DNA of 64,000 nucleotides, from the NCBI RefSeq assembly GCF_035083965.1, contig NC_089723.1, forward strand, positions 33,917,193 through 33,981,192, written 5' to 3'. The notes under the pieces are model-generated. The model saw nothing but the letters and a program-made list of their open reading frames with translations, was not told the DNA's origin and ran no database searches. This DNA is from Branchiostoma lanceolatum. Its lineage: Eukaryota; Chordata; Leptocardii; Amphioxiformes; Branchiostomatidae. Below are positions 1 through 64,000 of this stretch, one piece after another (the stretch's first letter is position 1; every line of letters starts with the position of its first letter). The position numbers and the translations under genes are program-made.

Positions 1-828
1 ACACTGCAACCTTTGGCAGACGAGGAAGGCGCATTTGTGCCATTTTTTCTCTTAAACACTTGTATTCAACTTCAACTTCTGAGTGAAAGGCACAAATCGT
101 TGAACTGTTTGATCGGTGTAAACATATATATATCTTCTTGCCAACCCCGCCCCCAAAGATGTCAAAACACTGCCCACTCTGAGTCTCTTGGGTTTCTTGA
201 TGTCCAACAATTTAGGTCAGTCGACGTGCGATGGACGGATATCACTGACCAAAGTGCTGTTGTGGAAATTGAAAGAGTTCTAGAAATAGAGATATTGTAT
301 CATTTGGTCTCGCAGTTCAATACTAGATCTTACTAGTACGGTTGCCGCCTTTGAATGCGTTCTATAAAGAGAAGGTCGTTTCTACTATCAACTTTCTGTC
401 CTGTTTGATTTTCAAAATGGTAAGACACCGATCGTCAGTAGGAAGTCCACTAGCACTTCCGTATTGTCTCCAAGTAGATTTTAGGAACGAAGATCGTAAC
501 ATGCTTTCAAACACGTCTCGCGTTTCTGACACACAGGACTTCCAGAGTTAGAAAGTGACTATTTTCTTCCCAGCATCTGCTTGGAGATTAACCCCCAATT
601 AACATTAATCCTCCAGGTTACATAAATCCGCCACAAAAAACAGCGGGTTTGAGATATCTCTAGTGCAGCACCCCCAGGTATGCACAGTTTAGACATACAG
701 GAGTGTATTATCCTGGGGGACTTTGGGTTGGAGGTCTGTATCTTTTCAGGGTGGCGGAATTATGTACCCTGGTGGAAATATGTTAGTAGATTACGGTTAC
801 CGCCATTTCCCCCATGATTTCATTCCAG
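1..828 (+). other. 5' flank / intron of the first SLC17 gene
   Basis: No coding exon is supported here. The stretch from about 80 to 320 is alignable with about 12210-12390 upstream of the second SLC17 copy (shared segments such as TATATCTTCTTGCCAACCC and ACCAAAGTGCTGTT), so it belongs to the tandemly duplicated unit and is probably intron. About 480 bp from 320 to 800 are absent from the other copy and look inserted. They contain a small element ending in CATCTGCTTGGAGATTA and a CCCCCAGG/CCTGGGGG inverted pair. If the gene has a short first exon like the candidate at 11444-11461, it lies left of the window. Confidence 0.6.
466..590. repeat. Short foldback element (CTTGGAGATTA family)
   Basis: The left end reads TCTCCAAGTAGATTTTAGGA and the right end CATCTGCTTGGAGATTA, which are inverted relatives. 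The same end motif recurs at 35022-35178, 42583-42760, and as partial copies near 53630 and 61545, so this is a dispersed MITE-like family. It lies in a segment missing from the paralogous copy B. Confidence 0.45.
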
Positions 829-3800
829 ACGCAGGGATGTGTTCACGCCCGCCATATCCTGGTGGTGGCCTGGTTCTGGGCCTTCGCAAATGTGTACATC
901 CTGAGAACCAACCTCAGCGTCGCCATCGTCTCCATGGTCAAGAGTAACTTCTCGGCATCGGCGGCCAGCGAGTGTACCGGTGCACAGAACAACACGCCCC
1001 CTGCCGGCTGGAGCGTGAGTTGAGGGGAAAATTTCTTGGTTATAGGATTTTGGATTGGGGGTTTGGGACATCATCTAAACTGTATCTCTATTTTTCATGG
1101 AGAAAACTAGGTCATCATGTCTACCTGTTTCATTTCTGTTTTTAGTTTTGTGACATTCTAGATTTGGAAATGAATGATAAATGTGAGTACACTACTAGGT
1201 ACCTGAAACAGCATCATGCTTTACAAAGGAAGGCAAAAGAACAAGACGAAGTGTTTGAAACATGTTGCTCATGAAAACTGCGCAGAACTAGAAAGATTGT
1301 GTTGGGTGAAGTTAAGAAGTACATGACTCATGAATAAGGATAATTTTAGCTTAGTTATATTATAGCAGATCAAGAGCATTCACATAACAAACTTTAATAT
1401 AGGTTATAAATGATGATATTGTATTAACAAGGAGGTTGGTATTACCAAAGACCAACAGTGTAAACGAACGATGGCAGTCTTGTCAGTGCAGTTGAATTAG
1501 TCTATGGGATGTCAAGCTACAAATGTGGCCAATAAGAACCTTTTCTGAACTTGAAGTTTCTAATACTGCTTCATGTACAATGTCTGCATCACAGGAAGAC
1601 GGCGAGTTTGAGTGGGATGAGTGGGCCCAGGGCCAGGTGCTGTCCGGGTACTTCTACGGCTACGTCTGCACGCAGATATTTGGCGGGTGGCTGGAGACAA
1701 GACTTGGCGGAAAGATAGTATGTGGTGGGTACCGACATTCACAAGGTTGTTTTCAAACACAGGAATTACACAAAATATCTATTGTATTTAAAATAGCCTT
1801 ATAGGTCTATTTCTTCATGCCTACAAATTGTATGCCATCGCGTATGTATTACAGACGCAAACCGGTGAATGGCAGTCTCTGAAGATGACTTAAATTGATA
1901 CCAAGAGGCTATGATATCCGTATTCATATTGAATCTCCGGGTCACACAGTTTCGTTGGGTGTGTTAATATTCTGGATATCGAACATGATTACTTTGTGAG
2001 AGGAGTAAAGGAGGCAATCTTCATCAGGGCGCTCTAAACCTCTCTCAGCCGGGACGAGGGACGATATCGACTTCCGACGACATTTGACCCAGTGCTGACG
2101 TCATACGTACAGAAAGAGGACTGAGCGATGCAATCCAAAATTCCGGCGAGTCCAATTTCTGAGTTGGAGAACAGTTTATTTCTTCATAACCAATGATATT
2201 GCGCCCTTCAATCCAGGTACCAGTCAGCTGTTAGGAGGCCTGTTCACGTTACTGACCCCAGTAGCGGCGCGGGGCGGAGTGTATGCTCTCCTCGCAATCA
2301 GGATTCTGGTGGGCTTTGTCGCGGTATGGGGCAGTTTTGTGACATAATACTCATCTTACCTTAGGTCTTCCTGTGCCTACAGGCGCATTGGCAGCAAGTT
2401 ACAGTATGTGTCTTTTTTAATAAGGCATGTCAGTCATATCTCAATCAATCAATCGATCGATCGATTTCAATCAACCAACCAACCAACCAACCAAATAACT
2501 AATCAATCAATCAACCAACCAACCAACCAACCAATCAATCAATCTCAATCAACCAACCGATCGATCAATCAATCAATCTTTACTTGAAATAGAAACTCAC
2601 TTACTTATGCTAAGGTCACAATTCCCAACCCGGCGCCTGGCCAGGCAGTTTGCGGGAACGAAAAGTATGATATGAACGACAACAAAACACACAAAAAAGT
2701 GCAATCTTGAGCACCATTTTTGTATATTCTTGATATGAATTGTTTAATTTTCGTCCACGCCAATAGCCCGGCCGGGCCCCGATTTGGAAATCTGACCTTA
2801 GCATTACTTGGGACCTTTGCCCGGTCGGAGCATAGGCCACCGATGTTCCTCCATTGGACTCGTCTCTGGGCCTTCTTTCGGAGGTCGCGGGAAATTAAAG
2901 CTTGCAGACAGATAAAAGAGCTCTCGTAAAACAATCAATTCAGAACTCTTGATGTTTTAGAAGGGTATACATGTACATGTAGTTATACTGTAAACAATCA
3001 CGTCTGTTACAGGGCATAACGTACCCGACACATCATGGCATGTGGGGTAAATGGGCACCTATCTACGAGAGGAGCAGGCTCATGTCTATAACCATGGCGG
3101 GTAAGTCAGCTACAGTTCTTACAAACCTAGTAGACCTTACGAAAGTCGCTGTGCTTTTGTTGTGTCAATATAATGAAGATCTTCTTCTTCTCTAAATGCT
3201 TGAAATTTTCTGACAACTATTGGTGTATAGTTTGAATGTCAATAGTACATGTCGAGTTTGTGGAATTAGTTTTTGACTGACAACTTTTCAAGAAGACACA
3301 ACTTGAAGTGCCGCAAACACAACGTCCTGATCTTCAGCTTGAGGGCTGTATTAGAAACCTGTGCTGTGTTTATTTTACGTAAGGACAGGTAATGAGACAT
3401 GATCTTTTCCACTTAGGTGCGAACTTCGGGACAGTGATTGTTCTGCCGCTCTCTGGATACCTAGCGGACACGTACGGCTGGGAATCTGTCTTCTACGTCA
3501 CAGGTAAGTCATTCAACTTTCACGGTCAAGTACCAGTTCGGGATTCTTACCACGACAGAGGGTGATGAGGTTTTGGGTCTTAAAGAATGCATTGCTCATA
3601 ATGTTCGGAGATCGCATCTCCACAAAGAATATGGGAGAGCAGTGCAAAGTTCATTCAAGGACACGTCGTTTGTAGACATCGTACGATCGTCATTCGATCG
3701 GAAATTGAGGACATTCTTGGGATAGTCGCCCATGTGTCCTGCAAAATTCGTCTGTCTTGTTACAGAAAAGTCTGTTGTAGACCCTTGCCGGCAGTTGGTT

Positions 3801-6800
3801 CTGACACAGCTTGCTTTAAACTTCTACTGAAGGCATCAAAACCGTACGACGACCTAAGACGAATGTGACCGCGTCGTTTGGAATGCCGGTCTAACCTAAG
3901 ATTGTGTATGTTTCAGGCTGCATCCCCATCCTGTGGTTCGTGTTCTGGGTCATCTTCGTGTACGACTCTCCCTCCAGTCACCCAAGGATCGACCCGGAGG
4001 AGGCCAAGTACATCGAAAGTCACATCGAGACCAGAGAAGTGGTAAGAGACCAAACGTGTCAGTTGATATTGCATTAACAGAAACCTGTACTTTTAACTAT
4101 CGTACAAAACACTCAAGATTTGTTAGGAAATGTCATTTAATGAACGACTATAAAGTAAGCTGTCAGCCACCAGAGAGCCTGTGCCAGACGTAGACATCGC
4201 CCTTAAATCTTTGTTCGCAGAGCCAAGCCACAGAGAAGAGTGAGAAGAAAATAGGGTATAGAAAATCATACGAAACGTTCTTCCAATGATACAATTCATG
4301 TAAAATTTCCCCTGTACTAGAAAAGTCCGCCCGTCCCATGGCTGAAAGTGGCCCGATGTGTGCCGCTCTGGGCCATCGTGATCGGCCATACCTGCTCCAA
4401 CTGGGGCTTCTACACCATGCTGACCAACCTGCCCACCTACCTGAAGCAGATCCTGGGATTCGACATCAAGGCGGTACGTAGTAGAAGCTCCTGTCACACA
4501 TGGCCGACCATGGCCTCCCGACATAGACCCTCCCAGACCATGCAAGGAAACTAGTTGTGAGGAAGGTCATCTGCGTTGGTCGGCGAGATTGCCTACTAAT
4601 CTTTACACGTCGTCTGTGACCGCCAACTATATATATCGAGAAATCAAGGTCGGGAAAGTCATATTCTTCTTGTATACAATTATAGCTGGAGCTAGAATAG
4701 GATGGAATCCAGGCTATTCCCAACCTAACCGATCCTAACCCAGTGCAGACCTTGGAACAGTGTCGTTGGAAGGTCCCGAATCCGTGACAGGAGCTTCACG
4801 CAGGTCGTGCTGGTTAGGTGTAGCGCTGACATAACAGTTTAGTAAAACAGTTTATCTCAAGGGAGACGTCAATAGTAGAATATTATGTTTCGATGCCGTA
4901 ACGTTTTACCGCAGAAAATTCTATTCAGCCATAATATGAATCATTAAAAAAAATCTCCATGAAATGACGTTTGCACTTTGCTTGTTTGTTTCTTAAAAAA
5001 TTTAGAACGGTTTCCTGTCTGCCCTTCCTCACCTGGCCCTGATGCTGTTCGTGATGACCGGAGGATTCGTCACTGACTACATCAGGAAACACTGGGTCAG
5101 CACCCTCACCGCCCGCAGGATCATGACTTTCCTCGGTACGTACAATGTATGACGGGACAGAGCCTCTCAAGCGGACTAAACAATATACCTCGAGGAGGAT
5201 CTGCTTTATGCTGAGGTCACGATTCCATTGGAACCTGGGGCCCGACCGAACAATTAGCGGGAACAAAAAGAATGATATTAAAAAAAAAATGCCAAAAATA
5301 ATCTTTCGCACCATTTGTGTATATTCGTGATATGAATTGTTTAATTTTCGTTCGCGAAAACAGCCCGACCGGGCCCCGGTTTGGAAAACTGACCTTAGCA
5401 TAACCAGGCTGAGATTTCCAGTTTTGTAGGCGTGACGTCCAATCAACGGTTATCAGCCAATCAGAGAATCACCTAGATGTTTTCTTTGGGTAAAGCTGAT
5501 TCTCTGATTGGCTGACAGCTGGTTTGAGGTAATGTCCACAATATTGGAAAGCTCAGCCCGGTTTAGCCTGCCCAAGGTATATTGTATAGGCCGAGGGTGA
5601 GGCTCTGCATAGGAGAATGGGTAGGAAGAGGTGGAAAGCAGGGAGAAATAGATAAAGGTACCGAATACATGAAAAGAAATGGGATCTATATGATAAATTT
5701 AACATCAAAAATCATCATAATTATATACAATGCAAACTTAAACCGCATGCCTAGGTTAGATAACACCAGAAAACAGCACTCGCAAATACTACTGAACAGT
5801 GTATTCTACCTCCATGTCATATCATACTAGGCCAAATCCCACCGGCCATTTTCTTCGTGTTGGCGGGATACGTGGGCTGTGACAGGGCTGCAGGTGTGGC
5901 GATGCTCGCCCTGTCTGTGGCGTTTGGAGGACTGGCTGTCCCTGGATTTAAGGTATACTGTAGCGATTATGATCGATCCTACATTAGCATGGTATATGAA
6001 ATAAGGCTATCTACCATTATTAGATGACGTCGACCAATCAGAAGCCTTCATTGCCCATGTGTTATGACGCCATAACACACCTGTTCGACCGTTCCTTTAT
6101 GTAGAGGGGGAGGTTATCTTTTTGTTAACATTCGTATAATTTTTTTTGTTCCCAAAAATGTTTACTATCTTAGAATAAATCAAATATTTTGTAAGCATAT
6201 GACAACATAGCATAAGCCATTTCAATACAAGTCAAATCTAAACGGGCGGAAAGAAAACAGTATTCAGACACCCAGCAGGGAGGAATGACGATAATAGATA
6301 ATAGAATAGATTTGAAAAAGATTTGACATGCCAAGATTGCAATGTTATTAAATATTATCTGTGGACATTTTGGTTTTCAAAATGAAATCTATCATCCTTT
6401 GTACAAAAAGGACAAATGTAAATTCTGAAATTCTTAGTATAAGGGATCTATGCGTCATACAGGAATTGTGTACTCTTTTAAGGGTCAGGTTGGATAGGCA
6501 ATATGATAATAACGTTAATGACCCGCCTATTCCTCGGTGTATAATATATGGTGAAATAACGCCTGGCCATGTGCTATAACCACCTCATAAAACCACCGCG
6601 TTCGCTTCGCTCACTCTGTGGTTTTATTCAGTGGTTATAGCACATGGGTAGGCGTTATGACACCATATACATCTCAGGGCGGGTCATTAACCCTTAATTA
6701 ACGAATGACGACCATAGCATGGCAAGGACACGAGATATCAAAACCAGAACGTTTACTGCAGTATCTTAGAAAGACGCCATATTCGGACTTGTTCTTCGTC

Positions 6801-8093
6801 TTGCCAGCACCTACCCATAGACCAAATATAAAGATCCATCAGCACATTCTTGTGTTATGCTGTCCACAAACAAACAAACTAGATATACCCTAATTCGCAG
6901 AAAAAGAGGGTCGAGGGAGGGGTGAATGGTGGCAGTTTGGAAACTCGTGTTCTTGGTACAACTTGTAGGTTTTCAATGTTACTCATAATTCCTAAAAGAT
7001 TGACGTCATGCGGCAAATCATCAAGGTCGGCGCTGGGCATAGCCGTGACGACTGATAGCCCATACAACATGTTATACAGGCTATGTTATAACCTAGCACT
7101 GCAAGCAAGAGAAGCCCTTCTTCAGTCGCCACGGGTAGTATGAGATCAGTACGACACTGATACTTGGTCTAAAATATCGATTTGAATTACAGTATACGTT
7201 ATGATAGACAAAGGCGCCATGTGTTGTTTTCAGTTGTCCCATGTTGAGTTGGCCCCCCGGTTCGGAGGAATCCTGTACGGCATCACCAACACGTTTGGTA
7301 ACATCCCCGGCTTCGTCACACCGCTGGTGGTCGGCGCACTCACCAACAATAATGTAAGTCAGTCTGATATTGTCATCTATTTGTGTTCATGTTAGATATA
7401 ACGTTATATCTAATTCGTTAGAATCAACGTTGGAGCACGGCCAGAGGTTAAATCATTTTGCACTTGCCAACCGGTTTACAGCCGAAAATAGGAGACTCTA
7501 AATATTAGTATCTCACTGGACTGGAGCGCCTTGGTGACCTCCCTGCGACCTAAATTGGATTTGTGTTACCCTTGACTTTCTATTGGGAATATGATGCAAA
7601 CTGTACAAAGGGGATCTATTCGTCTTTTTATCCTGATTCGTGTACCCAAACCCTGACATGATTAATCCACAAAACGCGAACGCCCAAAACTGCATGATTT
7701 TCTACGTACTTCTCTGCGAGGGTTTGCTATTTGCCTCCAGCTCAGAACGGATTCTCCCAAATTGATCATTTATCTCTCAAACCACTGCAGGAGGTAAATT
7801 ATTTTGGACATCATGGAGCATAGTATAGTAGGCTTATCAACCTTAACGTATGGTTTTCTTGAACACTTTTCGCCCTCCAGCAAACCCGGGAGGCGTGGCA
7901 GACGGTGTTCTGGATCGGCGCGGGTATCTACGTGTTCGGCGGGCTGGTGGTACTGGTGTTCCTGCGGACGGACGTCCAGGAATGGGCCAAGGACCCGGAG
8001 GGAGAAAAGGGCCCGGAGGGAGAAAAGGGCCCGGAACCCGGCGATCTCGCTTCTGACAATACTTCAACAAGAAGCAGCACAACTCGTCTGTAA
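829..8093 (+). CDS. SLC17A5-like: Sialin-like SLC17 anion transporter, copy A (5' end outside window)
   Basis: Major-facilitator transporter of the SLC17 family (sialin, vesicular glutamate and type I phosphate transporters), expected in lysosomal, vesicle or plasma membrane and moving organic anions with H+ or Na+. Visible coding exons: 829-1014, 1595-1724, 2217-2323, 3013-3100, 3417-3503, 3917-4041, 4321-4473, 5006-5135, 5831-5952, 7234-7353, 7881-8093. Their phases agree and they join to 486 residues, close to human sialin (495). Family signatures in order: NVYILRTNLSVAIVSMV in TM1 with the conserved Arg; GYFYGYVCTQIFGG; PTHHGMWGKWAP (the His matches a conserved sialin position); LPTYLKQILGF; LYGITNTFGNIPGFVTP. 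The hydrophilic C-tail carries a 6-residue GPEGEK tandem repeat absent from copy B. The initiator exon is not visible; 829 is the first supported acceptor (CATTCCAG/ACG). The substrate cannot be told from sequence. Confidence 0.9.
2441..2580. repeat. CAAT/CAAC/CGAT tetranucleotide array
   Basis: Imperfect tandem tetranucleotides (ATCA, ACCA, GATC) in the intron after exon 3 of SLC17 copy A. Copy B keeps only a short remnant at about 13430-13455, so the array expanded or contracted after the gene duplication. Confidence 0.85.
2605..2806. mobile_element. Foldback MITE, copy 1 (TTATGCTAAGGTCA ends)
   Basis: About 202 bp bounded by TTATGCTAAGGTCA and TGACCTTAGCATTA, inverted terminal repeats. 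The interior matches the element at 5206-5403, including CACCATTT, GTGTATATTC and GATATGAATTGTTTAATTTT. It is absent at the equivalent place in SLC17 copy B, where the flanking CTTACTTAC runs straight into TTCCTCCA, so it inserted after the duplication, together with about 35 bp of adjacent sequence. Confidence 0.75.
4484..4797. mobile_element. Dispersed ~310-bp element, copy 1 (GAAGCTCCTGTCAC ends)
   Basis: Perfect 14-bp inverted ends, GAAGCTCCTGTCAC at the left and GTGACAGGAGCTTC at the right. A decayed copy sits at the same intron position in SLC17 copy B (about 15463-15740) and an independent copy at about 31200-31509 inside BCL3. The shared intronic position means insertion preceded the SLC17 duplication. 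Confidence 0.7.
5206..5403. mobile_element. Foldback MITE, copy 2 (TTATGCTRAGGTCA ends)
   Basis: Second member of the element at 2605-2806: TTATGCTGAGGTCA at the left and TGACCTTAGCATAA at the right, with the same interior order. It lies in the intron after exon 8 of SLC17 copy A. Copy B has no counterpart. Confidence 0.75.
5441..5525. repeat. Inverted repeat (hairpin) in SLC17 copy A intron 8
   Basis: The arms CAGCCAATCAGAGAATCA and TGATTCTCTGATTGGCTG are perfect reverse complements separated by about 35 bp. Only the right arm is preserved in copy B (around 16148-16175). Confidence 0.75.
6514..6691. mobile_element. Foldback MITE with nested inverted repeats
   Basis: The outer ends GTTAATGACCCGCC and GGCGGGTCATTAAC are exact reverse complements. 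Inner arms such as CATGTGCTATAACCAC and GTGGTTATAGCACATG also pair, so almost the whole 178 bp folds on itself. It lies in the intron after exon 9 of SLC17 copy A. The matching intron of copy B is about 730 bp shorter and lacks it. Confidence 0.8.
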
Positions 8094-8681
8094 ACGTTAC
8101 ATGATAACTCTTAAATAATCGCTGAATAGTTTAAAGTTGGTAATTCAATGGTCAACAAATCTAGACTTATGGAAATGGTTAAACTGTTCTCCAACTCAAA
8201 CATTTTCGACTGAATCCCTAAGTTTTCATCAGCTCTCTGACCCAATCGCTCTGGACACGTGACTTGTCGCACATGTGACGTCAGCAAAGGGTCAAAGGTT
8301 GTTCAGGGTCGATATCGCCCCATGAACTTTGTTAACCACTAGGACTTTATCAACCAATGGTGTGAATGTTTCAACGTAATTCAAATGATACTTGTAACAA
8401 AGCTCTACCCTAACCAGGTATTTGTGTGTAAGAACTGTATCATCCTAGGAGATCTAATGAATATGGATCATAATCAACTAAAAGACTGAGGTCTCTGTAA
8501 CAAGTGGCTGGATTGTAGTAGATCAAAGGTAGATTGAAAGTTAGGTTATGGCTTGTCTCTACTAGTAACTGTTAATGTAACTGGTGATTATTCTACTAAC
8601 TTAGATCATACTTAGTAAATACATGTATATCATAAATCAAAGTATTGTAAGATCTAACCAATAGCTACTTTTCCATTTATG

Positions 8682-8687
8682 AATAAA
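8682..8687 (+). terminator. Poly(A) signal of SLC17 copy A
   Basis: AATAAA about 590 bp after the stop codon, inside sequence conserved between the two paralogs. In copy B the same position reads AACAAA (about 18424-18429), so copy B probably uses another signal. Confidence 0.55.
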
Positions 8688-9229
8688 GACAAAGATTTGG
8701 TACGTTTTCAACTTTTAATTCAAGGGGAAATATAGCAAAGTCAAAGACTACACATATATACCTGAATGTTGTCCATCATGTCAAGACCTAATAATGTATA
8801 TGAGCAATATGAAAATGATCAAATGATCTGGGCAATATAAACGTTGAGCAAAGACAAAGGGCTGAAAGTCAAGGAAAGTTTTCTGTTGTGCAGAGAAGCC
8901 CTAAAGGAAATGGCTTGCCGACTGGATTGGAGGTTGCTCTCTACAGCAAAAATAGGGATGCTTACTTTCAGGGAGTAGCTCTACATATTACTATTATTGG
9001 TTGACGTAAGGTCATTAGTAACGCCAGAGATTCCTGCGCAAGACTGTGCTAGAGTCGTTACTGCCATGATCCTTTACGCAGAAACGTTACATCGACACCA
9101 CTAAAAATGTGACCGGTACCGCTTAAATGGCCTTCCTGTAAACAAGTAGCCATTTATTAACTTGTCGACTCCAAATGTGTGCCCCATGTAGGCATAGCTA
9201 TCTTCTGATGCAGGGTGAGTTTGCATACA

Positions 9230-10985
9230 TGATGTAGGATATGTCTACAACATGTTGATTACCTTCGCCGGGAATGTATACATTCGCGGTAAGGTTATGT
9301 TATCGGTTACGCCAGCTGTAAAGTGGGTCCGTATGTATGTCGAGATCATAAGTCGAGAGAACTTTGACGGATCTTGCTGATTTTTGATAGGTAAGTGGCG
9401 GCTGTGGGAACGAAGGTCAAGTTCGAAAATGGTTAACCTGGCGTTTTTCTAAAGTGCTCCAGTGGACTTTTTTTGTTAGTGTGTTTGTATGTAGACAACA
9501 TAACTCGACGTATTGATGATGGATCTGCATGATTTTTGGTGGGTACGTAGAGATTGCGAAAACAAAGCTCAAGTTCAAAAATGGGTCACCTGGCATTTTC
9601 CTGCGGTACTGCAGTGGGCTGTTTATGTATGCGTATTTGTTTGTTGACAGGGTAACTCGAGAAGCTGTTGATGGTTGTGCATGATATTTAGTGAATAGGT
9701 AGATTTATGAAAGGGGAAGGTCAAGTTCGATGATGGGCCTCCTAGCGGGTTCTTTGGGTACTGCAGTGTAGCTTCAAAGTTTGAGGTCGAATTTTCTGCA
9801 AGTACTACGGTCATGATTTTTGTGTGGTAGATAGTCCATGCCACATAAAGTAAGTTGAGCACGTTTGGGCCCTCTAGCGGCTTGTTTGGAGCTGCAGCGG
9901 GTGTTTTTAATTTATTTGTTTTGACCTTGGGACATGAATAAGTAGACTTATGGTCAACGGATCGTCTTGACTTATGGTATGTAGATACCTCGATTAATGA
10001 TTTACATAATTGAATATTCATTATGCAAATCAGGAGCTAATTTGCATAATTAGCAAGGAAAGTTTATAAATCTGCTGCCTTTCAAAATAGGACTCTCAAA
10101 CATGTGACATATATAGCTGAAAAAGAGAGAGGTATCGATAGATACCAATAATGCTAGTAGCTACCTATTTTGCATAATTAATGAGAAAAAAAATTGAAAA
10201 TACCACAATAGTAAATGATTGGAATTTCATTCTTGTATCATTAGGAAGCTAAGTAAAGGTGAACAATATCAGACAAAAATCAAGCATGACAAGGCCTCAT
10301 TAACATAATTTATAAGGAAATGTCTACAATTCCCTTTCAATTTGCTATTTTTAAGTCTATATATTCAGGTTAAGTTGCACTGACAGTTGACCTAGTTTAC
10401 CGGAGCAGGCTCCCTGTGAGACGTCCCTGGAGGACACATGTGATACTTTACTTGCCTGGTGCAGGGCTCTGTTGGGAGAACTCGTGTAGGTATAGGTATG
10501 GGTTTGTTTTAAACTTTGAAAGAGAATAGCTCAAGAAGGTGATGACGGATCGTCATGATTTGTAGGGATGTACATAGTTTGAGTGATGATTTACATGATC
10601 GTATAAGAATCATGCAAATCAGGATCTGTGATGTGAAAAAGTATACAAACCCTTGCATTCCATTGTAGTCAAACACGTGACATGTAACTGAGAAAGAGAG
10701 GAATATTGATAGATATCAATTATGCAAATGAATACCTAATTTGAATTGCATAATCTATGACAAAATACTATACTTCCAGAGTGGTAAATGATGGGATTTC
10801 ATTCTTGTGGCGTTTGGGAGATAATCAAATGTGGACGTTATCAGACATAAATCATGATGGCCTCATTTACATAATATATGAGGAAATGCTACAATGGCCC
10901 TCTTTTCTAGGATTTTACTTTAATGCTGTATTTTGTGTAGAGAAATTGATCACTTGAAATTCATGCAATTGAGGACCTTATTTAC
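9230..10985 (+). repeat. Interspersed repeat with ATTTGCATAATTA modules, orientation 1
   Basis: Successive degenerate blocks share the phrases AAGGTCAAGTTCGA, TACTGCAGTG and TTTGCATAATTAGC, and blocks at about 9950-10330 and 10580-10980 repeat one another. The reverse complement of the same family occurs at about 49880-50790, where GGGGGCCCAAA and CTGCAGTACC blocks are followed by a shared terminus. No transposase or reverse transcriptase frame is visible. Confidence 0.6.
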
Positions 10986-11443
10986 ATACTGAGTGATAAG
11001 CATTCACTCGAAAAGGCTAACATCAGTCGGCGAAGGTATGAGGTCGTGGAACTCTAGTTGTCTTTGATAAGCGAAGTTGTCTTCTTGACATATATGCAAA
11101 CTATCCAAAGTTGGGTCTAGTTTAAAGACAGTGAAAACTCATGACGTTTATGACAGTGTTTACTCCAGAAAAGCATCCAATGGTTTGAGTTTATCCAGAT
11201 CCACAATTTGCTTAACAACATACAAGTACATTACAGCTTATCTTCCTGTGATTGTCCTTTGTTCGACCCAACAGACCTTTAACTTGTTCAATTCTGTTAA
11301 TGATTGTCACGGACTAAACCTGATGCAAGATCTGAACAAGAGAGTGTTAGGTGCACTTTGTCACCACAATACAACAGACACAGAAAGAGCTGGGAAAGAC
11401 TGCAAGAGTCGCCCTGTTGTACACAAACAGAAAATCTTGCAGA

Positions 11444-11461
11444 ATGGAGTGCATAAAGAAG
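11444..11461 (+). CDS. Candidate first coding exon of SLC17 copy B
   Basis: A short exon could encode MECIKK: ATG at 11444, ending AAG before GTAAGG (11462), in phase 0, which is the phase required by the exon at 12428. The joined start would be MECIKK followed by TQGCVHARHIL. This is only a splice-site and phase argument. Sialin usually has a longer N-terminus, and no paralogous exon can be compared because copy A is cut by the window edge. Another upstream exon is possible. Confidence 0.28.
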
Positions 11462-12427
11462 GTAAGGGCATCAAGATACCTTACGTTTTATATTGGCAAA
11501 AATACACCAGACTAGTTTATGTTGTGGTGTTGTATTGTGTGTGTGTACGGGTCAATTATGTAGGGTAGTACAAATGTCAACGGCTTGAAACATTCCACAT
11601 TTGTTATATCTGAAACACTGAAAACATCTAAAAACAAGAATGATAAATTTTCACCATTTGACTTAAAAACGTAAAAATGTTGTTTTTAGGCTTTATTCAT
11701 TCGCACATATAAAAAAAGTGAAGTAATTGAAAGTATCTATAAAAACGTGCAGGAGGAAAGAAGTCTGCAAGGCTTATACGAAACCCTCCTCCATTTAGCT
11801 TCGCAAATAACAATTATGATACAAGTGTGTTTAATGTAAGATGAAATAACGAACAAAGGTATAACAAATTAAAAGCCGAATACGGATCGGGAGATTGCAA
11901 ATTAAGAATAAGCCATCAATTATTAGCGGTGATAAAATTTAAAGAACAAGAAAATACATATGAATACCATACTCAAAATGAGTACAACTGAGAATTTCGC
12001 AATTGAAAAGAACATAAGAAACAAATATATGGCAAAAAAGATAATTACTGATGACATATTTCAGATTAAGCGTAAGAAATTCATTATTAAGGAAGACAAG
12101 AAATATTGCAATACGATAATAACATACTCAAAATGAAAACAACTGGGGTATTTCACCGAACATTACTGTAAGTCATGACGACCAAACAAGAAACAGTGAA
12201 AAACTCGAACTCCTACTTATGAGTGAAGCACGACAGAAATCATTGAACTGTTTAATCAGTGTAAACATGTATATCTTCTTGCCAACCCTCGCTCTCCTGG
12301 GTTTGTTGAAGTCCTGAAAGTGCAAATGAATGAATATCATACCAAAGTGCTGTTATGGAAAGAATTTGAAAGATAGAGATATTGTAGCAGCCATCAAATA
12401 AACATTTCCCCCATGGTTTCATTCCAG

Positions 12428-15400
12428 ACGCAGGGATGTGTTCACGCCCGCCATATCCTGGTGGTGGCCTGGTTCTGGGCCTTCGCCAATGTGTACATCC
12501 TGAGAACCAACCTCAGCGTCGCCATCGTCTCCATGGTCAAGAGTAACTTCTCGGCATCGGCGGCCAGCGAGTGTACCGGTGCACAGAACAACACGCCCCC
12601 TGCCGGTTGGAAGGTGAGTTGAATAGAAACATTTCTTGCTTGTAGGGTCTTGGAGTTCGGGACAAATCCAACCTACCTGAGAGTAAAACCTTATGTGGAC
12701 CGCAGTGTCCATCTGTATATGTTCTGTTTCTGTTTCTATTCTTTTTTTTAACCGTCAAGTCTTTTTTTAACCGTCAAGAGATCAATGTCAACTGCACAAA
12801 TAATTGTGTTCTTTGGTGAAGTTTACAAATACATGACTCGTGGATAAGTATCATTTCTGAACATCTGCATCGCAGGAAGACGGCGAGTTTGAGTGGGACG
12901 AGTGGGCCCAGGGCCAGGTGCTGTCCGGGTACTTCTACGGTTACGTCACCACACAGATATTTGGCGGCTGGCTGGAGACAAGACTGGGTGCCAAGATAGT
13001 TTGTGGTGAGAAAAACAAAAATTGCAAATTACAGGAATTACACATCCAAGTAGTAGATATTGCACATACAACATTATTGGTCTATGATAAAATGACTTGC
13101 TGATATATTTCAGACACAAGTGCTCCGGTGAGTAACAGCAGGTCGGTTTGAAATTTTGAATGTATACCGACAACCAATGATATTGCACCTTTCAGGTACC
13201 GGTCAGCTGTTAGGAGGCCTGTTCACGTTACTGACCCCAGTAGCGGCTCGGGGCGGCGTGTACGCTCTTCTAACAGTCAGGATTCTGGTGGGGTTTGTCG
13301 CGGTAGGGACATTCTTTTAATATAATACTTACTTTATCTTAGACATTAGGTCCTCCTGTGCCTACAGGCACATTGGGCATGCAGCAAGTTATAATGCGTG
13401 CCTTTTTAATACGCCATGTCAGTTATATCTCAATCAATCAATTAATCTCAATCGATCTTTACTTGAAATTGAAGCTTACTTACTTACTTCCTCCACTGGA
13501 CTCGTCTCTGGGCCTTCTTTCTGAGGTCGTGGGAAAATTAAAGCTTGCAAACACATAAAAGAGTTCTCGTAAAACAGGCTTGTGTACTTAGTACCTAAAG
13601 GAACTCAAAACTCATGTCTACATGAAGCTATACTGTTCACAATCGCGTCTGTTACAGGGCATAATGTATCCGACGCACCATGGCATGTGGGGTAAATGGG
13701 CACCTATATATGAGAGGAGCAGGCTCATGTCTATAACTATGGCGGGTAAGTCAGCTGCAGTTCTTACAAACCCCTCTATGATTAAATGATGGATATTTGA
13801 TATTTTCTGGCGACTATTGGTATCAAGGTCAATAGTGCATGTCGAGTTTGTGGAATTAGTTTTTTGACTGACAACTTTTCAAAAAGACGCAAAACGAAGT
13901 GCCACAAACACAAAGTTTTTAGCTTGAAGGCTGTTATAAACCAGTGCTATTTCTTGTATATAGCTGCTGTATTTCTTTTACGTAAGGTCAGGCAATGAGA
14001 CATACTCTCTTCAACTTAGGTGCGAACTTCGGCACTGTGATCGTTCTGCCGCTGTCTGGATACCTGGCGGACACGTACGGCTGGGATTCTGTCTTCTACG
14101 TCACAGGTAAGTCATTCAACTATTAGTTACGGTCAAGCACGGTGGTCAAATTCGAGCTCGAAAACCCCCATGTCCAGCCGACTTCGAACCTTGTTCGACG
14201 ATGTTCGATCTGACGTAATTCGATCCTAACGCGTGTTCCATTTTTGGTCAACTGTGGCTGTCGCATGTTTTTACTGTAAACCCTCGCTGTTTGGCCCTTT
14301 TTTCCGCATCAGGAGAAAAACTACATTTTCGAAAATATAAACCGTATTCTATTCTGGCATTTTGTTGTGGACATTTAACATGTATCGAACACGAAGCTGC
14401 TGGCGTCATTATTGGTGACCTTGAATATTACAAGGATTGTCTACCCTATCCGTGCGGCTTGACATGCGTTCGAACCGCGTTTAAGACTGGCTTCAAGAAG
14501 TATCCACTTTACATCATTGACGGCTCGAAATGACTGTAACGGTTTTCCCGAGATTTTTGTTATGAAGATTTTTGATAAATGCTTTTGAATTATGGGCAAT
14601 TGCGGGTGAAAAAAAATGTTGATTTGTCGATATTAGCTATGCTTGAAATCAGAAATTGAAAAATCCCCGAAACAACAAAAAATGTTTTGCTCCCAGTCAA
14701 CATCATTCTGTCTTGTTTCAGAAAAAGCTATCTTAGAACTTTGTCAATGGTTGTATTTGTTTTGCTTGAAAATTCTACGGTATCAACACTGTACGACGAC
14801 CTACGACAAATATGACCGCGTCGTAACCAAATATATCGAGGATTCTAAGCATCGTTTGGAATACCAGTCTGTCTATAAACCTAACTGTGTATGTTGCAGG
14901 CTGCATCCCCATCCTGTGGTTCGTGTTCTGGGTCATCTTCGTGTACGACTCTCCCTCCAGTCACCCAAGGATCGACCCGGAGGAGGCCAAGTACATCGAA
15001 AGTCAGATCGAGACCAGAGAAGTGGTAACAGTCGAAAAATAAAAGCCGATGTGACGAGACGTTGAACCAAATAAACACACACGCTTGACTGCGAAAGGAA
15101 ATTGCATGAACAGCAACCTGTATTTTCAATCATTAACGCCTGACGGGCTCAAGATCTCCTTGGAAATATTGTCAGTTGATGAACGATGATTGAAGTACTT
15201 TAGTTACTGTCAGGAAAATGTAACACAAATAAATAAACAAACCGTTCTTTCGACTTGAATTTTAGACGACTCCTACATATTCTAAACTTGTTTGTTTTGC
15301 ACTAGAAAAGTCCTTTCGTCCCGTGGTTGAAGATGGCCCGATGTGTGCCACTCTGGGCCATCGTGATCGGCCACACTTGCTCCACCTGGGGATTCTACAC

Positions 15401-17743
15401 CATGCTGACCTACCTGCCCACCTACTTGAAACAGATCCTGGGGTTTGACATCAAGGCGGTGGGTATAGTCCTTGTGACATACAGCCCACAATGGGCTCCC
15501 GACCTTCTTCACTATCATGGTTGGGAGTTGATCATCTGCGGTTGAGAGTAGGTCGGCAAGGTTGCCTGCGTCAGCAGACATCGGATTTTGAGAAATCAAA
15601 GTCGGGAAAGTCACATTCTGCTTAGATGTGATCAGACGGGCGAACTGGAGCTAGGGTGAATTCCAGGCTACTCCAAACCCAGCGTCGACCTTAGTTGGGG
15701 AGTGGTCGTGGAAAGGCCCTGAATGTGTGACAAGGGCTAGGCACAGATTGTGCTCGTTACGTGTAGCAGATGCAACGTTTTAGTAAAAGCAATCTCAAGG
15801 GAAACATCAGCGTTAGACATTTATGTGTCGATGCCGTAACCTTATACCATAAAAAATCTGGACATCTTATAAATTGTAAGAAAGGGTGCATGAAATGACG
15901 GTTGCTTGTTCGTTTGTTACAAATTCAGAATGGCTTCCTGTCGGCCCTCCCTCACTTGGGCCTGATGTTGTTCGTGATGACCGGAGGGTTCGTCACTGAC
16001 TACATCAGGAAACACTGGGTCAGCACTCTCACCGCCCGCAGGATCATGACTTTCCTCGGTACGTATGGTGGGAATATTCTCCTACGCAGATCCTCGCCCA
16101 CGTATATACAGTATACCTTGGGAAGGCTCTGTTTTCTTTTGGTAAAGTCGATTCTTCGATTGGCTGACAGCTGGTTTGAGGCCACGTCCACAAAAGTAGA
16201 AACCTCAGCTTGGTTTAGCAGAGCCTCCTCAAGGTATATTGGTAAGACCGCAGGCAAGGCTCTGCGTAGGAGAATTGGTTGGAAAGGGCAGAAAGCAGGG
16301 ACAGATAGATAAAGGTGCTGGCGACTTGAAAAGGAATGGAATGATAAAATTAGACATCAAAAATCATTATAGCTAACGTTATATGCGATACAAACTTTCA
16401 TGGTAGGCTAGATAACAACAGAAGAAGGCACTTGCATAGTACATTGTACTACTGAAAAATATACACTACCTCCGTGTCATACTAGGCCAAATTCCACCGG
16501 CCATTTTCTTCGTGTTGGCGGGGTACGTGGGCTGTGACCGGGCTGCAGGTGTGGCGATGCTCACGCTGGCTGCGGCATTTGGAGGATTGGCTACCCCTGG
16601 ATTTAAGGTATATTCTACGTTAACATCAGACGATTGTATATGAGATAAGGCTATCTACCATAGCATAGCATATCTATCAGGACCATAGCACACGAGATAT
16701 CAAAACCATAAATTTTGCTGCAGTGCCATAGAATGACGCTAGGAGGTCCATATTCGAACTTGTCCTTTGTTTAGCCAACACTTACATAAAGATCATAAAG
16801 ATCACTCCACAACTTCTTGACTTGTGCAGTCCACCAACAAACGCCACAGAAAACATAATTTATAACGTTGACGAAGGTAAAAAAAAAAAGCCTAGCCTAC
16901 TTAGAACGAAAAAGTTGGGCCGAGGGAGGGGTGTTGACAACTTTTAAAACTACTGTTCCTGTTGGTACTACTGATAGATTTCCAATGTTCCTCATCTTCT
17001 GACTTGGAATAACACTTAATCTACCTCCTTCAATTGATTAAAGTCAAGAAGGAAATCATCAAGCTGGGCGCTTGGAATGACATCAATGTTATACTGATGC
17101 TGACTTCATTGATGTGAATTACACACAAAAATGACTAAGACGCCTTTTGTTGTTTCCAGTTGTCCCATGTTGAGTTGGCCCCCCGGTTCGGAGGAATCCT
17201 GTACGGTATCACCAACACTTTTGGTAACATTCCCGGCTTCGTCACACCGCTGGTGGTCGGCACACTCACCAACAATAATGTAAGTCAGTAATGGTATTGT
17301 CATCTATCTGTGGTCATGTTAGATATAGTTCTAATTCGTGACAGTCTGGCCTCCACCAGGCCTTCCTACGGGGGTACGGGTCGTAGAATTTGGCAACAAA
17401 ATGAATAATTGGCCGGGAGAGTCTGTCCAAGGTAAGGTTAACATTTCCCCGCACGGCCAGTCAACCACTTTGGTAGCCAAACTCCCCTGGCAAATTATTG
17501 TCCCTAAACATTAACTTGTGGTTTTCTTGAACACTTTTCGCCCTCCAGCAAACCCGGGAGGCGTGGCAGACGGTGTTCTGGATCGGCGCGGGGATCTACG
17601 TGTTCGGCGGGCTGGTGGTACTGGTGTTCCTGCGGACGGACGTCCAGGAATGGGCCAAGGACCCGGAGGGAGAAAATGGCCCGGAACCCGGCCATCTCGC
17701 TTCTGACAATACTTCAACAAGAAGCAGAACAACTCGTCTGTAA
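12428..17743 (+). CDS. SLC17A5-like: Sialin-like SLC17 anion transporter, copy B
   Basis: Tandem paralog of the gene at 829-8093, same family and presumed role in anion transport across lysosomal or vesicular membranes. Exons: 12428-12613, 12876-13005, 13196-13302, 13658-13745, 14020-14106, 14900-15024, 15306-15458, 15929-16058, 16486-16607, 17160-17279, 17549-17743. Every exon except the last has exactly the length and phase of copy A, giving 480 residues, plus any first exon such as 11444-11461. About 20 substitutions separate the two proteins, for example YVTTQ for YVCTQ, GAKIV for GGKIV, HTCSTWGFYTMLTY for HTCSNWGFYTMLTN, and MLTLAAAFGGLATPGFK in exon 9. Several of these fall in membrane segments. 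The C-tail lacks the second GPEGEK unit. The intact frame and splice sites argue for a working gene. Introns are shorter because several mobile elements in copy A are missing here. Confidence 0.9.
15463..15740. mobile_element. Dispersed ~310-bp element, copy 2 (decayed)
   Basis: Same intronic position and phrase order as 4484-4797 (for example GGGCTCCCGACCTTC, TCGGGAAAGTCA, GGTGAATTCCAGGCTA), but the terminal CTGTCAC/GTGACAG ends are eroded. It was inherited through the SLC17 tandem duplication. Confidence 0.65.
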
Positions 17744-18217
17744 ACGTTACATGATAACCCTTAAATAATCGCTGAATAGTTTCAAGTTGGTAATTCAATG
17801 GTCAACAAATCTAGAACTTAAGGAAAGGTTAAACTGTTCTTAAACTAGAAAATGTTCGACTGAATCCCTAAGTTTTCGTCAGCTCTCTGACCCAATCGCT
17901 CTGGACATGTGACTTGTCGCACATGTGACATCAGCAATACCTCAAATGTTGTTCAAAGTCAATATCGCCACCGGAACTTTGTTAACCACTTGGACTTTGT
18001 TAAGCACTGTTGAATATTTCTTTAACATCTAAAATGCACTCTATCATCCTAGGAGATAGTTCAAATTAATATGGATCATAATCAACTAAAAGACTGAGGT
18101 CTCTACAACAAGTGGCTGGGTTTTGGTAGATCAAAAGTTGATTGAAAGGTTGTGACTTATCTCTAAAAGTAACTGTTAATGTGACTGGTGATTATTCTAC
18201 TTACTTACTTCGTAAAT

Positions 18218-18359
18218 CACCCCGACCAATCGACTCCTTTAAAAGCTGACACATTCCAGCATCTCACTGGTGAGTTTGTTTTGCCAGATTTAGTCGTCAA
18301 AGCAAAGTAGAAAGCAATTTGTTGGGTCATGGCTGATTCGAAGTCGATTGGTCGGGGTG
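18218..18359. mobile_element. 142-bp MITE with TAAAT target-site duplication
   Basis: Inverted ends CACCCCGACCAATCGACT and AGTCGATTGGTCGGGGTG flank a non-palindromic core. Direct TAAAT copies lie immediately outside (18213-18217 and 18360-18364). The paralogous 3' region of SLC17 copy A has a single TAAAT and no insert (near 8616-8622), so this is a filled site and an empty site seen in one window. Insertion postdates the gene duplication. Confidence 0.88.
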
Positions 18360-18908
18360 TAAATAGACCATACATATAAACAAAGTATTGTAAGATCTAA
18401 CCAATAGCTACATTTCCATTTATGAACAAAGACAAAGAGATTTGGTACGTTTTCAACTTTTAATTCAAGGGAAAACATAACAAAGTCAACTGTGACAATG
18501 ACAACACATAGATGTATATTGCTGAATGATTTTTATCATCTAAAGACCTAATAATGAGCTTAAATCTAGGCAATATAAACATTCATGTGGAGGGAAGACA
18601 AAGAGCAGAAAGTCAGAGAAAGCGTTTTCTATTGTGTTGAGAAGCCCTCAAGGACAAGAGGTTGCTCTCTACAACAAAAATATGGATGCTCAGATGAACA
18701 AGATAGCCTGATTTATAGTATAAATCCTGGAATGCTACCTAACATTTTGTAACTGGTACAGTAAATAATGATGTGTCCCTCAAGGCAGCAGCCTTGGTCC
18801 ACCTTACAAGAATAAGTCACATATCATACCTCAATGTCTCTCTGCTCATAAGTATCTAGAGAGATATGTTTAATACAGCCATAAACGTTATGGTGCAGAT
18901 AGGACTAC

Positions 18909-21900
18909 TTAGTATGGAATAGGTCTGGCTGGTATTGGCTCTAAGTCATGAATTCCGTCTTTGTCCACCATCCGTACACTGAAGGTGGGCAGGTTCACTA
19001 TGAAACGCTTCTGGATCTGTGAGGAAGGAAAAAGACGGGACTTAACAAAGAGGTGACTTCATGTTTGTACTACAGTTGATTCTTGCACTTGAGAACAGAA
19101 TGTCCTCAAGTCAGGGTACTATAGCACAAAAATTATCTAGGTACAAGTCCAAAATACTGGTTAGGGAACAGGTCCAAAATACTGCAACATCAATGTACTG
19201 GTACTGTGCCTGAATAAACTTACACTCAATTACATAGCTTTTTTTACTTATTTTGTTACTAAAAATGTGTTATTCCTACCACAAAGATTGATCTAGCACC
19301 GGGAAAAGATAAAAAACATTGAAATCAGCACCATCTTTGACGATCCTATCAAAAGCATGGGCTCTCTGCATATGATACCTGACTTCTAAATAAACTTTCT
19401 GTTAACTGTTTCTCATGTTTCTTTCATCATTGAAGATCACAGGATAGCTTGTCAAAGTATTCAGGTACAGGTACCTTAAATCACTGTACCTGTACCTGTA
19501 CCTCACTTTAAGCAGCCCTACTTCAAGTAAGAAATGCTACTTCAAGTAAGTACTTCAAGTAAGAGCAGGTGAGGAGACCAACTCACCTCAGCAATCGCCT
19601 TGTGCAGCAGTGCTACAGCCTCATCTTTGGTCATGTCTGTTAGACAGGAAAAATAATAATAAAGTTATCTCAGTCTATAACATGATACAACATTGCAAGC
19701 AGCTACATTCTGTATAAACATGAGAAATGAGTTTGAGGATCTCACGACTTAGTAAATTTCTCATATATCTTGTTTCATTGTTTCTCATATATCTTGTTTA
19801 ATTGTGTCCATCACCTTCTGTCACTCAACATTACCTTCCCATGAGTAGCCTCTTCCATTGACCCCATCAGCTGGGCTGTCATGTCTGATTAACAACTAGT
19901 TCTACCACCTCTGAACTCCACTTCTTGCCACTCTGGCAAGCCTGACCTGTGTGGTCATCTTCCTGCCCCTCTATTAGTATTAACAGTTTATTCAAATAAC
20001 AATAGATACACACAATCATAACAACACACACATTGAAAACAAAAACTCAAAAGATTAAGCGTTGAATAGCACTAACCATCCCTGTAGTATTTGTCAAAGA
20101 TGCTGAGCACGAAGAATCCTCCGTAGCCGTGTGCTCCGAACGGGACCTTGTTGAGGGAGGCCAGGTAGTCCAGGAAGTACAGCTGGGGGCCGTCTGTCTC
20201 ATCATGGCCAGCAATCAGCAGGTTCACAAAGTACGGGGTCTGTAGAACAACAGAAGATTAAAATTATCTTCTCTTTAAAAATGACACAAAACTGAAAGCA
20301 TAGATTTGCTAGTAAAAATCTGTTCCATCTACGTTTTCAGTCTACGTGTATTTTTTTACCAGCAATTAGTAGGTTCACAAAGTATGGGGTCTGTTGAAGA
20401 ACACATTTTAAAAATTATCTTCTGTTTAAGACAAAAAACTGAAAGCAGAAATCTGCTGGTAAAAATCATTTTCAGCTAAGTTTGTTTTACGCTCGGCACA
20501 GAAAACAACACTGTTAATTTTTGATTTAGAAGCATTTGTTTTTGCGCGTACCGGTGAGAAAACTTATTGATTAAAATTAAGCAATCTAGAGGTCCTTACC
20601 GAGCTGCGGAGGTAGTCTGCCATGTTTTTCCTGGTGAAGTTGGCGGCAGCGTGGGGTGACAGGGTGTAACCTGTGGCAGGAAAGATAGGAGCACTCTTAG
20701 CTAAGTCATGGTAACAGTAAAATGATGGATTTGAATCTTATGTAACTGCCTAGTTAACAAAAAGGGTGAGAAACTCTAGAAATTTTCTTTGCAACTAAAA
20801 TTGAAGTCCTGGTGTACCGGTGTAATGGCCTGGGTAGAGTGCCCGCCTTTCATTCAGTAGGTCCTGAGTTCAATCCTGGCCAAGCTATACCAAAGACCTT
20901 AATAATAGTACATACTTCTCTCTCTGCTTAGCACTCGGCATTTGTCAAAGAATATGGCAGTTAAACACATACCACTACCAGTGGATTAGCCCCATGCTGT
21001 AGTGATTTTACAAAAGTTGTGTGGTCCAAGGGCTTAATAAAAGAGATGGGCGCTGCCACTATCCATGTGTGCTGCAGGAGCACTAAGTTTTTTTAACTAA
21101 AAATAGTAAAACTAATGCAATTCCTTTCAATGTAAAAAACAGGTGACTCATCTAAAGTTTGCTAAAAGGATGACAGATGAGTGACAGGACTGAAACACGT
21201 GTTGCCATGGAAACCATCACCTAAGTCCTTACCGTTCCTCATCTTGTACAGCTGGATGTTCTTCTGGATGTACTCAGCAAACTGGACCGTGTCACCTGAC
21301 TCCCCCGTACAGCCCATCAGGATCTTATCACTCAACTTGTGCATCTTGTCATGGTCTGTGGAGGGAGGAGAGGAGGTGGGAAGATTTAGGACCCCCGACG
21401 ACCGTTTTCACAGATAATTGGATCAAGGAGCAGTGTGGTTAAGAGACTTATACTATAATCCAACATGGCACAAATGACATCAAATGAAAAGGATGTATAC
21501 TTCATAATGAAGTTCATTCTGAAGAAGGAACAGCGTGCAGCATTTAACAACCTGAAGCAAACTTGAACTGTAATTTCCAACACAAGAATTGGACTTACCA
21601 ATTTATTTTTCGACTGTCCAACTCGAGTCTTCGTCAAACAAATGAGCAAGTGCAATTTTTGTTGTGTTGGAAAATTATTACAGCTCAACTTTGCTTCAGA
21701 ATGATTTCTACCAACACAGATGAACTTTCACGCTGACAACAAAGCATGCCTTAAACAATCATAAATGTTGATGTCAACACAAATGTTTAGGTCTCCAAAA
21801 AGCAAACGGCTACGAAAATGAATAAAATAGATTACGGCTAGCATAAATTGGTGCTGAATTTGGCTATTATTGTCTTGGAAACAGCTCTAAGCCAAGTGCA

Positions 21901-22142
21901 CATGTTGTTGGTCATAGTCGCCCCCCTCCCACTGTCCAAAGCGCGAAGTCATCATGCTGGTGAAACCTGCACACACTCGACGCGTAATAACAATGCAACA
22001 TCAATATGTAGACCTTGCAAAAAGCAATCAGCATATTCAGTAAAGCATTACCGTGCTTGTAGACCAGGACACTCCGTCCAGCTATGTTGTCGGCGGCCAA
22101 AATAACGAAATCCTTGCCCTGAATCCCGAGTAAGCACTCCAT
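18909..22142 (-). CDS. PSMB2: Proteasome subunit beta type-2 (beta-4)
   Basis: Non-catalytic beta-4 subunit of the 20S proteasome core (cytosol and nucleus). Exons in transcript order: 22142-22052, 21355-21233, 20670-20600, 20239-20077, 19636-19587, 19016-18909. They join in phase to 201 residues, the same length as human PSMB2. The protein starts [18 protein letters not shown], without a propeptide or catalytic Thr1, as expected for this subunit. It continues through [58 protein letters not shown] and [15 protein letters not shown], all typical of beta-4. The gene faces ASRGL1 across a 153-bp promoter and converges on SLC17 copy B, whose 3' region comes within about 200 bp. Intron 2 holds a SINE, and intron 3 holds a partial copy of exon 4. 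Confidence 0.97.
20360..20390 (-). pseudogene. Shadow copy of the 5' end of PSMB2 exon 4
   Basis: On the minus strand this 31-nt stretch reads as [10 protein letters not shown] plus one base, preceded by CTTCAACAG and followed by GTAAAA, so it has both an acceptor-like and a donor-like flank. It duplicates the head of the real exon 4 (20239-20209) about 151 bp upstream in the transcript, along with neighbouring intron sequence (ATTATCTTCT, AAACTGAAAGCA and AAATCTGCT phrases are shared). Because 31 is not a multiple of 3, inclusion would shift the frame. Confidence 0.7.
20801..21094 (+). mobile_element. tRNA-derived SINE in PSMB2 intron 2
   Basis: Near the left end are a pol III A-box-like segment (TGGCCTGGGTAGAGTGCC) and a B-box-like segment (GAGTTCAATCC) with tRNA spacing, followed by a non-tRNA body. 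AACTAAAA occurs just outside both ends (20793-20800 and 21095-21102) as a possible target-site duplication. Confidence 0.7.
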
Positions 22143-22295
22143 TTTTGCCCCGTTTCTTTCACGAGAATGATTCTCGCGTTCTCTCGCGATAGCATGGTCA
22201 GCGCCATCAGATCGATCAAAAGCGCCGCTTAGGAAAAACTAGCGGAAAGGCAGTCAAAAGAGTTCAGATAGCAGACGACAAAGAGAGCCTGCAGC
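22143..22295. promoter_or_regulatory. Bidirectional PSMB2/ASRGL1 promoter
   Basis: Only 153 bp separate the two divergent start codons. The interval is CpG-rich and holds TTCTCGCG and TCTCGCGA (22172-22189), a motif found in many metazoan TATA-less promoters. The ASRGL1 start lies in GCATGGCGGC, which resembles a YY1-type downstream element. No TATA box is seen. Shared regulation is inferred from distance and motifs only. Confidence 0.75.
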
Positions 22296-25200
22296 ATGGC
22301 GGCGATGAAGACTCCGACTATCGTGGTGCACGGTGGAGCCTGGAGCATTCCAGACGAAATCGCCGAGGCTAGCCAAGCTGGGGTGAAGGCTGCGGCAGAG
22401 GCAGGGTACAAGGTGGGCCTACATTTTACAGGGATCCCTTTGAAAGGGCTTCAATGGCAGACCAACACAACACAACAGTACAAGGGACATGCATGGCCGG
22501 TGATCGCCGGCGCTAGTGTACTGCAAAATACTTGTGCCCTGCACACTGTAACGAGCAAAACAGAATGACTCATTTATTGTGCTGATGTATCTTTGATGCG
22601 ATGATATTTCCAATGTAGCATGCGAGCCATGTGAAATACTGTCAACCCGGAAATGATAACTGTATTTGCGAACAGCTGGTGATTTGTGTACTGTGAACTT
22701 TCTCTGACCTTTGGCCCTACTAATCGTCTCGCCTCTGGTCTCTCCCTCCGACTCTCGCAAACAGCGTAATTTTCCAATATTTTGCACAAGTCTCCCTGAT
22801 TAGGACACTCGTGCCCGGCCCTGTCGACGAGAACAGCAGATACGTCCGTGCGACCCTGTGGCTAAAAATAGATTTGTCTCACAGTGCATGGGCCGATTGC
22901 ATTGGTCTGTGTAGTTACTGTAATCAAGGACAATGTCCTTGCTGTAATGTAATATTCACGCAAAGTCCAGGGAGAATACTCAACTCTATCTGTTCATTAG
23001 GGGCTCCCTTTGCTTGTAGACTGCCTCACTGTTGTCTGATCTCATTTTAACGCACAGGTGCTAACGTCAGGCGGCAGTGCGCTGGACGCTGTGGAGACCG
23101 CTGTGCGGATCATGGAAGATGACGTCGTGTTTGACGCCGGTAGGTGGCGCTGTTGAACTGTCTGTGAACTTCATCTTCATCATCTGGTCGTGACATACTA
23201 CAGTCTCACAGGTCTTCATGACCCTTCTCCTCCATCCCTCCCTATCCTCCATTGTACTGGGCTTCAGTACTGCCTAGTTGCTTAGTGTTTGAGACACAAT
23301 CTTGGAATTCTGCCAGATGTTTTTTTTTTGTTAATTGCTCGGTCAATTTAACTTAATCAGCGATCTTACTAGTACCATCATCCATAGAAGTCATGATTGG
23401 AAAAAAAATGCAGTATGCCACCTTAGAGTGTGATGGCCTTCAGCAGAATGGTGTAAAATGTGGTACAAAAGATTCACACACCTGGTGATAGAATCATGGA
23501 ATTACATTGATCATTTTATCTTTAAAAAATAATTTAAAAAAATAATAAAAATCCTTTATCTACTTTACATTGCCTTTACAGGAACCGGCTCTGTGTTAAA
23601 CAGTGCAGGAGATGTAGAGATGGACGCCATCATCATGGACGGGCAGAGCCTGAGGGCGGGGTCGGTAGCCTGTGTCCAGAACATCGCCCATCCGGTCAGC
23701 CTGGCCAGACAGGTCATGGAGAAGGTCAGTATTGCATGGGACATCAGTGGATTTCTCTGACCTTGAGGACAGCTTTTACTGCACGAAATTCTATCTTTAA
23801 GCGTACCTTAAAGCATATGTAGAGATAGCATCTATTCTTACCTTATGAATAAACGCTATCTTTATATAAGGTGTGCTTAAAGATAAAATTTTGTTTCGTA
23901 TACACACATGTACTGTATATCTTGAAATACTTGCAGTGGTTTTATTTTCGGAGTTTTCCCAGTGCCTCGAAATCGTAATATGGCAAATACATGTTTTTGT
24001 GCTACAGTCTTGTTTTGACCGCAACCTTATAACACAGCGAAAAACTCCTTTCCACTCCTACCACAACATTAAGTCCCTGCAAAAACAAATCAATTAACCA
24101 TGCTATTTTCAAGATGTCTTATTCTTATAGCATTGAAAGGACTTATTTTCTGTTTTTAATCTTGCACAGCTGTACTAGAAACTTGATGGATTCTAAGATG
24201 TTCTCTATCACTTCCTTATGTTATTTTTCATAGATAGAAACACTAAGATAAGATATGCAGGTACTGATTGTAATTGGTACATCTACTGATGACATCCACT
24301 GATTTTGGAACAGACGGACCATACCATGATTGTTGGGGAGGGAGCTAACCTGTTTGCAAAGGAGCTGGGCATACCCCAAGTGCCTACAGACCAGCTAGTG
24401 ACGGACATCGCCAGGCAACAGTGGGAGGAGTACAACAAGTACAAGAGAGCAGTCAACGAACTCTTCGACTCACAGCTGTAAGTGTGAAACCAAGTAACGT
24501 TGCATCACATTGGCAGGGGAAATGTAGATGTAGTGCATGATACACAGTGGTATTAAAGCAATTCTAGTCATGGACTTATGTCTGGAATGTGTTGTATTGA
24601 AACTTTCAGAAAACTTTGCAACTAGAAAGTTTGTAACATTTCAATAAAGGAATGAGATTATGGTAGATAGTCCTTAGAGGTAATATGACATTAGAGTGCT
24701 TTGCCACAGTAAGAGAGCTTTTTCTGCAATCTATAACAAAACAGATAATCATAAAGCACAGTTTGTTGTAAACCAAATTGCAATAATGCCATCTTACATA
24801 CAAACCATTTAGGAAGGTCATTTTAGGATGCAGTAAAGGTATTGTGAGCCGATGACTCAAAACTGGTCATACGAACAATTCAAGTTCTGAGGCTAACGTT
24901 ACATTTGTTGTGTAAGACTTCATCATATCCTTCTCTAGCAGAGTACCGCTGTTCACAATTTCATAGCTAACTCTGTCTGGTCCCCAGTGGACATGACACT
25001 GTTGGAGCGGTGGCGGTGGACTCAGAGGGAAATGTTGCCTGTGCCACCTCGACTGGCGGGATTACTGCAAAGAGGGTCGGACGTGTCGGGGACTCCCCTG
25101 TTATAGGTGAGACCATATGATCAACACATCACTTCTGCCTTTGGTCAACATCTCAGACCTACAATACTGTTTTTACATTTTACTTCCTCCAACCTGACTA

Positions 25201-26652
25201 CATATCTAGCATGCCCTCTTACTACAAAACTGAGTCTGATCTGGACTTCTTTCACTTCTGAAGTTCAAAAGTTTGGCTTCCTAAATAAAATGTTCATTTG
25301 TTAAGAATAATTCACAGATGGAAACAGGCTACCAGTCAGTTTTTATGACTTTTGATATGTCTTGGGTCAGTCTTGTGGGAAAAAACACAATTTGCAAATT
25401 TAAGTATGGAACAAATCGAACGGACATAATTACACTATTCAAATCCGAATGTTCTTTAAGAAAAATATGATTGTATGTATATATCAACATTGTTGACAGT
25501 TACTGCTATTACCATGTATTTTTTGTACAGAATGACAATAAAGTTTTATTTAAAAAAAAAAAAAAAATGTCTTGGGTCAGTCAGTTGTTGCTGAGTTTTT
25601 CTTAACGTTATATTTTTTATCGTCTTCAACCAATGTTTAGGATATCATAGTTGGGATTTTCCCACTCACTTCACTTATGTGTACTGAGTATATTTCATTG
25701 GAAAAGATTTGAAGTTTAGTTTTTATTGTGCATGTAAATTTAATGAATACATGCTTCTGTTCAGGTTGTGGAGCCTATGCAGACAATGAGTCAGCGGCAG
25801 TGTCTTGTACAGGGCACGGGGAGGCGATAATGAGCGTCACGCTGGCCAGAACCGTCACCGTCAACATGGAGCAAGGTACAGATGGACTGTTCTATGACAC
25901 CCTCTTTCCACTGATGTGGCAACCATTGCATGAGCAACCAAAACTTTCGTAATTCAAATGACTTTCATTAAGAAAGGAGTGTTGTCTATCAAATCACACT
26001 TTTATATCATAGATCATATTTGATTTCTGAAGTCATATGTAAAATCCAATTTCGCCATTTAACAGTCCCCATCCACTGGAAAGAGTGCTCAGTGCCTAAG
26101 ATGTTTTGAATGAAGAGGCTTTTATATCATGTATCATGTAGAACACTGTCATAATACTGTACTACTTTGGCATCACTAGTAAATTGCATTATACAGTGGT
26201 TGCACAGAAAATTGCTTGTACCAATGTTTACCCTTTATTTGCAACAGAAGTATTGCCTAATTTGCATGTGTTGACATTGTGGTCCATTACTTTATGGACT
26301 ATACATGTAAGAATGACTTAGCTAATTTAGAATTTCATTCAGGATTTCAGTTTTTGGTTCTCATGATATATTCCTTTCCCTTCAACACTTCAATCCATGC
26401 CACGTCTATTAAACTAGTCTTACCTTTGAACCCACCACAGGCGCCAGTGCACAAGCAGCAGCCGACAAGAGCATCGCGTACATGAAGAATCGTGTGGACG
26501 GTACGGGGGGAGTCATCGTTGTGAGCAGGGAGGGACAGACGGGAGTCAGCTTTAACACCAGGAGGATGCCGTGGGCGGTTGTGAGAGACGGGACGATACG
26601 ATTCGGAATGAACCCAGGAGAGAACTTTCAAAAGGATTGTCCAAAAGACTAA
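22296..26652 (+). CDS. ASRGL1: Isoaspartyl peptidase / L-asparaginase
   Basis: N-terminal nucleophile hydrolase that cleaves isoaspartyl peptides and L-asparagine, normally cytosolic. Exons: 22296-22412, 23058-23139, 23582-23724, 24314-24477, 24988-25106, 25765-25875, 26441-26652. They join in phase to 315 residues (human 308). Recognisable segments: [11 protein letters not shown] at the N-terminus; [33 protein letters not shown], where Thr173 follows Asp as the expected self-cleavage site and catalytic nucleophile; [23 protein letters not shown]; and TGHGEAI. These are the family's active-site and maturation elements, and none is missing. A short foldback lies in intron 3. AATAAA at 27142-27147 may be the poly(A) signal. 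Confidence 0.95.
23783..23899. repeat. Foldback repeat in ASRGL1 intron 3
   Basis: The left end ACGAAATTCTATCTTTAAGC and the right end GCTTAAAGATAAAATTTTG then TTTCGT are inverted relatives over 117 bp. This is a small MITE-like hairpin with no coding potential. Confidence 0.65.
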
Positions 26653-28191
26653 TCAATAATTGTGTATCCTGCTAACATGTAGTTACCACTTTTTAGCAAT
26701 TGTGCCTATGCTGATCCTTTGTTTTAAATCACATTATGAAAGTCTGAGTTTTTGATCGTGTTGTCTTATGTTCTGATGATGTACAATCATGCTATACTTA
26801 TACCATAGCGTAGCCATATTGCACCATCGACTACTAAAAAGGCACTACACTTTATCTTAAGCATTATGCTTCGAGATCCTCAGAAGAAGAAGAAAGGATA
26901 GCAAAGAAGAATGAAATGAAAAGAATAATCTTTGATTGGATACAATGCATGAATCTATGTAATAATTCCTCAGGTTGCTTGTATAGGCAGAATTTCAATC
27001 AAGTTCATTCAATCGTTCATATGGGATGTATAATTGCACTTCATATGATAATAATATGATTTTGTACTTCTCTACCTCAATAGGTAAACCATCTTCTTTC
27101 ACAAGTAAGAACGACAATGACAATAATTTTTTATCATGACAAATAAATTTGTATTATATCATCATCAGTCTTACCACTTGAAGTGAAAACATTTCTTCAA
27201 TTATTTACAGCTATGGAATCAACATAAAAAATGTACACATTTCCACCAAAACATGTTCAGTTACCAGGCACTTGGTTTGGTGCATAGCAAAATGGAAGTG
27301 TATAATTCCTCACTTGCTCAAAGTAGGCAATAGGTTACCTCATACGTGTATACAAATTCTGATACAATAACTTTCAGTTCTTTAGTTGAACTCCTACTTT
27401 ATTGATCTAATTTTTCCAAACTGTACCTCCCCCTCATTTCGCACAAATGATTTTTGAACATTGTTTTTGTACTTCTATTTTTCACACATCTACTTGAAGC
27501 TTGCAAAAATGATTTAAACACTAGTGGTTAAATATCCTTTTGAGAAATTCAAACACGTTTAAAGTGGCAAGGTTCTACCCAAGACGTTTCGACTTCTACT
27601 TGAAGGCATACTATGTTGTTGATAACTGAAAACATAGAGGAACTATATAAATAGATTGCAGGAAGATGCCCACAAGTCTAGACTTCGTAACCTTACGGTA
27701 ACGTTATGTTCTTTCCCCTTTTTCCTTCCTCTTTCAATACTGCCTTAGATTGTTATCAGCTTCGTTGGATAGTCTTTTAGGCATAGATATTTTACAGTTG
27801 TGAGACTATAGGTAGGTTCAGACATGCAAGGAATTTCATGAATTCATGAATGAAAAATATGAAGAAAACGTATTTTGTGGGTTCTTGTAGACCGTACCAA
27901 CTCAAGGAGGTTTGGCATTAGCACTCAGGACAGTACTACTGTGACTGTTGTCCCAACAAGTGATTCAGAACTGTTCCTTGCTTCAAGTTTTCTTTTTGTC
28001 TTAAACCCAAAGTGTAACATCCTGTGTGAAACACCATTTTAAGCAGCGATATGGCAAGCTTTCACATCAAATATTTTAACAATCTGGAAAAACATGTTTT
28101 GTATGTATGTTTTAACAATGCAGGGGGCTGTTTAATGATACGGTTACCTCTATTTCAATATTGCATATAGATATAGATATTGCATAGTATG
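26653..28191. other. Convergent intergenic region ASRGL1 / BCL3
   Basis: AT-rich region holding the 3' ends of two convergent genes. AATAAA at 27142-27147 (+) could serve ASRGL1, and TTTATT at 27398-27403 (AATAAA on the minus strand) could serve BCL3. No other gene is seen. Confidence 0.5.
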
Positions 28192-41190
<12,999 letters not shown>

Positions 41191-41420
41191 TCCCGGCAAG
41201 TTCCCCCTCCGAGAGTGACTTCGCCAGGTAGTTCCCTCCTACGCAGCACAGGGACAAGAATCACCGCGGAAGGTAGAACAAAGGTGTTCGACACCCAAGA
41301 CCCAGCCTCCCCGCGCTAGGTGAAACTTTGCATGTCAAACACAACAGGTAGCTCACCGGCGATCACCTGACTCCGCTGACCAATCAGAGAGTTGATTCCC
41401 GACAAAAGTGGATTTTTCCG

Positions 41421-41430
41421 GGGAAGTCCC
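41421..41430 (-). promoter_or_regulatory. Kappa-B consensus site upstream of BCL3
   Basis: GGGAAGTCCC (GGGACTTCCC on the other strand) fits GGGRNNYYCC and lies about 230 bp upstream of the BCL3 start codon. Such a 10-mer occurs by chance several times in 64 kb, so only its position is suggestive. Confidence 0.4.
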
Positions 41431-42582
41431 ACACTGTAGCGTTACCAGGTCTTTCCATCAGGCAGCTGGCCTTGGAGAGTGGGCTATTCCAGCCTGGGGG
41501 AGTAATTAGGATGGTAATGAAAAGGCGTAACCGCCAAATAAAGTAGTACAGACAACAGCAAGCTGATAAAAATTGTTTTCTGCATAATCACTGGCCCGGG
41601 GCCCTATATCCCTGGAATAGCTGGTGAACTCTAGTTACCTTCTGGTTGAACGTTTGGAAGCTATTTATGTATCATGTGGGCGATTGCATAGAAATAAGAC
41701 TATGCCACTACTTGTGCGATGAGAGGTTATACAAAAAATGATCTATAAAAGGACATGTTTTGAAACCTGTATGCGTTTCCTTATCTAGTGTAAACACCGT
41801 TCGACCTATGACCCGTACTCACCTGTTCTAAAAAGATATGTGGGTATATTCAATGCTTGAACCATATTTACAAAAATAGACGGAGTATCTATTATACGCC
41901 TTTTATTTCAACAGCATACACACGGATGCGTAGAATTATATTTTAACAAAATTATATAAGCATGTAGTTTCAACCTTTTTTAAAATTTCTCAGCAAATGG
42001 AACAACCTGACCATTGACAATATGAATTTGTTTCAGTCAGCCCCATATATTTACACAAGTCGCACTAGTGTTGCTTTCCGACCCCTCTGAGGAAACCCTA
42101 AACCTCGTGAGAGTGAGTCATTTCCTTCACCAATGTTGAGCGAAAGTTGAAGGTTAGCCCAATGCCAAGGACCCAAGAAAAAATATCTTGTTGGTGTGTC
42201 CTGGTGTAACGCTAGATGGCGCTTTTTGGGCACAAACCTGTTTAACCAATGAGGTTCTATCATATTTCGTGTGCCATACTGCAAAGATGTACAAATGGCT
42301 TGAAAACAGTGTTTTAAGGCCTAAATCACAGCTTTTGAGCGGACCTATGTCACAGCGCGCCATGGGAAAAGAACATCAGCTGAAAAAATAATACACATGT
42401 ATGTTAAGTTTTGATCAAATTGCATATGTGATGGACGAAAAATTGAATGAAGGAATGAGCCACTGTTTAATCAATGTGTCTTCCATTCGTGTTCTTTTAG
42501 GAAGGTAGAATAATAGTCTAGGCATAAATTTATTGTCTGGCTCGCCTTATTTTGCTCACAACATCCTGTTGGCGACTTCTTG

Positions 42583-42760
42583 CTAATCTTCAAACAGATG
42601 TGAGGATCTGGCTAATTCTTTGTGTGTTTTTCGCCTTTTCCGCAACATTTTGTACTTTTTGGAGTATATGGTATTTTTTTAAAGTTCACCAAATGTTGCA
42701 AAACAAGCGAAAGACACGTACCAAGAAGGGACCGGATCCTTACATCTGCTTGGAGATTAG
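42583..42760. mobile_element. MITE of the CTTGGAGATTAG family
   Basis: The inverted ends CTAATCTTCAAACAGATGTG, then AGGATC, and GATCC, then TTACATCTGCTTGGAGATTAG, bound 178 bp. The interior holds TTTTTCGCCTTTTCCGCAAC and its partial complement. Confidence 0.75.
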
Positions 42761-43861
42761 CTACTTGCTACCTCATTGCAAACATTTTGCTGTTACCAAT
42801 CAATGGAATGAAATAAATTTTTCAAGGAAACAACGTATCAAATATTAAAGCAATTCGCACCGTGGAACTGAAAGTGCGGATAGATCTCTAAAATAACCGT
42901 TGTGTGTTGATCTTGCTCGTTTAGACAGAATGCCTATCTTTGTTGGTTACCATCATTACTTAATACAAGGTCCTTGGTTGTATTAAGCAAGGAGGTTTAA
43001 TCAAGATACAACAAATCAAGTTGACGGCATGAGTCGACCACAATCAAAGCAAACTGAGCTAGCTCTACTACCCTGTTGTCAGCCTGATCCAGTCTGAAAT
43101 ATTGAATGATGGACAAGTGCCAACAGTAATACCGCAGGTCCTTTGCAAGAGTCTGATTCGGATTTTGGATGAGGTAGGTGTGTTAATATATTTTGCCGCT
43201 CATCTTGCATGCTGACATGCAAGTTGTTACAACGGTTATCAAAAATATCCCCAAACTCTGCTTAACACCGACCAGCCGCGGTTTGGGAAGTTTAATAATA
43301 TGAAAAGCGATGATTTTTTTAATCCCTAGCAGGCTTTCAGGATACGTTATGATACGAGCGCGGTGACTTTTTAGACTGCAAATACCTATAGCAAATACCT
43401 GCAATAATGCATTGATTACTTACCTTGACGCCTAGGATAACGGAACGTATCTTAACGTGATGATAAGTGAACAGAAAATTACTAGACACATAACGGATAA
43501 TACCTACTTAGGATAGTGCGATATATCAAATTAGTATAGTACAGATGACATCTCTCACGGGCAATATTGTACGTACTGCATGTATGGACATGATTCGATG
43601 ACATTATGTAATCAAATGCTGTGCTAGTTTCACCAATGGTGATGGCTGTTCACGAGGAAGCTACGAAAAAATCCTCACATTGCATGGTGTAACATTATTA
43701 AACTTAACTCAGTTCCCACAAATTATCAGATTTACTTTTAAGTGACTATTTTCATGACATAATTCAATGCAGCCGTGATATATTCCCCGACCTCCCCCCG
43801 GTCAGACAGTGGTTTGGCCCTTTATCTCCCTGTCGAATGCGGTGCTACATATTTCTAAAAC

Positions 43862-43871
43862 GGGACTTTCC
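43862..43871 (+). promoter_or_regulatory. Kappa-B consensus site upstream of OGFR
   Basis: GGGACTTTCC, the classic kappa-B decamer, lies 77 bp before the OGFR start codon in the BCL3/OGFR divergent region. Confidence 0.5.
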
Positions 43872-43947
43872 AAAGCTGAAGTTTACTTCCGCGTTTGCTT
43901 CCTGTTCTCAGCCTCAGCTGCTGACGTTTCTCTCTTTTTAAGAGGAA

Positions 43948-46900
43948 ATGCAACATCCAGATGAACACTCGGCCACCAGAATGGGACAATCCTGGAGCAG
44001 GTACTACGGACCGGAGGTCACGGAGGAGTCGGACGACGAGTGTTGGGAGGAGGACCCGAGGGTGAAGCGGCTGAGAGCGAACGGCCGCCTGCCGCCAGCA
44101 CGGGCAGGGAGGGAGGGCCTGGCACGGGCGATCCGAGACTTCGGCTGGGAACTAGTGAGTTATCACTCCTTATAACTCATCTTGTCTCAAATATAACCTA
44201 TTTATTCCTGGTACGAGATACTGTACTTTAATATTTAAGCATTTTGATTTAAGTGGAATGTAAGAGATACTTTAATCATGATAATCTCATTGTGTTAAAC
44301 AAATGATGTCCACAAAGATCTTGAAAATTGAGGTAGCTAAAAGTTTCGAATTTACTGATTGCAATATATGTGAAAGCAGAAGTGATTTACCATAACAAGT
44401 TGTTAAGTCATTGTGATGTATTTCAATATGTTGCAACGTGGCTTTCTTGGTAGCATAATCAAGGAGGTTAAAATATAGTCTAAACCCTTTTCTTTTGAAA
44501 TGACCAGGAAATAGTGGTGGAACCATTTTATTTTCAAAATCTTTGACTTGAAATGCTGCTTTCAATTCAAATAGATGTACTGTGTTTTGTAGCTGTCCAT
44601 CATATTGAAGAAATCATAAATCTTACCCTTTAAGAAAATATTATCATAAATATGGTAACGTTATCTTTCCAATTTGCAAATTCTGATGGAAAACATTTAA
44701 CGTTAGATGTACAGTATGTCCATGACAAATTATGATTATCATGATTTATCCTTTTCAAATTGATAGGGAAAACTGCAAAAGGCTGTCAATGGTGGGAATT
44801 CAAAATTGTGCTAGAAAATTACAATACAATTGACCATGCACACACTAGACTCTAGAATAACAATCTGGAAATGATAAGTTAATTATGCCAATCATCGCTC
44901 TTTAACAGCTCCATCTTCTTTGACCAGGTGGTTCCACAGGGAGGGCGGTCGAGACCGGTTAGACTGAGATCATCTTGGAGTTCCAAGGACACGAGGGATT
45001 ATCGTAAAGGCTACCCTGTAAGACATCCATGCATATTGTCTATAATCTTATTGGATTGCATTGTGAATTTGTGTTATGATGAAATGATATGAAGGTCAGT
45101 CACGTTAACAACAAATACATATGTATACTGTCCAACCTGTGCAAGTGACCACATGGACAATGTGACCATTTTTCTTGTGGTCCCTGAAATGTTTTCATTG
45201 ACACAAGCATCAATCCTGTCTAAGCATTAGGATCCTGTCTATAAGGATCCTGTCTATTGTGACCGCCATGTAGATGGATTTTCTAGTCTTGTTGGCCAGC
45301 ATACCAATGTCATTTATTGGATTGCAATTTTAACTGAATTCTTTTTTTTTTTTCGCTCCAGGGGAAGAGATCCAACCCAATCGTCAATGAAAACTACAAC
45401 TTCTACACAAACAACATTAAGTCAAAACCAGATGGTAGATAACATACTTCATGGATCAGTTATACATAGAATTGGTTACTACATTGATCAACTCACTCAC
45501 CCTACATACAAGTACAGTTGCACAGACAGAATGTTAGGATTAGATTACTTTGATGTCAAAAATGCAGATGGAAGCTGCTATTAGCATACCAGTATTTGGC
45601 GATTTGTCTGTTCATATCCTCATGGTGCCTAGTGGCACATAGGACAGCAAGTTTCCTTGCTATTTCAGTAGTAGCAGCATGCCTGGGTTCAACCCCGGCA
45701 AAATTACAAAACTCTTTGATGTCCTGGACAGCATCTGTCTGATTAATAACATGTTTGATACACCCCTCACCCCCATTTGAACTTTCTGACCCCTCTTCCT
45801 CCTTCTGATAGGTGACTTCATTGACAACATTCACAAGGACTGGTGGGGGGACTACACCCGTCTAGAGATGCATCATGGGTACATCCAGTGGTAAATACTA
45901 CACATATACATGTATTTTGTAGTTATCCAATAAACGAGTCCATGTTCACAAATATAAATGTTTGGTTCTTCCAAATTTGGAGTTTTTTTATATCAGTTGG
46001 TACTTGGCCAATCTAAAGAGATATTCTGCATCTTTCAGGTTGTTTCCCATCAGAGAAGAGGGTATGAACTGGCAGGCCATGGAGTTACAAGAACATGAAA
46101 TTAAGGTAAATGCTGTTTGAATCTGTAGGCACAACAATACTATAGCTAGTATATGCCTCAATCTCTCTTACTTGTGTTCAACTCAGAGGAAAGAAATGTG
46201 TGGATTATCCAAATTTAAAAGCTGTACTGCATTTGATATTGGCCAAAATTAACGGCTGGGATCAGTAAGTTTTTGCTAGGGAAAGTTGGGTAACCGGAAA
46301 ATCCTAGGCCTGACCATTGAATGTTGACTTGACCCAACATGTGTTTGTAAATGTTTGACCCAGCTCATCATGGAGAACGAGGAGGCCCATGCCAGGATCC
46401 TCAAGTCTTACGAGCTGATGCTAGACTTCTATGGCATGAAACTGAAGGACAAAACAACTGGAGAGATTGTACGCTCAGACAACTGGGAAGAACGGCTCAG
46501 CCACCTTAATAAGTCAGTCCCTTTCTGCATTTCATTTAGAATATGTTTTGGGAAAGGGGTTCAGAAAATTGTTAATCTCTTGCCTCTTTGGTGTTAGCTT
46601 TTTTATAACATTGATTCTGGACTAATTTTGAATGCTGGTTGGTGAAAATCATCAAATTGATTGGGATTAAACTTGAAGTTAAAATTGTCGTGATTGCTGC
46701 TTCATGGTCAAGGAAGAGTATTACCTGCAGATTAGAAAGAGCAGCTATTTCAAAACATCTTACATTGTGCTATGTTGCACAAAAGAATTTAGTCCAGAAG
46801 TTGTGAGCTTTATTGCCATACATACAGATGCCTGGGATGCTGCAGAATTTAAGAAAAATGTCCCTTTTTATAGTGAGCAATTCTTTTTGTATGAAAGAAA

Positions 46901-47979
46901 TATGACTAAAGTACATGTATCTACGTCTCCCACCAGGTCATATCACAACTACCTTCGCATCACACGAATCCTGAAGTGCCTTGGAGAGTTTGGCTACGAG
47001 CATCTGAAGGCTCCCTTCATCCACTTTGTGCTACAGGAAGCTCTGGTAAGTCATAATCGATAACTATCAGAAGATGACCATTGTGTTAAGTTACCGTTTA
47101 GGCATTAGATGAACATTTATTAGAATCTTTTGCAAAAAAAGTATCTACTTCCCAGAAGGTTGTACAGTTCTGTTAAGGTTGAGCCTACCGTAGATCCTTT
47201 GAGCAAAAACATGCAAATTCATTCATACTTCTTTTTTTTTTATTGATCAGGTGGAGAAAACCCTGTCTAACACCATTGAGAGCTGCTTAGACTATTGGCT
47301 GCACACCATTGTCAGGAAGGAGGACAGGATAGGTCTGCTCTTACTGGCCGACCAGCTGTGGGATGTTGAACCTGCAAAGGAAGCTGGGAAAAGTGTCAGC
47401 ACAAGGGGGGCTGGGAAAGGTCAAGCTGCAAAGAATGCTGGGAAAGAGACAGCTGCAAAGGACGTTGGGAAAGGAAGGCCTGCGAAGGCTGCCAAGAAAG
47501 ATGAAGCAGCAAAGGGTGTGGATGAAGATGAAGCAGCAAAGGATGCGGAGAAAGACAGAGTCGCAAAAGAAGCTGAAGAAGTTTCCAAGTGTTTTGAGGA
47601 CTCATCAAAGACGGAAGAGGACATGAAAACAGAAACAGATGTAGGTGACTCCATCAGGGAGGATGGAGATGGGCAAGTAGAGAATGATGAGAATGATGTA
47701 GTCATGGAGGCTGCTGGAGACGCAGAAGACACAGACCGTTCTGTTCGTGAGAAAGAGGAGGGGGAGCAACACCAAAGTGCCATACCAGTCATCAAAGGTG
47801 AGGAAGAAATGATGGAACAAGAGGCCGGAAATGAAAAAGGATCCCCAGAAGTCACACACAGACAGACAGACTTTGAGAACACTGATGTTGAGAAAACTGA
47901 CACAGGGACCACTGAACAAGGGAAAGATGAGGTGACAACTAAGACAGACTCCAAGGACATCCCTGAGGGAAGTGAATAG
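43948..47979 (+). CDS. OGFR: Opioid growth factor receptor-like protein
   Basis: Homolog of the vertebrate OGF (met-enkephalin) receptor, a nuclear-envelope-associated protein unrelated to classical opioid GPCRs. Exons: 43948-44154, 44928-45017, 45362-45434, 45812-45890, 46039-46105, 46364-46512, 46937-47045, 47251-47979; phases agree, 500 residues. The OGFr_N domain spans roughly residues 105-280 with NYNFYTNNI, FIDNIHKDWWGDY, GYIQWLFPIREEGMNWQA, SYELMLDFYGMKL, YLRITRILKCLGEFGYEHLK, APFIHFVLQEALV and SCLDYWLHTIV, each with a close human counterpart. The last exon adds a low-complexity tail: about seven imperfect Ala/Lys/Gly-rich decapeptide-like repeats (AAKDVGKGRP, AAKGVDEDE, AAKDAEKDR), then an acidic Glu/Asp/Thr-rich end. 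Human OGFR also has a repeat tail, but of different sequence. An in-frame TAA two codons before the ATG supports the start. Confidence 0.93.
45125..45305. mobile_element. Degraded pogo-type MITE in OGFR intron 2
   Basis: Shares CCAACCTGTGCAAGTGACCAC, GACAATGTGACC, TTAGGATCCTGTCTAT and GTGACCGCCATGTAGATG, in the same order, with the better preserved element at 56552-56739. Confidence 0.55.
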
Positions 47980-49104
47980 AAAAGATCTATTTGAAGTCAA
48001 GTACTATATTCTAATCAGGACAATCCTGTGGACCAAAAATGTTAGAAACTGAATTTCAATTACCGGAAATAACCCTAGATTGCCTTATGAAGGCCATGTA
48101 TGGAAATTACCTACTGCACTGATTTTTCAAATGGAGACCACACAGTAGAGTACCGGTAGCAACAATATACTGTCTTATGATTATACAAATCCCTTTTCTT
48201 GCTTTAGATGCTTTATCATCCACTTCTCAGATTATAATCTATTACTAATTATTTTAGCTTTGTAATCTATGACAAAAATTGGGAGACATTGCTGGTAATA
48301 TACATGTAGGTATGTATCTAAAAGAGAAGAATGATAGTGCTGCACCACTGTTGTAGTGGAAAGGACTGGCAGGGTTGAGTAGTGTTTCATGAAATTCGAT
48401 CCATAAAAGTTTGATCAGTAGATTAGGGCAGCTGCTGCTTCATTTCATACTAAAACAGTTAGAGTTTGTTGCTTTCAGACAAAATCATTAGTGTATTGAG
48501 ACCTGAAAAAGCATAAGCTCTATTTCAGTTGTTTTTTAAGTGTGCCTATAATTAGTACTGTTACCATAATCAGCACTGTAAGTGCTGTAAGGCAGCATAA
48601 TTGTCCTGCTAATGGTGCTTATGAACTTCAAGTTAAAAATTGTCTGAAACATTTAACATTTAGTATTTCTATGCAAAAGAAATAACTGACCAATTTTAAC
48701 ATTCTGTTACATCAAAGCTTGGCTATGTATGCATTGTTTCTCACCGTAGGGTATTTCACTACAGAACTGCTTCTCCAATGACTGGATTCTGCCAAATGAC
48801 CCATCACTTTGGGTAGTACATGTATATTTTGCATTTTCGAGGAGTGTGTGAAAATGTCATAGTCCAACTTTTGGTGTTTCTTAGTGAAGTACAGAAACAT
48901 GGAGAAATCGTTGGGTGAATATAGCCTTACATGTGCATGGTAGCACTGTGCTGCAGAACTGAATTCAGGAGATTTGTGCAGTACAGGGAAACTGTCAAAC
49001 TGACATAATGATATTATACACCAATGCTTCATTTCAGTAGAATGTTGTAGGGAGGGGGTTGTGACATCACAATAAATCCTATTTCTTGAAAAACACTTAG
49101 TAAT
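47980..49104 (+). other. Probable 3' UTR of OGFR
   Basis: AT-rich non-coding sequence following the OGFR stop, with AATAAA at 49071-49076 as a plausible poly(A) signal about 1.1 kb downstream. No other gene is evident. Confidence 0.45.
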
Positions 49105-49389
49105 ATTGTCTCTGGATCAAATTCTGTGGATCCTGGGGCCCGAGTTCGATCCTAGGGGTCGGACATCGTCATTTCAGATGGTGACGTAAAGCCGGCTGCC
49201 CCGTGTACGAGGGAGCTTCGGGCTCAAACCTCTGCAAGTGAAAGAACCCAACACACTTATCGAGAAGAGTAGGGGCGACCCGGTGTGCTTGGCCAAAAAC
49301 GCGAACCATGGTGAGGTCGCCGTGCTGTTGCACTATCAGCCCGAGATTATACCCGAGGTCCCTTCAGGGATGTGGGTCACATTTCATTT
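49105..49389 (+). mobile_element. tRNA-derived SINE with 11-bp target-site duplication
   Basis: The element starts near a B-box-like GAGTTCGATCC and has a body with GTAAAGCCGGCTGCCCCGTG and AACCCAACACACTTATCGAG, ending in an ATTTCATTT tail. CACTTAGTAAT is perfectly duplicated outside both ends (49094-49104 and 49390-49400), the hallmark of LINE-mediated insertion. Confidence 0.9.
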
Positions 49390-49470
49390 CACTTAGTAAT
49401 GTTAGTTGTTTTTTGTACCACACATCCCTTGTGGTCAAATCTAGATGTTTCACAGCAGAAAGGAAAATTT

Positions 49471-49700
49471 ACTTCTGGTTCCTTTGAACTAGAAACCTCT
49501 AGAATTTTAGACCATGATGCAATACTTCATGTTTTGTATGTTTTTATATGCATGATGCATACACACGCATGCATGCATGCATATATACACTTTTACTTCT
49601 GGTTCCTTTGAACTAGAAACCTCAAGAATTTTAGGCAGTGTTGCAATACTTCATGTTTCTATATGCATGATGTATACACACACACACACACACACATGCA
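49471..49700. repeat. ~124-bp tandem duplication plus CA/GCAT microsatellites
   Basis: ACTTCTGGTTCCTTTGAACT with AGAAACCTC then AGAATTTTAG occurs at 49471 and again at 49595. It is interleaved with GCATGCATGCATGC and a CACACA tract at 49676-49695. Confidence 0.85.
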
Positions 49701-49879
49701 TACACACAGTCAACAATGCATCGTATATGCTTCATATACACTCAATTTGACTCAAAGCTTAACAAGAGTTCCACGACCTCATATCTCCATGAACAATTCC
49801 ATTCATGCAAATGACTTACACATTTGCATAATATATGCTTGGTCATAAACACATTTATCTAACTTACACATGTTGCAAT

Positions 49880-50795
49880 ATTAACAGTCCTATAATTTTC
49901 CAATTAGATGAATTATGGTGTTTTTGCATTAATTATGCAAATTAGGAATCTATTTGCATAATTGGTATCTGTTGATGCTCCACTTTCCATAAACTACATA
50001 TGTTACATGTATTTGAGTCTGATAATGGAAAACACTGCAAATATAGATTTTCCTCATTAGCTATGCAAATTAAGTCCCAATAAGCATAATTTGCACTTCA
50101 TTACGTATATCTCTGTCTAAGCTACCTTCATACTAAGAACCATATTGACAGTCCTATAATTTTCCAATTAGATGAGAAATGGTGTTTTGAATTAATTATG
50201 CGAATTAGGAATTTATTTGCATAATTGGTATCTGTTGATGATCCACTTTCCATAAACTACATACGTTACATGTATTTGAGTCTGATAATGGAAAACACTG
50301 CAAATATAGATTTTCCTCATTAGCTATGCAAATTAAGTCCAAATTAGCATAATTTGCACTTCATTGTGTACATCTCTATCTAAGCTACCTGCATACTAAG
50401 TATCAAGGAAATCCGTCGTTCCTTTGTTCAGTTATTCTCCTTAGAAGATTTTCACAAAAACGCCCCTGCAGTTCTAGACGAAGCTGCTAGGGGGCCCAAA
50501 CCTACACCACTTCTTTATTACACCACAAGCTATCTACCGCCCAAAAATCAAGACCACAGCACGTCCAGGTCATAAGATACAAAAATTGAAGTTCTGCTGC
50601 AGTACCAAGGTCACATACCAGGGGGCCCAAAATCGACCTTGAACTTTGGCTTCACAACACCTGCCCACATACCAAATATCATTGTAATCCATCAAGAGGT
50701 TTTTGAGTTATGCTGACTACAGTAGTGCGGAAACACAAACAAACACACAGACACACCCAAAACTATATCTCCATTTTTCATGGAGATAACAAAGG
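49880..50795 (-). repeat. Interspersed repeat, orientation 2, with 264-bp internal duplication
   Basis: CAGTCCTATAATTTTCC begins a block at 49885 that is repeated almost exactly from 50149 (period 264 bp), with TTTGCATAATTGGTATCTG and GCTATGCAAATTAAGTCC in both. From about 50440 a GGGGGCCCAAA/CTGCAGTACC block follows and ends near ACACACAGACACACCC. It is the reverse complement of the family at 9230-10985. Confidence 0.75.
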
Positions 50796-52004
50796 AAACA
50801 CAAGGACACAGTGTATTCAACAAGTTGTATTAGATTCAACTGACCATTTCAAATTTTTACACTGTCTTTGACTGAGATACTTAAATCTCTTACTGCTTGA
50901 AGTTACAGAAATCCTACTGCAGGAATGGGGAGGAGTAATTTCAAATAACATCCATGTAGTAAAACAAAAATGTCCTAACACAAATTCCATATACAGTGTA
51001 CATGTATAAGGCTACCTGCTCTTTGTTTATGTTGGAGAATATTCAAAGGCAACTGTAAACAGCCACATAAGATGTTGGAAATGAGGTGGTTTAGGAAAAG
51101 ATGCACCTCTTTACCTGGTGAGTTTAACCAGTAGTACAAGTGATAGAAGAAATACACTTTAACACACCCTTTCAACAGACTGCGAATTTCATAGACAAAG
51201 AAATCTTATATTTTGTACATTTTGTTGTCTTTTGAATCATAGTTTTAAAATCAAGGGGCACACAAATTCAATTTTGGTCACTCAGCAATCGCTGTATAAT
51301 GGAAAGGTGGCCTAAAATACAACATGTGGCCAGTCACCCATCATAGTCATCATAAGTACTGAATCAGAGACGGTCACAGTAAGCACTTAAAGTTCCTGCC
51401 AACAAAAATGTTTGCAATCCTTGTGACTTCAGTGGATAAATGCTATACAGTAGTTCCATTTAAAAGGTTTGGAAAGGGTTTATATAAGTGGAAAGAACAG
51501 ATTTTCTGACTGGCTTTTCCTGAGATGTTTATTACTTGAATATACCCATTCAAAACCATATGCTGAAAATATAGTCGCAGACAGCAAGAATACACTATTC
51601 TACAGTGATCTGATATTCTGTTCACTAATGTTCAAGTCAGGCCTGTAGGTTATCGCAAAAGGATGCTGTTCTACAAAGACATTGGTATGTTCGTATAAAG
51701 ATATTCCTTTTTTGTACTTTCCTTAGTAACACTTACTAATAGGTATACAATAACTCTTAATTCTTGTCCTTACCCAGTTTATCATTCCTGTTGCTGTGGC
51801 CATTGCTAAAACAGTGCTATTTGCTGTATTTTGGGGGCCAGAGGACATTGTGATTTCTCTTTCTTTCTACCAAACCTCTCCTCTGCCATAATGCTTCCCA
51901 AAGAAGGTCACAGACGCTTAATCTATGCTTAACTTCTGTAAATATATTGTGGCATATGATGTCTCAAATACAAAACACAGTTAGTGCTGGTACAGGCTTG
52001 TTCA
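50796..52004 (-). other. 3' UTR and flank of NFYC
   Basis: AT-rich sequence downstream of the NFYC stop. TTTATT at 51528-51533 (AATAAA on the minus strand) is a candidate poly(A) signal about 475 bp after the stop. No other gene is seen. Confidence 0.45.
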
Positions 52005-55000
52005 TCAAGTCTGCTGTTGCTGGTCCTGCTGCTGTCCATCCTGCTGTATCAGTGCTGTCTGCTGGGTCCCTGCTGTTCCCCCCGAGGGGCTGGACTGTGC
52101 CACAAAGATCTGCTGAGGGGTGGGCGCCCCACTGGTGGGGATGTTCACTTGCTGTAGGAGATATTGCTGGGGGTGGGGAGAGCAGGATGTGGTCATTAGA
52201 ATCTTAACAATACTAGAAGAGTACTAATACACTGTAGTGCCAAAATACAGTCAAACCTGTCTATAGCGGTCACTCAAGGGACTGGCCAAAACTGGCCGGT
52301 AAGGACAGGTGGCCGCTATGGAGAAAATGTCGATTAATTGACCACGAGTGACACTTATTTTCAGTACCCACTGAGATACTAGTACATTTATTCACCGTAC
52401 AGTACACATGTAAACATTGCATAGGTAAGTCACATTTTAGAAAGTCGATTGTTGTTCTTTTACTTCTATTATGGGCTTGAAAAAAGAATTATTGTATCTG
52501 CCAACTCCAAAATCCATGGCTTGCTCGGGCTTCATGTCTGTACAGACCAGCATCGCCATTATCTCTACTCTTGATCCTTCGCGACTGCTTCGCTGCAGGC
52601 ACACGCGTCACCAACGAGTTTTAATCATATGAAACAAAGTCCTTCGCAGCAAAATGCCACCTAGTTAGTTGAGAACAAAATACATGTTGCTCAGTTGCCA
52701 CTTACTGTTCGTTTTCCAGCGTTTTGAAACATAAAATCGTGGCGATAGTTTTCCTTAGTCTGTTGTTGTTTCACTTCCCGCTTGTCATTATCAGCTTCTA
52801 CCATTATGCTAATAGGGTACTCAGAAGAAGGTCGTTCTTTTGATGGCTTTTTTCTTTTCAGAAAATTGCAATAGCCCAAATTTTACATCATATTAATGTT
52901 ATTCATTTTTCTTTTGAAGCTTTTGGTAAAGTAATTATCCTCAGTGATACTTTGCAGCAAAATAAATTTAGCGCATTATACCTCCGAAACAGTGGTGTCT
53001 TCCGTTGACCTTTGTGCTGCTGACTATCAGCGTAATTTTGAAAATCACACGAAACACGTTTTGACTTTGGGACCTGGGAAAACGGATATTGGGCCGGCAT
53101 TCAAACATTTCCCGAACTTACCGCATCAGCTACATGTGCGAGTTGTATTTTCCAAAAGCTGCCGTAATATTTGTCCGGTCGAAATGCACAGAAATGGTCA
53201 ATTTTGCTACGATGTACAAACGCAAGCCATGTGAAGAAAATTACACTGACTTCGCGTCAAACCATGGATTTTCTTACAAAGATAAAACATTCTGGTTTTC
53301 TTTATTATCATCCTATCCAGTTGAGTCCACATAAATTTGATAACTGCGTGAAAAAATGAAGATTTTGAACCCGGCGCGCGGTGGCGATGCGGCTTCTACC
53401 GGCGCGCCGTGACCGTTACCGACAGTGTTACTGTACTCGCGGGACTGAAAATCGTCTGGCCGCGACCGCGTTAGACAGGTGGCCGTTATAGCCTAATTCT
53501 TAATGCTTATGTCAATGGGAAAAATCAAAGGGACCGACAAAAAGTGACCACTATGGGCAGGTGGCCGCTATGCAAAGGTGACCGCTAATACAGGTTTGAC
53601 TGTAGGTGAAGAACACTGAGAATGAGCCAAATCCTTACGTCTGCTTGGAGGTTAACCACATTAGACATTTTTGATCTTCACTCAAAGAAAGTCTCCTTCA
53701 TAAATCAAGTACAAAGTGATCACAATTAATTCAATGAAAAACTGAGACAAGCGTGACTAGTATGAACTCCCTGAACAGAGCCGATTGGAAGCGCGGTGTG
53801 AAGACTAGCCGAATGCTGCACATCCGTGTCAGGGACCCCAGCAGCAGTATAATCAAACAATGGATACTACATGTACTACTAGTACTACTACTGCTACCCA
53901 CCTGGCCATCTGCAGTAAACTGAGTGAACTGTTGCTGTTGTTGTTGTTGTTGCTGCTGCTGTTGCTGCTGTTGTCCAGCTGGTACAGCTATCTGCTGTAC
54001 AAGCTGTCCTTGCTGTGGCTGCTGCTGTTGCTGCTGTTGTTGCTGTGGTTGTTGTTGCTGTTGTTGTTGTTGAGGCTGGGCTAGCCTGATATATTGTAGC
54101 TGGCCATCTTGCACCTGGACCTATGGGTGAACATATAGCTATCAATACGATGGCTTCAAATGAATTGAGGAGAGAATAAGCATAGAGAAAAAATTCCTTC
54201 CGATTTTTCCTATAAACTATGTAGGAATAGATGGGTCAATGAAGTTTCTTCCTAACAGTCTTGTTCAAATTATTTAAATTGTCACCATTCATTCAGCCGT
54301 TCATTTTTCCCTAATATTTACTAGAGTGTACAAAACTTAGTCTATAACCCTGTGCCTGCTGCTTTTTATGAGACTTAAAGTAGGTACTAAGCAGACAATT
54401 TCATTAGCATGTTTTCAAACGTATGGGGTATGAATGAGGAAGTATCAGTGATAGCCAGCCAAGGTAGACAGCCCCGCTTTTTCCGCAAACCCTACGATTA
54501 CAAGAGGTACATTTGACCTGCCCAAGGGAAGGGCAGCAGTCCTTCCTTACGGGTATGTGTTGGATCTGTCCAGTGTTTGGGTCTGTCTGTCACAAGTATG
54601 GAGAATGAATGAGGAAGTGTAAGTGATAGCCAGCCCAAATAGGCAGCCCAGCCTTTTCTGCAAACCCTACAACATCTGACCTGCCCAAGCAGAGGGCAGT
54701 AGTCGTTCCTTACCGGAATGTGTTGGATCTGTCCAGTGTTCGGGTCTGTCTGTTACAACGAAGTATGGGGTGAATGAGGAAGTGTAAGTGATAGCCAGCC
54801 AAGATAGACAGCCAAGGTAGACAGCCCAACCTTTTCTGTAAACCCTACAACAATTGACTTGCCCAAGTGGAGGGCAGTAGTCGTTCCTTACCGGAATGTG
54901 TTGGATCTGTCCAGTGTTCAGGTCTGTCTGTTACAACGAAGTATGGGGTGAATAAGGAAGTGTAAGTGATAGCCAGCCCCAGATAGACAGCCAAGGTAGC

Positions 55001-58000
55001 CAGCCCAACCTTTTCTGCAAACCCTACAACAATTGACTTGCCCAAGCAGAGGGCAGTAGTCGTTCCTTACCGGCATGTGTTGGATCTGTCCAGTGTTCAG
55101 GTCTGTCTGTTACAACGAAGTATGGGGTGAATGAGGAAGTGTAAGTGATAGCCAGCCCAGATAGACAGCCAAGATAGACAGCCCAACCTTTTCTGTAAAC
55201 CCTACAACAATTGACTTGCCCAAGCAGAGGGCAGTAGTCATTCCTTACCGGAATGTGTTGGATCTGTCCAGTGTTTGGGTCTGTCTGCTGGACCATGATG
55301 GTCTGGATGCCCTGCTGCTGCCCCGGCCCCGTCTGCACTTGGATCACCTGCGGTACCGACGTCGTCTGGGAGACATCCGCACTCGATGACATCACTGGGG
55401 CCTAGGGAACAGGTGTCGGCTCTATCAGGATGACGTCTTGATATGCTAAGCTGCTTGATATATGTGTAATTACCTCACGTTTGGGATTGCATGGTAAACA
55501 CTGCAGGTACTACCTATCTTAATCTATATATACATATTTTGTATCAAAATATACATATATTTTGTATCAAAATATACATAATACATTTAGGACCACATCT
55601 GTTAGCAGCGACACATACTTCAATTTTTTTACTTGTAGTGCATAGCAGTCAGAATTGCCCTGGGGAGGGTGACAGTTGGTCACTGAAACGTAAGTCTTGA
55701 ATAAAACACTTACAGTGTTGACGGAGACTGCGGCTGGTTGCGTCTGCACCTGTGACTGCACCTGCGTCTGCACCTGGGTCTGCACCTGCTGCTGGATGGG
55801 ACTCTGCTGGACCACAATCTGGGGAAACAGAGGGCATTGCCATCTCCAGGATTTGTAGAGGAGCAGAGGAATCATCACTTTGATAGACACAACCGCTTAC
55901 AATTTTCCTTTCAAAGTCCGCAAAAAGGGCAAGGCATGTTTCTGGCTATATGCTACCCGTATACAGATTGATAAATACAGAACCTTGAAACTTGAACGGG
56001 GACATCTAGCGATGCCAACACGGGGAACAATGGGTTGAATACAGAGAATGTGCTTCAGTGTGCAAACCATGCTTTCAAACAGGATGTTATGTCACACTGA
56101 AAGAGAAAACTATTTCAAAAGGATGGACCAGAAAGGCTTGTAGGGAAGCCAGGTGGAAATTATTTCTGTGTTCACAGTATCCCTTATAATTCCTTCTCAC
56201 AACATACCAGGGTTCTTACCACTGGTGCAATTTTTGTCTTTTCATTTCACACAACCCCAACTATAGTCTTTTCTGATCCACCCAAAAACATTTAAAAGTC
56301 ACTATGCAATGATTAGTAAAACTTGGTAAAACCATTGAACATTCTCCCCACTTAGGTAGTCTTTTGACACCAAAATTGTATTGGTTAGGGTGTTAGGCAG
56401 CAAGGATAATGGAATGATTTAATGATAATAATGGAATGATTCAGTAATTCTGAGGTAACTTTCAACAAGAATGTTCAGTGCTACAGCTCATGTCCTCTCT
56501 GCTCATCACCCTCTGGCTGGAAAAGCTGATACATGACCACAAAAAGACACACAGTCAAACCTGTACAAGTGACCACCTCTACATAAGGACCACCTGGCCA
56601 ATGTGACCCTTTTTCATGTTCCCTTAGATAATTTTCCCCATCAAGCATTAAGAATCTTGTCTATAGTGACCACTTGCCCACATAGATGTAGGCCATTTTA
56701 GTGGTCCCTTCAAGTGGTCTTCTTGGGCAGTTTTGACTGTACTTGTGTGTGAGCCTTGATGTTTAGATCATCATTTCTGTGTACATCTGACAATGTGGCT
56801 GTCTGAACATTAAAACTGTAGTTACTTGGCAATGCTAAGTTGTAAGTGGTATCATTGTGGGCTTGGCAATAACAGAAACAACATGATCATCCATTGGGAG
56901 TGAAGAATACAGAACTTCTCGATGTAGAGCATTCAGGGAAAACAGTGCAAAGAAAGTTTATATGAGATAGCACATAAGACTGCACATACACTGCCCACAA
57001 CAGCTGAAAAGCCAGGTATGCTAACTTGCCAGCAAATCTGTGTTAAGCCAATTGAAATGTGATTGATACAAAACTCAAACAATGGCGAGAATCACTAGTT
57101 TTACAAGAGAGAGCTCTAAAATCTAGCAGAAGTTGCCAATACTACTATTCCCTGACGTATTTGTGTGTAGCACTAACTTGGTTGGAACGTTGTGTTAGTG
57201 GACTTGGCTGTAGCCCGCCATGTCCCTGCACTCCAATGGCCCTCTGCAAGAATTACAAAACACAGGTAACAAAAAAAATAAACCTGCTCTCTAAGTCTAA
57301 CAGCAACTGCTGCTCTGCCCACTAGAATTGCTAGAGTGTGTCCTTTGTGCTATAGAACAAGTCAACACTAGACTATGTTCTATAGATGTTAACCATGGCC
57401 AGCAAACACACACACAGCACACAGATGACTAGCAGGAGTATCACAAAAGCAGATACTGTAAATGCATTTAAGTTCGCGGTGGTTTTAAGTTCGCCTTTGT
57501 ATCAATAGACAAAGAGGTAGGAGGGCAAAAAAACTGCGGTAGTTTTCAGTTCCAGGTAATGAGCTTTCCGCAAAAACCGCAAACATTTCTGTATTTACAG
57601 TATTCTGACACCTTTGTTCTTTCATGAACATACTCAGACGTGTCATAAGACATGGAGTTAGTACAAAGCTGGTCCTGGTGAACTTGCAAATGACACAGAA
57701 ATTAAATTTCTTCAGCTGTACAATGTCAAGAGGATATAGGCAAATGATTGAATGAACTGTTAGCAGATAGAAGTCTGTTAGTAGTATAGTGTGGGCAAGA
57801 GGGGCACACCTGTTGCGGCTGCGGTGAGATGATCTGCGGCTGCGCTGCGGGAGGTTGCAGGGGGGAAGGAGTGTTTTGAGGAAAAGTGCTCCCCACCTGC
57901 TGCGGCTGGGAAATGATCTGGCTCTGGACGGGCTGCGCGGTCTGCGGCTGGGGCTGGATCTGTCCCACGGCCTGCTGCTGGGGCTGCTGCTGCGGCTGCT

Positions 58001-61000
58001 GCATCTGCACGTGCTGCTGCGCCAGCTGGAAGTAGTACTGCACCTGGTCTGGGGCCATGACGGCCTGTCGTACCTCCTCCTGAAATGCAGGCAGAGGTTG
58101 CATTTTCGAAGTTTTAACAATGCAGCAAATATCTATGTGTATCTGTACGACAGGCTTGTTTCAACTGTGAACTTAAAACACAGCAAAAACGGCCTTTTCC
58201 CTCCTAGACTCAAGTCCGTACTGCTTGTCATACTTCCTCCTAAAATGCAGGGTTTTGGAAGTTGGCAGAAGTTCTATTACTGTGCTACATTGCAGTGGTG
58301 GAAATACTTTTTTTCAGTGTTCTGCAATATTGCAGAATGTCAAAAAAATTTTCTGCAATTTGAAAATATTTTCTGCAAATACACATGCCTCCATACTACA
58401 ACCTTCTCAACTTAATAATGCCTACTTACTTACATTATATCTATAGCTTTGCAACATTGCTGTAATTCTTTATTCTCTCACTCTATCTTTGATTATCACT
58501 ACAAAGATTTTAAGAACAATAACATGCATGTGTGTGAAAAATATTAAATTAATAGAGAAAATTGCAACAGCAAAAGTATATTCAATATCAATCAAATCAA
58601 ATATTCGTTTGATCATTTCAGTATGTGTATCAAAATTAACAACAAATTCAACAGCCTGTCTGATCAGGAGGACAAGGGTATTACATCTGTGTATTAAATA
58701 TGTATTAAATACGTGTTCTGATGCGTATTATGATAAATAATAAATAAGATCGCACGACCTGTGACACAGCCACGGCCCACAGAAAACATGACAAAAAACG
58801 ACAAAAAAATGTAAAATTCAAAATAAAACGCCTTTACGCAAACCTTGGCCTCTGTGTAGTTTTTGTATAAATCTGAAACATTACTATCGGTTTCAAACAT
58901 CGGACTCCGACTTCGGACATTCGGGGAGACTTCAGAGACGGCCCGGCGATGTTAGTTTTTCACGTGGGTGCCCCCCCCCCCATTGTGTCGGCACAGGAGA
59001 AAATGTTCCGCCTTCTCCACACAAGGCGGTGCTCAATATCTATCCGAGTAGTTCGCAACTTCATCGCTGCCATCTGGGCTTCAAGGACCACGGGCTAATG
59101 AAGTGGCCACCGTTTCGTTCCTTCTGTCATCGCCCCCATGCCCCGAGTTCGAGCTCTGAAGAAATCGCAGCTTGCGACATACTTGTTTACGCTAGAGAAA
59201 CATCCGGGAATTGTTTTCCTGACTTTTGCCGACCCCGAGATCCTGACCGCGGAGATTAGCGAGGGTTGACGGAAATGCACGAATTTGACATTTTCTCACA
59301 TGATTCATCCCCGAAGTTATCACGGAAAGTGTCGAAACTCCCCGAAAAAACTGACCTCAAGTAGCACCAGGCAGTCGGAACGCACCGAAATGCCGCCATC
59401 TCGCGCGGCGCTGTAGGCTTCAGTTTATTTACAGCGCCGCTAGTTTGCTTAGTACTAGTAAGTCTATATAATCTCCTGAATTGAGAGCCATTGAATCCTG
59501 AGTCTGATTTTTTTTCTTCTGCAAAATTGCAGATTGTTTAATTTTTCTTCTGCAATCTTGAAAATCTTTATGCAATTTGCAGATTGCAGACGGGTATTTC
59601 GAACGCTGCATTGTATTACTTCTGTGCGTCAAACTTGTTTAAACTGTGAACTTAAAACACCATGGAAACCACTTTTCCCCTCCTAGGGTGAATTGCTTCT
59701 CCTACTTCCTCCTAAAATGCAGCGTTTCGAAAAGTTGGCAGAGGTTCTGTTTTCACGGTTTTATCAACACAGCAAATATCTATTGCTGTGGTATTACTAT
59801 TGTATGAAAGAATTGTTTCAAAACAGATGCCAGAGTTTTCATTAAGTACTGCAACAATGTAACTACAATATTAGTTGTTATTCTGACAACAGCTCTTGCC
59901 CTCACTAAAGAAAGTTCCAGAAAAGTTCACCTGTCTCTTTGGTGGCTTCAGCTCGTCCCTTGGCACAATGTCGATGAGAAAGTCAAACTGGTCGAACTTG
60001 GTAATCGCCATGGCAATGTCATTTCTCTGCAACAAATCACAAAAGTTAAAGATAACACTTGACAGCATCAAGGAATGTAATAAACTATCTTGATTTTTAC
60101 AGTCACTTAGGTTCTCTGATATGCCAGCATCAAACATAATTGAACTTGTATGCTGTCTTTGAAAGTCACTATTAAAATTACATTAAAAGAATTTCTAGGA
60201 CACCCTGTCAAAATGCTTGCAGTGCAGGTACAATTTAATTGTATTTAACACCAACAAATACATCTAGCAAATATCATCATTGTTCAAATTAATTTTAAGA
60301 CATAATTGTTAACTTAGAAAAGCCAGCAACCTGGGTACAAACTCTGATTACTTAGTTTTCTGTCTTTTCAACTTTGGTCTCAAAATGGACAATAAAATTT
60401 CATTCTGTCCCATAATTTTCACAATAATAATTCAACTGAATGAAAAACTCTTGGAGCCCTTACCTGCAGTGTTCTTCTCTTGTTGTCCTCGGTGTGTACC
60501 CAGGCACGGAGCGTCAGCTCACTGATGAAGATCTCACAAGCTTTCGCAAACAGCAGTGGGGCCTCTGCACTGATCATCTGGTATAGAAAACAAAGCCAAT
60601 CAGAGCACGGTCTTACAACAGTTACAGCAACTCTTTACTGAAAATGCATGTACTTTTGCTGTGGTTATCATGAAAGTTTCAAGATTGACAGAACGTAGGG
60701 CTTAAAAATGATTGTGACCTGCAAGCAGTAGACCCTGTGTTGAATCACCAAAGCCTGAGATAGCATACATGAACATTACTTCAAACACAGATTTAGTTTT
60801 TCTGCATTTTCCGGCAACAGCTTCAGCACATGCCATGCCTGTACAGTGTGAATGTCTACGGCACCTGGGCTACGGTATTTAAGGATCCCACATTATGGAA
60901 TATTTTAGCTAAAAGATTTCACTTCTTACCTTGACATCCTCATCCAGTTTCATGATTTTCTTGATCCTAGCCAAGGGTAGTTCTTGGACCTTGAAGTCTG

Positions 61001-61715
61001 CCTGTAATAACAGAAAGAAAAATGATCTGGTACATGTACCTTCTCAGATACTCTGAGCACAGCTAATAAATCATGATCTAACAACCTCCTGATTTTCATC
61101 CTTTGGGGATCAAGATCAATGTGTCGCACATGACAACAGGAAACGACTGAAAAGATCTCCAGTTTACGGTGTGGTATAAAAACTTATCTCTAACAAGATA
61201 TTTTGGGATGCTAAATCGTTACATTTTCCAAGCTGCCCTTACCTGTGTCAACCTGCTTCCTTATCATGGCACAGTCTTACAGCAATTATTTACAGAGCAC
61301 ATAAAAACAATGTTACAGCAATTATTCATATAGCACTTAAAAATGAAGTTTGTATAACACAAACTCCCGCTGTCCGGGGCTTTTATGGAGGCGGGCGCTG
61401 TTGGGCCCTTGAAGTGCGATTCAATCAGGCCATTAAAACTGATCTTACAGCAATTATTCGTACAACACTCAACATCTGCTTGAGGAGGCAGTTTGACACA
61501 GAAAGGAACAGCTAGGATAATGTAACAATTTTAAACTTCCCGCAACATCTGCTTGGAGATTTGATTAGCATAAGACCTACGGGGTTCATGACGCGGATGC
61601 CCTGTAACTGCCTGGGCCAGAAGGTCTGCAGCAGCTGCTGGGCCTCGCTCTGCTGGCCTGAGGCCTGGGTCGCTCCGCCCGCGGCCACGAAGTTCTGGTC
61701 CGCCATTTCCGCCAT
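52005..61715 (-). CDS. NFYC: Nuclear transcription factor Y subunit gamma
   Basis: Histone-fold subunit that dimerises with NF-YB, recruits NF-YA and binds CCAAT boxes in the nucleus. Coding exons in transcript order: 61715-61581, 61001-60930, 60577-60464, 60026-59931, 58079-57810, 55818-55714, 55401-55249, 54120-53902, 52166-52005. All junctions are phase 0 and give 441 residues (vertebrate isoforms about 335-458). The start MAEMADQNF lies directly after an acceptor; a non-coding first exon ending near 62661 is likely. The histone-fold core (residues about 46-139) is nearly identical to vertebrates: [90 protein letters not shown]. The rest is a Gln-rich activation domain including [20 protein letters not shown] and two poly-Gln runs in exon 8. 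The exon 1/2 junction can be drawn two ways with equal length (NPA or NPV before DFKV); the CCC/GTAGGT donor is preferred. Confidence 0.97.
52248..53602. mobile_element. Pogo/Tigger-like DNA transposon remnant in NFYC intron 8
   Basis: CAGTCAAACCTGT at the left and ACAGGTTTGACTG at the right are inverted ends with TA on both outer sides (52246-52247 and 53603-53604). Subterminal GCGGTCACT/AGTGACC-type motifs occur at both ends (ATAGCGGTCACTC, AAGGTGACCGCTAA). The 1.36-kb interior has no intact transposase frame, only short fragments on both strands, so it is not autonomous. Confidence 0.8.
54551..54586 (-). CDS. NFYC: Candidate in-frame cassette exon d of NFYC
   Basis: 36 nt encoding [12 protein letters not shown] with synonymous changes (CACATACCC for CACATTCCG), a GTGACAG acceptor and GTAAGG donor. 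It is the most diverged copy, yet it keeps the frame and both splice sites. Confidence 0.45.
54714..54749 (-). CDS. NFYC: Candidate in-frame cassette exon c of NFYC
   Basis: 36 nt encoding [12 protein letters not shown], identical to the parent peptide, with an AACAG acceptor and GTAAGG donor, phase 0-0. Confidence 0.45.
54892..54927 (-). CDS. NFYC: Candidate in-frame cassette exon b of NFYC
   Basis: 36 nt encoding [12 protein letters not shown] with an intact AACAG acceptor and GTAAGG donor, phase 0-0, one array period downstream of cassette a in the transcript. Confidence 0.45.
55071..55106 (-). CDS. NFYC: Candidate in-frame cassette exon a of NFYC
   Basis: 36 nt encoding [12 protein letters not shown], preceded by a pyrimidine-rich stretch ending GTAACAG and followed by GTAAGG, phase 0 on both sides. 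It is a copy of the exon 7 end ([12 protein letters not shown]). Inclusion between exons 7 and 8 would add 12 residues without a frameshift. Use in transcripts is not shown by sequence alone. Confidence 0.45.
56552..56739. mobile_element. Pogo-type MITE in NFYC intron 5
   Basis: CAGTCAAACCTGT at the left and CAGTTTTGACTG, followed by TA, at the right bound 188 bp. Repeated TGTGACC/GTGACCAC motifs relate it to the larger element at 52248-53602. Confidence 0.7.
57454..57602. mobile_element. MITE with ACTGTAAAT/ATTTACAGT ends
   Basis: TACTGTAAATGCATTTAAG and the inverted counterpart TGTATTTACAGTA flank 149 bp containing TTCGCGGTGG and its partial complement. It lies in the NFYC intron downstream of exon 5. 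Confidence 0.75.
58200..58239 (-). pseudogene. Decayed copy 1 of the NFYC exon 5 head
   Basis: On the minus strand, TGCATTTTAG is followed by GAGGAAGTATGACAAGCAGT. The real exon 5 begins TGCATTTCAG then GAGGAGGTACGACAGGCCGT (EEVRQAV). The copy has an Arg-to-stop change (TGA) at the fourth codon, so inclusion would truncate the protein. Confidence 0.75.
58880..59460 (-). promoter_or_regulatory. CpG-rich promoter-like island inside NFYC intron 4
   Basis: In an AT-rich intron this segment is GC-rich and, on the minus strand, contains GCGCGCGAGATGGCGGC, a TSS/YY1-like element, followed by a 44-nt open stretch ([14 protein letters not shown], 59399-59356) ending at a GTCAGT donor. It could be an alternative NFYC promoter, the first exon of a nested gene, or a transposed promoter fragment. 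The decayed exon 5 heads on either side suggest the whole 58.2-59.7 kb block arrived by duplication or insertion. No downstream exon was identified with confidence. Confidence 0.35.
59675..59711 (-). pseudogene. Decayed copy 2 of the NFYC exon 5 head
   Basis: On the minus strand, TGCATTTTAG then GAGGAAGTAGGAGAAGCAAT, reading EEVGEAI, a second relic of the exon 5 start with surrounding intron (AACTGTGAACTTAAAACAC, CAGCAAATATCTAT) also duplicated. No matching downstream donor was recognised. Confidence 0.7.
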
Positions 61716-62199
61716 CTGTGGGGTGTATAGTGTAATGTTGAGTCTTGGAAGGATTTTTCTTACCATCTTGGTAATGTATATCTAATCTATGCTGGTTAAA
61801 TACAAATGTTCATATCAACAGAGAAAAAAACTTCCCCCCCCCTGCATAAAATATCATTTTAGTAACAACATTGTCATTCTAACATTTTGATATGCTACAA
61901 ATAAAGGTAAGACATCAGGCAACTGCTCTTTCATGCTAAGAGTAGAAAATCATAACAAATTCTGGAGAAAATAGCACATTGACTGATTTGTCCACAATTT
62001 AAAAGTTACATGTTCTGGATATCTTATCACCTTCGCTGGAAAACACTATCGCATTTCTAAATGTGTACTTATTACCAGATTACAGTTTAAAAAAGTGTTT
62101 GCAAAAATTGCAAAAGGAAGGATGTCAAAACAAGAAAAAATTATTTGATATGATTACTAGTATGAGAGCACCGAGATCCTATGCAGTTTTCAATAGTTC

Positions 62200-62254
62200 C
62201 AAGGAGGTTGATTTTAGCCTGGACTCCAGGCTATGTTTATTTTAAACCTCCTTG
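62200..62254. repeat. Small hairpin CAAGGAGGTT/AACCTCCTTG
   Basis: The outer arms CAAGGAGGTT and AACCTCCTTG, and the inner arms AGCCTGGA and TCCAGGCT, form nested inverted repeats over 55 bp. A similar AAGGAGGT/ACCTCCTT hairpin is at about 35389-35408. Confidence 0.75.
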
Positions 62255-62660
62255 ATTATTCTGGCATTTTGTCGGATGACATATCTTTTGTTGGCATTGG
62301 GAATTCACCGTTGAGCGGCTACGTAGCACATCAGGTATACCGTACCTTTGAAAGTTTGAGTGTGAGCATTCGTAGATTTTAACCTGACCGTATTCATCTG
62401 GTCTTTATGCAACTTCTCTCAGTCATCTGAGTATAATGTGCAAGTACATTGTATACGGGAAAACAGCATACAGATGTATGGGTGAGCAAATGAACTACTT
62501 CCGACTTATTCAAGCGGGACGTGACGCCATTATAAAAATGTTTGCAATTTATGACACAAATAAATGTCATTTTCCTCGGAAATTCTTTCACCGTACGTCG
62601 TTGCGCGACCCATCTCCGGCCCGACGCCTGTTATTTGAGGACGCAGCCGCCTTGTCTCAC

Positions 62661-63156
62661 CTGAGAGTGACCAATGCACACCTGAGCTGGGCCGGGCGAG
62701 GACATTTCACCAATCACACAGCCAGCTCGCACACAGCCAATCGGAGCACACAGCAAAATGGCGGCCGCTGGCCAATCTCAACAAAAAGCCAGATTTCCCC
62801 ACAAAAACAATCTCAAACACCCAAAAATGCACCGCAGAAAGAAAACAAGTCACTCAAAGATGAAAGCTTAAGTAGAAACTGAACCGTACAAACCTGTTTT
62901 TCCGTTCTATTTGCGCGTTGAAATGTCAAAAGATTAGCCAACAGCAACAACTGGCGCTTTTCCGTAATTGGTCTCGGGAAGTCTCGCGATTCGCGAGAGT
63001 TGGTTGAACGGGCGAGAGTTCGGAAACATTTGACTTTTGAACCCGGAAGTACGAAAGTGTTGGTGAATCTCGGATGAGAGCAAAGTTTACCAGGCAACTC
63101 GACCTCTCACGAACGATTGGAGTTTGGCATCTCCATGCCCTGAACTTTGGACAGCC
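62661..63156. promoter_or_regulatory. Divergent NFYC / DIPK2-like promoter with CCAAT-box cluster
   Basis: On the plus strand CCAAT boxes start at 62671, 62710, 62737 and 62772 (spacings 39, 27, 35 bp), with an inverted one (ATTGG) at 62967. CAAAATGGCGGC, a YY1-like site, lies at 62755-62766, and TCTCGCGA then TCGCGAGA at 62982-62998. A minus-strand donor CTCAG/GTGAGACAAG at 62661-62660 suggests that the non-coding first exon of NFYC ends here, so some CCAAT boxes may lie in its transcribed 5' UTR. Start sites are not determinable by eye. Confidence 0.65.
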
Positions 63157-64000
63157 ATGGATTCGTTCGTCATGGCGTCGGCCAGGCGCTGGTGTCGAAG
63201 GCTTCACTACTCTGGCTGGTCGCGAGTTTTATTCCTCCTTACCTTGCTGTTAGCTATCGGGTTCTTGGTACGCAACTACTGGCAGGTCAGAGATGACTCT
63301 GGAACAAGAGAGGAGATGTCAAACATCGGGGAAAAGAAATACGCACAGAGCATTCAGGAGCTTCTTGCCCAGGGCATAGATGAGAAGAGGATGCGAGAAG
63401 CACTGAGACATAAGGCAGAGGAGGTGACTGTTGATTTTTAGTGCTGTTTGTTTGTTGTTTGTTGTCCCAAGCAAGGGAATCTGAGAACAAAGAATTAAAT
63501 TGGTGGCCTTGCAGATGATAATAACAATGTGTATTGTATTAGATTATCTCACTGACATATACGTGTATGAATATAACGTTACATGTACCTGATAATTGAC
63601 TGATTCTTAAAAATTATGATATATGATAATTTCACCTCATTTCTAGGTTCACCGTATTGTGAAGGAACGTGGGGAGGCTTTGGCAAAGGAAGAAAAAGCC
63701 AAGGAAGCACAAGCAAAGGAAAACGTTGTGAGAATCAAGATTCACAATCCGAAATTCAATCCAGAGATTCGACACACTTGGAAAGCTGAGGAAAATGCAG
63801 CTCATGATGGGATAGAAGATGAGAAGCAGCACCCTGAATATTACCTGACTTTCAAGCGCCTCATGGAGGCCAAGAAATGCCCTGCATGTTTCGGAGAATC
63901 ACTTTGTGAACAGGCAGATGTCGGTATCGTCACAGTGGATATCGCAGACAAAAAGCTACAGCACAAAGGGGTATACTTCGGACGCTTTAAAAATACAGAC
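63157..64000 (+). CDS. DIPK2-like: DIPK2-like divergent protein kinase (partial)
   Basis: Two exons are visible: 63157-63423 and 63647 to the window end, joined in phase 0 for 207 residues. Residues about 20-40 (GWSRVLFLLTLLLAIGFLV) form a signal anchor consistent with a Golgi or secreted protein. A charged coiled-coil-like stretch rich in Lys, Glu and Ala follows (ALAKEEKAKEAQAKE). KKCPACFGESLCEQ near residue 167 matches the CPACFGTSWC start of the conserved region of human DIPK2A (DIA1/C3orf58), and GVYFGRF follows at a similar distance to the vertebrate protein. The kinase-like region lies beyond the window, so the exact paralog is unsettled. The longer N-terminus before the CPACFG motif differs from human DIPK2A. 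Confidence 0.75.

What the first reader, a model, noticed from the sequence alone, without database searches (positions are those of the whole stretch)
54417..55290. Tandem array of in-frame 12-residue mini-exons downstream of NFYC exon 7
Four extra copies of the last 36 nt of exon 7 each have an AG acceptor after a pyrimidine-rich stretch, a GTAAGG donor, no stop and phase 0-0. Each encodes TD(P/L)NTGQIQH(I/M)P. They could be spliced in, alone or in series, to lengthen the Gln-rich activation domain in 12-residue steps. The acceptor seems to have been created when a tandem duplication joined intron sequence to the exonic CAG just before ACAGAC. Frame, length and splice sites survive in all four, although the 178-bp units have drifted elsewhere.
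Basis: partly seen in the sequence, partly recalled or inferred. Interest (0 to 1): 0.85.

Follow-up and report, generated by a model that had tools for sequence, protein, structure and literature searches.

The report
Lancelet NFYC exon-boundary tandem repeat
A stretch straddling the end of one exon of the lancelet gene for the transcription factor subunit NF-YC has been copied four times into the next intron, a known lancelet habit called a 'mirage'; the copies look like usable tiny exons, but the closest annotated lancelet protein does without them.

Summary
On the minus strand, the last 36 nt of NFYC coding exon 7 (55284-55249) and about 142 nt of the following intron recur four more times. 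The four 36-nt copies are in frame, stop-free and flanked by AG and GTAAGG. The gene is lancelet: its protein matches Branchiostoma lanceolatum NFYC at 438 of 442 positions.

Lancelet genes are known for minisatellite-like tandem duplications of exon-intron boundaries, 'mirages' (Adh3, troponin C, globins, PGBD5), reported to leave splicing undisturbed. The same NFYC gene holds what looks like a second, older, frame-broken one at the exon 5 acceptor.

The mini-exon reading is possible but unsupported. The sites score like authentic ones, yet the B. lanceolatum protein joins exon 7 directly to exon 8. Retention of frame and sites fits neutral drift (P about 0.12-0.34); the exonic parts are not significantly more conserved. 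No RNA was examined. Best reading: a young donor-side mirage, normally removed as intron; a new member of a known kind.

The parts
55249..55401 (-). NFYC coding exon 7 (153 nt, phase 0-0); the last 36 nt, 55284-55249, are the exonic part of the repeat unit
   Evidence: Gene model; matches the B. lanceolatum protein directly before VQVQ
54415..55287 (-). Donor-side boundary repeat ('mirage'): exon 7 end plus proximal intron 7, five units including the authentic one
   Evidence: TRF period 178, 93% matches; self-BLAST 76-88%; unit alignment
55071..55106 (-). Mini-exon-like copy 1, [12 protein letters not shown]
   Evidence: acceptor score 7.17, donor 9.25
54892..54927 (-). Mini-exon-like copy 2, [12 protein letters not shown]
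   Evidence: acceptor 7.17, donor 9.25
54714..54749 (-). Mini-exon-like copy 3, [12 protein letters not shown]
   Evidence: acceptor 7.17, donor 9.25
54551..54586 (-). Mini-exon-like copy 4, [12 protein letters not shown], in the most diverged unit, weakened donor CCC|GTAAGG
   Evidence: acceptor 6.69, donor 4.51
53902..54120 (-). NFYC coding exon 8 ([16 protein letters not shown] plus polyglutamine)
   Evidence: Gene model
58142..58278 (-). Copy B of a probable older acceptor-side boundary repeat in intron 4: TTTTAG|GAGGAAGTATGACAAGC; stop in the fourth codon of the exon-like part
59621..59821 (-). Copy A of the same acceptor-side repeat: TTTTAG|GAGGAAGTAGGAGAAGC, about 1.5 kb upstream of copy B; frame stops after 19 codons
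57810..58079 (-). NFYC coding exon 5, long form (a short form would end at 57897); its start is the authentic acceptor of the older repeat
   Evidence: the long form is the one in the B. lanceolatum protein

Best explanation
A lancelet 'mirage': a minisatellite-like tandem duplication that happens to span the 3' boundary of NFYC exon 7. One duplication joined intron 7 sequence to the exonic CAG just inside the end of exon 7 (shown by the junctions). Later slippage or unequal exchange made more copies, the youngest nearest the real exon (inferred from the divergence gradient). The spliceosome normally pairs the first donor (55249) with the exon 8 acceptor (54120), and the copies leave with the intron (inferred from the orthologue's protein and from other mirages). 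Because each unit carries a symmetrical 36-nt cassette, occasional inclusion would add 12 residues, probably harmlessly, so the array is tolerated rather than maintained (inferred).
For: Lancelet gene: 438 of 442 aligned positions identical to B. lanceolatum NFYC. Published mirages have the same anatomy: units of 10-160 bp, duplications of either the 5' or the 3' exon boundary, 6 versus 3 units in two haplotypes of BflGb6, less homogenised cluster ends, and splicing reported as regular (passages read in PMC3087553 and PMC3902484). Here units 0-2 differ from one another at 5-6 aligned intron positions, unit 3 from them at 17-20, unit 4 from them at 24-27. The last columns of that alignment are poor; without them and without gapped columns, unit 0 differs from unit 3 at 8 of 106 and from unit 4 at 17 of 106. 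The B. lanceolatum protein has one copy, then VQVQ. A probable second boundary repeat with broken frames lies in the same gene. Exon versus intron variability: 4 of 36 against 21 of 106 columns, Fisher P = 0.31.
Against: No RNA data could be examined, so direct exon 7 to exon 8 splicing in this animal is inferred. The copies' acceptors and three of the four donors score as well as several of the gene's own and have long AG-free zones, 66-82 nt against 18-53, so some inclusion is plausible. The oldest copy carries only synonymous changes from exon 7 (2 of 36 against 17 of 106 intron columns, one-sided P = 0.09). I could not see whether the B. lanceolatum locus has the array, and that annotation discarded gene models lying in repeats, so small exons in an array might have been missed.
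Confidence: 0.78

Rival explanations
1. Regulated or stochastic inclusion of the mini-exons: the four cassettes are spliced in, alone or in series, giving NF-YC isoforms whose Gln-rich activation domain grows in 12-residue steps.
For: All 16 inclusion combinations are open and in frame. Splice sites score within the range of the gene's own; three copies' donors are the best three of 55 GT sites in the intron, and the four acceptors are among the best eight of 56 AG sites. The 12-mer is a copy of a segment that other animals' NF-YC shares (119 of the 120 listed homologues hold the motif).
Against: The B. lanceolatum protein lacks them. None of the 120 listed homologues has the motif twice, and the search with the all-inclusive protein returned 1 protein of 2017 candidates, that same one. 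An AG elsewhere in the array (54517) scores above all four copies; two more (54209, 54491) score above copy 4. A second AG four bases on breaks the frame. Reported mirages are said not to disturb splicing.
Confidence: 0.15
2. Exon or intron in the making: the array is raw material from which a new constitutive exon or intron position will arise, as proposed for lancelet globin genes.
For: Published model (PMC3087553, passages). NFYC exon 5 may show an end state: its last 87 nt carry an imperfect echo of the exon's earlier end and are coding in B. lanceolatum.
Against: The exon 5 echo is weak (4 of 518 overlapping control windows in Gln-rich coding sequence of the gene score as high). No significant sign of constraint in the exon 7 array.
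Confidence: 0.05
3. Assembly artefact or an array specific to one sequenced haplotype.
For: Tandem arrays can be misassembled; one published lancelet mirage (BflGb6 haplotype 1) appeared wrongly assembled in the draft genome.
Against: The units are clearly different from one another (17 of 106 ungapped intron positions between units 0 and 4; 27 of 124 if the poorly aligned end is kept), so they are unlikely to be copies made by an assembler; copy number may still be wrong.
Confidence: 0.02

Closest known systems
Lancelet 'mirages': BflGb6 and BflGb9 (globin), Adh3, troponin C
   Same: Tandem minisatellite-like copies of an exon-intron boundary with splice signals in the copies, in the same animal group; unit length like the globin ones (150-160 bp); one published case duplicates the 3' end of an exon (BflGb9), another the 5' side (BflGb6).
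   Different: Different gene; here the exonic part is a complete symmetrical 36-nt cassette with both splice sites in all four extra copies, whereas for the globins the paper says many, not all, repeats hold AG/GT signals. Copy-number difference (BflGb6) and RT-PCR were reported there, not here.
Lancelet PGBD5 repeats (2 or 7 x 60 bp; 3 or 6 x 108 bp in two assemblies)
   Same: Imperfect tandem repeats that abut a donor; an automatic gene model called the extra repeats an exon, and the authors excluded it.
   Different: [quoted passage not shown] That splicing is undisturbed there is the authors' inference, without cDNA across the repeats.
Tandem exon duplication giving alternative cassette or mutually exclusive exons (recalled, e.g. 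Dscam, Mhc)
   Same: Adjacent copies of an exon with both splice sites.
   Different: There whole exons are duplicated and expression is known; here only the last 36 nt of an exon are copied and the acceptor is new.

Membership tests
Lancelet mirage | Gene of a cephalochordate | tested here: met
   NFYC protein 438/442 identical to Branchiostoma lanceolatum; the exact species of the window is not settled
Lancelet mirage | Minisatellite-like tandem repeats that span an exon-intron boundary | tested here: met
   Array 54415-55287 spans the exon 7 donor
Lancelet mirage | Copies carry splice-signal dinucleotides (many, not all, in the published globin cases) | tested here: met
   AG and GT in 4 of 4 extra copies
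Lancelet mirage | Copy number varies between haplotypes or cells | not testable with these tools
   No second haplotype or reads held; whole genome not held
Lancelet mirage | Regular splicing is not disturbed | tested here: inconclusive
   Orthologous annotated protein has the direct junction; no RNA for this sequence
Functional tandem cassette exons | Copies included in mature mRNA | tested here: inconclusive
   No protein with repeated 12-mer found, but only cluster representatives are visible
Functional tandem cassette exons | Coding constraint on the copies | tested here: inconclusive
   2 nonsynonymous of 5 changes that I inferred by hand, P = 0.15; exon versus intron P = 0.31
NF-YC | Histone-fold domain of NF-YC | tested here: met
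   PF00808 E 1.4e-16; NF-YC chains in the PDB, best E 5e-48, with residues 1-200 as query

The most novel reading that the evidence does not exclude
A mirage whose every unit is a complete, in-frame cassette, so that copy-number change in a minisatellite directly tunes the length of a transcription factor's activation domain in 12-residue steps, between individuals and possibly between cells, since somatic instability is reported for the Adh3 mirage.
Probability: 0.1. Interest if true: 0.75.

Novelty: new member of a known kind. Interest (0 to 1): 0.3.

Why it matters
If the copies are silent, this adds NFYC, probably with two boundary repeats of different age, to the short list of lancelet mirages, and shows one where every unit looks splice-ready and in frame. 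That makes it a good natural test of what the spliceosome ignores. If they are used, a minisatellite would set the length of an activation domain of a general transcription factor.

Tried and rejected
Selection on the copies: tested by exon versus intron variability, by synonymous and nonsynonymous counts and by a neutral retention estimate; none was significant. The retention estimate uses my own count of four intron indel events and a rate taken from variable columns, so it is rough.

Species identification: protein identity points to B. lanceolatum or a close relative but does not decide.

A first gene model had three misplaced splice boundaries and broken frames; one search corrected it. 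The mini-exon coordinates do not depend on it.

Other local repeats of the window (2605-2807 with 5206-5404, 9315-9768, 9915-10934, 11816-12154, 20208-20483, 49468-50405) were not shown to span exon boundaries; I had no gene models there. A duplicated donor end inside exon 5 was examined and left as weak.

The original mirage paper (Nucleic Acids Res 2002, Adh locus) is not held, so its results are taken from passages of two later papers. The listings of ten paper searches showed no report of this array in NFYC. One search was the only one with NF-YC as a term and none combined it with lancelet terms; two searches listed 20 of 38 and 12 of 897 papers. Passages of PMC6896337 on NF-Y splice variants were seen and are not used. 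One protein search was left unused.

The splice-site score matrix uses approximate human-like frequencies that I recalled; it comes from no call and was not fitted to lancelets. The gene's 'own' set there (9 acceptors, 9 donors) includes a candidate 66-nt exon (57243-57178) and the short exon 5 donor, neither of which is in the B. lanceolatum protein.
Full report
What is there. On the minus strand the last 36 nt of an NFYC exon (55284-55249) are followed by GTAAGG, and four further copies lie in the next intron at 55106-55071, 54927-54892, 54749-54714 and 54586-54551, each after ACAG and before GTAAGG. TRF reports period 178, 3.7 copies, 93% matches, score 1163; self-BLAST extends the array to 54415. 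This is a real tandem repeat. The units differ enough from one another that copies made by an assembler are unlikely.

The gene. Two coding models were tried, with a short and a long exon 5, both with a candidate 66-nt exon at 57243-57178 (ten exons, 61715-52005). Both are open throughout with all introns in phase 0. The protein has the NF-Y histone fold, and its first 200 residues match NF-YC chains in the PDB at E 5e-48. The best database protein is NFYC of the lancelet Branchiostoma lanceolatum. With exon 5 in its long form and the candidate exon left out, the window's protein (441 residues) is identical to that 442-residue protein at 438 of 442 aligned positions. The exact species of the window is not settled.

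How the repeat arose. In exon 7 the unit is preceded by ..GGTCCAGCAG|ACAGACC, in copies 1-3 by ..CTTCGTTGTAACAG|ACAGACC and in copy 4 by ..CATACTTGTGACAG|ACAGACC. Downstream of the last copy the intron continues as CCCCATACGTTTGAAAACATGC, the likely parent of the junction (inference). Divergence grows away from the real exon: units 0-2 differ from one another at 5-6 intron positions, unit 3 from these at 17-20, unit 4 from these at 24-27. Part of the larger numbers comes from a poorly aligned end; with that end and gapped columns left out, unit 0 differs from unit 3 at 8 of 106 and from unit 4 at 17 of 106. The youngest copies are next to the exon, or the far end has escaped homogenisation. 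Less homogenised cluster boundaries are reported for a globin mirage (passage in PMC3087553).

Could the copies be spliced in? With an approximate, recalled human-like matrix, the four acceptors score 6.7-7.2 (the gene's nine: 5.6-12.8), three donors score 9.25 (the gene's nine: 3.1-11.5) and the fourth 4.5. Among the 55 GT sites of the intron the donors of copies 1-3 rank first. Among the 56 AG sites the best score belongs to an AG elsewhere in the array (54517), another (54680) ties with copies 1-3, and two more (54209, 54491) exceed copy 4. AG-free zones before the copies are 66-82 nt, against 18-53 nt for the gene's own acceptors. All 16 inclusion patterns stay open; use of the second AG, four bases on, breaks the frame in all four. 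So the sites look competent on paper.

Are they used? Three lines speak against it. First, the B. lanceolatum protein has a single [12 protein letters not shown] followed directly by VQVQ. The BraLan3 annotation is described as built with stage- and organ-specific RNA-seq, B. floridae protein alignments and Augustus, with models lying in repeats excluded (passages read in PMC9673378). That P0001 comes from that annotation is my inference, and whether that genome's locus holds the array is unknown. Second, 119 of the 120 listed homologues (of 3897 found) hold this motif and none holds it twice. A search with the all-inclusive protein, scored over residues 252-372, returned only the B. lanceolatum protein out of 2017 candidates; cluster members are hidden, so this is weak. 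Third, the published cases below.

Does survival of the frame show selection? Not on this evidence. The exonic part varies at 4 of 36 columns, the intronic part at 21 of 106 (P = 0.31); the strongest of the five pair contrasts computed, unit 0 against unit 4, is 2 of 36 against 17 of 106 (one-sided P = 0.09). Of five changes that I infer in the copies, two are nonsynonymous (P = 0.15). The chance that all copies keep sites and frame with no constraint is about 0.34 for substitutions alone and 0.12 with intron-like indels. These are rough figures. The in-phase acceptor is one event with a 1-in-3 chance, not four.

What it is. Lancelet genes are known to carry tandem duplications of exon-intron boundaries, named mirages. 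PMC3087553 (abstract and passages read) describes them in BflGb6 (150-160 bp units, 6 and 3 in two haplotypes) and BflGb9 (157 bp, 3' boundary of an exon). It cites Adh3 of two Branchiostoma species, with somatic instability, and further loci, and states that Adh3 data and their globin RT-PCR suggest no interference with regular splicing, while allowing that cryptic sites in the repeats could give alternative transcripts. PMC3902484 (passages read) describes 60- and 108-bp repeats at PGBD5 splice sites and cites troponin C; there an automatic model called the extra repeats an exon and the authors excluded it, without cDNA across the repeats. The NFYC array fits this class on the features that I could test; copy-number variation and splicing I could not test.

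A second boundary repeat in the same gene. In intron 4, two degenerate look-alikes of the exon 5 acceptor occur, TTTTAG|GAGGAAGTAGGAGAAGC at 59711 and TTTTAG|GAGGAAGTATGACAAGC at 58239, against the real TTTCAG|GAGGAGGTACGACAGGC at 58079. The two copies match each other at 76% over 138 columns. Copy A also matches the stretch just before exon 5 at 71% over 93. The match that includes the real acceptor itself is short, 84% over 32 nt, E 0.006, so I call this repeat probable. One copy has a stop at its fourth codon, the other after 19. If it is a mirage, this is how such a repeat looks when old, and it argues that boundary duplication here is a recurrent mutational habit rather than a device for making exons.

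Verdict. I put 0.78 on a tolerated mirage normally removed with the intron, 0.15 on real use of the copies. It is a new member of a known kind, of moderate interest because all four copies are clean cassettes, which makes the test simple.

Noticed in passing
58142-58278 and 59621-59821, minus strand: Two degenerate look-alikes of the exon 5 acceptor of NFYC with frame-broken exon starts: probably an older acceptor-side boundary repeat in the same gene, its copies about 1.5 kb apart.
   Followed up: yes
58308-58378 and 59509-59575, minus strand: Two direct repeats (76% over 72 columns) lying between those acceptor copies and flanking about 1.1 kb; perhaps the ends of an insertion that split the older repeat.
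   Followed up: no
57810-57897, minus strand: The last 87 nt of exon 5 carry an imperfect echo of the exon's earlier end (QIISQPQQ, then QIISPQPQQ); the stretch is coding in B. lanceolatum. Possibly an exonised old boundary repeat, but the similarity is weak.
   Followed up: partly
57178-57243, minus strand: A 66-nt open, phase 0 candidate exon ([22 protein letters not shown]) with both splice signals that is absent from the B. lanceolatum protein; perhaps an alternative exon or chance.
   Followed up: partly
9315-9768, 9915-10934, 11816-12154, 20208-20483, 49468-50405: Other local tandem duplications in the window, 61-84% identical, with offsets of 124-588 nt; relation to exon boundaries not determined.
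   Followed up: no
15306-46594: Of ten open frames scanned with Pfam, six match: a transporter of the major facilitator type (15306-15542, plus, below cut-off), a proteasome subunit (21165-21407, minus), asparaginase (22272-22565, plus, below cut-off; 25713-25949, plus), ankyrin repeats (29617-30036, minus) and the opioid growth factor receptor region (46328-46594, plus).
   Followed up: partly
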